64,000 nt of DNA from Terriglobia bacterium (GTDB taxonomy: Bacteria > Acidobacteriota > Terriglobia > Terriglobales > SCQP01), in assembly GCA_021323595.1 (NCBI GenBank), contig JAJPKR010000027.1, positions 62,001 to 126,000 of the forward strand, written 5' to 3'. Shown here in pieces: positions 1 to 64,000 of this stretch (positions within the stretch are counted from its first letter, which is position 1; every line of letters starts with the position of its first letter). Both the position numbers and the translations under genes were made by a program. Below the pieces are notes generated by a model. It searched no databases. It saw only the letters and a list, made by a program, of their open reading frames with translations, and was not told where the DNA came from.

Positions 1-674
1 GTCAAGGCCGCCGGCGTGCCCAGCGCCGCCAAGCGGCCGCGATGGAGGATGGCAATGCGATCGCAATCTTGCGCCTCTTCCAGCAAGTGGGTGGTGGTCA
101 GCACGGCCAAGCCGTCGCGCTCGCGCAGCAGCGCCAGGTAGGACCACAACTCGCGGCGGGCCAAGGGATCGAGGCCCGTAGTCGGCTCATCGAGCAACAG
201 CAGGCTGGGCCGGTGCATGAGGCCCTTGGCCACCTCGATGCGGCGCCGCTGCCCGCCCGAGAGCGTTTCCGCCGGGGCGCGCCGCCGGTCAGCGAGACCG
301 ACGCGCTCCAGCATCTCCGTCACCCGCAGCGCCAGCGCGCGGCCGCGCAGGCCGTAGAGGCGGCCCTGGTGCTCGAGATTTTCTCCGGCGGTCAGCTTGG
401 GATCGAGGCTCGAAGCTTGAAACACGACACCGATTTGGCACCGCACCGCAGCAGGCTCGCAGCGCAGATCGTGGCCGCAGATCCGGGCATTGCCTTCCTG
501 CGGCCGCATCAGCGTGGAAAGAATTTTGAAGAGGGTGCTCTTGCCGCCGCCATTCGGACCCAAGAGGGCGAAGAGCTCACCGGCCGCGACCGCGAAGCTG
601 ACGCCATCCAGCGCGCGCAGGTCGCCATAGCAGTGCCCGATCGCTTCGATTTCGACCGCGGGAGGCGTCGGCAT
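1..674 (-). CDS. ABC transporter ATP-binding protein (3' end cut by window)
   Basis: I translated the minus strand from the ATG at 672-674 to the window edge; the stop lies outside. The product is an ABC-type ATPase: Walker A GPNGGGKST near residues 38-46, signature LSGGQRRR, Walker B LLLLDEPTTGLDP, and a switch His in TTHLLEEA. The sequence resembles the DrrA/CcmA-like group that pairs with ABC-2 membrane permeases. The ATG overlaps the ctaB stop (TGATG), so it is translationally coupled to the haem A genes and probably belongs to the same transcript. The substrate is unknown; the permease is probably just beyond position 1. Confidence 0.9.
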   Translation of the reverse strand, partial: MPTPPAVEIEAIGHCYGDLRALDGVSFAVAAGELFALLGPNGGGKSTLFKILSTLMRPQEGNARICGHDLRCEPAAVRCQIGVVFQASSLDPKLTAGENLEHQGRLYGLRGRALALRVTEMLERVGLADRRRAPAETLSGGQRRRIEVAKGLMHRPSLLLLDEPTTGLDPLARRELWSYLALLRERDGLAVLTTTHLLEEAQDCDRIAILHRGRLAALGTPAAL

Positions 675-1630
675 CAGCGCTTATCCATCATCATCAAGGC
701 GAAGATCAGCGGCAGGTACAGCACCGAAGCTTGCAGCAGCCGCCGCGCCGCCAGACGCGTTTTGGAGCGGGCGGTCTGCACGCCGACGGCCAGCAGCCCC
801 GCGCCCAAGGCCAGCGCCCCGGCGAAGTACCAGAATCCGGCGATTCCCAAGACCGCCGGCAGCAGGCTGACCGGCAGCAACGCCAGGCAATAGAGAATCA
901 CCTGGCGGCCGGTTTCTTCCCCGCTCTCATCCACCACCGGCAACATGCGAATGCCGGCCTTGGCGTAATCCTCGCGGTAAAGAGCGGCGATCGCGAGGAA
1001 ATGGGGGAACTGCCAGAGGAACTGGAGCCCGAACAGCGCCCAGGCGCCGGCATCCAGCACGCCGCGGGCCGCGGCCCAGCCGATCAAGATCGGCCCGCTG
1101 CCCGGCAGCGCCCCGATGACCGTGCTCAAGGGCGAACGGTACTTGATCGGGGTATAGAGCAGCAAATACGAAGCCGCAGTGGCCAGCCCCATGGCCGCGC
1201 TCAGCCAATTGATGCGCCAAGCGAGCAGTCCCAAGCCGGCGGCGGAAAGCGCCAGGCCGAAGATCAGCGCCGTCGCCGGCGCCAGGCGATGCGCCGGCAA
1301 AGGACGGATCTTGGTGCGGCGCATGAGCGCGTCACTACGCCACTCCCACAGCTGGTTGAGCGCGGCGGTGCCGCCCGCCAGCAGCGCCGTCGCCGCCGTC
1401 AGTTCAAAGAGGTACCAAAGCGCCAGCGGGCGCTGCGAACCCACGTAGCAGGCGGCCAACGCGGTCACGGCCACGAGCAGGGTGACCCGCGGCTTGGTCA
1501 GCGCGAGACAGGGGGAGACCGCGCGCCGCGCCGTTTGCCAGCGCCCGCCGGCCAGGACGGGCCGCAAGGCGTTGGCGCCCAGACCGGGCTGGGCCGGTTC
1601 CACGCGCGCCGTCGAAGTCGCCGGCTTCAT
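674..1630 (-). CDS. ctaB: Protoheme IX farnesyltransferase (haem O synthase)
   Basis: A 318-residue polytopic UbiA-family prenyltransferase. It farnesylates haem B to haem O, the first step toward haem A for cytochrome oxidase. The family hallmarks are visible: LTKPRVTLLV near the N-terminus, the first Asp-containing loop (NQLWEWRSDALMRRTKIRPL) and the second loop with YREDYAKAGIRMLPVV. About nine hydrophobic segments follow the family pattern. A longer in-frame start exists, but ATG 1628-1630 overlaps the ctaA stop (ATGA) and is preferred. It sits between ctaA and an ABC ATPase in a tightly packed operon. Confidence 0.95.
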   Translation of the reverse strand: MKPATSTARVEPAQPGLGANALRPVLAGGRWQTARRAVSPCLALTKPRVTLLVAVTALAACYVGSQRPLALWYLFELTAATALLAGGTAALNQLWEWRSDALMRRTKIRPLPAHRLAPATALIFGLALSAAGLGLLAWRINWLSAAMGLATAASYLLLYTPIKYRSPLSTVIGALPGSGPILIGWAAARGVLDAGAWALFGLQFLWQFPHFLAIAALYREDYAKAGIRMLPVVDESGEETGRQVILYCLALLPVSLLPAVLGIAGFWYFAGALALGAGLLAVGVQTARSKTRLAARRLLQASVLYLPLIFALMMMDKR

Positions 1631-2529
1631 GCGGTCAAGTACTTCCTCGCTCGCAGCGTCAACACCAACGCGGTCGCCAGCAGCAGGGCTCCGCAAACGA
1701 GATGGATGCTCGTCGCCAGGACGCGATTCTCGGGCGGCTGCAGCGCGCGCAGTGTCGCGATCTTGATGTCATACGCCATCCAGCCCAACGACAATTGCAC
1801 GGCCAAGAGGACCGCCAGCAGCTTCGCCGCGTTGCGCAGCGCCGGCTGGCGATGGCGGCGCAAGGTCAGCACGATCGTCGTCACCGCCAAGATCGTCACC
1901 ACCCCCGCCCCCACGAGATGCGGGGCAACGCCGATCGCGCCGTGACGGTAACCGGCGCCGACGATCAGCTGCGCATAGATTGCCGCGGTGGTCGCGACGC
2001 CGAGCGCGAAGACTCTCGGCGAGCCATCTTGCGCCGCCGCCACTGGCGTCAGCCAGCGACGATCGGTAAAGACCACCAAACTGACCGTAATCAAGAAAAA
2101 GAGCTGCGCCATCGAGGCGTGGGCGGCCGAGAGCCACGGCGGCTGGAAGTGCAGAACCGTAAGCCCGCCCAAAATGCCTTGCACCACCACCGTGCCCAGC
2201 GCCACCACCCCAAACCAGCGCAGCCAACGGCGCGGCTCGGCGCGCCACAGCCAGATCAAGATTCCGATCGTCATCAGGCCGACGCAGGTGGCGATGACGC
2301 GGTGCGTGTATTCGAAGCGAATATTGCCCACGAAGGGCGGGATCAAGCGATGGTAGGCCAGAGGCCAGTCGGGAATCGACAATCCTGCCTGCTCGCTGGT
2401 CACCAGGGCGCCCGCGAACAGCAGGACGACCGTAAGCACCGAGAGCACGCGCGCGTAGAGGTTGAGCGCGAAATTGAATTCCTGGACCGGCGCTTGCGGG
2501 GCGGAATCGGAAACTGCGACGGACGGCAT
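1627..2529 (-). CDS. ctaA: Haem A synthase (COX15/CtaA)
   Basis: A 300-residue membrane protein of the COX15/CtaA family, which oxidises the haem O methyl group to make haem A. It has the typical eight-helix pattern. Conserved segments include LVTSEQAGLSIPDWPLAY after helix 1, the motif EYTHRVIA with its haem-ligand His, and later AAHASMAQ and TSIHLVCGAL carrying the other His residues. Start: ATG at 2529; an in-frame TTG lies six bases upstream at 2535. It is followed by ctaB with a 4-nt overlap and preceded by the small COX II-like gene, so the operon supports assembly of an aa3-type oxidase. Confidence 0.95.
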   Translation of the reverse strand: MPSVAVSDSAPQAPVQEFNFALNLYARVLSVLTVVLLFAGALVTSEQAGLSIPDWPLAYHRLIPPFVGNIRFEYTHRVIATCVGLMTIGILIWLWRAEPRRWLRWFGVVALGTVVVQGILGGLTVLHFQPPWLSAAHASMAQLFFLITVSLVVFTDRRWLTPVAAAQDGSPRVFALGVATTAAIYAQLIVGAGYRHGAIGVAPHLVGAGVVTILAVTTIVLTLRRHRQPALRNAAKLLAVLLAVQLSLGWMAYDIKIATLRALQPPENRVLATSIHLVCGALLLATALVLTLRARKYLTA

Positions 2530-2611
2530 AGCCAACCATCCATTGTGCCACGCTGGCCTAAGCCGAGCCGATCGTGCCGGGCCGGGACCGCTGGCAGAGA
2601 GCGGCGCGGCT

Positions 2612-2827
2612 TTATGGCCGGACGACGCCGCCGGTCGCCAGCACCAGCAAGAACAGCAGGACGGCGGGGATCAACGTCCAGATGGCCTCGTTCAGCCGCC
2701 GAGCGAAGCCTAGGTTCGGCTGGCCGCGGCGCAACAGCCGATGCGCGACCAAGACGGCAAAGGCCGCCGCACACAGGTACAGCACGATGCGATAGATGGC
2801 GAGCATAAAGCCCGGCCTGACGGGCAT
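2612..2827 (-). CDS. Small membrane protein resembling the COX II transmembrane hairpin
   Basis: A 71-residue protein with two hydrophobic segments (about residues 9-30 and 46-66) joined by a basic loop, RRGQPNLGFARRLNE. The second segment starts NEAIWTLIPAVLL, which closely resembles the second helix of cytochrome c oxidase subunit II (E-x-x-WT-x-IP). There is no CuA cupredoxin domain, so it is either a stand-alone hairpin or a reduced COX II. It lies directly upstream of ctaA on the same strand. An alternative start is ATG 2804-2806. A TATGTT hexamer at 2833-2838 lies five bases before ATG 2827. The function is not known; a role in oxidase assembly is inferred from context only. Confidence 0.65.
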   Translation of the reverse strand: MPVRPGFMLAIYRIVLYLCAAAFAVLVAHRLLRRGQPNLGFARRLNEAIWTLIPAVLLFLLVLATGGVVRP

Positions 2828-3507
2828 GCATTAACATACAGCAGCCCGGCCGGGTTTGCACTGACGCCATGAATCCGGGGTGGGGGCTCGTGGTTCCGAT
2901 GGCGGGAACGGCGGCGAGATGAAGCGCTTGGCACTGGAAAGCGTTCTGCCCCCTTTTCGGGGGTAATGCTCGGAGGGGAGCAAACGCCGGGAACATGGCG
3001 CGAACGGATGAGACCACCTCCGTGGCGGTCATGCTGCGACGCGGCCGCCATGTGCCAACAGATCAATGACTTGCATCAGCGGCCAACGGAAATCGGTGTC
3101 GCGAAAATGGTCTCCTGGTCGATAGTACAGGTGAATGTGGGAATGCGCTTAACCCATTGCGGTACTTCAGATTACAGGAAAGGACTGCGGGGACGGCGAG
3201 GGCCCGGGCTGGTGGGCTTCTCTACGGCGGAAAGCACCAATATTGAGGTAGTCGAAAGGAGGGAACCGGAAGCGCGACGGTTCCCTCCTCGCTTCCGCTG
3301 GAGTCAAGCACGGTGCAGTTCTAAATTGTCAAACAGCGGCGGTGAGCGCCTCGGCGCATCCCGCAGAGAATCCCCCTTGGGGGCCTCGAAAGTAGGATTC
3401 AGCTTAGGCCAGCGGGGTTGGCCAGATGACCAAGGAAACTCGGCGGTGGGAGACGCGACACGGCGGATCCACCACAGCGGCGGAGATGAAAGGGCGCGAA
3501 GCCTGGC
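2828..3507. other. Non-coding stretch, no convincing gene
   Basis: About 680 bases between two minus-strand genes. The open frames here show no family resemblance and look like chance frames in GC-rich DNA. Visible structure: a perfect 12-bp hairpin at 3257-3289, a short CCCCC/GGGGG hairpin around 2950-2964, and another C5/G5 palindrome near 3374-3385. I found no tRNA, riboswitch or group II intron domain. The TATGTT upstream of the small membrane gene lies at 2833-2838. Confidence 0.6.
3257..3289. other. Perfect 12-bp inverted repeat with 9-nt loop
   Basis: Arms 3257-3268 and 3278-3289 are exactly complementary (AGGAGGGAACCG/CGGTTCCCTCCT) around the loop GAAGCGCGA. On the minus strand it lies about 220 nt after the cupredoxin stop and is followed by TTTCGAC, so it could act as a distal terminator or part of a structured RNA. 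There is no proper T-tract. Confidence 0.55.
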
Positions 3508-4308
3508 TCAGCTGCGCGGCGTTTCCAAGAATGAAACTTGGCTTGTCTTGCGCGGCAGGACCGTGACGGTCTGCTCTTGGGTGCCCAACCGCTCCTGCCA
3601 GACGGCGAGGGTATAAGTTCCGGCGGGCACGTTTTTCAGCACAAACGCGCCATCGGTCCCGGTAACGGCGAAATAGGGGTTCGAGACGACGCCGGCGAAG
3701 GCCTCCATCCACGCGTGCACGTTGCAGCGGATGGGGACCATGATCTCAGGCACCGTGAAGCGCTCCAGAAGGGGCGCCATGCCCGGAGTCATGGATTCAT
3801 TCCAAGGCCGGTTCAACTTGGCCTCGGCATGGACGTTGTGAATGGTGGCGTCGCTCGAGATGATCCGAAGCGGCTGGCCGGCCATGATGCCGAAGACGTG
3901 GGGCTCGAAACGGCAGCCCCTCTGATCCAGCGTGACCGGCTGGGCCGGCACGGCAAAGCGCCACGATTCCAGGCCGCGCGCGATGTAAACGAACGCCCAG
4001 CGCACCGTGCCATCGGAATTGACAACCAAGGACTCGTCGGGTTGACTCGCGGCACCGCAGGCGGCGGCGCCGCGCATGTCGATCATCGCCGGCGCCAGGG
4101 GCGGCCCTTGCCAGAGGACGCGGCCTGCGATCCCGCCGGTAAGGGCGGGATCGAGCGGGGTTGGGCTACCTTGCGGACCGGCGGCAGGAGCGGAGCTGCG
4201 GCAACCGGCCAGGCACAGCAGCGCCGCCACCACGGCCACGAGCGCAGGCCTGCGCAGCGGGGTCAGCGCCACGGATAGAGGTTGGCGCCGGGTCGGCGGG
4301 AGATGCAC
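3508..4308 (-). CDS. Cupredoxin-like lipoprotein with carboxypeptidase-regulatory C-terminus
   Basis: A 266-residue lipoprotein. A membrane segment ends in the lipobox LCLAGC (Cys36), so it should be anchored on the periplasmic side or outer membrane. Residues about 55-205 look like a cupredoxin/methylamine-utilisation-type fold with potential type 1 copper ligands: His157 or His160 (IHNVH), Cys195, His198 and Met201 in RCNVHAWM. Residues about 205-262 form a short carboxypeptidase-regulatory-like beta domain (TGTDGAFVLKNVPAGTYTLAVWQ). Start is GTG 4306-4308, with TAAACT at 4314-4319 only five bases before it. It could be an electron carrier or copper-binding protein; its partner is unknown. 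Confidence 0.75.
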   Translation of the reverse strand: MHLPPTRRQPLSVALTPLRRPALVAVVAALLCLAGCRSSAPAAGPQGSPTPLDPALTGGIAGRVLWQGPPLAPAMIDMRGAAACGAASQPDESLVVNSDGTVRWAFVYIARGLESWRFAVPAQPVTLDQRGCRFEPHVFGIMAGQPLRIISSDATIHNVHAEAKLNRPWNESMTPGMAPLLERFTVPEIMVPIRCNVHAWMEAFAGVVSNPYFAVTGTDGAFVLKNVPAGTYTLAVWQERLGTQEQTVTVLPRKTSQVSFLETPRS

Positions 4309-4464
4309 CGCTCAGTTTACAAGCGGATGCGAAGGCGAGAAAAGGACCGCTCTTGGCAGAGGCCGGCCGGCTTCCCGCTGGCCGCGGCGGTGGCACACGG
4401 ACCAGCGGTGCCGGCAAGGGAAGTTCGCCGAGTACGGCGAGACCGGCCCTAAATGTCGCCGCAA

Positions 4465-7400
4465 TCAGAATGTGAACCGCAAGCCCAACTGAATGAAGCG
4501 CGGCTGCACCAGCGTGTCCGTATATTTGCCGAACGAAGACGACTGGTCGATTTCCGGCGGATTTTGCTGGGCGTCAAAGCGCACAGTATTGGTGAGGTTG
4601 AAGGCGGCGACGCGAATCTGCAGCGCCTTGCCCTCGCTCACGTTAAACGTCTTGGCCAGCGCGGAATCAATATTGAACATACCGTCGCCGTTGATGACGT
4701 TGCGCATACCGGATTCGCCGGGCCAATCGGGCCGGAATGCAGCCAAGGCGGCCGCCGGATCGGGGAACATATTGGGGCCCTCGCCGTGGCCGCTGGAATC
4801 GACGACATTGTCAGTGTGCTGCGTCTTGGGAGCGGCGCCGATCAGCATCGCTTCGCCGCCGAGCTGCCAATCCGTCGGCCACTGATAACCGTTGGCGACA
4901 TTGACCGGAAATCCCGTGGTCCAACGGTAATCGCCCGAGAGCTGCCAGCCGCCGATCACTCCGTTCAGCCAATTGCCGGCGCCGGAGCCGAGCCATTTGC
5001 CACGGCCGAAGGGCAGCTCCCAAACCCAATTGGCGCTGATCTGGCTGCGGGTGTCGAAATCCGAACGGCCGCGCAGCGCATAGGGATCCCAGGCGTTGAT
5101 GATGTTGCCGCCGAGCCCGCCCCAAGCCCCCACGCGTTCGGCATCGGAGGCCTCGTCCAAGGACTTGGAATAGGTGTAGTTGAACTGCGCGTTAACATCG
5201 CCGGCTCGTACGTTGTAGCTGGCCTGCAGCGCGTTGTAATCGGAGGTACCGATGCTGCGCCAGGCATACAGCGACGAAAACTGATCATGGAAATACGTAA
5301 ACGGACCGGAGTTGGCGTTGGCGGGGTTGGGGAAGGAATCGAAGATCGCCAGCGCCGTGGTTTCGTTATGCAGATTATTCGCATACAGCGAATACATGTA
5401 CTGCGTAACGGTCGGAATGTTCACATAGGTCTGCGCGCCATTGGCGTTGGTGGGACCGTAGTTCCAGCCCGCAATCGTCAGCGCCGGCGGCAAGGGATTG
5501 CCGTTTTGATCCACGCCCGGCGAAGCCAAGTTCGGCGCGATGTTCGAAAATAAGTTCTGCCAATACGGAATGGTCTGAACCTGCTGAGCCGGGGTGTTCG
5601 CCGCGGCCAGCATGGAGAGTGCCTTAGCAGCGGTGAAATAGTCCATCTTGCTGGCGGGATCGACGACGTCCGCAGGCATGGCCAGATCGTCTTCCATCAT
5701 CAAGCGCCGGCCGATGCTGCCGACGTAGGAAAGCTGCAGGGATGTGCGCGGAGTCAACTGCCGGCCGATCGAAAAATTGAACATGTGCGCGTAGGGCGTC
5801 TTCAAGGTGCTGTCGAGACCCCAAGCGATGGCGAAGGCTTGCGGCGCCGGCGCCGGGAATTGGCCGACGGGCGTGGGGCCGAAAATGCAGCCATTGGCCA
5901 TATCGGTCAAGGTGAAGGACGGGCAGGCCGCCGGGAGCTGATCGAAGGCGGTGAACCGCGGCGCCGACTGGACGGTGATCACGCCGGCGGCGTTGCTGAT
6001 GTCGGTCGAAAGCCCGATCGCGCCGGTGGCGTCAAAGGTGTTGACGGTGGCGGTGCCGAAGTGATCGTACATGATGCTATAGCCGCCGCGAATCGAGGCC
6101 GTGCCCTTCTTGCCGAAGATGCGGCTGAGGAAGCCATCGCCGAAATCCGGCGACCAGGCCAAGGCAATCCGGGGCGCGAAGTCTTTGTAATCCCAGCCCC
6201 AATAGCCCGGCCCATGATTGACCGGACCGCCGAGTTGGTAGGAGACCTCCCCGGCGGCGCTCGCCGGCTTGCCCTGCTGGGCCAGCGCGCCGGTGTTGTT
6301 AAACCAGTCGGCGAGATTCTGGTTTTCGCAGGCGCTGCCATAGCTTTGCGTCACGCAGGGCGTGACCTGCTCGCCATTGATCTCCCAAGGCGGCTGCTCG
6401 AGGGTCCAGCGCAAGCCATAGGTGAAGGTCAGATTGGGCGTGACGCGCCAGGCATCTTGACCGTAGAACTCGTACTCGTTGATCGCATAATTGCGCTTGA
6501 CCGGGGCGCCCTGGGCCAAGGCGGCGCCGGTGCGGTTGAAGTTGTACACACCGTCGCCCTCGGTCAAGATTCCCATCAAGCCCACCAGCGGGAAGTCATA
6601 GGAGTTCTGGAACGAAGGATCCACTTGCGGCTTGCCGATGGTGACGGGATCGAGCGGCGAGGGCTCGCCGGTGCTGGGATTGACGTGATTCGCAAATCCG
6701 GCGGTATCGCCGTAATCGGCGTTGGTGACGGCGTCGGAAAACGAATTTTCCAGGCTGAGGCGGTTATCGCGCGTCCACTCGACGTTTGCGCCGAATTGCA
6801 GGGTATGGTTGCCTTTGATCCAGCTGAAGTTGTCCACCAAGTTGTGCACGGGAATGATGCCGCTGTGGGTGCGCGAGGTGGCATAGAGGGAAGTCAGGTT
6901 ACGGATGATGATGCGAGAGGTCAGCAGGTCGCCGGCCGTGGACAGGCCCTGGCGAATATACCCCCACTCGAAGCTGTTCACTGCCGTCGGCGAGATCACC
7001 GAGGTGATGCCAAGGATCGACCCGCGGCTATCGTCGAGGTCGGTCGTGGCCGGCGGCATGCCGGGGAATTGCGGAGCGCTGTTCTGCTTGAAATTCTGCA
7101 ACTGGCCGCGCCAAAACAGCTTCTCCGAGCCATCGGCGGTGATGTTGTAGTCCAGACGCGTGATGTAGGTATCGAAGCCGGCGGGCGTCGGCGCGGCGAA
7201 GCGGTACCCGACGAAGTTGAGGCCGTCGCCCACCGAGAGGTCGTTGGGCATGGGATAGGCCTGGAGGTACTTCAACATGTCCGGGCTGACGCCGATGCCC
7301 TGGCCGCCGCCATCGGGACGCGGGTTACTGGAAGAATTCACCGCGTCCATGGCCTGGATGTCCGCCGGACTGAGCGTGATGTAGCAGGTAATGCCGGCGA

Positions 7401-8475
7401 TGGCGGGGTGGCCGCTGGGGCAGGTGGAGGGGTCCGCGGGCACGTAGCTGATGAAGCCCTGGCGCAGTTGGGCGCTGGGTACAGTGCGTTCGACGCTCGC
7501 TTGCTGCCGGTCCTGCCGCCCCTCGTAGTTGGCGAAGAAGAACAAACGGTTCTTCTTGATCGGCCCGCCGAGCGTGAACCCGTAGACGTTTCGAATCAGT
7601 TGCGGGCGCTGGTTGGGAAGGCCGTTAGTGAGTTCCGCGGTTTTCAAGAAGAAGTCGTTGGCGCTGAGATTGGTGTTGCGGTTGAACTCGTAGAGCGAGC
7701 CATGAAATTGATTGGTCCCGCTTCTGGTGACGAAGGCCACTTCGGCGCCGCCGGAATGGCCGGAATCGGCGTTGGGGTCGGCGGTGGTGACGCGGAATTC
7801 CTGAACGGAGTCAGGCGGGATATTCAGAACGCTGGTGAACGCGTAGCCGTTGTTCTGATCGTTCACGTCCACGCCGTCGAGGGTGACATTCGACTGGTCG
7901 CTGCGAATGCCGTTGACCGCGCCGGTGCGGGTGTCGTAGTCGGACTTCAGCTGCTTATCGCCGGTATAAACCACGCCGGGCTGCAAGCTGAGCAATTCGA
8001 CCACGTTGCGGTCGGCGATGGGCAATTGCGTCAACTGGACGGTGTTGAAGGCATTGCCGAGGGTGGCGTCGGTGGTATTGATCAGCGGCGCCGTGGCGCC
8101 CTGCACTTCCACGGCAGTCGAGGCGGCGGCGAGCTTGAGACTCAGGTTAACGGTGGCCGGTTCATTCACCAGCAGGGTGAGATTGGCGACGCGGCTGACC
8201 GCGAAGCCTTTGGCGGTGACCGTCAGAGTGTAGGTGCCCGGCGCGAGCTGCTGAAATTCATAGACTCCCGTCGCATCCGACGATGTCACACGCGCAAAGC
8301 CGGTGGCGGGACTCGCCAATCGCACCACCGCGCCGGCCACAGCGGCGCCGCTGGGATCCGTGAGCTGGCCATGGAGGGAGGTCGTGGCTTGTGCCTGCGC
8401 GAGAGCGGCAAGACCGAGACAGAGGCCGACCCAAGACAACCAACCGATGATTCGCGTGTGAATGTGGGATTTCAT
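4465..8475 (-). CDS. Oar-like TonB-dependent outer-membrane receptor (first copy)
   Basis: A 1,336-residue outer-membrane protein. There is a signal peptide (cleavage near AQAQA), a carboxypeptidase-regulatory-like domain at about 30-115 (LTDPSGAAVAGAVVRL), a TonB plug at about 120-260 (GAVNGIRSDQSNVTLDGVDV), and a large barrel ending in aromatic-rich FIQLGLRFTF. This is the acidobacterial Oar-like architecture, with ligands usually assumed to be polymer fragments or peptides; the actual ligand is unknown. I chose ATG 8473-8475 because AAGGTGG lies three bases upstream; a longer start at 8505 overlaps the previous gene. It is more diverged from the next two receptors than they are from each other. 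Confidence 0.9.
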   Translation of the reverse strand: MKSHIHTRIIGWLSWVGLCLGLAALAQAQATTSLHGQLTDPSGAAVAGAVVRLASPATGFARVTSSDATGVYEFQQLAPGTYTLTVTAKGFAVSRVANLTLLVNEPATVNLSLKLAAASTAVEVQGATAPLINTTDATLGNAFNTVQLTQLPIADRNVVELLSLQPGVVYTGDKQLKSDYDTRTGAVNGIRSDQSNVTLDGVDVNDQNNGYAFTSVLNIPPDSVQEFRVTTADPNADSGHSGGAEVAFVTRSGTNQFHGSLYEFNRNTNLSANDFFLKTAELTNGLPNQRPQLIRNVYGFTLGGPIKKNRLFFFANYEGRQDRQQASVERTVPSAQLRQGFISYVPADPSTCPSGHPAIAGITCYITLSPADIQAMDAVNSSSNPRPDGGGQGIGVSPDMLKYLQAYPMPNDLSVGDGLNFVGYRFAAPTPAGFDTYITRLDYNITADGSEKLFWRGQLQNFKQNSAPQFPGMPPATTDLDDSRGSILGITSVISPTAVNSFEWGYIRQGLSTAGDLLTSRIIIRNLTSLYATSRTHSGIIPVHNLVDNFSWIKGNHTLQFGANVEWTRDNRLSLENSFSDAVTNADYGDTAGFANHVNPSTGEPSPLDPVTIGKPQVDPSFQNSYDFPLVGLMGILTEGDGVYNFNRTGAALAQGAPVKRNYAINEYEFYGQDAWRVTPNLTFTYGLRWTLEQPPWEINGEQVTPCVTQSYGSACENQNLADWFNNTGALAQQGKPASAAGEVSYQLGGPVNHGPGYWGWDYKDFAPRIALAWSPDFGDGFLSRIFGKKGTASIRGGYSIMYDHFGTATVNTFDATGAIGLSTDISNAAGVITVQSAPRFTAFDQLPAACPSFTLTDMANGCIFGPTPVGQFPAPAPQAFAIAWGLDSTLKTPYAHMFNFSIGRQLTPRTSLQLSYVGSIGRRLMMEDDLAMPADVVDPASKMDYFTAAKALSMLAAANTPAQQVQTIPYWQNLFSNIAPNLASPGVDQNGNPLPPALTIAGWNYGPTNANGAQTYVNIPTVTQYMYSLYANNLHNETTALAIFDSFPNPANANSGPFTYFHDQFSSLYAWRSIGTSDYNALQASYNVRAGDVNAQFNYTYSKSLDEASDAERVGAWGGLGGNIINAWDPYALRGRSDFDTRSQISANWVWELPFGRGKWLGSGAGNWLNGVIGGWQLSGDYRWTTGFPVNVANGYQWPTDWQLGGEAMLIGAAPKTQHTDNVVDSSGHGEGPNMFPDPAAALAAFRPDWPGESGMRNVINGDGMFNIDSALAKTFNVSEGKALQIRVAAFNLTNTVRFDAQQNPPEIDQSSSFGKYTDTLVQPRFIQLGLRFTF

Positions 8476-8501
8476 ACGCCACCTTGTGATCGAACACGAT
8501 G

Positions 8502-8936
8502 TCATGAAGAACCGGATTTGTCAACGATCGCGTGGTGTTCCTTGGCGATACAGCGGTCACTCACCACGAAGAGGCCGGCCGCGCGAGCCGCCGCCTCCGC
8601 AGCCCCATGGGTAACGCCCTCCTGGAGCCACAACGCCGCCGCGCCGATGCGGACGGCGGCGGCGGCAATTGCCGGCACGGCGTCGGGGCGCCGGAAGACA
8701 TCCACGATGTCCACGCGCTCGGGAATGTCTTCGAGGCGCGCGTAACAACGCTCGCCCAAGATTTCCGTCTCATTCGGATTGACCGGAATGATCCGGTAGC
8801 CATGCCGCTGAAGGTAGCGGGCGACGCCATGACTGTCGCGATCCGGATTCGCCGACAAGCCCACGACCGCGATGACCCGCGCCGAACGCAGGACTGCGGC
8901 GAAATCGGAAGACTGCGGTGGATCGGCAACGGACAC
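8502..8936 (-). CDS. CoA-binding protein (YccU/COG1832 family)
   Basis: A 144-residue Rossmann-fold protein of the CoA_binding_2 family. The dinucleotide/CoA-binding start VIAVVGLSANPDRDSHGVA is followed by YRIIPVNPNETEILGERCY and the conserved VDIVDVFRR segment; ALWLQEGV near residue 100 is typical. The length matches the family. The start is GTG 8934-8936. It is flanked by two TonB-dependent receptor genes on the same strand and ends 26 bases before the next receptor start, so it may be co-transcribed. The precise physiological role of the family is not established. Confidence 0.9.
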   Translation of the reverse strand: MSVADPPQSSDFAAVLRSARVIAVVGLSANPDRDSHGVARYLQRHGYRIIPVNPNETEILGERCYARLEDIPERVDIVDVFRRPDAVPAIAAAAVRIGAAALWLQEGVTHGAAEAAARAAGLFVVSDRCIAKEHHAIVDKSGSS

Positions 8937-8939
8937 GCG

Positions 8940-8967
8940 TTGGGCGGGGCGCGCCGGCCCCGCCCAA
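8940..8967 (-). terminator. Stem-loop after the second Oar-like receptor
   Basis: Perfect 11-bp stem: arms 8940-8950 and 8957-8967 with the six-base loop 8951-8956, placed eight bases after the receptor stop on the minus strand. No T-tract follows, so it may be an mRNA-stabilising hairpin or a weak terminator. A matching GC-rich stem follows the third receptor. Confidence 0.6.
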
Positions 8968-8974
8968 GTTTAGC

Positions 8975-11900
8975 TTAGAAGGCCCACTTCAACCCGAACT
9001 GGATCACCCGGCCGAGGTGCGAGCCCGTCGGGTGCAAGAAGTTCGACGAGGTCAAGCAACTCGCGCTTCCCGAGGGCGTTCCCCCGGCGGTGTTATCCGT
9101 GCCGAAGCAACTGATGCCGCTGGCAATGCCGGTGAATTGGGTGTGGTTGAAGACGTTGAACCCTTCGGCCCGGAACTCAATGTGCTGCCGTTCATTGATG
9201 CGGAAGGTCTTGAACAGACCCATGTCGAAGTTGAAGCGGCCCGGCTCGCGCAAAAAGTTCCGTCCGGCGTTGCCGAAGGTCAGGCCCGTAGGCGCGGCGA
9301 AGGCGGAGGGGTTGTACATGAGCGGACCGTATTGCGCGCTGGCCAGGCTCAGGTCCGCCGAGCTGACGTTGGCACGCGGGTTGCCGACGACCAGCGGGAA
9401 GCTGCTGCCGGAGCCGACGCCGGCGGCATCCTGGCCGCTGGTGATCGTGAACGGAACTCCGGTCTGGGCGGTCATGATCCCCGACCATTGCCAGCCGCCC
9501 AGCCAGGCGTTGTTGGGCAGCACCGGCAGCCGATAGACCCAGGCGAAGTTCAACATGTGGCGCTGATCGAAGTCCGAACTGGCCCGGTTCAGGGACATGT
9601 TGTAGGAGTCGAGCACGCTGGTTTGACCGTAATCGGAGCTCGAGTCAATGGCGTGGCTGTAGGTATAAGCGAGGTTGAGATCCAAACCGCCAAAATCCCG
9701 GCGCGCGGAAAGCTGAAACGCGTGATAGATGGAGTTAGCGCCTTGGTCCACCAAGTTGATATTCGAATAACCAAGGTACGGCCGCATGGGGTCGGCGCTA
9801 TTCCCGCAGGCAACGCTCAGAAGATTGCCGGCCTGGGTGTTACTGGCGATCGTATTGCCGTTCGGCAGCGTCACGCTGCCGCTGTTGTTGAAGGTGTTGC
9901 AGATGGGATTGCCGTTAATGTCGTTGCTGTTGATCGGCTCGCCCGGCGAGAACGGGTTCTGCGCGGTGGGAATGGGATGGAGCTGATTGATGTTGCGGCC
10001 CGCCGTGAGGTGGGTGCCTTTCGTGCCCACGTAGGAGGCGGTGATGACGGTGTTCCCAAAGAATTGGTGCTGCAAATCCATGTGCCATTGCTGCACGTAC
10101 GGCCACGTCTCTTGCAGCGGCAGCGCGCCGAGGCCGAAGGGCGAAAGGCCGCTGCTGCCAGGGGGCAGGCCGACATTGGCATAGCCTTGGATGTTGTAGA
10201 TGTTGGGCGTGACGGCGAGCGGGGGATTGCGCAATTGGTCAATCGCCTCGTTGCCGCTGGTGTGATCGTAGAAGACGCCGTAGCCGCCGCGAAACGCGGT
10301 CTTGCCGTCGCCGAAGAGGTCATAGGCGAAGCCCAAGCGGGGCGCGAAATTCCACAGGTGGCCCTTGATGCAGCCGGCGGGGGCGCCCTTGGCGTCGCAT
10401 TCCACCAGGCCGTTGTAGAAATTGGCGGTGCCGGCCGCGTTCTGGCCGAGGGTGCCGTCACTCTCGATCACCGGCGCATCGGCGGCCACCCATTGGGAGG
10501 GCTCGAAGTTGTAGGTGAGGCCGGGATATTTATCGCGGTAGGTGCCCAACATGTCGAGCCGCAGGCCCAGGTTGAGCGTCAAGCGGTTGGTGGCGTGCCA
10601 ATCGTCTTGAATGAACGGGGAGAAGACCTTGTAGCGGTCGAAGTATTTCGGCTGGATGTTGCTCTGATACGCCTGCGCGATGCAGCCGGTCAGCATGTCG
10701 GCCAAAGCATTATTCGTCGTGCAGGTCGCCCAGGTACCGAACTCGAGCGTGGGCTGAACCTCCTGGCTTCCCATTTCGTTCTTTTGCGCGGCGGTGAACT
10801 GCGCGCCGTAGTAGAGCGCGTGGTTGCCATGCTGCTGAGTGATCGTGTCGTGATAGTCGTAGGTGGGATTGGAGTTATACCATGGCTCATCGCCGGTGTC
10901 CACGAACCAGCAGCCGCCATCCACCGACGCGCCGCACATCATGTAGGCCGGCATCTTATCGCCGAAGCCGTTCTTGAAAATACCCGGCATGGACCAATTC
11001 GAGGGCAGCGCCACATTGGCGGTGTTGGTCAGCGCGATGTGGTCCACGGTGTAGTCGGCGACGAACTCGTTGAGCAGCGTCGGCGAAATCGTGGTGGCGA
11101 TATGCGCGACCATATCCGCGCCGGGGCCGACGAAATTGGTCGGCGTGGTCGGGTAAGACGACCAGCTCCACAAGGTCTGCGGCACGACCGTACTCCAAGA
11201 GTCGTGGATGAAACGGAAATAGGCCGACCATTTGCTGTTGATCTGGTCATCCACGCGGAAGAGCTCTTCGCGCCAATTCGTATTCGTGGAGACGGAGCCG
11301 TGAAAAAAGCTGCCGGCGCTGGTGACCTGGTTCGGCTGGGGCACAAAGGTCAACAAATCGGCGGCGTTCGGATCCACGGGAACTTGGTTATTCGGAAAGA
11401 GCGTGTAGGTGCCTTGGGTACCGCTGGGGCTGCCCGGCGGCGGGGGGGTGATGGTTTGGATCGGGCAGTTTGGGTAAGCTTTTTCGAAGTCGCCGACGCC
11501 GGCGGGCGGGGTCGATCCGGCGGCCGGGCAGACATCGCTGAAGTTGCCTTGGCGGTGCGACATCGGCGGCACCGGGTCGTTGAAGGTCGCGGGATTCGCC
11601 TCTTTGCGCCACTCTTCCGACCAGAAGACGAAGAGCTTGTCTTTCTTGATGGGCCCGCCGATGGTGAAGCCGTAATCGTTCTTGCGGTAAACCGGCCGCG
11701 TGGTGTCGAAGAAGCTGCGCGCGTTCAGAGCATTGTTACGCAAGAATTCGTAGGCGTCGCCGTGCCATTGATTGGTGCCCGATTTGGTGTCGGCGATCAC
11801 GGTCGCGCCGGCGTCGCGCCCGTAGAGGGCGCTGTAGCTATTGGTGATCACCCGCACGTGACCGATGGCATCGACGCTGGGATAGACATTGATCGTCTGA

Positions 11901-12520
11901 TTGCTGCCATTGTCCATGACGTTGGCGCCATCCACCTCCCAGTCGTTCTCCTCGAGGCGGCCGCCGTTCACGCTGTAGTTGACGTTTCCGTAGACCCCGA
12001 CCGTGCCCTCGTCCTGGCCGGTCTGGTTGCTGACGCCGGGGACCAGGGTGATCAACTGCGTGAAGTTGCGGCCGTTGAGTTCGAGGTTCTGCACCTCGGT
12101 GCCGGTGATGGTGCCCGAAAGCGAGGAGGTCTCGGTTTGCACTTGTCCGATGCCGGTGCCGGTGACTGTCACCTCATTGGTGACTTCGCCGACTTGCAGA
12201 ACGGCGTCGGAGCGAATTTGCTCGCCGACGCGCAGGGCGATGCCGGTGGCCTGGTAGCGATTGAATCCCTTGGCGGTAACGCTGACGCTATACGTCCCCG
12301 GGATCAACCCGCCGACCAAGTAGGCGCCTTGCGCGTTCGTTGACGCTTGGTGGGACACTCCTTGATCCGTGTTGGTCACAATCACCGTGGCTCCGGGGAT
12401 GACCGCTCCTGATTTGTCGGTGACGGTTCCGGTGATGGAACCCGTCGCTTGCGCGAAAAGACCGACCGCGCCGGCCAAAAACACGACGACGAATGCCAGC
12501 CGCATCATCCACACCTTCAT
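8975..12520 (-). CDS. Oar-like TonB-dependent outer-membrane receptor (second copy)
   Basis: A 1,181-residue receptor. The signal peptide ends near GLFAQA, followed by a carboxypeptidase-regulatory domain at about 25-110 (TDKSGAVIPGATVIVTN), a plug region (NVNYSVNGGRLEENDWEVDG) and a barrel ending GRVIQFGLKWAF. The N-terminus is nearly identical to the third copy, including MKVWM and the TGSITGTVTDKSGAVIPG block. The start ATG 12518-12520 has GGAGGAG a few bases upstream. It has its own promoter and a trailing hairpin. It is expected in the outer membrane, energised by TonB; the substrate is unknown. Confidence 0.92.
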   Translation of the reverse strand: MKVWMMRLAFVVVFLAGAVGLFAQATGSITGTVTDKSGAVIPGATVIVTNTDQGVSHQASTNAQGAYLVGGLIPGTYSVSVTAKGFNRYQATGIALRVGEQIRSDAVLQVGEVTNEVTVTGTGIGQVQTETSSLSGTITGTEVQNLELNGRNFTQLITLVPGVSNQTGQDEGTVGVYGNVNYSVNGGRLEENDWEVDGANVMDNGSNQTINVYPSVDAIGHVRVITNSYSALYGRDAGATVIADTKSGTNQWHGDAYEFLRNNALNARSFFDTTRPVYRKNDYGFTIGGPIKKDKLFVFWSEEWRKEANPATFNDPVPPMSHRQGNFSDVCPAAGSTPPAGVGDFEKAYPNCPIQTITPPPPGSPSGTQGTYTLFPNNQVPVDPNAADLLTFVPQPNQVTSAGSFFHGSVSTNTNWREELFRVDDQINSKWSAYFRFIHDSWSTVVPQTLWSWSSYPTTPTNFVGPGADMVAHIATTISPTLLNEFVADYTVDHIALTNTANVALPSNWSMPGIFKNGFGDKMPAYMMCGASVDGGCWFVDTGDEPWYNSNPTYDYHDTITQQHGNHALYYGAQFTAAQKNEMGSQEVQPTLEFGTWATCTTNNALADMLTGCIAQAYQSNIQPKYFDRYKVFSPFIQDDWHATNRLTLNLGLRLDMLGTYRDKYPGLTYNFEPSQWVAADAPVIESDGTLGQNAAGTANFYNGLVECDAKGAPAGCIKGHLWNFAPRLGFAYDLFGDGKTAFRGGYGVFYDHTSGNEAIDQLRNPPLAVTPNIYNIQGYANVGLPPGSSGLSPFGLGALPLQETWPYVQQWHMDLQHQFFGNTVITASYVGTKGTHLTAGRNINQLHPIPTAQNPFSPGEPINSNDINGNPICNTFNNSGSVTLPNGNTIASNTQAGNLLSVACGNSADPMRPYLGYSNINLVDQGANSIYHAFQLSARRDFGGLDLNLAYTYSHAIDSSSDYGQTSVLDSYNMSLNRASSDFDQRHMLNFAWVYRLPVLPNNAWLGGWQWSGIMTAQTGVPFTITSGQDAAGVGSGSSFPLVVGNPRANVSSADLSLASAQYGPLMYNPSAFAAPTGLTFGNAGRNFLREPGRFNFDMGLFKTFRINERQHIEFRAEGFNVFNHTQFTGIASGISCFGTDNTAGGTPSGSASCLTSSNFLHPTGSHLGRVIQFGLKWAF

Positions 12521-12572
12521 GGCGTCTCCTCCCGACCGCTGCGTTTTCGTCCACTTTGACGAAGCTTTCAGG

Positions 12573-12601
12573 TATTTACATCACGAGTTGCGCAATGTCA
12601 A
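12573..12601 (-). promoter_or_regulatory. Sigma-70-type promoter of the second Oar-like gene
   Basis: On the minus strand a perfect -35 TTGACA (12596-12601), a 17-base spacer and -10 TAAATA (12573-12578). This predicts a start near 12566 and a leader of about 45 nt containing GGAGGAG. The same arrangement is found before the third copy. Confidence 0.7.
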
Positions 12602-12759
12602 GGTGAATTTGCGCAACAGCGAAGTTGATTTGCGCACAGATCAGCGGCGGGGCTCGGGCAGAAGGAGTCCGGCTTAGAGGTCGGATCAGCAAAAGCCCAC
12701 GTTAGCCGCGCTGAATGCGGCGTCGCCGGGACGCGGCTTGGCGGAAAGCGGATTACGAT

Positions 12760-12790
12760 TTCGGCGGGGCGGCTGGGCCGCCCCGCCGAA
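12760..12790 (-). terminator. Stem-loop after the third Oar-like gene
   Basis: Perfect 13-bp stem: arms 12760-12772 and 12778-12790 around loop CTGGG, starting seven bases after the stop at 12798. It is GC-rich and has no clear T-tract. It parallels the stem after the second receptor. Confidence 0.65.
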
Positions 12791-12797
12791 GTTCAGT

Positions 12798-15700
12798 CTA
12801 GAAGGCCCACTTCAACCCGAACTGGATCACCCGGCCCAGATGGGCGCCGCCGGGTCGAAACACATTGACTTCGCTGGCGCCGTAGGCGCCGAAATTGCTA
12901 TTGACGCCATTGAATTGGGTGTGGTTGAAGACGTTGAAGGCCTCAGCGCGGAATTGCACCGACTGCCGCTCGGTAACCCGGAATTGCTTGAACACCCCCA
13001 TGTCGAAGTTGGCCCGGCCGGGATTGCGCAGCAGGTTGCGACCGGAATTGCCGAAGGTAAGGCCGGTGGGTTCGGCGAACGCCTGGGGGTTGTACAGCAT
13101 GGGACCGGTAATGGTGCCGACATCGCCAGCGGCGATTTCGGCTGCAGAAACGGCGTTGGGGTTGCCGGAAACCGCGGTGGGATTTCCGACCAGGTCAGCC
13201 CGGGAGCCGGTACCCTGCCCGTTGGCGACGCCGGCGTTATCGCCGAAAACGCCATTGGTAACGGAAAAGGGCGTGCCGGTATCCAGCGTCATGATGCCCG
13301 ACCACTCCCAGCCGCCCAGCCAGCGATTTTGCGCCATCAGCGGCAGATGGTAGACCCAAGCCAGCGAGAGCATTTGGGTTTGGTCGAAATTCGAGCTGGC
13401 GTAGTTGCAGGCCATGCAATAGGAATTGACGAAGCTGCCGTCGTAGCGATCGGAGGCGTTGTCGAGCGAGTGGCTCCAGGTATAGGCCAGGTTCAGATCG
13501 AGCGCGCCGGCGCTGCGCCGAGCCGAAACTTGCAAAGCGTTGTAGTTGGAGTTCGCTCCCTGGTCCACCAGGCTGATCGAGCCAAAGCCGACAAAGGGAC
13601 GGAGAGGCGCCACGGAATTGCCGCAGGCGACGTAAAGGTTCGCCCAGGTGCCGCTACCCAAGGCCGAGCCGGGGGAGATGGTCGCGCCGTTGGCTAAAGT
13701 TACAGGCTGGGCGACACCGCTGGAGTTATACCAGGCGCCCGCGTTATTGAGGCTGTTGCAATCGGCCGCCAAGGTCTGGCCGGCGCTGTGCGCTGTAAGG
13801 GTCTTGGCTCAAGGGCGTGGGATGAAGCTGGTTGAGGTCGCGGTTGTCGGTCAGATGCGTGCCCTTGCTGCCCACATACGCGACCGTCACCGCAGTATTC
13901 ATCACCTGCCGTTGCAGGTCCAAATTCCACTGCTGCACGTAGGGCCACTGTTCCTGCAGCGGAATCGCGCCCACGCCGAGCGGCCCGAACTGCGCCGCCC
14001 CGCCCGAGGGCACATTGGCATAGCCGGTGATATTCGGAATGGTGCTGGTCAGCGCCGCCGGGGGATTGCGGAGTTGATCGATGGCTTCATTGCCGTTGGT
14101 ATGGTCGTAGAAAATGCCATAGCCACCCCGCAGGGCCGTCTTGCCGTCGCCGGTTACATCGTAGGCGAAGCCGAACCGCGGCGCCCAGTTCATCAGATGG
14201 CCCTTGATGCAGCCGCGCGGCGCACCATTGGTATCGCACTGCACCAAGCCGTTGAAGAAATTGGCGACTCCGCCCGATTGGCTGGGCTGGGAGACGTTGC
14301 CAGCGGCGTTGATCGTCGGCGCGTTCGCCGCCACCCACGCTGAAGGCTCGAAATTGTACTCCAGCGTGGGATTGTCGTCGTAATAAGTGCCGAGCAGGTC
14401 GAGCCGCAGCCCCAGATTCAGGGTCAATCGTGGGTTGACATGCCAGTCGTCCTGAATATAGGGCGCGGCCGTCTTGTAGCGATCGAAGTACTTGGGCTGA
14501 AGATTCGACTGGCTGATGCTGGCGATGTTGCCCATCATCAAGTCAGCCAAGGCATTGCCGGTGGAGATGGGGGCGGTATTGCTGAAAGCGAGCGAAGGCT
14601 GCAACTCCTGGCCGCCCATTTCGTTTTTCTGCGCGGCGGTGAACTGGAAACCATAGAACAAATTATGATTGCCGATCACCTGCGTGACTTGGTCGCGGTA
14701 GGAATAGGTCGGGTTAGAGTTGAACCAGGGCTCATCACCGGTGTCGGTGGCGAGGCCGCCGCCGCCGTTATCGGCGGCATTGCAGCAGAGATTGATACTG
14801 GGCATTTTGCCGCCGAAGCCGTTGGCGAAAAGACCGGGCATGGTGAAGCCGGAAGCCAGCGCAATGGGGCCGGAATCGATCAAGCCGATGTGATCCGCCG
14901 TGTAATCGGCGACGAACTCGTTGAGCAGCGTGGGAGAAATGGTGGTGGCGAGATGGGCGACCATGTCCACGCCGGGGCCGGTGAAGGCGGTTTGCACGTT
15001 GGGCAAGTTGCCGCTGCCCCAGAGCGTCGGCACTACGACGGTATTCCAGGAGTCGTGGATGAAGCGGAAGTAGGCCGACCACTTGGAGTTGAAGGTCTGG
15101 TCCACGCGGAACATTTCTTCGCGCCAGTTGGTCGGCTCGGAAATACTGGTTTCCAGCGCATTGGCGCTGCCGGCGACATTCGGCGCCGGGATCAACGCCA
15201 AAAGCGCCTGACCGTTGGGATCGATCGGCACGGTGTTGCCCGGGAACATCGTGTAGGTGGGATCGGTAGAGCCGGCGGGAGGGGGCCCGACGGTGACGGG
15301 GCAGTCGGGATTGGCGGTCCGGAACTCGTTGTAGCCCGTCTGCGTGCCGCCGACCGCCGCGGGACAGACGTCGCTGAAGTTGCCTTGCCGCTCCGCCACC
15401 GAGGGCACGAGCATGTTGAAGGTGCTGGGATTCTTTTCCTTGCGCCACTCCTCCGACCAGAAGAAAAAGGTCTTGTTCTTCACGATCGGACCGCCAACGG
15501 TGTAGCCGTAGTCATTCTTGCGATAGGGCGGCCGAGCGGTGTCGAAAAAGCTGCGCGAGTTCAGCGCTTCATTGCGCAGATATTCGTAGGCGTCGCCGTG
15601 CCACTGATTGGTGCCGCTCTTGGTATCGGCCTCGACGGTGCCGGAGGCGTCACGGCCATATTGGGCGCCATAGTTGGAGGTCAATACGCGGACGTGGCTG

Positions 15701-16356
15701 ATGGCATCGATGCTGGGGTAAACGTTGATGGTGGCGTTGCTGCCGTTATCCATGACATTGGCGCCATCCACTTCCCAGTTGTTGTACTCGGTGCGGCCGC
15801 CATTAACGCTGTACGCAACGTTGCCGTACACGCCGACGGTACCCTCGTCTTGGCCGGTTTGGTTGCTTACGCCGGGAGTCAACGTGATCAATTGGGTAAA
15901 GTTGCGACCGTTCAACTCGAGCTGCTGCACTTCGGTGCCGGTGATGGTGCCGGCCAAAGCGGCCGACTGCAACTGGACCTGGCCGACGCTGGTGCCGGAG
16001 ACGGTGACCTCGTTTTCCACCTGGCCTACTTGCAAGGTCGCGTCCGCGCGCAGGTTCTCGCCAATATGCAGCGGAATGCCCGTAGTTACGCTCTTGTTGA
16101 AGCCCTTGGCGACGACGGTGACGTCATACGTGCCGGCGGAAAGTCCGCCGACCAGGTAAGAGCCTTCGGCGTTGGTGGTCGTTGTGCGTGTCACGCCTTG
16201 CGCGGCATTGGTGACGGTGACGGTGGCGCCCGGAATGACCGCGCCGGATTTATCGGTGACCGTTCCCGTAATGGAACCGGTTGCTTGCGCGAACAGGCCG
16301 ACCGCGCAGGCCAAAGACACGATAACGATTGCCAAACGCGACATCCACACCTTCAT
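12798..16356 (-). pseudogene. Oar-like TonB-dependent receptor (third copy), frameshifted
   Basis: Two overlapping frames make one receptor. From ATG 16354-16356 a signal peptide, a carboxypeptidase-regulatory domain, the plug and about two thirds of the barrel read through ...LNQLHPTPLSQDPYSAQ, then run out of register and stop at 13744. The remaining barrel continues in the next frame (...TLAADCNSLNN onward) to GRVIQFGLKWAF at 12798. Alignment by eye with the second copy, which reads LNQLHPIPTAQNPF then continues, places a single-base shift near 13780-13800. Both parts are otherwise open and conserved, so a recent mutation or a sequencing error are both possible. The start is preceded by GGAGGAGG. 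Confidence 0.85.
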
Positions 16357-16408
16357 GAGGCCTCCTCCCGACCGCTGCACTTGCGACCACACAAACCAAG
16401 CTTTGAGG

Positions 16409-16438
16409 TATTTACATCACGGCGTGCGCAACAGTCAA
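16409..16438 (-). promoter_or_regulatory. Sigma-70-type promoter of the third Oar-like gene
   Basis: On the minus strand TTGACT (16433-16438), an 18-base spacer and TAAATA (16409-16414). The spacer and flanks (GTGATG before the -10, AAGCTT after it) match the promoter of the second copy, so the regulatory region was duplicated with the gene. Confidence 0.65.
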
Positions 16439-16473
16439 GTTGAGCCAAGTCAATTTCTTTGCGATTTGTGCTG

Positions 16474-17250
16474 TTACGCACTATGCCGTGGAGCGCTTAG
16501 TGCTTGAACGTCCGCTCGGCTCAGCAGCCGCAGCCGACCGGGCGGAAGTTGTCCCAGGGCGAGCGGGCCGATGGCGACGCGCTTGAGTTTCTCGACGGGA
16601 TGGCCGATCAAGGCGAACATGCGGCGAATCTGGTTGGGGCGGCCTTCGATCAGCACCACCTCGAGCCAGGGGTTCTCGGCTTCACCGGCGCGGCCGGGCA
16701 GGAGCCGAATTTGCGCGGGCGCGGTGCGGACGGCGGGCGCGGCGCGACCCGGCCGCTGCACCGCCGGCAGCCGCACGCCGCGGCGCAGTCTTTCCAACTG
16801 TTCGGGGCTGGGCCGGCCGCTGATCTTCACCCGATAGGTCTTCGGGACGTGCGCGCTGGCATGCAGGACGCGCTGCGCCAGCGCGCCATCGTTGGTCAGC
16901 AGCAGCAGCCCTTCGGAGTGAAAGTCCAAGCGGCCCACGGGAAACACCCGCTCGCGGACGCCGCGGCGGCCGCGCGGCAGATAATCGGCCAGGCAAGGCC
17001 GGCCCTCGGGATCGGAAAGCGTGGCCACGACACCGCGGGGCTTGTGGAAGGCGAAATAGCGCGCCGGTTCGGCGGGGCGGAGCGGCCGGCCGTCGACGGT
17101 GATGCGTTGGGTGGTGGGATCGGCTTGGGTTCCGAGCTGGGTGACGACGTGACCCTCGACCGCAACGCGCCCCTGCCGGATCCACTCCTCGGCGCGGCGG
17201 CGCGAACAGAGGCCGGCGCGCGCCAGAATCTTCTGCAGCCGCTCGGTCAT
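16474..17250 (-). CDS. rluB: Ribosomal large-subunit pseudouridine synthase, RsuA/RluB family
   Basis: A 258-residue enzyme: an N-terminal S4 RNA-binding domain (LQKILARAGLCSRRRAEEWI) and a catalytic domain with VGRLDFHSEGLLLLTNDG containing the catalytic Asp, plus the C-terminal EGRPNQIRRMFALIGHPV motif. The family isomerises uridine in rRNA; the location downstream of scpA-scpB is the classical place for rluB. Its ATG overlaps the scpB stop (ATGA), so it is the last gene of that operon. Confidence 0.9.
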   Translation of the reverse strand: MTERLQKILARAGLCSRRRAEEWIRQGRVAVEGHVVTQLGTQADPTTQRITVDGRPLRPAEPARYFAFHKPRGVVATLSDPEGRPCLADYLPRGRRGVRERVFPVGRLDFHSEGLLLLTNDGALAQRVLHASAHVPKTYRVKISGRPSPEQLERLRRGVRLPAVQRPGRAAPAVRTAPAQIRLLPGRAGEAENPWLEVVLIEGRPNQIRRMFALIGHPVEKLKRVAIGPLALGQLPPGRLRLLSRADVQALSAPRHSA

Positions 17251-17882
17251 GCCCCGGGCGCCGGGGCCGGCGGCGCCGGAGTCTCGGGCGCTGCACCGGC
17301 GGCTTCTCCGCCCGCCGGCTCCAAGCCTTCCAGCCCGGCCATCGCCAGCTCCTCGAATTCCTTGAGCGTGGGCAGCTCTTCCAGCCCGTTCAGGCCGAAC
17401 CGCACGAGAAATTCGCGCGTGGTCTTATAGAGGATGGGCTTGCCGATCACTTCCTTGCGGCCGGCGGCGGCGATGAGCTTCTTCTCCAGGAGGGTGTTGA
17501 GCACGCCGCTCGGATCCACGCCGCGAATCTCCTTGATCTCGGGCGCGGTGACGGGCTGGCGGTACGCGATCACCGCCAGGGTTTCGAGCGCCGGCAGCGA
17601 GAGGCGCACGGGCGGCTTCAGGCTCTTGATGAACTGGCGCACGGCCTCATGGTGCTCGGGCTTGGTGGCCATGCGATAGCCGCCGGCCACCGCTTTGATC
17701 TCGATCCCATGCTCGTCGCCGCGATACCGGCCGGCGAGGACGGACAGGGCGGCCGCGACGCGGGCCGGCTCGGCGGCGAGCGCGCCGGCGATCTGCTCGA
17801 TCGTGGCCGGCTCGTCGGCGGCGTAAACCACCGCCTCGACCGCCGCGAGCAGGGCGGCATCGGGAAAAGCGGTCTCGTTCAT
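17247..17882 (-). CDS. scpB: Segregation and condensation protein B
   Basis: A 211-residue ScpB protein, the winged-helix subunit of the SMC-ScpAB condensin that compacts and segregates chromosomes. Two winged-helix units are visible: AAVEAVVYAADEPATIEQIA and LPALETLAVIAYRQPVTAPEI, followed by the conserved IKEIRGVDPSGVLNTLLEKKLI and a TTREFLVRFGLNGLEELP segment. The last about 30 residues are Ala/Pro-rich and probably disordered. Overlaps scpA upstream and rluB downstream by four bases each. Confidence 0.95.
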   Translation of the reverse strand: MNETAFPDAALLAAVEAVVYAADEPATIEQIAGALAAEPARVAAALSVLAGRYRGDEHGIEIKAVAGGYRMATKPEHHEAVRQFIKSLKPPVRLSLPALETLAVIAYRQPVTAPEIKEIRGVDPSGVLNTLLEKKLIAAAGRKEVIGKPILYKTTREFLVRFGLNGLEELPTLKEFEELAMAGLEGLEPAGGEAAGAAPETPAPPAPAPGA

Positions 17883-18631
17883 TCCGAATCCTCTGGCCGG
17901 CGCGCCCGGAGCGGCGCCGGTTTGATGAAAATTTCGCCAAATACGCGTTCCTGCCGCAGCCGCACTTCTCCCAGCCGCACCAACTCCAGCACCGCCAGGA
18001 AGGTAACCACGAGCGCGCGCGTGCTGGAAGCCGAGCCGAAGATGGCTTGCAAGGAAAGCGGCGCGGCATCGCGCGCCAGCCAGGTCCGCAGCCGCTCCAG
18101 CATCTGCGCCACGGTGACGTCGGGCTGATCAATGGCGAGCCGCGGCCGCTCCCGCAGCCGCTGCAAGACGGCCTGGAACGCCCGCGCCACGTCGTAGACC
18201 CCGACCGCCAGCTCCGGCTCGGCGGCTTGATCCTCGCGAAAATCGCGCAGTCCCGGCTGCGGCCAACTCGCCTCTTCGAGCTGCTGCTTCTGGTGCAGCA
18301 GCGCGGCCGCTTGCTTGAATTTTTCGTATTCCAGCAGCCGGCGCACCAACTCCTGCCGCGGATCTTCGGCGGCGGTCTCGCCGGGCAGGGTCGGGTCCGC
18401 CGGCAAGAGCATTTTGCTCTTGATCTGGATGAGGGTCGCCGCCATCAGCAGGAAATCGGCCGCGCTTTCCACATCCAATTCGGTCATGTTCTTGAGAATT
18501 TCCAAGTACTGGGCGGTGATGCGGGCAATGGGGATGTCGTAAATATCGATGGACTGCTTGCGGATCAGGTCCAGCAGCAGGTCCAACGGACCGTCATAAA
18601 GGGCGCCGATTTGAACGCTATAGGCAGCCAT
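17879..18631 (-). CDS. scpA: Segregation and condensation protein A
   Basis: A 250-residue kleisin of the SMC-ScpAB complex. The N-terminal SMC-binding segment is clear: YDGPLDLLLDLIRKQSIDIYDIPIARIT, continuing to ESAADFLLMAATLIQIKSKMLLP. The C-terminal winged helix follows near residues 175-245. The start ATG 18629-18631 lies 30 bases after the stop of an M50 protease gene, and the stop overlaps scpB, giving a conserved operon order. Confidence 0.95.
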   Translation of the reverse strand: MAAYSVQIGALYDGPLDLLLDLIRKQSIDIYDIPIARITAQYLEILKNMTELDVESAADFLLMAATLIQIKSKMLLPADPTLPGETAAEDPRQELVRRLLEYEKFKQAAALLHQKQQLEEASWPQPGLRDFREDQAAEPELAVGVYDVARAFQAVLQRLRERPRLAIDQPDVTVAQMLERLRTWLARDAAPLSLQAIFGSASSTRALVVTFLAVLELVRLGEVRLRQERVFGEIFIKPAPLRARRPEDSE

Positions 18632-18661
18632 CGTTACGATTGCCGGCCGGCCGGGTCCGCT

Positions 18662-19342
18662 TTACGGCAAGCATTTCTGAAACCAGCCCAAGACCGGATC
18701 CAACATCCAGTTGGGCACGCCGATGTAGAGCACGCCCACCAGCAGCATAAGGCTGATCCACCCGTTATGGTAGAGACGCAGGTAGGCGCGGCTCCAGCCG
18801 CCGCGAAGGCAATGCCGCAGCACATGGCTGCCGTCGAGCGGCGGCAGCGGAATCAGGTTGAAGAGCGCCAGAATGACGTTCAGCACGACGCTGTAGTAAG
18901 CGAGCACGACCAGCGCCGCGAGCCAGGTTTCGCCGGCTTGAGGGCGTCCGAGATTCGCCAGCCCGGCATTGGCCTGCACTGGAGCGAGCCACCAAAGACC
19001 CCAGATCGCCAGGAGCGAGACGACCGCGAGGAGGGCGTTGCTCAAGGGGCCTGCCAGCGACACCAAAACGTCATCCCAGCGCGGATGCTTGAAGTGCCGC
19101 GGATCCACAGGCGTCGGCTTGGCCCAGCCGAAGAACCAGCCGGTTCCCGAGAGCAACATCAGCAAGGGAAACACAAAGGTCCCGAACAGCTCAGCATGCT
19201 TGATTGGGTTGAGGGTGATACGGCCCAACAGCCGCGCGGTCGGATCTCCGCGCCGCCAGGCGACCCAGGCGTGCGCCGCCTCATGGACGCTCAGGCCAAA
19301 CAGAAAGGCGATCAATTCGAGAGAAATCGTCGGCAGATCCAT
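18662..19342 (-). CDS. Site-2-protease-family zinc metalloprotease (M50)
   Basis: A 226-residue polytopic membrane protease. The zinc motif HEAAHAW lies in helix 1 near residues 20-26, and the third-ligand region is LFNLIPLPPLDGSHVL; a SLAGPLSNALLAV segment is also typical. This compact form lacks a PDZ domain and resembles the YwhC/sporulation-type group found next to scpA in many genomes. I chose ATG 19340-19342; a longer in-frame start adds an arginine-rich segment unlike the family. Its substrate is unknown. Confidence 0.88.
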   Translation of the reverse strand: MDLPTISLELIAFLFGLSVHEAAHAWVAWRRGDPTARLLGRITLNPIKHAELFGTFVFPLLMLLSGTGWFFGWAKPTPVDPRHFKHPRWDDVLVSLAGPLSNALLAVVSLLAIWGLWWLAPVQANAGLANLGRPQAGETWLAALVVLAYYSVVLNVILALFNLIPLPPLDGSHVLRHCLRGGWSRAYLRLYHNGWISLMLLVGVLYIGVPNWMLDPVLGWFQKCLP

Positions 19343-19659
19343 GGTGGCGGACGATCCGCGTCGCCGCGCTTCGTTCTCCCGTCCCAGCACGCACGCTGCG
19401 CGCGCCGGGGTGGCCGGTTCGGCTGGCCGGGGTTGCGCAGCCTCTCCCGGCTTGGCCACGCGTTGCGCGAGTCCGGCTACGGCCTTGTTCTTGCCGGCGG
19501 CCCCGGGCCAGCGGTGTGCTCGGCAAGGCTCCGTTCGCCAGCCGCCGGCGAAGCGCCCAGGCACAACTACTAAATCCCATAGTACCATTTGGTTACGGGT
19601 CTATACCGACCCGGTTGGGCCTGTAACTTTTGTTTCAGACCGTGCGTTGATCAAGAGTG
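19343..19659. other. Divergent intergenic region before the ECF sigma gene
   Basis: About 315 bases between the minus-strand M50 gene and the plus-strand sigma factor. No gene is visible. Near 19622 the plus strand has TGTAAC, 17 bases, then CGTTGA (near 19645), which could be an ECF-type promoter used for autoregulation; this is a weak resemblance. TATACC is seen at 19602-19607 without a -35. Confidence 0.35.
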
Positions 19660-20283
19660 ATGGCCGCCACGGCACTGACCATGCGGGTTCCCATCTCGGC
19701 GGGGGCCGAGGACGCCGATTGGCCGCTGGTGCAACGCGTACAGCAGCACGACGCGGCGGCATTCGAGGAATTGTATGCCCGCTATCGCGGCCCGATCACG
19801 CGGATGGTGGCGAACATCGTGCGCTATCCGGATCAGGTGCCGGATTTGGTGCAAGAGATCTTCGCCAAGGCTTATTTCGCCTTGCCGCGGTTTACTCCGG
19901 GCTTGCCTTTCCGGCCCTGGCTATATCGGCTGGCGAGCAATCATTGCGTGGACTTCCTGCGCAAGCGTCGCCGGCAGCCGCTGGCGGCGGATCCGCCGGT
20001 GGGGGCGAGCAATCAGACGCTGGAGTGGGAGCTGCCCGATCCCGCCGGCGGCGACGTTTTGGCGGACTTGGTCACGCACGACCTGGCGGATAAGCTATTG
20101 CGCATGCTACGGCCGCGGGATCGCGGGTTGCTGGTGATGCAAGATCTGCAAGGCATGTCGCTCGAGGAAATCGCCAGCATTACCGGGCTCGGCCTATCCG
20201 CGGTGAAGGTAGGATTGTTCCGGGCGCGCAAGCGGCTGATGGCCAGCTATCGAAAGCTGACGGCGGCAGGGGGGCGGCAATGA
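19660..20283 (+). CDS. ECF-family RNA polymerase sigma factor
   Basis: A 207-residue sigma factor. Region 2 is clear (AAFEELYARYRGPITRMV, then DLVQEIFAKAYFALPRF and FRPWLYRLASNHCVDFLRKR), and region 4 ends with LEEIASITGLGLSAVKVGLFRARKRL, the helix-turn-helix that reads the -35. Start ATG 19660-19662; GTG three bases earlier and ATG 19681 are alternatives. The stop overlaps the anti-sigma start by four bases, so expression is coupled. Probably controls an envelope stress regulon, as its third gene is a Spy/CpxP-like protein. Confidence 0.9.
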   Translation: MAATALTMRVPISAGAEDADWPLVQRVQQHDAAAFEELYARYRGPITRMVANIVRYPDQVPDLVQEIFAKAYFALPRFTPGLPFRPWLYRLASNHCVDFLRKRRRQPLAADPPVGASNQTLEWELPDPAGGDVLADLVTHDLADKLLRMLRPRDRGLLVMQDLQGMSLEEIASITGLGLSAVKVGLFRARKRLMASYRKLTAAGGRQ

Positions 20284-20720
20284 ACCCAAGCTATGCATGC
20301 AAAGAGGCACGTGCCGACATCGAGCGGCAGGTTGGGAGCGCGGCGCTGGAAGCCCATCTGGCGCAATGCCAGCGCTGCCGCGACTATGCCGGGCTGCGGC
20401 GGTGGACGGCGGCCGTGGTGCACAGCGGCGAACTGCAAGCGGCGCCGCCGCCGATGGCGGCCGTGTGGGCGGCGATCCGCCGCAACTCCGAATCCGCGTG
20501 GGAAAGCGCGCTGGCGCGCAGCTTTCGCCGGTTGGTGCCGTACTTGGCGGGCATCACGGGCATTCTCGTCATCGCCGGCTCGCTGGCGTTCAAGCCGGCG
20601 CCGCCCGTGGTGGAAACCACACCCTCCGAGCAGGCCTTGCTCGCGCCCAATGGCGCCCTGGCCACCAATGAAATCCCCGAACAAGCGCCGGGCGACTTAC
20701 TAGGAATCGGACCGCGCTGA
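20280..20720 (+). CDS. Zinc-finger anti-sigma factor, membrane-anchored
   Basis: A 146-residue protein with an N-terminal putative zinc-finger (zf-HC2/ZAS-like): Cys7, then HLAQCQRCRDY giving H-x3-C-x2-C near residues 36-43. A single membrane segment (LVPYLAGITGILVIAGSLAF, about residues 85-105) is followed by a short periplasmic tail. This fits an anti-sigma factor holding the neighbouring ECF sigma at the membrane. It is translated with an ATGA overlap from the sigma gene. Confidence 0.85.
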   Translation: MNPSYACKEARADIERQVGSAALEAHLAQCQRCRDYAGLRRWTAAVVHSGELQAAPPPMAAVWAAIRRNSESAWESALARSFRRLVPYLAGITGILVIAGSLAFKPAPPVVETTPSEQALLAPNGALATNEIPEQAPGDLLGIGPR

Positions 20721-20724
20721 CGCC

Positions 20725-21198
20725 ATGAGCACGCCTTCGCTGAGCCCGCCGCCCGCGCCGCCGCGCCGCCATGGCACATTGATCCTGATCGCGGTCTTCA
20801 TACTGGGGTTGATCGCGGGCGGCGGCGCCATGTACGGCTGGGCGCCGCGCCTGCACCGGCCCGACCACCGTCATCGCGACCTGGCGACGCGGATGCAGAA
20901 GCTCTTGGGTCTCAGCGATAGCCAAACGCAGCAATTTGCAGCGATCGTCGCCACCCTACGCCAGCATTACCAGCAGGTGCACGCGCAGTACGAGCCGCGC
21001 TTCAAGCAATTGCAGGATCAAGAAAGCACCGACCTGCAGCCCTATCGGGAACAGGCCGACAACCAGATTCGCGCCATGCTCAATCCCCAGCAGCGGGCGA
21101 AATTCGACCAATGGCTGGCGCAATTCCGCCGGCACCATCCGCTGCCCAAGCCGCAGGCGCCGGCGGCGCCGGCCCGCGGCTCTTCGCCGCCTCGTTGA
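20725..21198 (+). CDS. Periplasmic Spy/CpxP-like stress protein (heavy-metal sensor type)
   Basis: A 157-residue protein. One N-terminal membrane segment (LILIAVFILGLIAGGGAMYGW) leads into a helical domain with LLGLSDSQTQQFAAIVATL and MLNPQQRAKFDQWL, similar to the LTxxQ repeats of Spy/CpxP/ZraP proteins. The tail is Pro/Ala-rich. It begins four bases after the anti-sigma stop, so it is the third gene of the sigma operon; a role in sensing or relieving envelope stress is inferred. Confidence 0.75.
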   Translation: MSTPSLSPPPAPPRRHGTLILIAVFILGLIAGGGAMYGWAPRLHRPDHRHRDLATRMQKLLGLSDSQTQQFAAIVATLRQHYQQVHAQYEPRFKQLQDQESTDLQPYREQADNQIRAMLNPQQRAKFDQWLAQFRRHHPLPKPQAPAAPARGSSPPR

Positions 21199-21227
21199 GC
21201 GAACGGCGGCCGCTCGCCGCCCGAGCC

Positions 21228-22214
21228 CTAGCTTCGATGCAACAGCCGCCGCGCGTTGCCGCCCAGGATGGCTTCCCGCTCGGCATCGGAGATGTCGAGC
21301 GTCTCCAGGCTTTGCCGCATCAGCGCGAGGCTGCCGATTTGATGCGCGTAATCGCTGCCGGCAAGAATGTGATCGGCGCCGGCGAAGCGGACGGCCAGCT
21401 CCAGCGCGCGACGGTCGAAGTTGACCGTGTCGTAATAAAAGCGGCGGAGGTACTCGCTCGGCGGACGCGAGATTTGGGTGCGGCACTCGGAAAAAGCACG
21501 GAAGCCGCGATCCAGCCGTTCCGCCATGTAGGGGATCGCGCCGCCCAAATGCCCCAAGACCCAACGGATGCGCGGAAAACGCTCGGGCACGCCGCTGAAG
21601 ACCAGACGCGCCGCGGCCAAGGTGGTGTCCAGCAAGAAGCCGACCAGCGGCATCAGCCAGAACTCCTGCATCGCCTCGACGCCCACCGGATAGGTGGGAT
21701 GAATCATCAGCACGGCCTGGGCGTCATCGGCGATTTCGTAAAGCGGCCAGAAGCGGCGGTCGTTGAGGGGCACGCCATTGACGTTGCTGAAGAGCATCGC
21801 ACCCGGGAGGCGCAGTTCGGTCAGGGCGCGCGACAACTCCTTCGCGGCGGCGGCGGGATCGTTGAGCGGGAGCGTGGCGAGCGCCGAAAATCGCCGCGGC
21901 CGGGCCGCGACGGCCTCGGCGAATGCGTCGTTCACCAGCCGCGCCAGCCGCACGGCCGTCGCCGGCTCTTCGACGTGGGTGCCGGGCGTCGTGAGGCTCA
22001 GCACTTGGTGCTCGATGCCGTGTTCATCGAGCGCCTGCTCGCGCGCGGTCAAATCCCGCTGGCCGGGGGGAGCGATGTTGTAATCGCCGGGATAGTGCAG
22101 GCGCGGGTTGCCGTCGTCATCCACGGTGACTTGGACCGCGGAAGGGCCCTGCTCGAGAGCGGTGAGGTAGGCCGGAGGGTAGTAATGATTGTGAAAATCC
22201 ACAATCGAAGGCAC
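21228..22214 (-). CDS. Amidohydrolase of the ACMSD-like (amidohydrolase 2) family
   Basis: A 328-residue TIM-barrel metal-dependent hydrolase or decarboxylase. Visible motifs: IVDFHNHYYPPAYL (metal HxH at the N-terminus), LMIHPTYPVG, VFSGVPERFPRIRWVLGHLGGAIPYMAER with the metal His, and ILAGSDYAHQIG with the C-terminal metal Asp. The family includes aminocarboxymuconate-semialdehyde decarboxylase and other aromatic-acid decarboxylases; the substrate here is unknown. GTG 22212-22214 has TACAAT at 22221-22226, six bases upstream; ATG 22251-22253 is the alternative start. It follows pilC on the same strand. Confidence 0.85.
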   Translation of the reverse strand: MPSIVDFHNHYYPPAYLTALEQGPSAVQVTVDDDGNPRLHYPGDYNIAPPGQRDLTAREQALDEHGIEHQVLSLTTPGTHVEEPATAVRLARLVNDAFAEAVAARPRRFSALATLPLNDPAAAAKELSRALTELRLPGAMLFSNVNGVPLNDRRFWPLYEIADDAQAVLMIHPTYPVGVEAMQEFWLMPLVGFLLDTTLAAARLVFSGVPERFPRIRWVLGHLGGAIPYMAERLDRGFRAFSECRTQISRPPSEYLRRFYYDTVNFDRRALELAVRFAGADHILAGSDYAHQIGSLALMRQSLETLDISDAEREAILGGNARRLLHRS

Positions 22215-22450
22215 GCGGCCATTGTAAACGGAGGGCGGAGGGCGAAACGCCATCGGTGATCGGCGGCCGGGGATCGGTGAGCAGGCCGCCGGAGCGCGGC
22301 GGGCAGGGCCCGCATTCCGGCCGCCACGGTTGGCGAGGGGATGCGGGGCGTCCGGAGTGCGCCCGGGGCCGCCGGCGGCCGGGACGATGGGCTTGCGTCC
22401 GGCCGGCGGGCGAGGCCCGGCGCATCCAGCGCGGCGGGCCGCGGCGATTT

Positions 22451-23668
22451 TCAATGGACCTGCTGCGACATCTGCGCCAGCAGGCTGAATAGCGGCAAGT
22501 ACATCGAGATGACAATGCCGCCGACGGCGACGCCCAAGATCATGATCATCACCGGCTCGAGCATCGCCAGCAGGTTTTTGATCGCGTTGTCCACTTCCTC
22601 TTCGTAAAAGTCGCCGATCTTTTGCAGCATCGCGTCCATGGCGCCGGTTTGCTCACCGGCGCCGATCATCTGCACGACCATGTTCGGGAAAATGCCGCTA
22701 TCCCGCAGCGGGTCGATGATGGTGCGTCCGGTCTCGACCGCGCGGCGCACGCGCATCAGCGCCTGCTCGATGACGGCATTACCGGAGGTGCGAGCGGTGA
22801 TGGCGAGGCCGTCGAGAATCGGGACGCCGCTCGAGATCAGGGTTCCGAGGGTGCGGGTGAAGCGGGCGATGGCGATCTTGCGCAAGACCGGCCCGATCTT
22901 GGGCATCTTGAGCATCGCGTTATCGAAGGCGAAGCGCCCTTTGGGCGTCTTGCGCATTTGCCGGATGGCGAGCCATATGACGATCGGCGAGCCCAGGAGC
23001 AAGTACCAGAACGTGCCGATGAAGGTGCTCAAGCGGATGACGATGACCGTGGGCAACGGCAAGGTGGCGTTCAAGCTGGCGAACAGCGTGGTGAAGATGG
23101 GAACGATCTTCCAGAGCAGGAAGAAGACGATCAGGACGGTGAAGCCGATGACGGTCACCGGGTAAATCAGCGCGCTCTTGACGGCGGCGCGCAGCTTCAC
23201 GATCTTTTCGATGTGGACGGAGAGGCGCTGCAAAATGGTGTCGAGAATGCCGCCGGTTTCGCCCGCCTCGATCATGTTCGTCGTCAGCTCGTCGAACACC
23301 TTGGGATGCTGGCGCATGGCGTTGGCCAAGGTAGCGCCCCCTTCGACGGTGCCGCGCACCGAGCCCAGGCTGCGGGCAAAGGCGGGGTTCTCCTGATTGC
23401 CGCCAATCAGCTCCAGGCATTGCACCAAGGGCAAGCCGGCGTCGATCATCACCGAAAACTGCCGGAAGAACACGGCCAAGTCCTTCGGCGACACCTTGCC
23501 GCGGCTGAACGAGGGCAGCGCGATTTCCTTGCCCTTTTGCTGGATGCGGGTGGCCTGAATCTGCTCGCGGCGCAGCACGATTTGCAGGGCCTGCTTGTTG
23601 GGCGCGATGCGCTCGCCGGTGACGCGCTGGCCGCTGCGCGTGGTTCCTTGATACGTAAATGTGGGCAT
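22451..23668 (-). CDS. pilC: Type IV pilus inner-membrane platform protein
   Basis: A 405-residue GspF/PilC protein. The two repeated cytoplasmic domains are visible (FFRQFSVMIDAGLPLVQCLELI and RFTRTLGTLISSGVPILDGLAI), each with the F-x-R-x-[LF]-x3-[LI] pattern, and three hydrophobic helices. The C-terminal hallmark LLAMLEPVMIMILGVAVGGIV is present. It is the third gene of pilB-pilT-pilC on the minus strand, starting six bases after the pilT stop. Confidence 0.95.
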   Translation of the reverse strand: MPTFTYQGTTRSGQRVTGERIAPNKQALQIVLRREQIQATRIQQKGKEIALPSFSRGKVSPKDLAVFFRQFSVMIDAGLPLVQCLELIGGNQENPAFARSLGSVRGTVEGGATLANAMRQHPKVFDELTTNMIEAGETGGILDTILQRLSVHIEKIVKLRAAVKSALIYPVTVIGFTVLIVFFLLWKIVPIFTTLFASLNATLPLPTVIVIRLSTFIGTFWYLLLGSPIVIWLAIRQMRKTPKGRFAFDNAMLKMPKIGPVLRKIAIARFTRTLGTLISSGVPILDGLAITARTSGNAVIEQALMRVRRAVETGRTIIDPLRDSGIFPNMVVQMIGAGEQTGAMDAMLQKIGDFYEEEVDNAIKNLLAMLEPVMIMILGVAVGGIVISMYLPLFSLLAQMSQQVH

Positions 23669-23674
23669 GGTGGG

Positions 23675-24796
23675 CTACCTCCGCGCCGCGCCCGCCAACG
23701 AGGGCCGGGCGCCGCCCGCGCCTTGCTCGGCGCGGTTCATCATCTCCTGCAATTCCTCGGGCAGCGACGAGGCGGTGAGCGCCGTCTGCTGGGTGATTTT
23801 CTTGGCCAAATAGAGCGACAGCAGGCTTTGGTTGAAGGTCTGCATGCCGAACTTCTCCTGGCCGGTCTGCATGCTGGAGTAGATCTGGTGAATCTTGTCC
23901 TCGCGAATCAAGTTGCGCACGGCGGGGTTGGGCACGAGAATTTCCATCGCCATGCAGCGGCCGCCGCCGATGCGAGGCAGCAACGACTGGCACAAGATTC
24001 CTTCGAGCACGAGCGAGAGCTGAGCGCGAATCTGCGCCTGCTGGTGCGAGGGGAAGACGTCCACGACGCGGTTGATGGTGCTGGCGGCGGAGTTGGTGTG
24101 CAGGGTGCCGAAGGTGAGGTGGCCGGTTTCGGCGATGCGCAGCGCGGCTTCGATAGTTTCCAAGTCGCGCATTTCGCCGATCAGCACCACGTCGGGGTCC
24201 TGGCGCAGGGCGGCGCGCAGCGCCGGGCTGAAGCCCTTGGTGTCGGCCAGGACTTCGCGCTGATTCACGATGCAGCTCTTGTGCTGATGGACAAACTCGA
24301 TCGGATCCTCGATGGTCAGGATGTGGCCGTGCTCGCTCGAATTGATCTTGTCGATCATCGCCGCGAGGGTGGTGGATTTGCCGCTGCCGGTCGGGCCGGT
24401 GACCAGGATCAACCCGCGCGGCCGGTCGCAGAGCTTGGCCACCACCGCCGGGAGCTCGAGCTGCTCGAAGCTGCGAATCTCGACGGGGATGATGCGGAAG
24501 ACCGCGCCCACCGCCCCGCGCTGATGGAAGACGTTGCCGCGGAAGCGGGCGAGGCCTTTCATGCCGAAGCTGAAGTCGAGTTCCAAGGTCTCTTCGAGCC
24601 GGTGCTTCTGCGCGTCGGTGAGGACGCTGTAGGCCAGTTGCTTGGTTTCCGCCGGGCTGAGCGCGGGCAAATTCAGCGGCTTCAATTCGCCGTGCACACG
24701 CACCATCGGCGGCGCATTGGTCACCAGATGCAGGTCGCTGCCCTCCATCTCGATCAGGCGTTTGAGAAGATCGCTCAAGCCGTAATTCAGGGGCAT
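23675..24796 (-). CDS. pilT: Type IV pilus retraction ATPase
   Basis: A 373-residue PilT. It has the PAS-like N-domain (EGSDLHLVTNAPPMVRVHG), Walker A GPTGSGKST near 135-142, the Asp box TIEDPIEFVH, Walker B DPDVVLIGEMRDLETI and the His box TGHLTFGTLHTNSAA. The conserved PilT C-terminal segment is present. It powers pilus retraction. Located between pilB and pilC. Confidence 0.97.
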   Translation of the reverse strand: MPLNYGLSDLLKRLIEMEGSDLHLVTNAPPMVRVHGELKPLNLPALSPAETKQLAYSVLTDAQKHRLEETLELDFSFGMKGLARFRGNVFHQRGAVGAVFRIIPVEIRSFEQLELPAVVAKLCDRPRGLILVTGPTGSGKSTTLAAMIDKINSSEHGHILTIEDPIEFVHQHKSCIVNQREVLADTKGFSPALRAALRQDPDVVLIGEMRDLETIEAALRIAETGHLTFGTLHTNSAASTINRVVDVFPSHQQAQIRAQLSLVLEGILCQSLLPRIGGGRCMAMEILVPNPAVRNLIREDKIHQIYSSMQTGQEKFGMQTFNQSLLSLYLAKKITQQTALTASSLPEELQEMMNRAEQGAGGARPSLAGAARR

Positions 24797-24822
24797 AGGT
24801 TCGTTTCCTTTGCTCGCGCCGG

Positions 24823-26544
24823 CTAGAGCACCGTCTCGCGCAGCACTTCCTCCAGGGTGGTCAGGCCTTGCGCGGCCTTGATCAAGCCGCTGCGGCGGAG
24901 CGTGATCATGCCGCGCTCGATGGCCTTGCGTTTCAGCTCCACCGCCGAGGCGCCGACCAAGATCATTTCCCGCAGCGCCTCGTCCACGGCCATGACTTCA
25001 TAGAGTCCGACCCGGCCCTTGTAGCCGGTGTTGTTGCAAACCGAGCAGCCGGCGCCCTTGGCCACCTTGACGGTCTTGGCCTCTTCCGGCGCGTAGCCGA
25101 CGTCCAGCAACTCCCGCACCGGCACCTGCTGCGGCGTGCTGCAATCCTTGCAGATGCGCCGCACCAGGCGCTGCGCGCAGATCATGTGCACCGACGTGGC
25201 CACCAGGAAGGGCTCGATGCCCATGTTCATCAAGCGGCTGATGGTGGAGGGGGCATCGTTGGTGTGCAGGGTCGAGAGGACGAGGTGGCCGGTGAGCGCC
25301 GCCTTGACGGCGATCTCGGCGGTCTCGAAGTCGCGGATTTCGCCGACCAGGATGATGTTCGGATCCTGGCGCAGGAACGAGCGCAGCGCCGCCGCGAAAT
25401 TGAGCCCGATCTGCTCCTTCATTTGCACCTGGTTGATGCCCGGCAACTGGAACTCGACCGGATCCTCGGCGGTCATGATGTTGATGTCGGGGGTGTTCAG
25501 CTGCGCGATCGAGCTGTAGAGGGTGTTGGTCTTGCCGCTGCCGGTGGGGCCGGTCACCAGGACCATGCCGTAGGGCTTCTTGATCGCCTCCTGAAACTTG
25601 GCCAGGCTCTCGGGCTCGAAGCCGAGCTTGGTCATATCCAAGCGCAAATTCTCTTTGTCCAGGAGGCGCATCACGATCTTCTCTCCGAAGAGCGTGGGCA
25701 GCGTGGAGACGCGCAGGTCGAGGACTTTCTTGCGGCCTTCGCGCATCATTTTGAGCATGATGCGGCCGTCTTGCGGCAGCCGCTTCTCGCTGATGTCGAG
25801 CTTGGCCATGATCTTGATGCGGCTGGTCACGGCGTCGCGCAGCTTGACGGGCGGGCTCATGACTTCCTGCAAGATTCCGTCCACGCGATAGCGGATGCGG
25901 AACTCCTTCTCGTAGGGCTCGACGTGAATATCGCTGGCGCCGCGCCGCACCGCCTCGGTCAAGATCACGTTGACGAGCTTGACCACGGGCGCTTCTTCGG
26001 CGGCGCGCTCCAAGTCGTGCAGTTCCAGCTCGGCCTCGGTCTCCTCGACCTCGACCGCGGCCGCCTCCTGCGCCTCGAGGCTCTCCATCACTTGCTGGAG
26101 CTGGTCGCCCTCGACGCCGTCGGTACCGTAGGCGCGGCCGATGGCCGCCAGCACTTGCGACTCGCTCGCCACCACCGGCTCGACGTGGAGGCCGGTCATG
26201 AACTTGATGTTGTCAATGACGTTGAGATCGCTGGGGTCCGACATCGCCAGCGTCAGCGACACGCCGTTGCGCGACAGGGGGACGATCTGGTAGGCCTCGG
26301 CCGTCTCCTGGGGAACGAGCTTCAGAAGGTTGCGATCGATCTCGAATTCGTTGAGGTTGAGGGCGGGAACGCCGTACTGGCGCGAGAGGCACTGCGCCAC
26401 CTCTTCTTCACTGCAAAAGCGCAGTTTGACCAGGCAACTGCCCAGCCGCCCGCCATGGCGTTTTTGGTAGGCAATCGCCTCATCCAACTGCGCTTGGGTG
26501 AGGACCTTCTCCCGAACTAAGAGATCGCCTAGGCGTTGCGACAT
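24823..26544 (-). CDS. pilB: Type IV pilus assembly ATPase
   Basis: A 573-residue PilB/GspE-type ATPase. An MshEN domain begins MSQRLGDLLVREKVLTQAQLDEA; then Walker A GPTGSGKTNTLY, Asp box TAEDPVEFQ, Walker B DPNIILVGEIRDFETAEIA and His box TGHLVLSTLHTNDAPST follow. A zinc tetracysteine is visible: C-x2-C (RICKDC) and CSVCNNTGYKG. I chose ATG 26542-26544 because it begins the MshEN motif. It leads the pilB-pilT-pilC operon, extending pili together with PilC. Confidence 0.95.
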   Translation of the reverse strand: MSQRLGDLLVREKVLTQAQLDEAIAYQKRHGGRLGSCLVKLRFCSEEEVAQCLSRQYGVPALNLNEFEIDRNLLKLVPQETAEAYQIVPLSRNGVSLTLAMSDPSDLNVIDNIKFMTGLHVEPVVASESQVLAAIGRAYGTDGVEGDQLQQVMESLEAQEAAAVEVEETEAELELHDLERAAEEAPVVKLVNVILTEAVRRGASDIHVEPYEKEFRIRYRVDGILQEVMSPPVKLRDAVTSRIKIMAKLDISEKRLPQDGRIMLKMMREGRKKVLDLRVSTLPTLFGEKIVMRLLDKENLRLDMTKLGFEPESLAKFQEAIKKPYGMVLVTGPTGSGKTNTLYSSIAQLNTPDINIMTAEDPVEFQLPGINQVQMKEQIGLNFAAALRSFLRQDPNIILVGEIRDFETAEIAVKAALTGHLVLSTLHTNDAPSTISRLMNMGIEPFLVATSVHMICAQRLVRRICKDCSTPQQVPVRELLDVGYAPEEAKTVKVAKGAGCSVCNNTGYKGRVGLYEVMAVDEALREMILVGASAVELKRKAIERGMITLRRSGLIKAAQGLTTLEEVLRETVL

Positions 26545-26869
26545 TGTTCCCCAAACAGCCCCGGCCGATTCCGGCGACGCGAGGGCTCCGAGCCAAATGG
26601 ACCTCCCGTGCCGGCGATCACAAACCGAACCACCACCGCAATCCGCGGCGGCAGCGTCCGGATCTAGGGCGGCCGCGCCGCCTCCGGGCAATCTAGATGA
26701 GCAGAATCGGACCCCGCGGGCGCTTTCCGCAACTGGCCGGCGGGGCAGGTAATCAAGCTAGGGAGCGGTCCGGGGGGACCGAAGCGCGGGTTGCCGGCGG
26801 CCCAGGCCGGCGGAGGACCGCAGCGGCGGCCGCGCCGCCCGGCGTGGTTCTGATAGGCTCTAACGCAGG
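26545..26869. other. Divergent region between pilB and the NtrY-like kinase
   Basis: About 325 bases of GC-rich DNA expected to hold the promoters of both directions. TCTAG/CTAGA words occur at 26663-26697, but no convincing -35/-10 pair was found. No gene is visible. Confidence 0.4.
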
Positions 26870-29098
26870 ATGGCGTTTCCAGCCGCTCCCGCACCCGGCT
26901 CGCAACGGCCGCGCTGGTGGGCTCGTGGCTCCGCGCGGCGGCGCCGCATCCTGCTCGTCGGCGGCGCGCTGCTGATCCTGATCGCGGTGCTGTTTTATCC
27001 CCAGGCGGTCAGCATCCGCTTCGTTCCGCCCAACCTGGAAAACACCTGGCTGCTGTTCCTGCTGTCGGCGCTGGTGTTCCTGGCGATCGTCATCCTCTCG
27101 TTCGTGCTGCTGCGGCAACTGTTGAAGCTTTACGCCGAGCGGCGGGCGAATGTGCTGGGCGCCAAGTTCAAGACCAAGCTGGTGATCGGGGCGCTGGGGT
27201 TGAGCTTGATTCCCGTGGTTTGCATGTTCGCCTTCACTTACGGGCTGATCAACCGCACGCTCGACAAGTGGTTCAGCCGGCCGGTCGAGGCGGTGCGGGA
27301 CGACACGGCGCGGCTGACCGGGCTGCTGGAAAACTACATCCGCGCCAATGCCAGCGATGAAGCCGCTGCCATCGCCGCCAACCCGAGCATGGCGGAGGCG
27401 ATTCGCCGCGGCGACGCGGTGCGGGCGGCGCAATTGCTGGCGGCGGACCGCACCACACTCGGCGGCGGCTTCGCGCTGGTCGCGACCGGTCCCGGGCGGT
27501 GGCTGGCATCCTACGGGCTGAGCGCGGCCCCGGCCCGGGCGCTGCCGCCGGAGCCGCCGATGCTGGGGGGCGAGGTGCAGCTCGGCGCCACCACGTATCT
27601 GCTGGCCGGGGCCAGCGTGGCCGGCGCGCCGCCGGAATCGCGGGTGTACGTCGGCATGCCCGTCCCGGCGCCGCTGGCGGCGCGCGTCGCCCGCTTATCG
27701 GCCGACTATCGCACCTACGAACAGTTGGGCCGCGAGCGCCGCGCCCTGCGCAACCTCTATACGGAATACCTGGCGCTGCTGACGCTCGCGATTCTTTTCG
27801 CCGCCACGTGGTTCGCGCTGTTCCTTTCGAAGCTCGTGGTGGTGCCGATCCAGGCGCTGGCGCAGGCGACCGAAGAGATCGCGCGCGGCAATCTCGGCCA
27901 CCGCATCGAAGTCAAGGCGAAGGACGAGATTCTGGCCTTGGTGGAGAGCTTCAACCGCATGGCCGCCGATTTGGAGATCGGCCGCCGGCAATTGGAAGCC
28001 GCGAATGCTGAACTCGACGGACGCCGCCGCTTCATGGAAACGCTGCTCGAGAGCATTCCCAGCGCGGTCTTGCTGCTGGATCGCGAGCGCGCGTTGAGCC
28101 ACGTAAATCCCGCCGTGACCCGGCTTTTCGGGGAGCGGGCGCAGTCGGCGCACCGCCTGGACGATCTTTTCGACGGCGAAAGCCGCCAGGAACTCAGCCA
28201 TCTCTTTCGCAAGTCCGAACGCTTGGGCGTCATCGCCGGCCAGATGGAAATCACCGGCAGCGGTCCGGGCCGCAGCTTCACCGCCGCCGTCACGGTCGCC
28301 GCCATCCGGCGCGGGGCGGAGCGCGCTCCCGCCGCCGGCTACGTCGTCATGATCGAGGACTTGACCGACGTGCTGCGCATGCAGCGCGTGGCCGCGTGGC
28401 GCGAGGTGGCGCGGCGCATCGCCCACGAGATCAAGAATCCGCTCACGCCGATCGCGCTTTCCGCGCAGCGAATCCGCCGCTGGCTGGAGCGTCAGCCGGG
28501 TCCGGCGCCGAGCGCGGCGCTGGTGGCCGAGTGCGCCCAGACCATCGAAACGGAGGTGCGCTCGCTGGAAACCCTGGTGGACGAATTCAGCGCCTTCGCG
28601 CGCTTCCCCGCCTCGCGGCCAGTGCCCTGCGACTTGAACGCGGTCATCGAGCGCGCGCTGCGCAACTTCGACGGCCGGCTCGACGGCATCCGCGTGCGCA
28701 CCCGCCTGGGCTCGCTGCCCAGCCTGCGTTTGGACCCGGAAGAGATGCACCGCGTGTTCGTGAATTTGATCGACAACGCCGCAGAGGCACTGCAACACGG
28801 CAGCTATCGCGAAATCACCATCGGCACCGAAGCCGGCGACGGCGTGGTCGAAGCATACGTGGCCGATACGGGCCCCGGCATCTCGGCGGCGGACAAGGAG
28901 CGCATCTTTCTTCCCTATGTCTCCAGCAAGCGGCGCGGCACCGGCCTGGGACTAGCCATCGTCAGCCGGATTGTCGCCGACCATGGCGCCAACCTTCGCG
29001 TGGAGGACAATGCGCCGGTGGGCACCCGCTTCGTGATCGAATTTCCGCTCGCCGACAGCGCCAATGGCGCCCGAGCCGAAGAGCGGACAGCGCGGTGA
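26870..29098 (+). CDS. NtrY-like sensor histidine kinase
   Basis: A 742-residue membrane kinase. Three N-terminal membrane segments (about 27-48, 60-82, 103-123), a periplasmic domain, a fourth segment near 300-320, then a HAMP domain, a PAS domain (about 385-490) and the catalytic core. The H-box is ARRIAHEIKNPLTP with the phospho-acceptor near His518; then the N-box VFVNLIDNAAEAL, DTGPGIS and GTGLGLAIV. The architecture matches NtrY. No response regulator follows; the next gene is convergent glgC. It is divergent from pilB, so it may regulate pili, as PilS does elsewhere, but that is inference. Confidence 0.88.
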   Translation: MAFPAAPAPGSQRPRWWARGSARRRRILLVGGALLILIAVLFYPQAVSIRFVPPNLENTWLLFLLSALVFLAIVILSFVLLRQLLKLYAERRANVLGAKFKTKLVIGALGLSLIPVVCMFAFTYGLINRTLDKWFSRPVEAVRDDTARLTGLLENYIRANASDEAAAIAANPSMAEAIRRGDAVRAAQLLAADRTTLGGGFALVATGPGRWLASYGLSAAPARALPPEPPMLGGEVQLGATTYLLAGASVAGAPPESRVYVGMPVPAPLAARVARLSADYRTYEQLGRERRALRNLYTEYLALLTLAILFAATWFALFLSKLVVVPIQALAQATEEIARGNLGHRIEVKAKDEILALVESFNRMAADLEIGRRQLEAANAELDGRRRFMETLLESIPSAVLLLDRERALSHVNPAVTRLFGERAQSAHRLDDLFDGESRQELSHLFRKSERLGVIAGQMEITGSGPGRSFTAAVTVAAIRRGAERAPAAGYVVMIEDLTDVLRMQRVAAWREVARRIAHEIKNPLTPIALSAQRIRRWLERQPGPAPSAALVAECAQTIETEVRSLETLVDEFSAFARFPASRPVPCDLNAVIERALRNFDGRLDGIRVRTRLGSLPSLRLDPEEMHRVFVNLIDNAAEALQHGSYREITIGTEAGDGVVEAYVADTGPGISAADKERIFLPYVSSKRRGTGLGLAIVSRIVADHGANLRVEDNAPVGTRFVIEFPLADSANGARAEERTAR

Positions 29099-29196
29099 TG
29101 TTCCCAGCGGGCGCCGGCCGCAACCTGGGCGGCCAGTCCTCACCCGGCAGGTTTGGCGCGGGGTGAGGCACCTGGTCGCGGCGCGCCGGGCGGGGC

Positions 29197-30474
29197 TCAC
29201 AGATAGCGAGCACGGCTCTCAGGGGTTTCGGCCACTTTCGCGATCACGGTGAGTCCGGAGTCATCCACGAAGTAGCCGCGCGCCCGATCGGCCTCGGGAT
29301 CGAAACCGATGGCGGCGCTGGGCGGGATGTGGACGTTCTTGTCAAGGATGGCGCGATGGACGCGCGCGCCGCGCCCGATGACCACGTTGTCCATGAGAAT
29401 CGCCTCGCTCACCTCCGCCCCTTCGTCCACCGCGACGTTGCGGAAGAGAACCGAATCGCGCACGAACCCGCCGGCGATGATGCAGCCGCCGGCGACGATG
29501 GATTGCAGGGCGCGACCGGTGCGCGCCGGTTCCTCGAAGACGAATTTGGCCGGCGGCGTGTTGAAGTTCGCGCCGATGATCGGCCAGGCCCAGTTGTAGA
29601 GGTTCAATTCGGGCGTGACGCTGCGCAGATCCATATTGCAATCGTAGTAGCTGCGGATGGTGCCGACGTCGCGCCAATACGGCCGCTCGATCTCGTGGCC
29701 GCGATGCACGGGGATGCGATTGCTGAGGAAGTCGTAAGCATAGACGTCCATGCGCTCCACCATGGCCGGGAACACATTGCGGCCGAAGTCATGGCCGCCG
29801 CCGCGCGCGGCATCATCGACGAGCACGTCAATCAACACGTTGGTGTCGAAGATGTAATTGCCCATCGACACCAGCGCCTTGTCGGGCTGGCCGGGCATGA
29901 GTGGGGCGGCCTCGGGCTCGGGCTTTTCGACGAAGCTGTTGATACGATAGGCGCCGTCCACAGCCACCACGCCGAACGATTTCACCTCGGCAGCGGGGAT
30001 GGGCAGACAGGCGACGGTGGCCGCCGCGCCACGATCGAAATGATAGTCCACCATTTGCCCGATGTTCATCTTGTACACGTGGTCGGCGCCGAAAATGGCC
30101 ACCGCGTCCGGGGCGTATTGCTCGATCAAGTTGAGGTTCTGATAGATGGCGTCGGCGGTGCCGCGATACCAGATATCGCCGATCTGCATCTGCGCCGGCA
30201 CGATCGTGGCAAAACTATCGCGCGCCTGGCTGACAAACGACCAAGCGCGCTGAATGTGGTTGATCAGCGACTGCGCCTTGTATTGGACGAGGATATAGAT
30301 CGCATCGATGCCGGAATTGATGAGATTGCTGAGAACGAAGTCGATGACGCGATAGGCGCCGCCGAACGGGACGGCGGGCTTGGAACGGTATTTCGTGAGG
30401 GGAAACAGGCGCTCGCCCTTGCCGCCCGCCAGCACGACCGCCAGCACGCGATGTCTGCCCTTCGCCGCCGCCAC
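29197..30474 (-). CDS. glgC: Glucose-1-phosphate adenylyltransferase
   Basis: A 425-residue ADP-glucose pyrophosphorylase, the committed step of bacterial glycogen synthesis. The nucleotidyltransferase start is clear (VVLAGGKGERLFPLTKYRSKPAVPFGG), with the FGADHVYKM motif and a left-handed beta-helix C-terminus (VAVDEGAEVSEAILMDNVVIG). The start is GTG 30472-30474, six bases after a TACAAT box, with no Shine-Dalgarno space, so it may be leaderless. It is convergent with the NtrY-like gene. Confidence 0.95.
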   Translation of the reverse strand: MAAAKGRHRVLAVVLAGGKGERLFPLTKYRSKPAVPFGGAYRVIDFVLSNLINSGIDAIYILVQYKAQSLINHIQRAWSFVSQARDSFATIVPAQMQIGDIWYRGTADAIYQNLNLIEQYAPDAVAIFGADHVYKMNIGQMVDYHFDRGAAATVACLPIPAAEVKSFGVVAVDGAYRINSFVEKPEPEAAPLMPGQPDKALVSMGNYIFDTNVLIDVLVDDAARGGGHDFGRNVFPAMVERMDVYAYDFLSNRIPVHRGHEIERPYWRDVGTIRSYYDCNMDLRSVTPELNLYNWAWPIIGANFNTPPAKFVFEEPARTGRALQSIVAGGCIIAGGFVRDSVLFRNVAVDEGAEVSEAILMDNVVIGRGARVHRAILDKNVHIPPSAAIGFDPEADRARGYFVDDSGLTVIAKVAETPESRARYL

Positions 30475-30486
30475 GCTCGGATTGTA
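30475..30486 (-). promoter_or_regulatory. -10 box six bases before the glgC start
   Basis: TACAAT at 30481-30486 on the minus strand, followed by CCGAGC and the GTG start. Initiation would fall at or near the start codon, implying a leaderless transcript. The same TACAAT-plus-six spacing occurs before the amidohydrolase gene at 22214. No good -35 is visible. Confidence 0.45.
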
Positions 30487-30608
30487 GCTTAGGATTCAGC
30501 GCTTGCCGGCGGCGGCGGGCGAGCCCCGGTGCAACCGGCGGCAGCGGCTCCTGCGGCATTTCGCGGGCTTCCCTCCGGCGCTGAAACGGGCGGGCTCGCG
30601 CCGCCGGT

Positions 30609-31274
30609 TCAGGCGCTTGCCGGCCGGGACGCGCCATGCACGATGGCGAGAAAGAGCTCGTGAACGCGCAAGTCGTCGGTGAGTTCCGGGTGAAAGGTCG
30701 CCGCCAGCACCTTTCCCTGGCGCACCAGTACCGGGTGGCCGCCCTCGCGCGCCAAGACCTCGACGCCGGGACCGAGGCCGCCGAGTTGCGGCGCGCGAAT
30801 GAAGACCATCTCGATCTCGCAAACGCCGTTGCCGGTCAACCGGCCGCGCCGGATGGAGCTTTCGCGCTGCCGGCCATAGGCGTTGCGGCGCGCCGCGACG
30901 TCGAGCACGCCCAGCGAGCGCTGCGCCGGCGGTCCGGCCTCGCGCGCCAGCAAGATGGCGCCGGCGCAGGTGCCGAAGGCGGGCTTATGGCGGACGAATT
31001 CGGCGAGCGCCGTCCAAAAGCCGCCGTCCTCGAGGAATTTGAGCATGGTGGTGCTTTCCCCGCCGGGCAGAATGAGCGCGTCGGCCTGGGCGAGCTCCGC
31101 GGCATCGCGCACGAACATGTACTCGTCGCCGGCGCCGGGCGCGGCGGGGCTGGACGGCGCGGGAGGGCGCGGGATTTCGTCGGCAGGCCGCCGCGGCCGC
31201 ACGCCCAGGCGCAGCAGCGCCCGCGCATGGGCCTCGAAGTCGCCCTGCAACGCCAAAATGCCGATCACCGCCAT
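30609..31274 (-). CDS. pdxT: Pyridoxal 5'-phosphate synthase glutaminase subunit
   Basis: A 221-residue class I glutaminase that supplies ammonia to PdxS. The catalytic triad is present: Cys103 in FGTCAGA, His195 and Glu197 in TFHPEL. The GGES motif is at about 71-74. It is longer than typical PdxT because of a Pro/Ala-rich insert at about residues 27-52, between the first strand-helix unit and FVRDAAELAQADALILPGG. ATG 31272-31274 is chosen as it begins the conserved MAVIGILALQGDFEAH. Follows pdxS on the same strand (37-base gap). Confidence 0.93.
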   Translation of the reverse strand: MAVIGILALQGDFEAHARALLRLGVRPRRPADEIPRPPAPSSPAAPGAGDEYMFVRDAAELAQADALILPGGESTTMLKFLEDGGFWTALAEFVRHKPAFGTCAGAILLAREAGPPAQRSLGVLDVAARRNAYGRQRESSIRRGRLTGNGVCEIEMVFIRAPQLGGLGPGVEVLAREGGHPVLVRQGKVLAATFHPELTDDLRVHELFLAIVHGASRPASA

Positions 31275-31311
31275 AACAAGGGGGGCAAGCGGGCTCCGGC
31301 GACCCGCGAGG

Positions 31312-32202
31312 CTACCAGCCGCGGCCTTGCAGTTGCTCTTCCGGCCGCAGCGACGCCGCATCGAGGCCGCGCATGGGCTCGCCCAGGCCCTCGGAGACCT
31401 CGAGCAGCACCTTGGGCTCGCGATAATGGGTCGCGGCTTGCACGATGGCGCGGGCGCGCGACGCGGGGTCCTCAGACTTGAATATGCCCGAACCGACGAA
31501 GACCGCTTCCGCACCCAACTGCATCACCAGCGCCGCATCGGCGGGCGTGGCAATGCCGCCGGCGGAAAAATTCGGGACCGGCAGCTTCCCTTCCCGGGCC
31601 ACCCAACGCACCAGCTCATAAGGCGCGGCCAGTTCCTTGGCGCGGGTGAAAAGCTCGTCGTCGCGCAGCAAGGTCAGCTCGCGAATCTCGCGCACGATCG
31701 TGCGAATGTGACGAACTGCATGCACCACGTCGCCGGTGCCCGCCTCGCCTTTGGTACGGATCATGGCCGCGCCTTCAGCGATGCGCCGCAGCGCCTCGCC
31801 GAGGTTGCGCGCGCCGCAGACGAACGGGATGCGGAAGGCATGCTTGTCCACATGGTGCTGCTCGTCGGCCGGCGTCAGCACTTCGCTTTCGTCGATGTAA
31901 TCGACGCCCAATTCCTCAAGGATCTGGGCCTCGACGAAGTGGCCGATCCGGCATTTGGCCATGACCGGGATCGAGACGGCATTCATGATTTCGCGAATCT
32001 TGCGGATGCTGGCCATCCGCGCCACGCCGCCTTCCTTGCGAATGTCGGCAGGAACGCGCTCAAGCGCCATGACCGCGGCAGCGCCGGCTTCTTCGGCAAT
32101 GCGCGCCTGACCGGCATCGGTCACGTCCATGATGACGCCGCCCTTGAGCATTTCCGCCAACCCCGTCTTCAAGCGCAGTTCGCCTTCTTTGTGATTGTCC
32201 AT
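31312..32202 (-). CDS. pdxS: Pyridoxal 5'-phosphate synthase lyase subunit
   Basis: A 296-residue PdxS (Pdx1), which makes PLP from ribose 5-phosphate, glyceraldehyde 3-phosphate and ammonia from PdxT. Highly conserved segments are visible: [54 protein letters not shown] and [20 protein letters not shown]. An AAGGAG lies about 12 bases before ATG 32200-32202; an in-frame GTG at 32229 is an alternative start. Leads the pdxS-pdxT pair. Confidence 0.97.
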
Positions 32203-32233
32203 GGCGCCCTCGGTCTCCTTGGCTCTCACTACA

Positions 32234-32262
32234 ATTATCCACGAGCGCGGCTTTTGCCGTCA
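32234..32262 (-). promoter_or_regulatory. Probable sigma-70-type promoter of pdxST
   Basis: On the minus strand TGACGG (32257-32262), 17 bases, then GATAAT (32234-32239). The -35 is imperfect. It predicts a start near 32227 and a leader of about 25 nt that contains the AAGGAG ribosome-binding site. Confidence 0.4.
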
Positions 32263-32350
32263 GCCTCTGCCGCCCGCCGGGCCACGGCCGACGGCGGGTC
32301 GTGCCGCGCCATGCGAGGATGAAGCCAGCCGCTCCGCCGGCGCCCTGCCG

Positions 32351-33112
32351 ATGAACCGCCCGGCCGCCAACTCCGCCCGCATCCATAAGCCCGCCCGGCG
32401 GCAAAAGCCGGAGATGACCCTTGACCGGCTGCTTTCGCGGTATGGGGTCGCTTCGCGGCGTGAGGCCGCGGCGCTGATCGCCGCGGGCCGCGTCCACGTC
32501 AACGGCCGAATCGTACGCGATCCCCTGCGCTGGATCGCACCCGCATCGGCGAACGTGACTCTCGACCTAAAGCGCCTGAAGCCGGCACGCAAGCTTTACT
32601 TCGCGCTCAGCAAACCCAAAGGCTATCTGACCAGCCACGGCGATCCTCGGGGACGCAAGACGGTCTATGGCTTGCTTCCGCCGGAGCTGCAGCGCAAGTG
32701 GCTGTTCCCGGTAGGCCGCCTGGACCAAGACACTTCGGGCCTGCTCTTGTTCACCAATGACAGCATCTTCGCCGAACGCATCACCAATCCGGCCAGCAAG
32801 GTCGCCAAAGCCTACCTGGCCAAGATCAATGGAAAGATCAGCGCCGAGCAGCTGGACCGGCTGCGCGCCGGGCTGGAGATCGGCCGGGGCGAGCGCTCGG
32901 GGCCGGCGAAAGCCGAGGTCGTGCGCGACAACGGCCGTTTTTGCTGGATCGAGCTGGAAATTCACGAGGGCAAGAATCGTCAGGTGCGGCGGATGTTTCA
33001 AGCGCTGGGGTATGAAGTGCTGAAGCTGACGCGCACGCGTATCGGCAAGCTCGAGCTGGGCGGGCTCGCGCCCGGCACGCTGCGGCCGATTCGGCCGAGC
33101 GACGTGGTATGA
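32351..33112 (+). CDS. Pseudouridine synthase, RsuA/RluB/E/F family (second in the window)
   Basis: A 253-residue protein with an S4 domain (LDRLLSRYGVASRREAAALI) and a catalytic domain with FPVGRLDQDTSGLLLFTND containing the catalytic Asp, then EGKNRQVRRMFQALGYEV. It differs from the rluB near 16.5 kb and probably modifies another rRNA site. I used ATG 32351; ATG 32414 at the start of the S4 domain is an alternative, since the first 20 residues are basic and poorly structured. It is divergent from pdxS. Confidence 0.88.
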   Translation: MNRPAANSARIHKPARRQKPEMTLDRLLSRYGVASRREAAALIAAGRVHVNGRIVRDPLRWIAPASANVTLDLKRLKPARKLYFALSKPKGYLTSHGDPRGRKTVYGLLPPELQRKWLFPVGRLDQDTSGLLLFTNDSIFAERITNPASKVAKAYLAKINGKISAEQLDRLRAGLEIGRGERSGPAKAEVVRDNGRFCWIELEIHEGKNRQVRRMFQALGYEVLKLTRTRIGKLELGGLAPGTLRPIRPSDVV

Positions 33113-33219
33113 GTAGCGGCCGTTAACCAAGCCGGAGCGTAGGAGCACGGCATGGCGGCGGAAGACCGCTCGTCCATTCCGGGGCGGCGTCGCCCTACGA
33201 GCAGCCCCAATCGTCTTGT

Positions 33220-33693
33220 CTATGCGCCGCGGGCGCGCTGGATCAAGCCGCTGGGCAACCTCCCGCGGCGCCGCAATTGCTCTTCGCGCCGCCGCATGCG
33301 GCCACGATCGGTCTCATGGTCGTAGCCGGCAAGGTGCAAGAGGCCGTGCAGGACCAGAATGCGGAGTTCGGTCGCGAGCGGGTGACCCAACTCGCTGGCT
33401 TGGTCCGCGGCCGCGCGCATCGAGATCACGATATCGCCTCCCCGCTCGCCGCCACCGGCGGCGGGAAACGACAGGACATCGGTGGCGTAATCCAGGCCAC
33501 GAAAGCGGCGGTTGAGCGCGCGGATCTGGGCGTCGGTGCCCAACACGATCGTGATCTCGCCGGAGAGACGCAGATCGGCGGCGATCCGGGCGGCGAATTG
33601 GACGAGCGGGCGCGGCGAAGCGCGCCAGCGCCGCGATTTCCGCAGCACCACGATACGGGCGCGCCGGCTAGCCGCTCTCCCCGGTTCCTTCAT
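33220..33693 (-). CDS. ybeY: Endoribonuclease YbeY (16S rRNA maturation)
   Basis: A 157-residue YbeY metalloendonuclease. The zinc motif HGLLHLAGYDHE lies near residues 115-126; LNRRFRGLDYATDVLSFP upstream is typical. It acts in 16S rRNA 3' maturation and ribosome quality control. ATG 33691-33693 overlaps the end of phoH by 26 bases, the usual phoH-ybeY pairing. The C-terminus is arginine-rich. Confidence 0.93.
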   Translation of the reverse strand: MKEPGRAASRRARIVVLRKSRRWRASPRPLVQFAARIAADLRLSGEITIVLGTDAQIRALNRRFRGLDYATDVLSFPAAGGGERGGDIVISMRAAADQASELGHPLATELRILVLHGLLHLAGYDHETDRGRMRRREEQLRRRGRLPSGLIQRARGA

Positions 33694-34669
33694 GCAGGAG
33701 CGAAAGCTGCCGGGTGTCGCCCGCAGCCTCGCCGCGGTGGAGTTCATAGGCGCGGATAATGCGCTGCACGAGGTGATGGCGCACGACGTCGCGCTCGTCG
33801 AAATAGATGATCGAGATGCCATCGACCTGCCCCAGCACTTCGACCGCCTGCAAGAGACCGCTGGCTCGCCCCGCCGGCAAGTCGATCTGCGTCACGTCGC
33901 CCGTGATCACCGCCTTGGAATTGAAACCCAGGCGGGTGACGAACATCTTCATCTGCTCCGGGGTGGTGTTCTGCGCCTCGTCGAGAATGATGAAGGAATC
34001 GTTGAGCGTGCGCCCGCGCATGAACGCCAGCGGCGCGATCTCGATCGTGTTGCGTTCCAGGAGCCGCTCGACCTTTTCCGCTTCGAGCAAGTCGTAGAGG
34101 GCGTCATAGAGCGGGCGCAGATAGGGATCTATCTTCTCTTGCAGCGTGCCCGGCAAAAAGCCGAGGCGCTCGCCTGCCTCCACCGCAGGCCGGGCGAGGA
34201 TGATGCGGTTGACGTCTTTCGCCAGCAGCGCCGCCACCGCCATGGCCACCGCCAAATAGGTCTTGCCGGTGCCAGCCGGTCCAATGCCCAAGACCATGTC
34301 GTCGCGCGCGATGGCTTCCATGTACCGCCGCTGGTTGAGGCTTTTCGGCTGGACGGTCTTTTTGCCAAACGTGCGCTGGCGCCCGCTCTGCGCCAAGGCA
34401 TGGAAGCCAACCCGCGGATCGTCGAGCGCGACGCGCAACAGGTCGTGTAGATCACCGTTTGGAAAGACAAAACCCTCGCGGCGTAAACGCTGGTAGTCGG
34501 CGAAAATCTCCTCCGCGCGCGTGACGCCGGCTAAATCGCCTTCCAGTTCGACGGCATTGGGCAGCAGATGCACGCGAACCTGCAGCCGCTCTTCAATCAG
34601 GCGCAGGTTTTCGTCGAGGGTGCCGAATAGCGACTCGATCCCAGCGCCAAATTCAATTGTCTTCCTCAT
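33668..34669 (-). CDS. PhoH-family ATPase (PhoH-like)
   Basis: A 333-residue PhoH-like P-loop NTPase. The N-terminal KH-like part ([21 protein letters not shown]) is followed by Walker [12 protein letters not shown], a Walker B region [18 protein letters not shown] and [18 protein letters not shown]. Start ATG 34667-34669. The gene precedes ybeY, consistent with a role in rRNA or RNA metabolism; the biochemical function of PhoH proteins is not fully known. Confidence 0.93.
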
Positions 34670-34797
34670 GCAGGCGGAAATTAACTGCAGGCTATCGCAC
34701 CGCCCGCGTGGAAGCAACGGCGGCACCGCACCTCCGGCATCCCGGTAAGCACGCCTCCCCGGATGCAAGCTGCGGCTCTGTCGTAAACTATTGCCTT

Positions 34798-35061
34798 ATG
34801 GCGAATCACGCTTCCGCTCTGAAACGGGTGCGGCAAACCCGCCGCCGCACGGCGCGCAATCGCGCCAATACTCATCGTGTGCGCACGGCCATCAAGCAAC
34901 TGCGGGCTGTCGTCGCCAGCCGGGACAAAGCCGGGGCACACGCCCTGCTGCCGGCCACGATGGCGGCGATCGACAAGGCCATCCAGAAGGGTGTTTTGCA
35001 CCACCGCGCCGCTGACCGCTACAAGTCCAAGCTCAGCATTGCAGTCAATCGGATGGCGTAG
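34798..35061 (+). CDS. rpsT: 30S ribosomal protein S20
   Basis: An 87-residue basic protein with the S20 pattern: MANHASALKRVRQTRRRTARN, then THRVRTAIKQLRAVV and the C-terminal HHRAADRYKSKLSIAVNRM. The start ATG 34798-34800 is preceded eight bases upstream by TAAACT (34784-34789) with no visible Shine-Dalgarno sequence, suggesting a near-leaderless transcript. It is divergent from phoH. Confidence 0.95.
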   Translation: MANHASALKRVRQTRRRTARNRANTHRVRTAIKQLRAVVASRDKAGAHALLPATMAAIDKAIQKGVLHHRAADRYKSKLSIAVNRMA

Positions 35062-35071
35062 GCGCGCGTCC

Positions 35072-35311
35072 TCAGGCGGAGCCAGCGGGCGAAAATTGGC
35101 GCTGGCGCATTAGGCTTTCCATCTCATCCTTGACTTGCAGCTTGAGCTTCTTCAGGCGCAGTTCCTGCACTTCTTCATCGGCAGTGAGGTGGCGGCGGTT
35201 CTGAAAATCGTGGAGTTGAGCTTCGAGTTCGGCATGGCGGCGGGCGAGTTGGCGGAAGAGTTCGTTGTTAGCCATCAATTCCTGGCGGATGACGGCTGCC
35301 CCTTCATTCAT
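35072..35311 (-). CDS. DUF465 (YdcH)-like small coiled-coil protein
   Basis: A 79-residue helical protein. The pattern NNELFRQLARRHAELEAQLHDF followed by LRLKKLKLQVKDEMESLM matches the DUF465 consensus of a short coiled coil ending in LKKxKLxLKDE. ATG 35309-35311 has GAGGAGGG seven bases upstream. It is convergent with rpsT. The function of the family is unknown. Confidence 0.8.
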   Translation of the reverse strand: MNEGAAVIRQELMANNELFRQLARRHAELEAQLHDFQNRRHLTADEEVQELRLKKLKLQVKDEMESLMRQRQFSPAGSA

Positions 35312-35467
35312 GGCTGTACCCTCCTCGGAGGCAACCGGCAAAACCCTCGCCGGCTCTCCGAAAACCGACTTCGCGCCCAAGCTAGCACCGTTTCCGGGCC
35401 GGTTGCAAGGCAGGTGCCGTCCTATAGGTCGGTATCGCCAGCCGGGCTGAACCGCGAAAATTAAGGG

Positions 35468-37828
35468 GTGTCCGTTTCCCTGGCCGAGGTCGAAACCGGC
35501 GAATCCCTGCTTGCGCGTGGCGAGATCAGCGCGGCGCTTCGGGAATTTCGTGCCGCCCTCGAGCACTATCCGGACGATAGCGCGCTACTGCAACGGCTCA
35601 CGGATACGCTAGCTACCGCCGGCCTTTTGGGCGAGGCCGCCGAGCTGCAAGCCGAACGTTTTGAACAATATCTGAGGTCGGGCCGGCCGCGCGAAGCGTG
35701 CGCGTTATTCAATCGGCTCAACTGGCTGCAGCCGCAGCCGCCGGAGCGCTGGCGGGCCTACGCGCAGGCCCTGGAGGCCACCGGCCAGCCCACGGAGGCC
35801 GAGCGTGCCTATCGGCAAGCTGCGGCCGGCTTCCGCCGGGATGGAGCCGGCGAGCAGGAGGCGGAGGCCTGGCGCGCCGTCTTTCGCCTGAATCCGAAGG
35901 ATTACTCCACTTGCCTGGAGATCGCCGCGCGCGCTGAGTCCACCGGCGACACCCGATTGGCGGGCGAGGCCTGCGGCCAAGCCGCCGCCCTGGCCCACGA
36001 GGATGTCGCGCTGCTGGCGCGCGCGCGGCGCCTCTTGCCCGGCGACCGCGGATTGGCGCTTCGCCATGTGCGCGCATTGCTGGGCGCCGGCAACGGACCC
36101 GACGCGGTAGCGGCGCTGGCCGCGCTCCAGCCCAAAGACGGCTGGGCGAACTGCTCCGATCTGGAGTTGCTCGCCTTGCATACCGAAAGTTTGCTGGCAG
36201 GCGAGCGGGCCGAGGAGGCCGCCGCCCTCATCGAGCCGCACCTGAAGCGCGCCGATTGGTTCGAGCGCGGGCTGCGGTGCCTGCATGTGCTGGCGCGCAT
36301 CGGCAGCCTCAAGGCCGCCGCTTTCGCGGCCGAGATCGAAGACAAATCCGGCCTCGAAAAACGTCACCTGCAATGGGTTCGGGAGCTGCATTTGCTGCGC
36401 GCCGAAGTGAGCGAGCCGGGCATGCTCGACTTTCTCGCCGACGCCTTCAACCGCGCCGGCGAAGAGCCGGCGATGCTCTGGATTCTGCACCAGGCGCTCG
36501 ATGCCGCGCTGAGCTCCGGCGACCTGCCGCGCGCCGCCGATCTGATCGAGCGCATTTTGGCGACGGATCCCAACGACCCGGAGCCGGCGGAGCGGCTGCG
36601 TGAATTCGAGGGACGCCTGCCGCCGGAGCGCTGGCAGCGCCTCAAGGTCGCGGTGGAGCGCTCGACGCCGGCACGGCCGGGTTCGGTCGCCTCTCCGTTC
36701 GCTCCGGCGGCGCGGCGCGTGAGCCGCGCGCGCGCGCCGCGCCCGGCCGCCGCCGCCCCGCGCAAGTCCGACCACGCGCCGGCGAGCAGCGAGACGCTTT
36801 CCATTTCGCAGATCACGCCGGTGATTCGCGCGCTCTCGCGCGAAACCACGCCGCGGCGCATTTTTTTCAGCGCGGTCAATCACTTCGGACGCGTCTGGCA
36901 CGTGGATCGCTGTGTGGCCGCCAACTTTCAATCCGGCCAGGAGCCGGTCAACGTGGTCGAATATTGCGCCCCGGGGGTGCCTTCCAGCTTCGCCGCCGAG
37001 ACCACCCGCCTGCTGAACATGGTCGAGAAGCAATTCCGGCCGCCCGATGCCAAAGCGGTTATCTTGCCGCGCCCCAAGGAGGATCCCGCCACCCTGGCGC
37101 TTTTGGCGGAGCTGGGCATTGCTTCACTGCTGGCGCAACCCCTCAACGAGGCGGGCAGCGTGATCGGCGCGGTGGTTCTGCAAAGTTGCCTGCAGGAGCG
37201 CGCCTGGATGGACCACGACCTGCAGATTCTCGAGGCCCTGGCGGAGCAATTAGTGCTCGTGCTGGGCCATGCGCGGCTGCGCTCGCTGCTGCAGCAGTTC
37301 ACGGCCGTCGATGAGCGAACCGGTTTGCTCAAGGTGTCTTCGATGTTGGAGGTGCTCGTGGCCGAATGCGCGCGGGCGCAGCAGCAGGGCTCGACCGTCG
37401 CGGTCCTGTGCTTGGAAACGATTCAGCCGGCTCGCGACATCGCCCAGACCCCGCAGGCGCAGGACTGGATGCTCACCGTCACCGAGCGCATGGGCGCCTA
37501 TTTGCGGCCCCATGACGTGCTGACCCGAATTTCGGCGACGCAATTCGTGCTCGTGCTGCCGGACACGATCGTCGCCAACTGCCGCGCCGTCTTTCGCAAG
37601 CTGCGCGCAATTCTGCACGATCAAACGTGGCCCAACGGCGAGCAGCTCATCTTGGCCGCCGGCGCGGCGGAAATCGCGGCCGAATTCGGCTTGCAAGCCG
37701 AGGACATCGCCACCGACGTGCTCGATCGCGCGTTGCGCGCGCTGGCCGCGGCGCGCGAGCAGCCGCCCGGTGAAGACCCTTGCATCCTGGCGGCGCAGCC
37801 GCTCGCTGCCGCGGCCGCGGCGGTCTAA
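35468..37828 (+). CDS. TPR-GAF protein with degenerate GGDEF domain
   Basis: A 786-residue protein without signal peptide or membrane segments. Residues about 1-390 are TPR-like helical repeats (ALREFRAALEHYPDDSALLQRL). A Pro/Arg/Ala linker follows at about 395-435, then a GAF-like domain at about 440-610. The last part resembles a diguanylate cyclase: VDERTGLLKVSSMLEVLV near 615 and RISATQFVLVLP near 686, where the GGDEF signature reads SATQF. Catalytic residues are lost, so it should not make c-di-GMP; it may act as a scaffold or sensor. Start GTG 35468 follows AAGGGG. It converges with the repeat protein; the stop codons overlap. Confidence 0.75.
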   Translation: MSVSLAEVETGESLLARGEISAALREFRAALEHYPDDSALLQRLTDTLATAGLLGEAAELQAERFEQYLRSGRPREACALFNRLNWLQPQPPERWRAYAQALEATGQPTEAERAYRQAAAGFRRDGAGEQEAEAWRAVFRLNPKDYSTCLEIAARAESTGDTRLAGEACGQAAALAHEDVALLARARRLLPGDRGLALRHVRALLGAGNGPDAVAALAALQPKDGWANCSDLELLALHTESLLAGERAEEAAALIEPHLKRADWFERGLRCLHVLARIGSLKAAAFAAEIEDKSGLEKRHLQWVRELHLLRAEVSEPGMLDFLADAFNRAGEEPAMLWILHQALDAALSSGDLPRAADLIERILATDPNDPEPAERLREFEGRLPPERWQRLKVAVERSTPARPGSVASPFAPAARRVSRARAPRPAAAAPRKSDHAPASSETLSISQITPVIRALSRETTPRRIFFSAVNHFGRVWHVDRCVAANFQSGQEPVNVVEYCAPGVPSSFAAETTRLLNMVEKQFRPPDAKAVILPRPKEDPATLALLAELGIASLLAQPLNEAGSVIGAVVLQSCLQERAWMDHDLQILEALAEQLVLVLGHARLRSLLQQFTAVDERTGLLKVSSMLEVLVAECARAQQQGSTVAVLCLETIQPARDIAQTPQAQDWMLTVTERMGAYLRPHDVLTRISATQFVLVLPDTIVANCRAVFRKLRAILHDQTWPNGEQLILAAGAAEIAAEFGLQAEDIATDVLDRALRALAAAREQPPGEDPCILAAQPLAAAAAAV

Positions 37829-39828
37829 CCGGCGAGCTTTTCGCCGCCCTCGATCGGTTGTAAGTTGGTGCCCATGGGCGGGAGGCCGCTCATGCCGGGC
37901 GCCTTTTCCTCCGCGATCAAGCCCAGCCAGCCGCGCGTCTCGCCTTGATTGTCGAGAAACGCGATGCCGGGACCGTCACTGCCGAGGCGAATCTGCGCCC
38001 GCGCGCGCCGATTGGCGCCGGCCAGCGTGAGACGCGGCCCGGAGGAATCTACCCGCAATTCGGCGCGGCGCGCGCCGGCCGCGTCCAGCAAGTGCAGGGC
38101 GACCTCGTCGCCCTCGATCGCCCATTGCCCGTTCAGTTGGCCGCCGCCGGCCAGCAAGCCCAAATACGAGCTGCCGTCGGCGGTGATGCCGAACCAAGCG
38201 CGCGATTCGCCCGACGGCGCCAATAACGCCACGCCCGCGCCGTCGTCGCGCAGCCGCAACTGCGCGCCCGGACGTTCCTGCGAATCCGCCAGCGTCACAT
38301 ACGGGCCGTCGTCATCCACCGCCAGCTCGCCGCGCACGCGCCCGGCTGCGTCAAAAAGACTGAGACAGGGAATTTCGCCGACGACGCGCAGCCACGGCCG
38401 CGCCGCGCCCGTGGCCGCGAGCCGCACCACGCCGCCGCTGCCGGCATCGAGACTGGCGAGCCGGACGCCGGGCTGATCCTCCAGCGTGATGGAAGGCCCT
38501 TCGTCCCGGAATTCCAAACGCGCCCGCAAGGGCTGGCCTTCGCCCCAGCCGAACGGCAGATGTTCCGCCGGCGCGGCCAGCCACACCTCCGCTTCGCCGG
38601 CGGGGTTCAGCATCGCCATGCCCGCGCCTTCTGCGCCCTGGCGCAATTCCGCGCGCGCGTGCCCGGCGACGTCGCACAATTCGATGCGGCGCCGCGAGCC
38701 GCCGCCGGTGAACACGATGCGCTGCGCGCCGCGGCTGTCGAACCAGCGCATGCTCGGCCCCTCGGCGCCCAGTCCCAGCAGCACTCGCGTCACGCCGTCC
38801 TCGCCGGCAAAGCTCAATTCCGGCCCGTCGGCGCCCACGCGCACGTCGGCGCGCGCCTGACCGGCGGCACCGCTGAGCCGCAAGCAAGCGCCGGCGCGAT
38901 CGGTGTCGAGCGCGGCGCGCAACACTCCCTGGCCGTCGAAAAACTGCAGGCTCGGCGCGCCTTCGCTGCCCAGCCCGAGATGCCCGCGCAGCGCCCGCCG
39001 ATCATTCCACAACTCCAAGCAGGAAGCGGCAATCTGCGCCCCGAGCGTGCCGTCGGCGCCAATCAAGCTGATGGCCGGACCCTGTTCGCCGTCGCTCACG
39101 CGCGCTTCCGGCCCGCCCGCGCCATAGGAGAGCGATAAAATCGCGCCGCCGGAACCCACCGCCAGCTCCGCTTGCGCCTCGCCGGCGCCGTCGAGCAAGC
39201 GCAGGTAACAGCGATCGCGCCCGACGCCCAACCAGCCGCGCATCGTGCCTTGCGTTCCCAGCAGCGCCAATCCTGGGCCTTCCTCGGCCATGCGAAATTG
39301 CGCGCGCTCCTGCCCAGCTTCGTCGAGCAGACTCAACATCGGCGCCGCCGCCTCCAAGCGCAGCCGCCCCCGTACGTTGCCGCTGGCATCCACGAGACCG
39401 AGATAGCCGGAATCGGCGGCCAAGCCGAGCCAGGCGCGCATCTCGCCGGTTTCATCGAGGAGCGCGATGCCGGCGCCTTCCGCGCCCAGCCGCACCTGCG
39501 CGCGCACGCGCCGCCGCTCGTCGGCCAGCGTAATCCGCGGTCCGTCCGCACTCATCGCGAGCTGGCCGCGCACGACCTGCGCGGCATCTAGGAGGGTCAA
39601 ATAGCTGGCGTTGGCGGCCAAACCCAACCAGGCGCGGGTCTCGCCCTGATCGCCTTGAAACGCGATGCCCGGCTCGTCGGCGCCAAGCTGAATGCGAGCG
39701 CGCGGCACGTTGCCCGCTGAATACGATGCGGGCGCGGGTGCCGCCAGGGAAAGGGCCGGTGCGAGCGTAGCGGAACCGGCAGCCTCGACCTCCGGGCGCA
39801 GCGGAGTCTTGGGCTGGTTAGAATCCAT
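37825..39828 (-). CDS. Protein of ~28 tandem 22-residue beta repeats
   Basis: A 667-residue protein with no recognised domain. After a 42-residue Pro/Ala-rich head it consists of about 28 tandem units of 21-23 residues, consensus RAxLxLGxdGPxLxLLDxxGex. A higher order of three is visible near both ends: an A unit (RAQIRLGSDGPGIAFLDNQ), a B unit (RAWLGLAADSGYLGLVDAS) and a C unit (RGQLAMSADGPRITLADER), repeating every 66 residues; the middle units have drifted. Each unit looks like two short strands with DG and xG turns, so a beta-solenoid or fibre is likely. There is no signal peptide. TACAAT lies 12 bases before the start. Function unknown. Confidence 0.8.
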   Translation of the reverse strand: MDSNQPKTPLRPEVEAAGSATLAPALSLAAPAPASYSAGNVPRARIQLGADEPGIAFQGDQGETRAWLGLAANASYLTLLDAAQVVRGQLAMSADGPRITLADERRRVRAQVRLGAEGAGIALLDETGEMRAWLGLAADSGYLGLVDASGNVRGRLRLEAAAPMLSLLDEAGQERAQFRMAEEGPGLALLGTQGTMRGWLGVGRDRCYLRLLDGAGEAQAELAVGSGGAILSLSYGAGGPEARVSDGEQGPAISLIGADGTLGAQIAASCLELWNDRRALRGHLGLGSEGAPSLQFFDGQGVLRAALDTDRAGACLRLSGAAGQARADVRVGADGPELSFAGEDGVTRVLLGLGAEGPSMRWFDSRGAQRIVFTGGGSRRRIELCDVAGHARAELRQGAEGAGMAMLNPAGEAEVWLAAPAEHLPFGWGEGQPLRARLEFRDEGPSITLEDQPGVRLASLDAGSGGVVRLAATGAARPWLRVVGEIPCLSLFDAAGRVRGELAVDDDGPYVTLADSQERPGAQLRLRDDGAGVALLAPSGESRAWFGITADGSSYLGLLAGGGQLNGQWAIEGDEVALHLLDAAGARRAELRVDSSGPRLTLAGANRRARAQIRLGSDGPGIAFLDNQGETRGWLGLIAEEKAPGMSGLPPMGTNLQPIEGGEKLAG

Positions 39829-40261
39829 GCCGTTACAGCCATTGTAGAGAGGCGGCCCGAACCCGACAATCGTCGCTCCTAGCCGCCGGTAATCAACCGA
39901 ACGCTGTACGAACGCCCGGGTTCATACCGGTTTTGCCGTCAGTCGTGCCACGGCTTTGGTGATCTGACGGGTTTTCAGTCCCTGTGGCGGTCGTAGGATG
40001 AAGGCTTTGGGCCGATTGGCGCCATCGCCGCCACCAGATGGGCGGCGCAAGTATAACCACACGCAAGCTGGCGAGGATCCTGCACGTCAGTTGCAAAGAA
40101 GTGCAGACTCGTTTTGCTCCTCCTTCGGATGCGCCCCAAAACGCCCATCAAATCAGGGACTTGTCACGAGCGGCACGTCGGTTTACGAAGAAGCAGCAAT
40201 CGGCCATGAACGTCCAAGCAAGCATTAAGCCACGAGCAGCGCCCTCGTGCGCCGCCTGCCG
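39829..40261. other. Non-coding region upstream of the repeat protein
   Basis: About 430 bases between divergent genes. A minus-strand TACAAT is at 39841-39846. A short CCGG-GTTCATA-CCGG palindrome at 39916-39930 resembles a T-arm but no acceptor or anticodon stem accompanies it. Small open frames on both strands have no family resemblance. Composition is less GC-rich than the neighbours in parts. Confidence 0.5.
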
Positions 40262-41545
40262 ATGATCGAGACCCGATTCTTAGTCGCCGACCGCTTGGTG
40301 CCTGCCACATCGCTCCATGCCGCCTTAGGGCGCTTAGCCGGGCGGGGGTGGCGGGCCGCCTTGCTGGCAGCCCGGCAAGCGGTACTGGAGTCAGCCAAGG
40401 TGGCGCAGCCGTTCGCCTCCGCCGCACTGCTGGCGGCAGGCGAAACAGAGCCTTTAGGCGACATGCTGTTCCGCGGCGACGAGCTGTTCTACGTCATCAC
40501 CAAGCCCAAGGGCCGGACGGCTTGGCGGCCCGCCACTGCGCCTCCCGCCGCCGGCAGCGAAAAGCCGGAGCTGGAAATCGGCTTGATTTCGCCGGCGCGG
40601 GTCAGCACCAGCACGCGCTTAGCCGAGTTCGGCGCCAATTTAGCCGAGGCCCTGCGGGCCAGCGGGCTCGAAGAGGAACTGACCTGGCGCCGGCCGGCGG
40701 CAGCGCGCATGGAAAGTCTGCGCCAGGCGGCCGAATGGGAGCCGGCACGCGCCACCTTGCAGGAGTTTGAGCGCGCCGAAGCCGCCATGGAACCGGTCGC
40801 ACGGCAACTGCTCGAGCGCTTGGAACGCGAAGGATTTGCGCGCGTCGCGGCCTTATGCGCCGGCGCCGAGGCCGAAAGCGCATCCGCTGCGCTCGCCAAC
40901 TTGGCGCGCGCGGGCTTGGTGCGCCGCGATCTGCTGATTTCGTGTCATCTCAGCGGCCGCCCTCTCTTGCTGCTCACATCGCCTGAACAAAAGAGCAACG
41001 CCGCCGTGCAGCAGCGGCAGTGCCCCGATTGCGGGCTGGGACTCGGGGACGAAACGATCGAGGAAGTCGCGCAGCCGCTGATCACGACCGCCCAACAACA
41101 CTCCTGGCCGCTGGTGTGGCTAACGGAACGCTTGAATCGGCTGGGCATGCTCTCGCTCTTGTGGTGGCGCGCGCCCGACGAGTGGTTCCCGCTCGGGGTC
41201 GTGGGCGGCGAGTTCGCGGGCCAGACTTGGCTATTAGCCATCAGTTTGCAGCGCGTGGATGAAGACGAGGTTCGCGCGCTGGACCGGCTGCGCCGCCGTT
41301 TCAACTTCGACCGCCTGGGCGTGATCGCTCTCGGCGGCTTCGCACCGGCGGCGCGCCGCTCGCTGGAAATCGCACGGCCGCCGGCGCTGCTCGCCGGGAG
41401 TTGGAAAGACGCCGACGAGGTGCTCGAAACGAGCCTGCGCGAGGCAGCGCTGCGCTATGCCGCCCTGCGCCTCTCCCCGCTCGAGAGCGCCGCCGGTTTT
41501 CCGATCTTGGCCACGCTCCGCGTGCTCTATTCCCATCCCGGCTAG
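40262..41545 (+). CDS. Unrecognised 427-residue protein
   Basis: No family recognised. The N-terminal ~100 residues contain LVPATSLHAALGRLAGRGWRAALLA; residues about 160-240 are helical with a possible winged-helix (LLERLEREGFARVAALCAG, then AALANLARAGLVRRDLL). A single CPDCG lies near 260. The C-terminal third has alternating strands and helices (PLGVVGGEFAGQTWLLAIS, RRFNFDRLGVIALGGFAP) that could be an alpha/beta domain. ATG 40262 is preceded by an in-frame GTG at 40247. It is cytoplasmic by appearance. The codon pattern matches the neighbours, so it is a real gene. Function unknown. Confidence 0.7.
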   Translation: MIETRFLVADRLVPATSLHAALGRLAGRGWRAALLAARQAVLESAKVAQPFASAALLAAGETEPLGDMLFRGDELFYVITKPKGRTAWRPATAPPAAGSEKPELEIGLISPARVSTSTRLAEFGANLAEALRASGLEEELTWRRPAAARMESLRQAAEWEPARATLQEFERAEAAMEPVARQLLERLEREGFARVAALCAGAEAESASAALANLARAGLVRRDLLISCHLSGRPLLLLTSPEQKSNAAVQQRQCPDCGLGLGDETIEEVAQPLITTAQQHSWPLVWLTERLNRLGMLSLLWWRAPDEWFPLGVVGGEFAGQTWLLAISLQRVDEDEVRALDRLRRRFNFDRLGVIALGGFAPAARRSLEIARPPALLAGSWKDADEVLETSLREAALRYAALRLSPLESAAGFPILATLRVLYSHPG

Positions 41546-41621
41546 GGCAACGCCCGCGTCTGCGCTAAAAAGCTCCGATTGGATTCCGCGTTGCTTCGCG
41601 GTTCCCAGGCAGCGACAAGGA

Positions 41622-42863
41622 TCAGATGGCTTCGGGAACGGCGCCACCCCCCGGCGCGGGCAAGGGGCGGCTGCGCCAAAAGCGGGAAGCCAGAGCCAAG
41701 GCAAGGCCATCGGCAACGAGCATCAGAGCGACGCACGCAACCCAATGGAAACGGTCCCAAAATAAGCCCGGGATGACCCCGCCCAAGCTGCCGCCGATGT
41801 AATACAGAGCGGCGTAAAGTCCCGCCGCCGAGGAGCGCGCCTGCCGCGCCTCGATGCCGAGATAGCTCGTGGCCACGGCTTGCGCCATGAATAGCCCGCC
41901 CGAACAGAGCGCCAGCCCCGCCAAGATCGGCGCCAGGCGCGGCCAAAGCGTAAGCAAGGTGCCGAAGGCGGTCACCGCCAGCGCCGCCATAAGCGCGCGG
42001 CGGTGGCCAACGCGACCCGTCCAACGGCCGGCGCCGGGCATGAAGAAAAGGCTGGGCAGATAGGCGAGATAGATCAACCCGAGCGCGGCCGTTCCCAAGT
42101 GGAACGGAGGCGCCGCCAAATTGAAGACCACATAGGTGAATCCGGCGACCAATACGAACAGCAAGTTGAAGCCGATCGCAAAGGTGGCGAGCAGGCGAGG
42201 ATTGCGCAGATGGCCAAAGGCGGCGCGGGCGGTGGCGCGCCAGTCCCCGCGACGGGCGAAACGCCGTGAGCCCGGCAACAGCCGCCAAGTCAGCGCCGCC
42301 CCCAAAATGGTCAGCATGCCCAACGTGACAAACGCCGCCCGCCAGCCCCAATGCGCGGTAATCAAGCCGGCGAAAACTCGCCCCGAAGCGCCCCCCAGCA
42401 CGGTCCCCACCACATAGACGGACATGGCCAAGGCGGCGCGCTTTGCCGGCCATTCCTCGGTCACATAGGCAATGGTCACCACGAAGATGCCGGGCACGCA
42501 CAGGCCCTGCAGGAAGCGCCAATGCACGAGCGCGGCGAGGTCGGGGGCGCGGCTGGCCCACAACGTCGGCAGCGCCAGGGCCAGCGTGGCGCCGACGATG
42601 ACGCGCTTGCGGCCCAAGCGGTCGGCCATCATGCCGATGATCGGCGCGGCTAGGGCAATCGCCAGCGTCACCGCGCTAATCGTCATGCTGACGGCCACTT
42701 CGCTGGCGCGGTATTGATGGGCGAGCAGCGGTAACAGGGGCTGGGTGATGTAAACGTCGAGGAAGGCAAAAAAACCGGTCAATCCCACGGCCATCATATG
42801 CCCGAGATCGGAGCCTGCTTCGGCCGCACGGGCTGTGAGGTCAGGGAGTTCGGTTCGCGCCAT
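41622..42863 (-). CDS. MFS transporter, YnfM-like exporter
   Basis: A 413-residue, 12-helix major facilitator. The first helix region FFAFLDVYITQPLLPLLAHQY and the loop GMMADRLGRKRVIVG are typical, and the order resembles the YnfM/arabinose-efflux group. ATG 42861-42863 chosen because it precedes helix 1 by about 25 residues; longer frames add no hydrophobic segment. It is divergent from the radical SAM gene. Substrate unknown. Confidence 0.85.
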   Translation of the reverse strand: MARTELPDLTARAAEAGSDLGHMMAVGLTGFFAFLDVYITQPLLPLLAHQYRASEVAVSMTISAVTLAIALAAPIIGMMADRLGRKRVIVGATLALALPTLWASRAPDLAALVHWRFLQGLCVPGIFVVTIAYVTEEWPAKRAALAMSVYVVGTVLGGASGRVFAGLITAHWGWRAAFVTLGMLTILGAALTWRLLPGSRRFARRGDWRATARAAFGHLRNPRLLATFAIGFNLLFVLVAGFTYVVFNLAAPPFHLGTAALGLIYLAYLPSLFFMPGAGRWTGRVGHRRALMAALAVTAFGTLLTLWPRLAPILAGLALCSGGLFMAQAVATSYLGIEARQARSSAAGLYAALYYIGGSLGGVIPGLFWDRFHWVACVALMLVADGLALALASRFWRSRPLPAPGGGAVPEAI

Positions 42864-43077
42864 CGACTCTATCAGCGTAGCGCATCCCCGGCCGCATGAG
42901 CGACGATGTGCTTGCGTTTCAAGCAGTTGCGCCTTCGGGCCGGCACCGTTCACGGGCCATTCCCTGCCGCTCGATGGCGTATCCGTGCCATTCGGCGCAA
43001 ACCGGTTTGGCTGGCGCGGCGAGGCCCGTAGCCTAACCTGCGGCGGGGTATTATGCCGCTGGAAGCGAGGAATATAG

Positions 43078-44823
43078 ATGAGCACGCAGACGTTCTCCCC
43101 GATGAAGCGCGCCGATTTTCAGGTCATGCAGCCGGAAACGACTCACTCCGGTTCGCGAATCGATGCCATCCATAAGGGCTTGCCTAAGATCACGCAGTCA
43201 CTTTGCCCGGAGTGCACGCGCGTGATCGAGGCGCGCGAGTTCGAAGAAAACGGCGCCGTCTATATGGAAAAGACTTGCCCGACGCACGGCTATTTCCGCG
43301 ACAAGATCTACGGCGACGTCAAGCTCTATTTGAAGATGGAGCAGTGGTACTTCGGCGACAATCGCGGCCTTTCGAATCCGGCCATTCCCTCGGCCACGCG
43401 CTGCCCCGACCAATGCGGCCTGTGCTCGATGCACACCAGCCACACCGGGCTGGCCAACGTGGATCTGACCAACCGCTGCAACCTGACCTGTCCGGTCTGC
43501 TTCGCCAACGCCAACGCCGCGGGTTATCTCTACGAGCCGAGTTTCGATCAGGTGCGCAAGATGCTCCAGGCGCTGCGCAACGAGCGCCCGGTTTCCGGCC
43601 GGGTCGTGCAGTTTTCAGGCGGCGAGCCGACGATCTATCCGCGCTTCCACGATGCCGTGCGGCTGGCCAAGGAGATGGGCTTCAGCCACATCCAAGTCGC
43701 CACGAACGGGGTGATGTGGAACGACTTGGAGTTTTGCGAGAAGGCCCGCGACGCCGGCCTGCACACGCTGTATTTGCAGTTCGACGGCGTCTGCGACGAC
43801 ATCTACAAACGCACCCGCGGCGAGTCGCTCTTCGAGAAGAAGCTCAAGACGATCGAAAACATCCGCAAGGCCGGCATCATGAAGATCGTCTTCGTGCCGA
43901 CGATCGTGAAAGGGCTGAACGATCACCAGATCGGCGACATCATCAAGCTGGCGCTCGACAACATCGACGTGGTTAGCGGCATCAGCTTCCAGCCGGTCAC
44001 CTTCACCGGCCGCATTTCGCGCAAGGAGCTCGAAGCCAAGCGCTTCACCCTGGCCGACCTGGCGCACGCCGTAAACGAGCAAACCGGCCTGGCCGATGCC
44101 TATAACGACTGGTTCCCGCTGGCCTGCGTGACGCCGTTCTCGAAGCTGATCAGCGCGCTGCGGGGCGAAGAGACGACCTCGCTGAGCTGCCATCCGCACT
44201 GCTCGATGGGCACCTACATGTTCGTGGAGCAGGGCACGCGCAAAGCGGTGCCGGTAACGCGCTTCGTGGACGTGGGTGCGATGCTCCAAGACATCGACAT
44301 GCTGGCGCGCAGCGCCGAAAAGGCGCGCTTCAAGTTCTTCAGCAAGGTCAAGACCTGGAACTCGCTGCAAAAGCACTTCCATGCCGAGCGGGCGCCCGAA
44401 GGCCTGACCTTCACCAAGTTCCTGCAAACGCTGCAGGGCATGACCGACAAGAGCTATGGCCGCGGCGACGATGCCGAGAAGGGCTTCGTGTACAAGACGC
44501 TGATGGTCGCGGGCATGCATTTCATGGATAGCTACAACTACGACGTGGAGCGCGTGAAGCGCTGCATCATTCACTACGCCGCGCCAAACGGCCTGATCTA
44601 TCCCTTCTGCACCTACAACTCCGGACCGGTCTATCGCGAGAAGATCGAAAAGAAATACTCGATGCCCTTCGAGAAGCAACTCTCGATGATGCAGATCCCA
44701 GCCAACGGGCAGACGACGCAAGTCGCCGGCGACGCCGCCAAGGCGGCGCTGGCCGCTGGCTCCGGCTGCTGTTCGACTGCGCCGGCGGAGAAGCCCGAGC
44801 TGGTGCAGATCGGTCAAGCTTAG
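43078..44823 (+). CDS. Radical SAM protein resembling tetraether lipid synthase (Tes/COG1964)
   Basis: A 581-residue radical SAM protein. The SAM cluster motif is CNLTCPVC (Cys134, Cys138, Cys141), followed by VVQFSGGEPTIYP. Upstream lie a probable metal site (Cys43-x2-Cys46 and Cys67-x2-His70) and a further Cys set Cys109, Cys113, Cys116 (CPDQCGLC); downstream is CHPHCSMG and a C-terminal GCC. This multi-cluster layout resembles the Tes/MJ0619 family, which couples two lipid tails in archaea, and acidobacterial homologues are proposed in iso-diabolic acid or brGDGT synthesis. The function here is inferred. ATG 43078 follows GCGAGGAA; TATTAT lies at 43049-43054. A clear terminator follows. 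Confidence 0.8.
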   Translation: MSTQTFSPMKRADFQVMQPETTHSGSRIDAIHKGLPKITQSLCPECTRVIEAREFEENGAVYMEKTCPTHGYFRDKIYGDVKLYLKMEQWYFGDNRGLSNPAIPSATRCPDQCGLCSMHTSHTGLANVDLTNRCNLTCPVCFANANAAGYLYEPSFDQVRKMLQALRNERPVSGRVVQFSGGEPTIYPRFHDAVRLAKEMGFSHIQVATNGVMWNDLEFCEKARDAGLHTLYLQFDGVCDDIYKRTRGESLFEKKLKTIENIRKAGIMKIVFVPTIVKGLNDHQIGDIIKLALDNIDVVSGISFQPVTFTGRISRKELEAKRFTLADLAHAVNEQTGLADAYNDWFPLACVTPFSKLISALRGEETTSLSCHPHCSMGTYMFVEQGTRKAVPVTRFVDVGAMLQDIDMLARSAEKARFKFFSKVKTWNSLQKHFHAERAPEGLTFTKFLQTLQGMTDKSYGRGDDAEKGFVYKTLMVAGMHFMDSYNYDVERVKRCIIHYAAPNGLIYPFCTYNSGPVYREKIEKKYSMPFEKQLSMMQIPANGQTTQVAGDAAKAALAAGSGCCSTAPAEKPELVQIGQA

Positions 44824-44850
44824 CCGCTTCGTCGCAACGGTTCGCCCAAG

Positions 44851-44875
44851 GGCCGGCCTCGTGCCGGCCTTTTTT
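44851..44875 (+). terminator. Rho-independent terminator of the radical SAM gene
   Basis: Stem GGCCGGC (44851-44857), loop CTCGT, stem GCCGGCC (44863-44869), then six T residues (44870-44875), 27 bases after the stop. Confidence 0.92.
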
Positions 44876-45146
44876 GTTGGCAGGCCTTGGGTGCATCTCC
44901 TGGCCGGCACCGAACGCTCAAATTGGCAGGGCTCCGGCCAGGGCGTTGGGCGCCCGTCGCGAGCCTGCGCGAACTGGGTCCCTTGCGTTGCCACGCAATC
45001 AATCCGCCCCCGTCCGAGGCGATGCAAGCCGTCCAGCTCACTTGGAAATCGGCCTGGCCGGGGCACATTGAAATCGGCTGCGGCGGTGTCCTGCCTCGAA
45101 TTGGCAGCCGCAGCGGCGCTATGAACTCATATAAGTCACGGCATGA

Positions 45147-45161
45147 TGCACATTTTGTGCA
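45147..45161. promoter_or_regulatory. Inverted repeat upstream of the PEP-CTERM promoter
   Basis: TGCACA-TTT-TGTGCA, a perfect 6-bp inverted repeat centred about 70 bases upstream of the sigma-54-like -12 element, where activator sites of sigma-54 regulators often lie. From 44876 to this repeat I see no gene. Confidence 0.4.
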
Positions 45162-45225
45162 ATTGCCTGCGCTAATAGCCGGATATAACGGGGCGCAACT
45201 CATGGAAAATCAACCATCACCGATA

Positions 45226-45241
45226 TGGCCGATCAATTGCA
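45226..45241 (+). promoter_or_regulatory. Sigma-54-like promoter of the PEP-CTERM gene
   Basis: TGGCCGATCAATTGCA: the -24 TGGC and -12 TTGCA elements are spaced correctly (11 bases between their first bases). It predicts a start near 45252 and a leader of about 55 nt before ATG 45307. PEP-CTERM genes are often controlled by sigma-54 with the PrsK/PrsR pair. Confidence 0.5.
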
Positions 45242-45306
45242 GTACTTAACGCGCCGTGACAGGGCAGCGCTACTGTGCTCGCGTCTCGGTGGAAAGGCGG
45301 AAATCG

Positions 45307-45858
45307 ATGAAGTTGGTTAATCTTGCTTGTGCCGGATTACTAGCCGTAGGGATGACAACGGTGGCCGCCGCCGGCACAATCACTGGACCTGCCGGTACCA
45401 ACGGCAACGACTGGACTCAGGAATTCTGCTCGTCGAACTGTAGCTCCAACAACGCGATGGCCTTGACTGAGATCGAGGTCATTATGCAGACCCCCGGCGT
45501 CAGCCTGAGCAATGCGACGAGCGCCGAGGCGGGCTGGAGCGGGAGCTTAAGCGACAACGGCGGCATCGCCACCTTGAGCGGTCCCGCGGACCTGGGCAAT
45601 CAGGATTTCACCCTCGGTTTTTCCAGTCCCCAATCCACACCCTTCACGATTGCGGTCGAGATGTGGGACGGCGCGACCTTCGACGCCGCCGATAGCGGCA
45701 TCGCCTACTGGAACGGCTCGGGCTGGACGATCTCCGCGCTGGACGCGCCTCTGCCCACTCCCGAGCCCGCAGCCTTCGGCCTGTTAGCGGTTGGCCTCTT
45801 AATGATCGGTGGCTACTGCTTGCGCCGGCGCCGGGTAGCCGGAGCGCGCACAGCGTAG
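45307..45858 (+). CDS. PEP-CTERM sorting-domain protein
   Basis: A 183-residue exported protein. The signal peptide (MKLVNLACAGLLAVGMTTVAAAG) is followed by a Gly/Ser/Asn-rich beta domain, and the C-terminal sorting signal is clear: PEP motif (PTPEPAAFG), hydrophobic helix (LLAVGLLMIGGYCL) and Arg cluster RRRR. This marks it for exosortase processing and surface or extracellular matrix delivery; no exosortase is seen in the window. The mature part is unrecognised. ATG 45307 is chosen as it begins the signal peptide; a GC-rich terminator follows. Confidence 0.85.
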   Translation: MKLVNLACAGLLAVGMTTVAAAGTITGPAGTNGNDWTQEFCSSNCSSNNAMALTEIEVIMQTPGVSLSNATSAEAGWSGSLSDNGGIATLSGPADLGNQDFTLGFSSPQSTPFTIAVEMWDGATFDAADSGIAYWNGSGWTISALDAPLPTPEPAAFGLLAVGLLMIGGYCLRRRRVAGARTA

Positions 45859-45875
45859 GCCGAACTTTCCCGCGG

Positions 45876-45903
45876 GGGCGGCCGATGATCCATCGGGCCG
45901 CCC
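45876..45903 (+). terminator. Terminator hairpin after the PEP-CTERM gene
   Basis: A GATG/CATC inner stem extended by GGCGGCC/GGCCGCC with one bulged G, loop ATC, followed by ATTCTTG. It lies 18 bases after the stop. Confidence 0.65.
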
Positions 45904-46066
45904 ATTCTTGCATCGTATCGCCGCACGGCGGCCCGCGTCGCCGAAGCGCCGGGACCTGCCTTGTCCGGCTCCGCTGTGGCGCGGGCGGCTCCCCGCTCAG
46001 CGCCAGGCGCGTACCGCGAACCGGTTCGGCCGGAAGCCGGAGCCGAGACCTTAGAATAGACAACTG

Positions 46067-47473
46067 ATGGCTTTGCCGCCGCTCAAGGTGGGTTTCGTGA
46101 GCTTGGGCTGCCCGAAGAACCTCGTGGATTCCGAGGTCATGATGGGCCAGCTGGCGCGCCACGGCTTGGAGATTACGCCGCGTGCGGAGGATGCCGACGT
46201 GTTGGTGGTCAACACGTGCAGCTTCATCGAGCCGGCGCGGCAGGAGTCGGTGGACACCATCCTCGAAATGGCCGGGCACAAGAAGGCCGGCAAGGCGCAG
46301 CGGCTGGTCGTCGCCGGGTGCCTGGTGGAACGCTACCGCGAGCAAATTCGCGCCGAGATTCCCGAAGTGGATGCGCTCGTCGGCACCAACGAGATCGAGC
46401 AAATTCTCGCCGCCGTAGCGCCGGAAAGGGCGCCCACGGCGCCGCCGCGAGCCGAGGGCGCGACGCTGCTGCCGGTGCTGCCGCCGGATTTTTTCGATCC
46501 TCGGCCGCGTGCGCCGTACCTTTACGACGAGCTGACGCCGCGCCTGCTGGCGACGCCGCGCCACACCGCCTATATCAAGATCGCCGAAGGCTGCGACCAC
46601 CCGTGCAGCTTTTGCGTAATTCCGCAGTTTCGCGGCCGATTTCGCAGCCGCCGCCTCGAATCGGTGGTAGCCGAGGCGCGGAAGCTGGCGGCGGGCGGCG
46701 TCCGCGAAATCGTGCTGATCGGCCAAGATACGACCTGCTATGGCGAGGACCTCGGCCTCCAGCACGGCTTGGCGCAACTGCTGGCGCGGCTGGCCGAGAT
46801 TGACGAGCTGACCTGGATCCGCGCTCTGTATTTTTATCCCAACCGGGTCACCCAGCCGCTGCTTGACGCGCTTGCCGCTCGTCCCCGCCTCTGCAAATAC
46901 GTGGACATGCCGCTCCAGCACGCCAGCCCGGCGGTGCTCAAACGCATGAAGCGGGGCGGCGGTGGGGAAATATTCCTGCGGCTGCTCGAGCGCATTCGCC
47001 GCACCATACCGGATGTGAGCTTGCGGACGTCATTCATCGTCGGCTTCCCCGGCGAGACGGAAAACGATTTCGAGATGTTGTGCGAATTCGTGCGGGAAGC
47101 CGAGTTCGATTGGATGGGCGTCTTTGAGTACTCGGACGAGGAAACCAGCGCTTCCTTCGGCCTCGACGGCAAAGTGCCGAAGCCGGTGATCGCAGCGCGG
47201 CGCCGGCGGCTGATGGCGCTGCAACGCCAAATCTCGCGGCGCAAGCGGCGCGCGCAAATCGGCCGGCGCCTGCCGGCCTTGCTCGAAGGCCCGGCGGCGG
47301 AAAGCGATTTGCTGTGGCAAGCCCGCCTGGAATCGCAAGCGCCGGAGATCGACGGCAAAGTCTTGATCAACGACTTCGCCGGCGCGGCGGGGGCGGCTGC
47401 GGGCGCGCTTGGGACGGTCGAAATCACCGCCGCCCACGACTACGATCTGGTCGGCACCTGGATCGGGCGGTAG
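46067..47473 (+). CDS. rimO: Ribosomal protein S12 methylthiotransferase
   Basis: A 468-residue RimO. The N-terminal UPF0004 domain carries the auxiliary cluster Cys15 (SLGCPKNLVDSEVM), Cys51 (NTCSFIE) and Cys85 (AGCLVERY). The radical SAM motif is Cys176, Cys180, Cys183 (CDHPCSFC). The C-terminal TRAM domain follows. The SLGCPKN opening and IPQFRGRFRSR segment distinguish it from MiaB. It adds a methylthio group to an Asp of ribosomal protein S12. ATG 46067 has TAGAAT at 46052-46057, nine bases before it. Confidence 0.95.
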   Translation: MALPPLKVGFVSLGCPKNLVDSEVMMGQLARHGLEITPRAEDADVLVVNTCSFIEPARQESVDTILEMAGHKKAGKAQRLVVAGCLVERYREQIRAEIPEVDALVGTNEIEQILAAVAPERAPTAPPRAEGATLLPVLPPDFFDPRPRAPYLYDELTPRLLATPRHTAYIKIAEGCDHPCSFCVIPQFRGRFRSRRLESVVAEARKLAAGGVREIVLIGQDTTCYGEDLGLQHGLAQLLARLAEIDELTWIRALYFYPNRVTQPLLDALAARPRLCKYVDMPLQHASPAVLKRMKRGGGGEIFLRLLERIRRTIPDVSLRTSFIVGFPGETENDFEMLCEFVREAEFDWMGVFEYSDEETSASFGLDGKVPKPVIAARRRRLMALQRQISRRKRRAQIGRRLPALLEGPAAESDLLWQARLESQAPEIDGKVLINDFAGAAGAAAGALGTVEITAAHDYDLVGTWIGR

Positions 47474-47519
47474 CGCGGGCCACCGCCGCAGCACGAGTCC
47501 GGAGCAGCGCCGGGGCTGA

Positions 47520-47525
47520 TATACT
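47520..47525 (+). promoter_or_regulatory. Possible -10 box of the GH3 gene
   Basis: TATACT at 47520-47525, 24 bases before ATG 47550, leaving room for the GGAG at about 47535. No clear -35 at the expected distance. Confidence 0.35.
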
Positions 47526-47549
47526 CCAAAACCGGAGAACGCCCCCGTC

Positions 47550-50066
47550 ATGAGCTATTCCGCCCGCAGCGCGATTTTAGCCTGTCTCGTCGCCTTTCTT
47601 GCCGCTATCGCTCCCGCTCAGAGCCGCCTGACTCCCGAGCAAGTCAACCAAAGAGTCGAGGCCATGCTCAGCAAGCTCACGCTCGAGCAGAAGATCGCGC
47701 TGATCGGCGGGGAGAATAACATGTTCATCCGCGCCGAACCCAGCATCGGCCTGCCCGCGCTGAAAATGTCGGACGGCCCGCTGGGCGTGCGCACGTGGGG
47801 GCCGACCACCGGCTATGCCGCCGGCATCGGCTTGGCGGCCAGTTGGGATCCGGCGCTGGCGCGTCGCGTCGGCGTGGCGATCGGGCAGGACGCGCGCGCC
47901 CGGGGCGTCAACTTCTTGCTCGGTCCCGGCGTGGATATCTACCGCTTGCCGCTCAATGGCCGCAACTTCGAGTATTTCGGCGAAGACCCTTATCTCGCCT
48001 CGCGCATCGCCGTGGGCTATATCGAGGGCGTGCAGAGCCAGGGCGTCTCCTGCACGGTCAAGCACTTCGCGCTCAACAACTCCGAGTACGACCGGCATAA
48101 CGAGAATTCGATCGTGGATGAACGCACGCTGCACGAGATTTATCTCCGCACCTTCGAGGCGGCGGTGCGCGAGGCCCATGTGGGCGCGGTCATGGATTCG
48201 TACAACCTGATCGACGGCACACACGCCAGCCAAAACCACCTGCTCAACGTCGAGATTCTCAAGGACGCGTGGGGCTTTCAGGGGGTCCTCATGTCGGACT
48301 GGGGTGGCACCTACGACGGCGTGGCGGCGGCGAACAACGGCTTGGATCTGGAAATGCCCTTCGCGCGCTTCATGAACGCAGAGACGCTGCTGCCCGCCAT
48401 CCGTGATGGCCGGGTCACGCAGCAGACGATCGACGATAAGGTGCGCCGCATCCTGCGGCTGGCGGTCGAGATGGGATGGCTGGACCGGCCGCAGGCCGAT
48501 CCCGGCATCCCGCTATACGATCAGGCCTCGCGCGCCACCTCGCTGCAATCCGCGGAAGAAGCGATCGTGCTGCTGAAGAACCAAGGTCACTTGTTGCCCT
48601 TCGACCCCCGTGCGATTCACACGCTCGCGGTCATCGGACCCAACGCGTATCCCGCCGTGCCTTCGGCCGGCGGCAGCGCGCAGATCGATTCCTTCGACCC
48701 GATCAGCGACTTAACGGGCATCAGCGACCTGGGAGGCCGGAACATGCGGGTCGTTTGGAATGCCGGCGTCAAGCCGCTGGCGGAGATCTTCGCGGCGGGC
48801 GGCTACATGAGCAGCAGCTTCAGCGTTGATGCCGCCGGCAAGCATCCCGGCCTCCTGGTCGAACAGTACGACAGCGCCGATTTCAGCGGCGATCCCCAGC
48901 GCAGCTTCGTGATGCATCTGGACAGCGCCAGCGGCAATCAGTGGGCGCCGCCGACGCGGCACCGCATTTCGCTGCGCTACACCGGCTATTACACTCCCCA
49001 GACCGCGGGGCCGCAGCGCTTTCTCGTCGCCTCAGTCGGACCGGACGCTTACTCGCTCTACGTCAATGACAAGCTGGTGCTGCAGCAGCCGAGCGCGGAA
49101 GGCCAGGTGCCGCACTCGGTGGATCTCGATTTGCCCGCCGGCCAGCCCGCCTCGGTGCGGCTCGACTACGAGCCGGTGACGGATCATCCGCGGCTGGGCT
49201 TCGGCGCGCTGCCGGCGGCGGCCATGGTCGATCCGCAGGCCATCGCCATGGCGCGGCATGCCGATGCCGTCGTGCTATGCGTCGGCTTCAATCCGCAGAG
49301 CGAGGGCGAGGCGCACGACCGCACCTACGCCTTGCCGCCCGGCCAGGTGGAGCTGATCAACGCCGTGTTGGCCGCCAACCCCAAGACCGTGGTCGCGATC
49401 ACTTCCGGCGGCAGCGTGGCCACGGCGAACTGGATCGCCAACGCCCCAGCGGTTCTGGAAACCTGGTATGGCGGCACGGAAGGCGGGCGCGCGTTAGGCG
49501 AGGTACTCTTCGGCCGCGTCAATCCCTCGGGCCGGCTGCCGATCAGTTGGGAGCGCCGCATACAGGATGATCCCGCCTACGGCAATTACTACGAAGAACC
49601 CGGCACCCATGATGTGACCTATAGCGAGGGCCTGATGCTCGGCTATCGCTTCTTCGACCACGGCTCGGTCAAGCCCTTGTTCCCCTTCGGCTACGGCCTC
49701 AGCTACACGACGTTCGCGTTCCGCAATGTCGCCGTCACCCCGTCGAGCGGGTCGCCGGACGGTCCCTACACCGTGAGCTTCGACGTGCAGAACACCGGCA
49801 CGCGCGCCGGCGCCGAGATCGCCCAGGTCTATGTCGGCGATCCTTCGGCGCGGCTGCCGCGGCCGGAGAAGGAACTGAAGGGCTTCGCGCGCGTGTACCT
49901 GCAACCGGGCCAAACGCGCCGCGTTTCGGTCGCCTTGCACCGGCGCTCCCTCGCGTACTGGGACCCGGCGCTGCATCACTGGCAAGTAGATCCCGGCCGG
50001 TTCGAGGTCTATATCGGCGACTCATCCGCGGACGTGCCGCTGCGCGCCAGCTTCACCGTGCGCTAG
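47550..50066 (+). CDS. Secreted beta-glucosidase-like GH3 enzyme with PA14 insert
   Basis: An 838-residue exported glycosidase. The signal peptide ends near APAQS. The N-terminal (beta/alpha) domain has SCTVKHFALNNSEY and the nucleophile Asp250 in VLMSDWGG; the second domain has the probable acid/base Glu near 588 in NPQSEGEAHDR. A PA14-like insert lies at about 395-530 (YTGYYTPQTAGPQRFLVAS), as in some plant-polymer enzymes, and a fibronectin III-like domain ends the protein (QNTGTRAGAEIAQVYV). It releases terminal sugars from beta-glucosides or xylosides; the exact substrate is not clear. No neighbouring operon partner. Confidence 0.92.
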   Translation: MSYSARSAILACLVAFLAAIAPAQSRLTPEQVNQRVEAMLSKLTLEQKIALIGGENNMFIRAEPSIGLPALKMSDGPLGVRTWGPTTGYAAGIGLAASWDPALARRVGVAIGQDARARGVNFLLGPGVDIYRLPLNGRNFEYFGEDPYLASRIAVGYIEGVQSQGVSCTVKHFALNNSEYDRHNENSIVDERTLHEIYLRTFEAAVREAHVGAVMDSYNLIDGTHASQNHLLNVEILKDAWGFQGVLMSDWGGTYDGVAAANNGLDLEMPFARFMNAETLLPAIRDGRVTQQTIDDKVRRILRLAVEMGWLDRPQADPGIPLYDQASRATSLQSAEEAIVLLKNQGHLLPFDPRAIHTLAVIGPNAYPAVPSAGGSAQIDSFDPISDLTGISDLGGRNMRVVWNAGVKPLAEIFAAGGYMSSSFSVDAAGKHPGLLVEQYDSADFSGDPQRSFVMHLDSASGNQWAPPTRHRISLRYTGYYTPQTAGPQRFLVASVGPDAYSLYVNDKLVLQQPSAEGQVPHSVDLDLPAGQPASVRLDYEPVTDHPRLGFGALPAAAMVDPQAIAMARHADAVVLCVGFNPQSEGEAHDRTYALPPGQVELINAVLAANPKTVVAITSGGSVATANWIANAPAVLETWYGGTEGGRALGEVLFGRVNPSGRLPISWERRIQDDPAYGNYYEEPGTHDVTYSEGLMLGYRFFDHGSVKPLFPFGYGLSYTTFAFRNVAVTPSSGSPDGPYTVSFDVQNTGTRAGAEIAQVYVGDPSARLPRPEKELKGFARVYLQPGQTRRVSVALHRRSLAYWDPALHHWQVDPGRFEVYIGDSSADVPLRASFTVR

Positions 50067-50081
50067 CGCACCGCCGCGCGC

Positions 50082-50633
50082 TTAGCGCTCGCTGGCTGCG
50101 CGGGTCTGGACGCGGCGGTTGAACTCCGCTGAAGCGCCCCGGGGAATCGAGAGCGAGCGCCAACTCGCGCCCTGCCATTGTTTGGCGAGGAACACGATTT
50201 GGCCGGCGTGATAGGCGAAGTGCGCGAGTTGGCGGTTGCAAGCCTGCTGCACCGAATGTGCTTCGCCGCGGATGCGCACCTCGCGGGCCAAATCTGCGGC
50301 GCCCAGGCCGGCTAGGGTGGAGAATGCCAACTCGCACGCCGCTTCCCAGCCGGCTAGCAGGCTCGCGCGAGTCTCGTCGCCGTCGCGCTCGAATTCGGCG
50401 TCGCGGCTGCGCCAGGGCTTTTCACCGTCGCTGGTCAGAAAGTCGGTCCAGCGCGAGCGCAAATTGCCGATGAGGTGCTTGAGGACGATGGCGAGGGAGT
50501 TCGATTCCGGCGCAGGCGCGCGGAAGAAGTCTTGATCGCTGACCTGCGCCAGCGCGCCGTCAATCAGCTTCTTGTAATACCGAGAGAGGCTGAGCGCATC
50601 TTGCAGGTAATCGGCCGTGAAGTCCAAGGCCAT
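50082..50633 (-). CDS. DinB-like (DUF1572) four-helix protein
   Basis: A 183-residue protein. The motif SLAIVLKHLIGNLRSRWTDFL contributes the first His of a DinB/YfiT-type metal site, and NRQLAHFAYHAGQIVFLAKQW the other two. The length and pattern match the DUF1572/DinB superfamily, some of which act as thiol-dependent transferases; here the function is unknown. It lies 27 bases after thiG on the same strand and converges with the GH3 gene. Confidence 0.85.
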   Translation of the reverse strand: MALDFTADYLQDALSLSRYYKKLIDGALAQVSDQDFFRAPAPESNSLAIVLKHLIGNLRSRWTDFLTSDGEKPWRSRDAEFERDGDETRASLLAGWEAACELAFSTLAGLGAADLAREVRIRGEAHSVQQACNRQLAHFAYHAGQIVFLAKQWQGASWRSLSIPRGASAEFNRRVQTRAASER

Positions 50634-50660
50634 GGCCGCGCGCCTTTCTCCCGCGAGCCG

Positions 50661-51476
50661 CTAGCGCACCACGCCTTCCAGGGGCGAACTGGCGCTGGCA
50701 TAGAGGCGCATCGGCATGCGCCCGGCGAGGTAGGACTTGCGGCCGGCGGCAATGGCCAGGCGCATGGCTTCCGCCATCAACTCCGGCTTCTGCGCGGCGG
50801 CGATGGCGGTGTTCATGAGCACGGCGTCGGCGCCGAGTTCCATGGCGCGGGCAGCGTCGGAGGCGCAGCCGACGCCGGCATCCACGATCAGCGGCACCGT
50901 GGTCACCGTCTCGCGCAGGATGCGCAACGTCGCCTCGTTTTGGATGCCCAGGCCCGAGCCGATGGGCGCAGCCAAGGGCATCACCGCCGACGCGCCGGCG
51001 TCGACCAGCCGCCGCGCGACGATCGGATCGTCGTTGGTATAGGGTAGGACGATAAACCCCTCGTCGACCAGGATGCGGGTGGCTTCAAGCAGCGCGTGGG
51101 TGTCGGGAAACAGCGTCTTGGCGTCGCCGATGACCTCCAGCTTGATCCAGCGGTTGCCGAGCGCTTCGCGCGCCAAGCGCGCGGTGCGCAGCGCCTCCTC
51201 AACGGTGTAGCAGCCGGCAGTGTTGGGCAGCAGCTTGACTTTGCCGAGGTCGAGATAGTCAAGCAGGTTTTCGCGGCTGCGGTCGGTGATGTTGACACGG
51301 CGTACGGCCACGGTGACCATGCCGGCGCCGGAGAGCGCAACGCAGCGCGCCGTCTGCTCCATGCTCGCGTACTTGCCCGTGCCCACGATCAAACGCGACG
51401 CCAGCCGTTCGCCTGCCAGCTCAAAGACGTCGGCGGCCGCTCCCGCTTCGCTCACCACTGCTTCACTTGCACTCAT
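50661..51476 (-). CDS. thiG: Thiazole synthase
   Basis: A 271-residue ThiG (TIM barrel), which builds the thiazole phosphate of thiamin from 1-deoxyxylulose 5-phosphate. Diagnostic segments: [54 protein letters not shown] and the phosphate loop [16 protein letters not shown]. ThiS and other thi genes are not adjacent. TACCCT (51483-51488) lies six bases before ATG 51474-51476. Confidence 0.96.
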
Positions 51477-51610
51477 GGTTCTAGGGTACGCCAGCGGCTA
51501 ACAGAACCGCACGCGCGGCGGTTGGGGCGCCAAGCGCCTCCAAACGCCTCAGGCGGGGCAATCCGACGGCCAGTGAGGCGCGGCCCGTTCGCCGCGCTGC
51601 TGGGTTCGGT

Positions 51611-52624
51611 TCAGGCCTTCTTTTCAACGTGGCCCCCGAATTCGAAACGCAAGGCGGAGAGCACGCGCTGAGCGAAGTCGTCTTCGCCGCGAGAACTGAA
51701 GCGCTGGTAAAGGGCTGCGCTTAGGACCGGCGCGGGCGCACCCTCGTCCACCGCCGCTTTGATCGTCCAGCGGCCTTCGCCGGAATCGGACACCCGGCCG
51801 GAAAAGCTGTCGAGACCCGGCTGCTTGGCCAAGGCGGCGGCCGCAAGATCGAGCAGCCAGGAGGCGATCACGCTGCCGCGCCGCCAGACTTCGGCGATTT
51901 CGGCAATGGGTAAATCGAACTGATAATGCTCGGGCTCACGCAGCGGAGTCGTCTCGGCGTCCACTTCTCGGTTCTCACGACCGGCGTTGGCGTGCTTAAG
52001 GATATTGAAGCCCTCGGCATAAGCCGCCATGATGCCGTACTCGATTCCGTTGTGGACCATCTTGACGAAATGGCCAGCGCCGCTGGGCCCGCAATGCAGG
52101 TAGCCCTGCTCGGCGGTGCTCTGGCCCGGGCGACGTCCGGGCGTGGGCTGCAGGCTGCCGGCGCCTGGCGCCAGCGTCTTGAAGATCGGGCCGAGCCGGC
52201 CGACCGGCTCGGTTTCGCCGCCGATCATCAGGCAGTAGCCGCGCTCGAGGCCCCAGACGCCGCCGCTCGTGCCGGCGTCTATGTAGTGCAGCCTGCGGGT
52301 CGCGAGCTCCTTGGCGCGGCGAATGTCGTCGATGTAGTACGAGTTGCCGCCGTCAATGACCGTGTCGCCGACGGCCAGCAGCGGCGCCAGTTCGGCCAGG
52401 GTTTCATCAACGGCCGCGGCCGGCACCATCATCCAGACGGCTCGGGGCGGCCGCAATTGCCGCGCAAAGTCCTCAAGGGAGGCGGCGCCATGCGCGCCTT
52501 CGGCCGCCAGTGCCCGCACGCTGTCGGGGTTGCGGTCAAAGGCCACGCACTCGTGGCCGCCGCGCATCAGCCGCCGCACCATGTTGGCGCCCATGCGCCC
52601 CAATCCGATCATGCCCAATTGCAT
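51611..52624 (-). CDS. gnd: 6-phosphogluconate dehydrogenase, decarboxylating (short YqeC-type)
   Basis: A 337-residue NAD(P)-binding dehydrogenase: [19 protein letters not shown] at the start, [16 protein letters not shown], then the catalytic [19 protein letters not shown] with the catalytic Lys. It is shorter than the usual 470-residue Gnd, matching the GndA/YqeC type, which is often NAD-specific. The coenzyme is not certain. It functions in the oxidative pentose phosphate pathway. It is the only gene of its transcription unit; the upstream gap has hairpins. Confidence 0.93.
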
Positions 52625-52998
52625 CGTGCTCGTTCCCGTGCGGTCGAATGCCGCAACCCTCCAGCGTACCAGCCCAAACGAGAGACCGGGGGAGAGGAAA
52701 GGAGACGACGGCCGGCCAAGCTAGTGCGAGATGCAGGCGTTGCTCACCTCTTGCTTTGGCAGGCAACTCGGGCGTGAGTTTCTGAATCGTACTTTAGTGA
52801 CCGCTCCCAATGGGGGTTGGGAGCGTGCGCGTCCGCCATCTGGGCGTGGCGGATGCCGCGGCGGGACGCGAGCTTGGCGAACTCGCGTCCTGCGCCTCTG
52901 GGTCGGGCTCAGGAGGCTGTGGGCGAGGGGCAGCAAGGAGCGCCCTGCATCGCAAGGGCAGCCTTGACGAGGCAAAGAACGCGCCGATGCCTGGCGCA
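52625..52998. other. Intergenic region with three tandem hairpins
   Basis: About 374 bases between metB and gnd, both on the minus strand. Three perfect stems lie in a row: 52802-52810/52817-52825 (9 bp), 52832-52838/52847-52853 (7 bp) and 52864-52872/52882-52890 (9 bp). They lie 100-200 bases after the metB stop and could end its transcript or be a structured RNA. No gene is visible. Confidence 0.5.
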
Positions 52999-54147
52999 TC
53001 AGATCGCGTCGAGCGCTTGCGCCAAGTCCGCCTCGATGTCCTCGACATCTTCGAGACCGACCGAAACGCGCACCAAGCCGTCCGTCACGCCCATGGCGGC
53101 GCGCTCGGCGGCGCTAATGCCGACGTGCGACATGGTCGCCGGATGCGACACCAGCGTTTCCACTCCGCCCAAGCTTTCCCCGAGCGCGGCCACCCGCAGC
53201 CGCGCCAGCACCGCCCGAGCCTGCGCCAGACCGCCGGTCTCGAAGGCGACCATGCCGCCGAAGCCGCTCATCTGGCGGCATGCCAGCTCGTGCTGGGGAT
53301 GCGAGGGCAAGCCAGGGTAATACACGGCGCGCACCTTGGGATGCGCGGCGAGGAACGCGGCGACGCGGCGTCCTGAGGCATCATGCTGCCGCATGCGCAC
53401 CGCCAGGGTCTTGATGCCGCGCAGCACCAAAAAGCACTCGAAGGGACTCAGGATCGCACCGGCCGCCTTCTGTACGAAGCGCACCGCCTCGATCTGGTCG
53501 GGCCGGGCTGCAACCACCGCACCACCCAAACCGTCGCTGTGGCCGTTGAGGTATTTCGTGGTCGAGTGCACGACGAAATCGGCCCCCAATTCGATCGGCC
53601 GCTGAAAATAAGGGCTCATGAACGTGTTGTCCACGGCCAGCGCCGCGCCTGCCGTGTGCGCCAGCCGCGCCATCTCGCGCAGATCGCAGAGCTCCATGAG
53701 GGGGTTGGTAGGCGATTCAGTCCAGAGCAGGCGCGTTTCGTTGCGAAAGGCGCGGGCGACGGCGGCGGCGTCGCGGGTATCCACGTAGCTGAAGCTCAGG
53801 CCCTGGCGCGCCAGCAGGCGGTCGAAGAAGCGGCGGGTTCCGCCGTAGACGTTGGCGCCGCAGACGACATGGTCGCCGGCAGCCAGCGTCCCAAGCACGC
53901 CCGCGATCGCGGCCATGCCGCTGGCGAAGGCGGCGGCGCCGGCGCCGCCCTCGAGGCTGGCGAGATTGGACTCGAGCGCCGTGCGCGTGGGGTTCGCGGC
54001 GCGCGAATATTCATAACCTTTGTTCTCGCCCAGGGCCGGTTGCGCGTAGGTCGAACTGGCGTAGATCGGCACGTTGACCGCGCCGGTCGCCGGGTCGGGC
54101 GGCTGGCCGGCGTGAATGGCGCGCGTGCTGAAGCCTGGGCTGGGCAT
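52999..54147 (-). CDS. metB: Cystathionine gamma-synthase/lyase-family PLP enzyme
   Basis: A 382-residue Cys/Met-metabolism PLP enzyme. Visible motifs: YEYSRAANPTRTALE, the PLP phosphate contact FASGMAAI, a YGGT tyrosine (VYGGTRRFF), and HSTTKYLNGHSD with the PLP lysine. Members act as cystathionine gamma-synthase, gamma-lyase or related enzymes; the specific reaction cannot be decided by eye. It begins nine bases after the metallo-beta-lactamase-fold gene and is probably co-transcribed with it. Confidence 0.9.
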   Translation of the reverse strand: MPSPGFSTRAIHAGQPPDPATGAVNVPIYASSTYAQPALGENKGYEYSRAANPTRTALESNLASLEGGAGAAAFASGMAAIAGVLGTLAAGDHVVCGANVYGGTRRFFDRLLARQGLSFSYVDTRDAAAVARAFRNETRLLWTESPTNPLMELCDLREMARLAHTAGAALAVDNTFMSPYFQRPIELGADFVVHSTTKYLNGHSDGLGGAVVAARPDQIEAVRFVQKAAGAILSPFECFLVLRGIKTLAVRMRQHDASGRRVAAFLAAHPKVRAVYYPGLPSHPQHELACRQMSGFGGMVAFETGGLAQARAVLARLRVAALGESLGGVETLVSHPATMSHVGISAAERAAMGVTDGLVRVSVGLEDVEDIEADLAQALDAI

Positions 54148-54156
54148 CGCGGTGGA

Positions 54157-55095
54157 TCAGTGCGGCAGCGGCTTCGTGCCGCGCAACTCCTCGGCGGTCC
54201 AAGCGATGTCACGCGGCGCGAAGTAGCTCCAGAGGCCCCAATCGCCATAGACCGGCTTCAGCTCGGCCATGACCGCATCGGTCAACGCGGCCCCGGTCTT
54301 GCCCGCGCGCTCGGCCCGGCCCACATCCGCGCGCAGCACGGCGAGGAAATCGCGCATCGCCTTCACGTCGGCGGCATGGGCCACTTCGCCATGGCCGGGG
54401 ATGAAGACCGCTCGGGGATGATCGCACAGGAAGCCGTCGAGCGTGGCAATCAAGGGCGCAGTCGAAGCGTCAATCAAATTCGGGAGCATGTGATTCCACA
54501 GCATGTCGCCGGTGAAAACGACATTGGCGGCGGGAATGGTCACGACGGAGTCGCCGCCGGTATGCCCCGGACGATCGCGCACCTCGGCCATGATTCCGCC
54601 GAGGTAGATGTTGACGCCCTGGTCGTAGGTGATGTCCGGCAGCGTGATTCCCGCGACCCAGGCGCGCTGGGCGGCTGTGGGATTGGGACCGAAAAACTTC
54701 AAATTATCCGTGCGCGCCCAGCGTCGAACGTTGGTCTGCGCCATGATCGTCGCGCCGGCGGCGGCAAAGAGGCCGTTCCCGGCGACGTGGTCAATGTGGT
54801 AATGCGTGTTGACGACGTAGCGAATCGGCAGCGAGCTGATGCCACGAATGGCGGCCAATAGCTGTTGCGCCGCTTGGACGTTCTCGAACGTATCCACGAC
54901 AAGAATCGCGCGCCGGCCGACGACGAAACCGGCGTTGGCGCCGGCCTTGCTGCGCGGCCCCGCGATCGCCGCCCACACGGACGGCGCGACTCGGTGCAGC
55001 GTGAACATCGGCGCCGGCGGCGGCAGCGCTTGCGCGGGCGCCACCGCCGCCAACGCGAGCGCCAGCAACGCCATTCGTGTACTCGCGACTTTCAT
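54157..55095 (-). CDS. Secreted metallo-beta-lactamase-fold hydrolase
   Basis: A 312-residue exported protein with signal peptide (ALALAAVAPAQA). The zinc motif THYHIDHVAGN is followed by HTGGDSVV and later PGHGEVAHAADV, all ligands of an MBL fold. This resembles periplasmic MBL proteins found with quinoproteins, but no such partner is seen. The substrate is unknown. ATG 55093-55095; TATGAT (55104-55109) lies eight bases upstream with GAGGG in between. Leads the MBL-metB pair. Confidence 0.88.
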   Translation of the reverse strand: MKVASTRMALLALALAAVAPAQALPPPAPMFTLHRVAPSVWAAIAGPRSKAGANAGFVVGRRAILVVDTFENVQAAQQLLAAIRGISSLPIRYVVNTHYHIDHVAGNGLFAAAGATIMAQTNVRRWARTDNLKFFGPNPTAAQRAWVAGITLPDITYDQGVNIYLGGIMAEVRDRPGHTGGDSVVTIPAANVVFTGDMLWNHMLPNLIDASTAPLIATLDGFLCDHPRAVFIPGHGEVAHAADVKAMRDFLAVLRADVGRAERAGKTGAALTDAVMAELKPVYGDWGLWSYFAPRDIAWTAEELRGTKPLPH

Positions 55096-55381
55096 GACCC
55101 TCGATCATACCCTTACGGTTCGCCAGGATGGCGGACCCACCTGGCTCGCGTTTTGACGCAATTTCCATGGCTCGCCGCCCCGCGCGAGGCCGAAGTTCGG
55201 CGCCAGGGAGCCGCACGCAGCATGGCGTCTCGGCGGTTGCACGGGCAGTGCTCTGCGCCGCCTTTATCGTCTCCGCTGTTTGATCCCGCCTGGCGAGCCG
55301 TTACTGCCGCGGCCTGATGGCCGCGCGGAGCCGCCACTCGAAAGCCGCCGTATTGCAACGATGGACGGCCAGCGCGTGCGG

Positions 55382-57322
55382 CTACGGCTGCAAAATCGCG
55401 CCGAGCAGGTCGGGCGTGCCCGCGACGCGCTCCAGATGCGGATAGCGCAAGCCGCCATGGTAGTCGAGCGCCACGGTCAGGTATTCGCCATCGCGCTGGA
55501 CGAGCAGGCGGATTGGCCCGGACTCATGCTCCGCCTGGCGAATGGCGGCCCGCAAACGATCCAGGGTGAAGGCCTCGCCATCGACGGCCAGGATCTGCAT
55601 GCCCAGGGTCATGCCGGCGCGAAAGGCCGGACTGCCCCAAAACACTTCGTGCAGCACGCCATCGGGCGAAACGCTGAAGCCCGCCGAGGAGGCGAAGGTG
55701 ATGCCGCGCGGGCCGCTCTCGTGCTTCATCCAATCGGATTCGATGTCGTTATAAACGAGGCGGTAGCCGCCGCGCACAATGCCGTGCTCCGGCGGCTGAA
55801 CCGCGAGCTGATCCACGCGCCGCCGGAAGAATTCGGCCCAATCGTAGGGCTGGACGGCGTTCATGGCGGCTACGACGTCATCGAAGGTGTAGGTGCGGGT
55901 GACGTAGCTGCCGTTGTCGATGCCATAGAAGCGCTTGGCGAAGTCGTCGAGCGAGCGGCGACCGCCGCTGAGCTGGCGAAGCAAGGTGTCTGCGTCGAGC
56001 CAGATCAGCAAGCTTTCCTGGTAGTAGTCCTCGCCGCGCAGCCAGCTCGTCCAGGGCACCGGCGCCCGTTGCGAAATGATCGGCTGGTTGGTGGTGTCGA
56101 GCAGCGGGCGCCAGCGGCGGCCGGGGCTGGCCTCGAAGTTGGCGGCGACGCGGGCGATGAGGTCGCGCGTCTCATCCGGCGTGCGCAGGCCGGAGCGCGC
56201 CGTCAGCACGTAGCCGTAATACTGCGTCAGGCCCTCATAGACCCAGAGCAGATCGTCCTGCATGGGAACGTTGAAGTTGGGCGTCCAAAGATCGAAGGGC
56301 CGGCGGAACTTGCCGTTCCACGAATGCGTGTATTCATGCGCCAGCAGGTCGCGGCCGGCGACGCCCGCCGTCCAATCCGTGAAGTAATTGCCGCGGGTCG
56401 CGTCTTCGCTCGATTGGTGATGCTCGAGGCCCTCGCCACCCATGGTATCGCTGAGGGCGAAAAGAAAGTCGTAGTGATCGTAATGATGCGAGGCGAAGAG
56501 CTTCTGAGCCTCGCGGGCGAGATTGCGATGCAGGCGCAGCTCCTCGGGGGTCGCCGCGAGCTCGGCGGGCGTGTCGGCGAAGACGTCGAGGAAGACGCGA
56601 TTACCGGGGCCGGTGGAAAGATCGTAGCGGGCGTAGTTCACGCCGGCATACAGCGGCGAATCCACCAGCGTATTCAACGGCACCGGCTGGAAGACGACGT
56701 CGCCGCCGTTTTGCGATTGCGCGGTCAGCGCGGTCGCGAACTTCCAACCGCGCGGCAGGCGCACCGAAGGCGCGAACTCGATGCGGCGTGAGAAGTAACC
56801 GGCGGGATAGAGAACCACCGTGTTCCACGAGAGGTCCACCAAGCGCGAGGTGAACGAGATGCGGCCTTCGTCGCGCTCGAGCGGCGAGAGGTATTGGAAG
56901 CTGACGTCGAGCGTTTTGGCGCCGGCGGGCGGCGTGACGTGAAAGGCATAAACGTTGACGCGGTCGCGCAGCCACGGGACGCGCCGGCCATCGGCCGTGA
57001 CCACCAGGCCGGCGAACTTGTCGATGGGGCCAGTGGGCGAGTGATTGCCGGGGATCCATTGCGGATAGAGCAGCGTCAGCGGGCCGCCGGCCAGTGGAAT
57101 CGTCTCGTGCACGCTGATCACGCGGTGCGCCACGTCGGTGAGGTCCACGTGCAGGGCGATCGTGCCGGGATAGGCGATATCCGCCGGCGCCGGGATCGGC
57201 GGCGGCAGCGGCGCCGGCTGGGGTCCGGCGTATTGGGCGCGAGCGGCGAGGACGAGAGCGAGCGCGCAGACGGCAGCAGCGGACGCTATGCGCGCTCCGC
57301 CGCGCGACGAGATTTGGTTCAC
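55382..57322 (-). CDS. M61-family metallopeptidase with PDZ domain
   Basis: A 646-residue exported protein. After a signal peptide it has an N-terminal beta domain, then a gluzincin catalytic domain with GGEGLEHHQSS and HEYTHSWNGKF (His329, Glu330, His333), and the Glu ligand in WVYEGLTQYYGY. A C-terminal PDZ domain is present (GSPAFRAGMTLGMQILAVDG). This is the glycyl-aminopeptidase family M61 layout. Start GTG 57320-57322 with GGAGAG upstream. It follows ompH by 39 bases. Confidence 0.92.
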   Translation of the reverse strand: MNQISSRGGARIASAAAVCALALVLAARAQYAGPQPAPLPPPIPAPADIAYPGTIALHVDLTDVAHRVISVHETIPLAGGPLTLLYPQWIPGNHSPTGPIDKFAGLVVTADGRRVPWLRDRVNVYAFHVTPPAGAKTLDVSFQYLSPLERDEGRISFTSRLVDLSWNTVVLYPAGYFSRRIEFAPSVRLPRGWKFATALTAQSQNGGDVVFQPVPLNTLVDSPLYAGVNYARYDLSTGPGNRVFLDVFADTPAELAATPEELRLHRNLAREAQKLFASHHYDHYDFLFALSDTMGGEGLEHHQSSEDATRGNYFTDWTAGVAGRDLLAHEYTHSWNGKFRRPFDLWTPNFNVPMQDDLLWVYEGLTQYYGYVLTARSGLRTPDETRDLIARVAANFEASPGRRWRPLLDTTNQPIISQRAPVPWTSWLRGEDYYQESLLIWLDADTLLRQLSGGRRSLDDFAKRFYGIDNGSYVTRTYTFDDVVAAMNAVQPYDWAEFFRRRVDQLAVQPPEHGIVRGGYRLVYNDIESDWMKHESGPRGITFASSAGFSVSPDGVLHEVFWGSPAFRAGMTLGMQILAVDGEAFTLDRLRAAIRQAEHESGPIRLLVQRDGEYLTVALDYHGGLRYPHLERVAGTPDLLGAILQP

Positions 57323-57361
57323 GAGACTCTCCGTAAGCGGCCCGGCCTCGCGCGAGCTGCG

Positions 57362-57946
57362 CTAGAGGCCGGGTGGGGACTTCGTGCCCGGAGCCGCCGG
57401 CTTGGCGGCGGGCGCCGAGGCGGTAGCAGCCGGATGCTGCTCGTTGTAGAGCTTCACGATGTCGTCGGTGATGTCGATCTTTTGGGCGGCGAACAGCACC
57501 GGATCCTGCGGCGGGCTGGCGTTCAAAACTAGAGCGTAGCCGTGCGATTGCGCATAGCTTTGAATGACGGGAAGCATCTTTCGGAAGATGCTTTGAGCAG
57601 CGGCGTTTTCGGCGGTTTGAAAATCGCTCTGCGCGTCTTGCATGTCCCGCTGGAACTGCTGCTCCTTCGTCTGCAGCGTCTGGGTGAGGTTGTCCTTGGC
57701 ATCGGCACTCAAGGTGTCCCCGCCATTCTGCAACTGCTTCTGAAGCGCTTGGATTTGGTTCTGCTCGTTCTGCAATTCGGTTTTCTTGGGTTCGAATTGC
57801 GTGGCTAGATCCGCGAGGGCCTTTTTGCCCTCTTGCGTTTCCTGCAGGGCCTTGCGGATGTCAACGTAGGCGACCTTCTGTTCGCTCTGCGCCCATGCGC
57901 CGAGAGCCAGGGCGGCAATAAGGCCAAGTACAAGTTGAAGTTTCAT
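57362..57946 (-). CDS. OmpH/Skp-like periplasmic chaperone
   Basis: A 194-residue exported protein. The signal peptide (LVLGLIAALALGAWAQ) is followed by QKVAYVDIRKALQETQEGKKAL, the OmpH family start, a long coiled coil (residues about 45-120) and the terminal IVKLYNEQHP segment, then a Pro/Ala tail. Skp-like proteins chaperone unfolded outer-membrane proteins, fitting the abundance of beta-barrel receptors here. ATG 57944-57946; a promoter lies about 130 bases upstream. A longer frame upstream is not the coding start. Confidence 0.9.
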   Translation of the reverse strand: MKLQLVLGLIAALALGAWAQSEQKVAYVDIRKALQETQEGKKALADLATQFEPKKTELQNEQNQIQALQKQLQNGGDTLSADAKDNLTQTLQTKEQQFQRDMQDAQSDFQTAENAAAQSIFRKMLPVIQSYAQSHGYALVLNASPPQDPVLFAAQKIDITDDIVKLYNEQHPAATASAPAAKPAAPGTKSPPGL

Positions 57947-58081
57947 CGTTTTGTGACGGCAGGGCCGCCCCTTTTCCGAACGCCGCTTCTCTTGTTCGCG
58001 GCAGCGGCCCGGCTCCGACGACCGACCCCAAAACCGCTCTGATGGGTCTCTCTGAGCAGCCGGGATACGCCGAACAGGGGG

Positions 58082-58111
58082 ATTATAGGGCGGGCGATTT
58101 GGCCAGGTCAA
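58082..58111 (-). promoter_or_regulatory. Sigma-70-type promoter of ompH-M61
   Basis: On the minus strand TTGACC (58106-58111), 18 bases, and a perfect TATAAT (58082-58087). It predicts a start near 58075 and a 5' leader of about 130 nt, longer than elsewhere in the window. Confidence 0.75.
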
Positions 58112-58147
58112 CGCCAAGGCCCCGCTCCTCGATCGCCGGGCCGGCCT

Positions 58148-59380
58148 TCAGGAGCCGGGCGCTCGGGCGGCCACCCCGGCCATGAAGTCGCGGCCCTTGC
58201 GTTCGGGGCCGAGGGCGATCACCGTGACGCCGACCAGGATCACGGCGGTTTCGAAGAGGGCCATGGCGCCGGCATAGCCGAAGCGCCCGCGCAGCGCGTA
58301 CTCCCAAGTATTGGTGGGCGCGGCGATCAGGATGCCCAACTGGTAGGCGAGGCCGGGCAGCAGGCCACGCGTGCTGGGAGGCGAGACTTCGTTGAGATGC
58401 GCAGGAATGATGCCCCACGCGCCTTGCACGCCCGCTTGCAGCAAAAAGGCGCCTGCAGCGAGCCAAAAGGCGGCGGCCGAAAACACCCAAAGGGGAATCA
58501 CCACCAGCGCCAGCAGCATCGCCGCGATCATGCCGCGGCGGCGGCCGATGTGTTCGGAGGCCAAGCCGAAGGCGACCGCCCCTAAAATTGCCCCAACGTT
58601 ATAGAGCATGGCGATGCCGGTGACGGCGCCGTTGCCGAGGTGATGGGCGCTGCGGAGAAAGTCGGGGTAGAGATCTTGGGTGCCGTGCGAGAGGAACATC
58701 AGCAGCGTCATCATCACGACCAGGTAGAGGAAACGCTTACTATCGGCGCCGACATCCCGCAGGATGGCCCAGAACGAGGGGGCGCGGCTGCGCTGCCATG
58801 CCTCCGACTCCGGTACCCGGGCGCGCACGTAGAGCGCTAGCAGCGCCGGCGCCCCGCCCACCCAAAACATCGCTCGCCAGCCCCAATGGGGCAGCACAAA
58901 AGCCGCAGCCAGCGCGGCGAGAAAATAGCCAACCGAATAGCCACTCTGCAACAACCCGCTCAGCACGCCGCGATGGCGGCGCGGCGCGGCTTCCATGGCC
59001 AGCGAGGCGCCGACGCCCCATTCCCCGCCCATGCCGATGCCGTAGAGCGCTCGCAAAACGAAAAAGACAGCGAAGCTGGGCGCGAATCCGCAAGCGGCTT
59101 CGATGACGGAGTAGAAAAGAATATTGGCGATGAGCGGCAGCCGTCGTCCGTAGCGGTCGGCGAGCAGGCCAAAGATGAGCGCGCCGACCGGCCGCATCGC
59201 GAGCGTCACCGCGATTGTGCCGATCACCTCCGCCTTGCTTACGCGAAATTGCGCGGCCAAGGTGCCGACCAAGAACGTCAGTACGAAGAAGTCAAAGGCG
59301 TCGAGCGTCCAACCGAGAAAGCCGGCCAGCAGCGCCTGCCGTGCGCCGGGCACCCGTGTGGTTTCGCTCACTGCAGCCAT
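58148..59380 (-). CDS. MFS transporter, sialate/lactate:H+ symporter-like
   Basis: A 410-residue, 12-helix MFS protein: FLGWTLDAFDFFVLTFLVGTLA at the N-terminus, FGLLADRYGRRLPLIANI, the GIGMGGEWGVGASLAMEAAPRRHRG segment, and the repeat GLASEHIGRRRGM. The D-A-F-D-F and GGEWG features are typical of the SHS group (NanT/JEN1-like), which takes up carboxylates. The substrate is unknown. ATG 59378-59380. Confidence 0.85.
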   Translation of the reverse strand: MAAVSETTRVPGARQALLAGFLGWTLDAFDFFVLTFLVGTLAAQFRVSKAEVIGTIAVTLAMRPVGALIFGLLADRYGRRLPLIANILFYSVIEAACGFAPSFAVFFVLRALYGIGMGGEWGVGASLAMEAAPRRHRGVLSGLLQSGYSVGYFLAALAAAFVLPHWGWRAMFWVGGAPALLALYVRARVPESEAWQRSRAPSFWAILRDVGADSKRFLYLVVMMTLLMFLSHGTQDLYPDFLRSAHHLGNGAVTGIAMLYNVGAILGAVAFGLASEHIGRRRGMIAAMLLALVVIPLWVFSAAAFWLAAGAFLLQAGVQGAWGIIPAHLNEVSPPSTRGLLPGLAYQLGILIAAPTNTWEYALRGRFGYAGAMALFETAVILVGVTVIALGPERKGRDFMAGVAARAPGS

Positions 59381-59546
59381 AGGCCAGCCATTATGAACTG
59401 GAAAAGGCGGCGGGCGGGACGATCAGGATCGCCGGACTTCGTTCCTGCCGGCGCGCGAGCGCACGAGCAATATTGCTAGGTTGCGCTGCCTTCCCCCTCG
59501 ACGTGACGATGTATCGGGCGTTTCCCTGCGGGCTTTCGCAACACGC

Positions 59547-60041
59547 CTATTCATCGCCGGGCGGTAAAGGCACCACCGGCAGCACCCGGCCGTCGTTGAT
59601 GCCGCTTTCGAAGTTGAGCACGCTGCGCAGCAAGCCGGGGACAGCGCGCTGCTCGAGAATCGCCGAGATGAAGACCGGGTCGGTGGGGCTCAACACCGCT
59701 CCCGGCAGAAAGTCATACAGCCAAGGCAAGCCGAGCAGCCAGCGCGCCAGCAGGGCCAGCGCCACGAGGGTTGCGGGCAGCCCCGGCGCCAGAACGCGCG
59801 ACATGAGGAGCGCCATCGCGCGCGCAGCCCTTGCGTGCGCATGGTGAAGAGCACGCTCATGAGTGCTAATTCGGCGGTGATCTGCAACAGTTCCGAGTGA
59901 GCCGAAGGCACGGCCCCGAAAACACCCCAGCCGAGCAATTGAACCCGCCGGCAAAAAGAGGACGGCGGTCGAAAGCACCGTGCGCTGGACGTGCAGGGCC
60001 GCCCATAGCAGCGTTATGGAGAAAACCAGGACCGGCACCGT
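59547..60041 (-). pseudogene. Decayed remnant of a CPA1-type Na+/H+ antiporter
   Basis: Minus-strand fragments of one antiporter in two frames. The first frame has VLVFSITLLWAALHVQRTVL followed by STAVLFLPAG; the other has SAHSELLQITAELALMSVLF; the first resumes with LPATLVALALLARWLLGLPW, AVLSPTDPVFISAIL and SVLNFESGINDG, which carry the family's TDP and FESGINDG motifs. It stops shortly after, so only the N-terminal part remains, with at least two frameshifts and no proper start. Neighbours are MFS and MscS transport genes. Confidence 0.75.
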
Positions 60042-60106
60042 CCGCGGCGCGGCATCGGCGCGCCGCGCTTTAGCTTTAGAGGGGCGCGAAGAGCCCGCTG
60101 CTGTTG

Positions 60107-61180
60107 CTAGAAAGCGGCGATTGGGCGGGCGGCGGCGCGTTCCCGAATGATTTCGCCACGGACACGCGGCAAGCACTCGGGATGCTGCTGCTGCAAATAG
60201 GCGATGAGCTTCTCGCGGACCAAACAGCGCAGATCCCAAGCTTGACCGGAATTGCGGGCGCTCATCAAGGCGCGCAGTTGCAGCGTGTGCTCGGTCGCAT
60301 CGCTGACTTGGAGCACCTGCACCTTGCCGTCCCAGAGCGGCGTGGACTGCAGGATGCGCAAGAGCTCCGCCCGCAGTTCCTCCACCGGCGTCGAATAGTC
60401 CACGTAGAGATAGGTGCTGCCGAGCAGGTTCGCGGTATGCCTAGTCCAATTCTGGAACGGCTTCTCGATGAAATAGGTCAAAGGCAGAACCAACCGCCGC
60501 AGGTCCCAGATGCGCACAACGACGTAGGTGGTGCCGATCTCCTCGATCCAGCCCCATTCGCCTTCGACTACGACGGCATCGTCCAAGCGGATCGGCTCGG
60601 TCAGCGCCACCTGCACACCTGCGATCAAGCTCGCCAAGGTCGGACGCGCCGCCATGCCGATGACCAAGCCGGCAACACCGGCCGAGGCGAACAGGCCCGT
60701 GCCGATTTGGCGGATAGCGGGAAAAGTCATAAGCATGATCGCCAGCGCGACCACGGCCACGGCCACCGAGAACACGCGACGCAGCAATTGCATTTGCGTC
60801 TGCACGCGCCGCGCCGCCAAGTTATCGGCCGCGTGCACGTCGAAGCGCCGGGCAACAAAGTCGTCGGCGATGCGAGTCAACGCTACCATCCACCACGCCA
60901 GCGCCGCAATCAGCGCCAGCTCCAGGGCGTGGGCAAGGCCGCCAGCCAAAGCGGCGGGCAGGCGCAGCGCCGGCAAGGCCAGCATCACGCCGATCACCAA
61001 CAGGGTCCAGAGCGCCGGTCGCCGCGAATGCCGCAGCGGCAGCCACCATGGCGAGGCCCCGGAGCGCTTCAGGCGATCGCCGGCAGCGAAGGCAATACGA
61101 TGCGCGACCCAGGCGACAGCCAAGGCCGCGACGATGAAGACGGGAGAGCGCAACCATTCGGTCCAAAGCCTCAGCATCAT
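60107..61180 (-). CDS. Mechanosensitive channel of the MscS family
   Basis: A 357-residue membrane protein. Several hydrophobic N-terminal segments lead to the pore helix region ASAGVAGLVIGMAARPTLASLIAGVQ, typical of MscS helix 3, then the beta domain with RLDDAVVVEGEWGWIEEIGTTYVVVRIWDLRRLVLPLTYF. A two-domain C-terminus follows. It relieves turgor on osmotic downshift. ATG 61178-61180; an ATG one codon later and a longer frame are alternatives. Confidence 0.92.
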   Translation of the reverse strand: MMLRLWTEWLRSPVFIVAALAVAWVAHRIAFAAGDRLKRSGASPWWLPLRHSRRPALWTLLVIGVMLALPALRLPAALAGGLAHALELALIAALAWWMVALTRIADDFVARRFDVHAADNLAARRVQTQMQLLRRVFSVAVAVVALAIMLMTFPAIRQIGTGLFASAGVAGLVIGMAARPTLASLIAGVQVALTEPIRLDDAVVVEGEWGWIEEIGTTYVVVRIWDLRRLVLPLTYFIEKPFQNWTRHTANLLGSTYLYVDYSTPVEELRAELLRILQSTPLWDGKVQVLQVSDATEHTLQLRALMSARNSGQAWDLRCLVREKLIAYLQQQHPECLPRVRGEIIRERAAARPIAAF

Positions 61181-61595
61181 TTGAGTCTCCTGACGTGAGC
61201 GGAACAGCCGCAAGTTTTTCCGCCTTCCGAATCGCAGCGGGACTGGCCGAAGCGGAAGCCGACGGCAGCCGAGGGCATCGGCGACTGCACGGGCAAGTCG
61301 GAAGGCCGGGGTGGGAGGCGCGAGCCGCCTCGCCGGGTAAGCGCCGGCGCTGGCCGCGCGCTAGGCCATGCGGGTCAGCGCCGCGGCGGCGCGGGGAAAG
61401 CGCGCCGATGGCGGCCGTTCCAAGGGGGCTGCGAGAATTGCGGTGCGATCACGAGCATCATGGCGCGCCGGGCGAAGCCGCCAGCGGCGGCGCTGCGAAC
61501 TTCGCGCATGCGCCTAGACTAAACCAGCTTAGGCGGAAGGCGCCAGACGCCACGCGCGGGACTACGCCGCGCCACAGGAAAAAGAGCCGGCGTTC
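61181..61595. other. Intergenic region with no recognised feature
   Basis: About 415 bases upstream of MscS and downstream of the D-threonine aldolase-like gene. No gene, tRNA or convincing promoter found; the sequence is GC-rich with short palindromes only. Confidence 0.5.
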
Positions 61596-62774
61596 TCAGC
61601 GAGCCAGCGGCTTCTCGTGGCCGCGGGCGGAAACCGGCTCGATCCGCAAAGCACCGCCACGCTCGATCCAAAGCGCGTGATCGAAGTTGTTGACGGTGGG
61701 GCAGACATGCCGCGGCACCAGGTACAGCAGCTCGCCGCGTGCCGGCGGCGGCGCGCCGGCAGCGACGGCGAACGGCAGATGCTCCTCGCTCGGCCGCAAC
61801 GCGGTGAGGTCAGAGCGGCCCCAGACTTCGCAGTTGGGCACGCCGCAATCGGCGGAGACCGCCTTGTGGCCGGCGTCGCAGGTGACGATGTTCGGCGCGG
61901 GCTGGCTCACCACCCGCGCCAGCACCAGCGCGGCGGGACGATAACCGTAGGCGGCCGGCAGTTGCGACAGGCTGGTGGTATCGCCATAGACCACCGTGCC
62001 GGGCGAGACGCGGTGAACGAAGGGCGCGTCGAGAAAACCGTCATAGCCGAGCGAGCAGGGCAGCGCCGGCGTGCCCGCGGTGACGACTTCCGGCGGCGGG
62101 TAGCCGGCTCGGGCGAGCGCGGCGGCAAATTCGACTAAGGCATCGTACCCCCGGCGCGCCGCGCTGGTGCGCTCGGCCAGCGGCAGGGCGCCGAGGTGGC
62201 CGTCGTAGTAATGCAGACCGCGAAACTCGACGCCGTGCTCCCGCATGCGCGCCAGCGCCGGCAAGGCGCCCCCGGATGCGAGCGGCGCGCCGGTGCGGTC
62301 CATGCCGGGATTCAGATCCCAAAACAGCCCAACCCCTGACCCAATCCATGGCGCCACGTCGTCTTCAACTTCGGCCAGCGCCGAGACGCGCGCTTCCGGA
62401 TGCGCGCGCGCCAAGGCGCGAACGCGGTCCATATGGGGGCCGCGCAGGGGGTAGGCGATGAGCACGTCGGCGGCGCCGGCTTCGAGCGCGACGGCAAGTT
62501 CGAGGGTGGTCGCGCACTTGCATTGCGTGATGCCCTGCGCCACGAGTTCGCGCACGGTGGCGGCGAGCTTCGCGGTCTTCACGTGCGGACGCCAGCGCGC
62601 CGCGGCGGCACGCAAGCCGGCCGCGCCAACGAGGGGCGGCGCAGTCGTGACATCCCAACCGGCGGGCGCGGCCAGCAGCCGCAAAGTCGTCGCAATGTTT
62701 TCCCGCACCGCCTCGGCGTAGATCGCCAGCGCCGGCGTGGCGATCATGCCGGCCTTCGGGAGCTCATAGCTCAT
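61596..62774 (-). CDS. D-threonine aldolase/D-serine dehydratase-like PLP enzyme
   Basis: A 392-residue alanine racemase-fold PLP enzyme. The PLP lysine is Lys66 in RPHVKTAK. A C-terminal metal site is suggested by PRHVCPTVNNFDHA: His356 and Cys358. His-x-Cys is what D-serine dehydratases of the eukaryotic type use, whereas D-threonine aldolases use His-x-Asp, so the former is possible. It probably cleaves or deaminates a D-hydroxyamino acid. ATG 62772-62774 begins the conserved part; a longer frame upstream is not convincing. Confidence 0.85.
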   Translation of the reverse strand: MSYELPKAGMIATPALAIYAEAVRENIATTLRLLAAPAGWDVTTAPPLVGAAGLRAAAARWRPHVKTAKLAATVRELVAQGITQCKCATTLELAVALEAGAADVLIAYPLRGPHMDRVRALARAHPEARVSALAEVEDDVAPWIGSGVGLFWDLNPGMDRTGAPLASGGALPALARMREHGVEFRGLHYYDGHLGALPLAERTSAARRGYDALVEFAAALARAGYPPPEVVTAGTPALPCSLGYDGFLDAPFVHRVSPGTVVYGDTTSLSQLPAAYGYRPAALVLARVVSQPAPNIVTCDAGHKAVSADCGVPNCEVWGRSDLTALRPSEEHLPFAVAAGAPPPARGELLYLVPRHVCPTVNNFDHALWIERGGALRIEPVSARGHEKPLAR

Positions 62775-62951
62775 GCGGTCAAGCGTAGCAAGGCGACGTT
62801 TGCGGTTGGCAGTTGGCGGTTGCATAAGACCGAAGGCCAGGGCCAGAGCCGGAAGCAAGGCGGGGCGGATGGCAGAGGGCGCTTGTCAGCCTGCAGCCGA
62901 ATGTCGCCATGTCTGCCAGGGCCGTCCGTTCGCCGCGATCTGCCGCCGGCC

Positions 62952-64000
62952 TCAGCGCACGAGGTCAATCACGCTCGCGTGCGGCGCCAGCGTCGTGTCG
63001 AAGCGGCCGGAAGCACCCGCCCAACGGTGTTGCCACAGATCGCGGACGCGATAGCGGCGCGCGGGCAATCCCAGAGCGCTCCAGGCATAGGCGACGTGCT
63101 GCGGCTGATCACTCAGGTTAAAGGCGGCGATGTAATGGCCGCCGCCGCGCGCAGGCCGCGCCGTCCAGATCGTCACCGCCGCATCGGGCACGGGCACATT
63201 GCGATTGCCGGTCGAATCTTGATCCACGGCAATAACTTCGGCGTTCGTCAACAGCGCCAGCGTGCTGGGATCGGCCAGCAGGAGATTGCCGCCCATCATC
63301 AGCGGCGAGCGAAACATGCACCACGCGGTGAACATCGTGCGGGCTTCTTCGGCGCTCAGCCGTGAGGCGCGGGGGCGACCCCAGCCCGGCCGCGGCCGCA
63401 AGGGGCCGAGCGGCAGCATGTCGGCATCGGGCCAATGGCCGGGGCCGGCGTAGCGCTCCCAGGCGGCCGCACGCGCGAATTGATTGGCGACGCCTTGGGG
63501 AAAGCCGGCGCCGGTGCGCCATAGATCCCAAACGTCGTTGGAGATGCGCCACATCTCAGCGTTGGCGCTTAGCTCGTGCGCCTCGGCCAGCGGCGCCGGC
63601 CCCGGCGATAGGCTCAGCACCATGGGCCGGCCCGCGTTCCGCAAAGCTTGGCTCAGGATGCGAATCTCGCCGCCTTTATAGGGGTGGCTGGCGATGCAAT
63701 CCGCCTTGACGAAGTCCACGCCCCAGCGCGCGTAAAGGCGCGCGAGCGAGCGGTAGTAGGCGCGGCCCGCAGCGCTGGCAGCCTTAATGCCGTAATTGAA
63801 ATCGTTCCAGGGACAAGTGTCGTTCGGGTCGGCGGCTTGAGCGGCGCGGTAGGGCGAATTCGCGATGGGCAGATTATTCGCCACCGCCTGCCGCGGGATG
63901 CCGCGCAGAATGTGAATACCGAAGCGCAAACCGAGCGAGTGAACGTAGGCGGCCAGCGGCCGCAGTCCCGCGCCTCCGACCGCGGACGGAAACCGATCCG
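62952..64000 (-). CDS. GH27 alpha-galactosidase-like enzyme (5' end cut by window)
   Basis: The frame runs past the window edge: I read GGAGLRPLAAYVHSLGLRFG upstream of 63929, so the ATG is outside. Family features: LRFGIHILRGIPRQAV, DTCPWNDFNYGI, the nucleophile region VDFVKADCIA, AEMWRISNDVWD, GPGHWPDADML and LMMGGNLLL. The C-terminal beta domain ends ASVIDLVR. It resembles melibiase/alpha-N-acetylgalactosaminidase enzymes that act on alpha-galactosyl ends; substrate not determined. It ends 177 bases before the D-threonine aldolase-like start. Confidence 0.9.
   Translation of the reverse strand, partial: DRFPSAVGGAGLRPLAAYVHSLGLRFGIHILRGIPRQAVANNLPIANSPYRAAQAADPNDTCPWNDFNYGIKAASAAGRAYYRSLARLYARWGVDFVKADCIASHPYKGGEIRILSQALRNAGRPMVLSLSPGPAPLAEAHELSANAEMWRISNDVWDLWRTGAGFPQGVANQFARAAAWERYAGPGHWPDADMLPLGPLRPRPGWGRPRASRLSAEEARTMFTAWCMFRSPLMMGGNLLLADPSTLALLTNAEVIAVDQDSTGNRNVPVPDAAVTIWTARPARGGGHYIAAFNLSDQPQHVAYAWSALGLPARRYRVRDLWQHRWAGASGRFDTTLAPHASVIDLVR

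What the first reader, a model, noticed from the sequence alone, without database searches (positions are those of the whole stretch)
37825..39828. A 667-residue protein built from ~28 tandem repeats with a three-repeat superperiod
After a short head the protein is almost wholly 22-residue units (RAxLxLGxdGPxLxLLDxxGex). Units A, B and C recur in order every 66 residues near both ends (RAQIRLG, RAWLGL, RGxLA types), with drift in the middle. The three-unit order is seen directly. That it forms a three-sided beta-solenoid or fibre with one face per unit type is inference. No signal peptide, membrane segment or known domain is visible, so the role is open.
Basis: partly seen in the sequence, partly recalled or inferred. 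Interest (0 to 1): 0.75.

Follow-up and report, generated by a model that had tools for sequence, protein, structure and literature searches.

The report
Giant soluble beta-hairpin repeat protein
This acidobacterium encodes a soluble protein made of about 27 copies of a 22-residue beta-hairpin, predicted to form one long beta-sheet, with one uniformly greasy face and one face whose residues repeat every three hairpins; it is a rare, oversized offshoot of an unnamed family of short membrane-anchored repeat proteins, and its function is unknown.

Summary
In detail: the minus-strand ORF 39828..37825 (667 aa) carries 27 full 22-residue units plus a half unit (residues 43-641). The three-unit A-B-C order runs through the whole array, with two single-unit interruptions, not only near the ends.

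The three-sided solenoid is not supported. AlphaFold on a 9-unit piece (pLDDT 85) gives exactly two antiparallel strands per unit. The best structural matches are natural or engineered single-layer beta-meanders (OspA, MORN1, CPAP G-box).

The superperiod sits almost entirely on one face of that sheet (positions 3, 5, 12, 14, 16). The other face is uniformly aliphatic.

The same repeat occurs widely in Acidobacteriota as short coiled-coil + membrane-anchor proteins with roughly 2-13 units, without a superperiod in the three tested and with no Pfam or NCBIfam model. The long soluble form was found only here and in two genomes of a sister genus. There it is again next to a relative of the 432-aa gene at 40247-41545, in otherwise unshared surroundings.

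Most likely it is a cytosolic scaffold whose patterned face binds a partner, plausibly the neighbour's product. The fold class is well supported; the function is inference. New variant of a known kind of architecture.

The parts
37825..39828 (-). 667-aa repeat protein gene (ATG at 39828, stop at 37825-37827)
   Evidence: orthologues in G002 and G010 at 46/45%; GC3 0.82, dN/dS 0.018/0.099 between the two orthologues
39703..39828 (-). Pro/Ala-rich head, residues 1-42; predicted disordered, no signal peptide or TM pattern
   Evidence: pLDDT <50 for 1-42; maximum 17-residue hydropathy in the first 45 residues 1.2
37906..39702 (-). repeat array, residues 43-641: 27 full 22-residue hairpin units (numbered 2-28 in the calls) plus half unit 29
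39307..39702 (-). conserved N-terminal block, units 2-7 (A B C A B C), residues 43-174; 50-82% identical per unit to the G002 orthologue
39109..39702 (-). nine-unit piece (residues 43-240) folded with confidence: 18 strands, two per unit
   Evidence: mean pLDDT 85.4, pTM 0.66
38989..39042 (-). unit 12 (residues 263-280), short atypical unit interrupting the A-B-C order
38068..38133 (-). unit 26 (residues 566-587), second unit interrupting the A-B-C order
37936..38067 (-). conserved C-terminal units 27 (C) and 28 (A), residues 588-631; unit 28 most resembles units 2 and 5
   Evidence: 73% and 55% identity to the orthologue
37825..37905 (-). C-terminal tail, residues 642-667, plus stop; low confidence in the model
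39841..39869 (-). sigma-70-like promoter match just upstream (9 of 12), weak evidence
   Evidence: 1 found, 0.2 expected
40247..41545 (+). divergent neighbour, 432 aa, no database family; a homologue is linked to the repeat gene in all three genomes that have it
35468..37828 (+). convergent TPR-GAF-GGDEF gene whose stop overlaps the repeat gene by 4 bases; linkage not conserved

Best explanation
It is a soluble, probably cytosolic scaffold built as one long antiparallel beta-meander of about 54 strands, in which each 22-residue unit is a beta-hairpin (RAxLxL - DG turn - PxLxLLD - xxGex loop). Strand positions 2, 4, 6, 13 and 15 form a uniformly aliphatic face that must be buried, by self-packing, dimerisation or a partner. 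Positions 3, 5, 12, 14 and 16 form the opposite face. That face repeats every three hairpins (about 3 nm by standard sheet geometry): a Trp/Tyr row in B units, an Arg/Gln-Gly-Ala row in A units, and a mixed Arg/Thr row in C units. The patterned face is proposed to be the binding surface, and the product of the linked 432-aa gene is the most likely partner. Shown or well supported: the repeat, the superperiod, its restriction to one face, the hairpin fold by prediction, and the conserved linkage. Inferred: burial of the aliphatic face, binding by the patterned face, and the partner.
For: Repeat and superperiod statistics. AF2 of residues 43-240, using other segments of the array and the orthologues as alignment rows: pLDDT 85.4, 18 strands, two per unit. 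The full-length model shows the same strand pattern at low confidence, pLDDT 53.5. VIA-align of the fragment: engineered OspA Z 11.5 over 195 residues (rmsd 7.2), T. brucei MORN1 Z 10.5 over 181 (rmsd 8.1), CPAP G-box Z 10.2 over 144 (rmsd 5.1), TarM meander domain Z 9.9 over 97 (rmsd 3.6); Foldseek OspA E 4.9e-7. Face test: within-minus-between type similarity 1.69 for positions 1, 3, 5, 12, 14, 16 against 0.21 for 2, 4, 6, 13, 15. No TM or signal pattern, unlike nearly all relatives. Linkage with a homologue of the 432-aa gene in three genomes, and absence of both from the other relatives searched; nothing else strong shared between the 64-kb window and 19 kb around the G002 locus. Known analogues of this architecture bind partners: MORN4 through its groove (PMC7725318) and CPAP TCP a STIL peptide at a sheet edge (PMC3776556).
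Against: Only three sequences of the long form are known, two of them 96% identical. The confident model covers 9 of 27 units and relies on a self-alignment. Z values of 10-11.5 at rmsd 5-8 show a shared arrangement, not a superposable fold. The superperiod is weaker in the orthologues, which argues against a strict requirement for it. The neighbour belongs to an older family that also exists without the repeat gene, and its orientation relative to the repeat gene differs between genera. No binding, localisation or expression data exist.
Confidence: 0.5

Rival explanations
1. The three-unit order is only a relic: the array grew by duplicating 66-residue blocks, and face residues keep the memory without any role for the superperiod. 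The protein may still be a scaffold.
For: Turns and loops also show some type memory (within-between 0.31 and 0.50). The order weakens in the orthologues and in the middle. Tested short relatives have no superperiod.
Against: The signal is concentrated in alternating strand positions of one face (1.69 against 0.2-0.5 elsewhere). Trp at position 3 is kept in B-phase units 3, 6, 22, 25 and 29 in both window and G002, although most middle units have diverged to 14-50% identity.
Confidence: 0.35
2. The long sheet curls into a closed shell or superhelix with the aliphatic face inside, in the manner of RHS/YD cocoons, and encloses a partner.
For: Foldseek of the full-length model ranks RHS, teneurin and TcC shells first (E 5e-13). 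The 'LLDxxG' strand-turn resembles the YDxxG of YD repeats by eye. A uniformly aliphatic face needs cover.
Against: TM-scores to RHS are about 0.1 and 0.19-0.25 for the confident fragment, where OspA outranks RHS. No RHS/YD Pfam hit at E<=1. No toxin or self-cleavage domain.
Confidence: 0.15
3. The first reader's three-sided beta-solenoid or fibre with one side per unit type.
For: A 66-residue superperiod exists; the units are all beta.
Against: Two-residue DG turns and the AF2 strand pattern give antiparallel hairpins; the top solved matches are open meanders. The type differences lie on one face.
Confidence: 0.07
4. It is an exported surface protein, like its membrane-anchored relatives, leaving by a route not visible in the sequence.
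For: Nearly all relatives carry a coiled coil and one hydrophobic anchor ahead of the repeats.
Against: The anchor is missing in all three long proteins, with no signal peptide, lipobox or sorting domain.
Confidence: 0.1

Closest known systems
Unnamed Acidobacteriota family: N-terminal coiled coil (LEKxNRRLK) + one membrane anchor + 22-24-residue repeats
   Same: The same repeat consensus RAxLxxxxDGPxLxLxDxxG; profile matches down to E 2e-9 and 7e-23
   Different: Roughly 2-13 units, membrane anchored, no superperiod in the three tested; no long soluble member found in the samples searched
OspA single-layer beta-sheet and its engineered extensions (Borrelia)
   Same: Tandem beta-hairpins forming an open antiparallel sheet; best matches Z 11.5, Foldseek E 4.9e-7
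   Different: OspA is an outer surface lipoprotein whose sheet joins two globular ends (PMC12183334); no significant sequence match; here one face is uniformly aliphatic and there are about 54 strands
MORN repeat proteins (TbMORN1)
   Same: One hairpin per 23-residue repeat, elongated twisted sheet (PMC7725318); Z 10.5 over 181 residues
   Different: No GxG, YEGEW or LxY motif and no MORN Pfam hit; connectors of 2 and 5 residues here against 5 and 6; aliphatic rather than aromatic lining; three-unit superperiod
CPAP/SAS-4 TCP (G-box) domain
   Same: Free-standing open beta-meander; Z 10.2 over 144 residues
   Different: About 20 strands and both faces hydrated (PMC3776556); here about 54 strands and one aliphatic face
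RHS/YD-repeat shells
   Same: Hairpin meanders with a D-x-x-G turn; top local Foldseek matches of the full-length model
   Different: No YD motif, no Pfam RHS hit, TM-scores 0.1-0.25, no toxin or autoprotease domain

Membership tests
Coiled-coil/membrane-anchored repeat family of Acidobacteriota | 22-24-residue repeat RAxLxxxxDGPxLxLxDxxG | tested here: met
   unit and array profiles reach E 2e-9 to 7e-23 in other families of the phylum
Coiled-coil/membrane-anchored repeat family of Acidobacteriota | N-terminal coiled coil and single membrane anchor | tested here: not met
   no hydrophobic anchor and no LEKxNRRLK segment in the three long proteins; so a relative of the repeat, not a standard member
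MORN repeats | GxG / YEGEW / LxY motifs or a Pfam MORN match | tested here: not met
   no MORN family at E<=1; unit consensus lacks the motifs
MORN repeats | one beta-hairpin per ~23 residues in an elongated single sheet | tested here: met
   (prediction only)
OspA-type single-layer beta-sheet | open antiparallel sheet of tandem hairpins | tested here: met
   (prediction; rmsd 7.2 over 195 residues)
OspA-type single-layer beta-sheet | sequence relationship and lipoprotein with globular end domains | tested here: not met
   no match; no lipobox in the head; array runs nearly end to end
RHS/YD repeats | YD motif repeats, Pfam RHS match | tested here: not met
RHS/YD repeats | closed cocoon enclosing a cargo | tested here: inconclusive
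   local matches with TM 0.1-0.25; full-length model has low confidence
Parallel three-sided beta-solenoid | one coil per 66 residues, parallel strands stacked between coils | tested here: inconclusive
   one search gives antiparallel hairpins; solenoids absent from the top rows, which does not by itself exclude them

The most novel reading that the evidence does not exclude
One of the largest natural open beta-meanders outside RHS shells, in which a three-hairpin code on one face acts as a molecular ruler or lattice that binds copies of the linked 432-aa protein at about 3-nm spacing.
Probability: 0.12. Interest if true: 0.7.

Novelty: new variant of a known kind. Interest (0 to 1): 0.45.

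Why it matters
It points to an uncatalogued beta-hairpin repeat family spread through Acidobacteriota and shows one lineage turning it into a very long soluble protein. The separation of a constant aliphatic face from a face patterned every three hairpins gives a direct, testable design rule for how a free-standing beta-sheet stays folded and carries periodic binding sites. The conserved pairing with an unknown neighbour gives a concrete partner to test.

Tried and rejected
Known-family searches of the protein: Pfam, NCBIfam and PADLOC gave nothing above cut-off; PHROGs only a weak hit (phrog_32816, E 0.0094, unknown function); PDB sequences none. Viral, phage and plasmid origin: no relatives. 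A genome-contig scan found only the two known orthologues. A sequence link of the repeat to OspA was seen only at E 0.084 (short relative) and 0.93 (unit profile), not significant. Profile search of the neighbour family against PDB: only E 1.7 hits. I read its paralogues by eye as possibly PD-(D/E)XK-like, but no tool confirmed this and I do not claim it. The convergent TPR-GAF-GGDEF gene was rejected as a partner because its orthologues in G002 and G007 lie elsewhere. Literature searches found no description of the repeat.

Full report
What is there. The ORF lies on the minus strand, 39828 to 37825, 667 codons. It is the only such gene in its 3.55-Mb genome. Residues 1-42 are a Pro/Ala-rich head, residues 43-641 are repeats, and 642-667 a tail. 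A circular 22-column profile gives 27 complete units and one half unit, score 491 against 9.4 +/- 1.7 for shuffles. The consensus is R-A-x-L-x-L-G-x-D/E-G-P-x-L-x-L-L-D-x-x-G-x-x.

The superperiod. Raw autocorrelation puts lag 22 (0.305) just above lag 66 (0.231) and far above lag 44 (-0.021). Compared unit by unit, lag 3 is the only strong order: 28.8, against 19.7 for shuffled order (p = 0.0002), with lags 1 and 2 below average. Profiles of types A, B and C made only from units 2-7 assign 17 of 20 later units as predicted if units 12 and 26 are read as single-unit insertions (p = 0.001). The positions of those two insertions were chosen by looking at best matches; the permutation test allowed the same freedom to shuffled strings. 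The G002 orthologue shows the order more weakly (lag 3 p = 0.028; 12/20 calls, p = 0.19).

Which residues carry it. Splitting the unit into alternating strand positions, one face (positions 1, 3, 5, 12, 14, 16) carries a within-minus-between-type similarity of 1.69 BLOSUM units. The opposite face (2, 4, 6, 13, 15) carries 0.21, the DG turn 0.31 and the loop 0.50; in the orthologue 0.59 against 0.11 for the two faces. The strongest columns are 3 (Trp in B), 12 (Tyr in B, Gly in A) and 5. The other face is nearly constant: Ala2, Leu4, Leu6, Leu13, Leu15. So the three unit types are three versions of one face, not three sides of a tube. Unit types here follow from the order, so this test is independent of residues except for the placing of the two insertions.

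Structure. The full-length AlphaFold model from three sequences has pLDDT 53.5 and 51 listed strands. Because the array is repetitive, I folded units 2-10 with units 15-23 and the matching parts of the orthologues as alignment rows (alignment A7). This gave pLDDT 85.4, pTM 0.66, with 18 strands in strict pairs, typically 8-residue strand, 2-residue turn, 7-residue strand, 5-residue loop. The best solved matches are engineered OspA (Z 11.5, 195 residues, rmsd 7.2), MORN1 (Z 10.5, 181 residues, rmsd 8.1), the CPAP G-box/TCP domain (Z 10.2, 144 residues, rmsd 5.1) and the meander domain of TarM (Z 9.9, 97 residues, rmsd 3.6) (Foldseek). All are open antiparallel meanders. The tool's own note warns that Z below about 13 for repeats may reflect only a common arrangement; I claim the arrangement, not homology. 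Named viral matches are mostly MORN proteins of giant viruses.

Relatives. The full-length protein is found only in G002 and G010, two species of one sister genus, at 46 and 45% identity; a scan of the 84,980-species genome collection found the same two. The first six units and the last two are the most conserved (50-82% per unit), the middle mostly 14-50%. A three-unit profile finds the same repeat in 14 further genomes of 297 across the phylum, and the full profile in 12 further genomes of 399 in the class besides G000 and G002. In almost all of those read, these are 130-400-residue proteins with a coiled coil of the type LEKQNRRLK, one hydrophobic anchor, then roughly 2-13 units; L014 has a coiled-coil-like start but no clear anchor, and a few weak hits (such as L015, L016, L021) match only over one or two units. 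The three relatives tested have no superperiod. Relatives also occur on plasmids of Candidatus Manganitrophus. Those tested have no Pfam or NCBIfam model above cut-off. The 667-residue protein is thus a long soluble offshoot without the anchor.

Neighbour. The gene at 40247-41545 encodes 432 residues with no known family; its homologues have none either. Among 60 relatives searched, homologues occur only in the same two other genomes. In each a copy is the direct neighbour of the repeat gene, although the two genes are divergent in the window and co-directional in G002 and G010. Apart from these two genes and one weak 31% match, nothing is shared between the 64-kb window and 19 kb around the G002 locus. 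Each of the three genomes has a second, longer paralogue elsewhere without a repeat gene nearby, and a distant homologue in G138 also stands alone. So the neighbour family is older, and one copy became tied to the repeat gene. Three genomes in two genera is a small sample, and one further member of the sister genus (G007, 88% complete) lacks both.

How it may work. The shown facts are a long hairpin sheet by prediction, an aliphatic face, a patterned face, and a linked gene. The inference is that the aliphatic face is buried by self-packing or dimerisation, and that the patterned face, with Trp/Tyr rows about every 3 nm by standard sheet geometry, binds a partner, most likely the neighbour's product. 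Comparable open sheets bind partners: MORN4 binds myosin 3a through its groove (PMC7725318), and CPAP TCP binds a STIL peptide along one edge (PMC3776556). Against this, the pattern is weaker in the orthologues and could be a relic of 66-residue block duplication. The absence of a signal or anchor suggests the cytosol, but this was not tested experimentally.

Verdict. The three-sided solenoid is replaced by a single-layer beta-meander with one patterned face. The architecture is of a known kind; the length, the superperiod and the uncatalogued repeat family make it a new variant.

Noticed in passing
L009-L022, L027, L066-L074, L077: An uncatalogued, widespread Acidobacteriota family: coiled coil, single membrane anchor, then roughly 2-13 units of the same 22-24-residue hairpin repeat. 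No Pfam or NCBIfam model in those tested.
   Followed up: partly
window 40247-41545 (+); L054:1685-3310, L055:6839-8365, L063:7282-8649: Unnamed protein family with a CPxC-type cysteine segment in most copies and a conserved C-terminal region; by eye possibly a degenerate nuclease-like fold, unconfirmed.
   Followed up: partly
window 43078-44823 (+): Radical SAM protein with an HMPTM N-terminal zinc ribbon, the group that from memory includes membrane-spanning lipid synthases; relevant to acidobacterial lipids.
   Followed up: no
window 4465-16392 (-): Three large outer-membrane beta-barrel receptors (OMP_b-brl_4 with CarboxypepD_reg, two with a TonB plug match) in a row, in a stretch of slightly lower GC.
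   Followed up: no
window 35468-37828 (+): TPR-GAF-GGDEF protein whose stop codon overlaps the repeat gene's end by 4 bases; it has a 51%-identical paralogue region elsewhere in the genome (C30).
   Followed up: partly
window 37825-39828 (-): The protein holds 61 Arg but only 3 Lys, and the G002 orthologue 50 Arg to 3 Lys.
   Followed up: no
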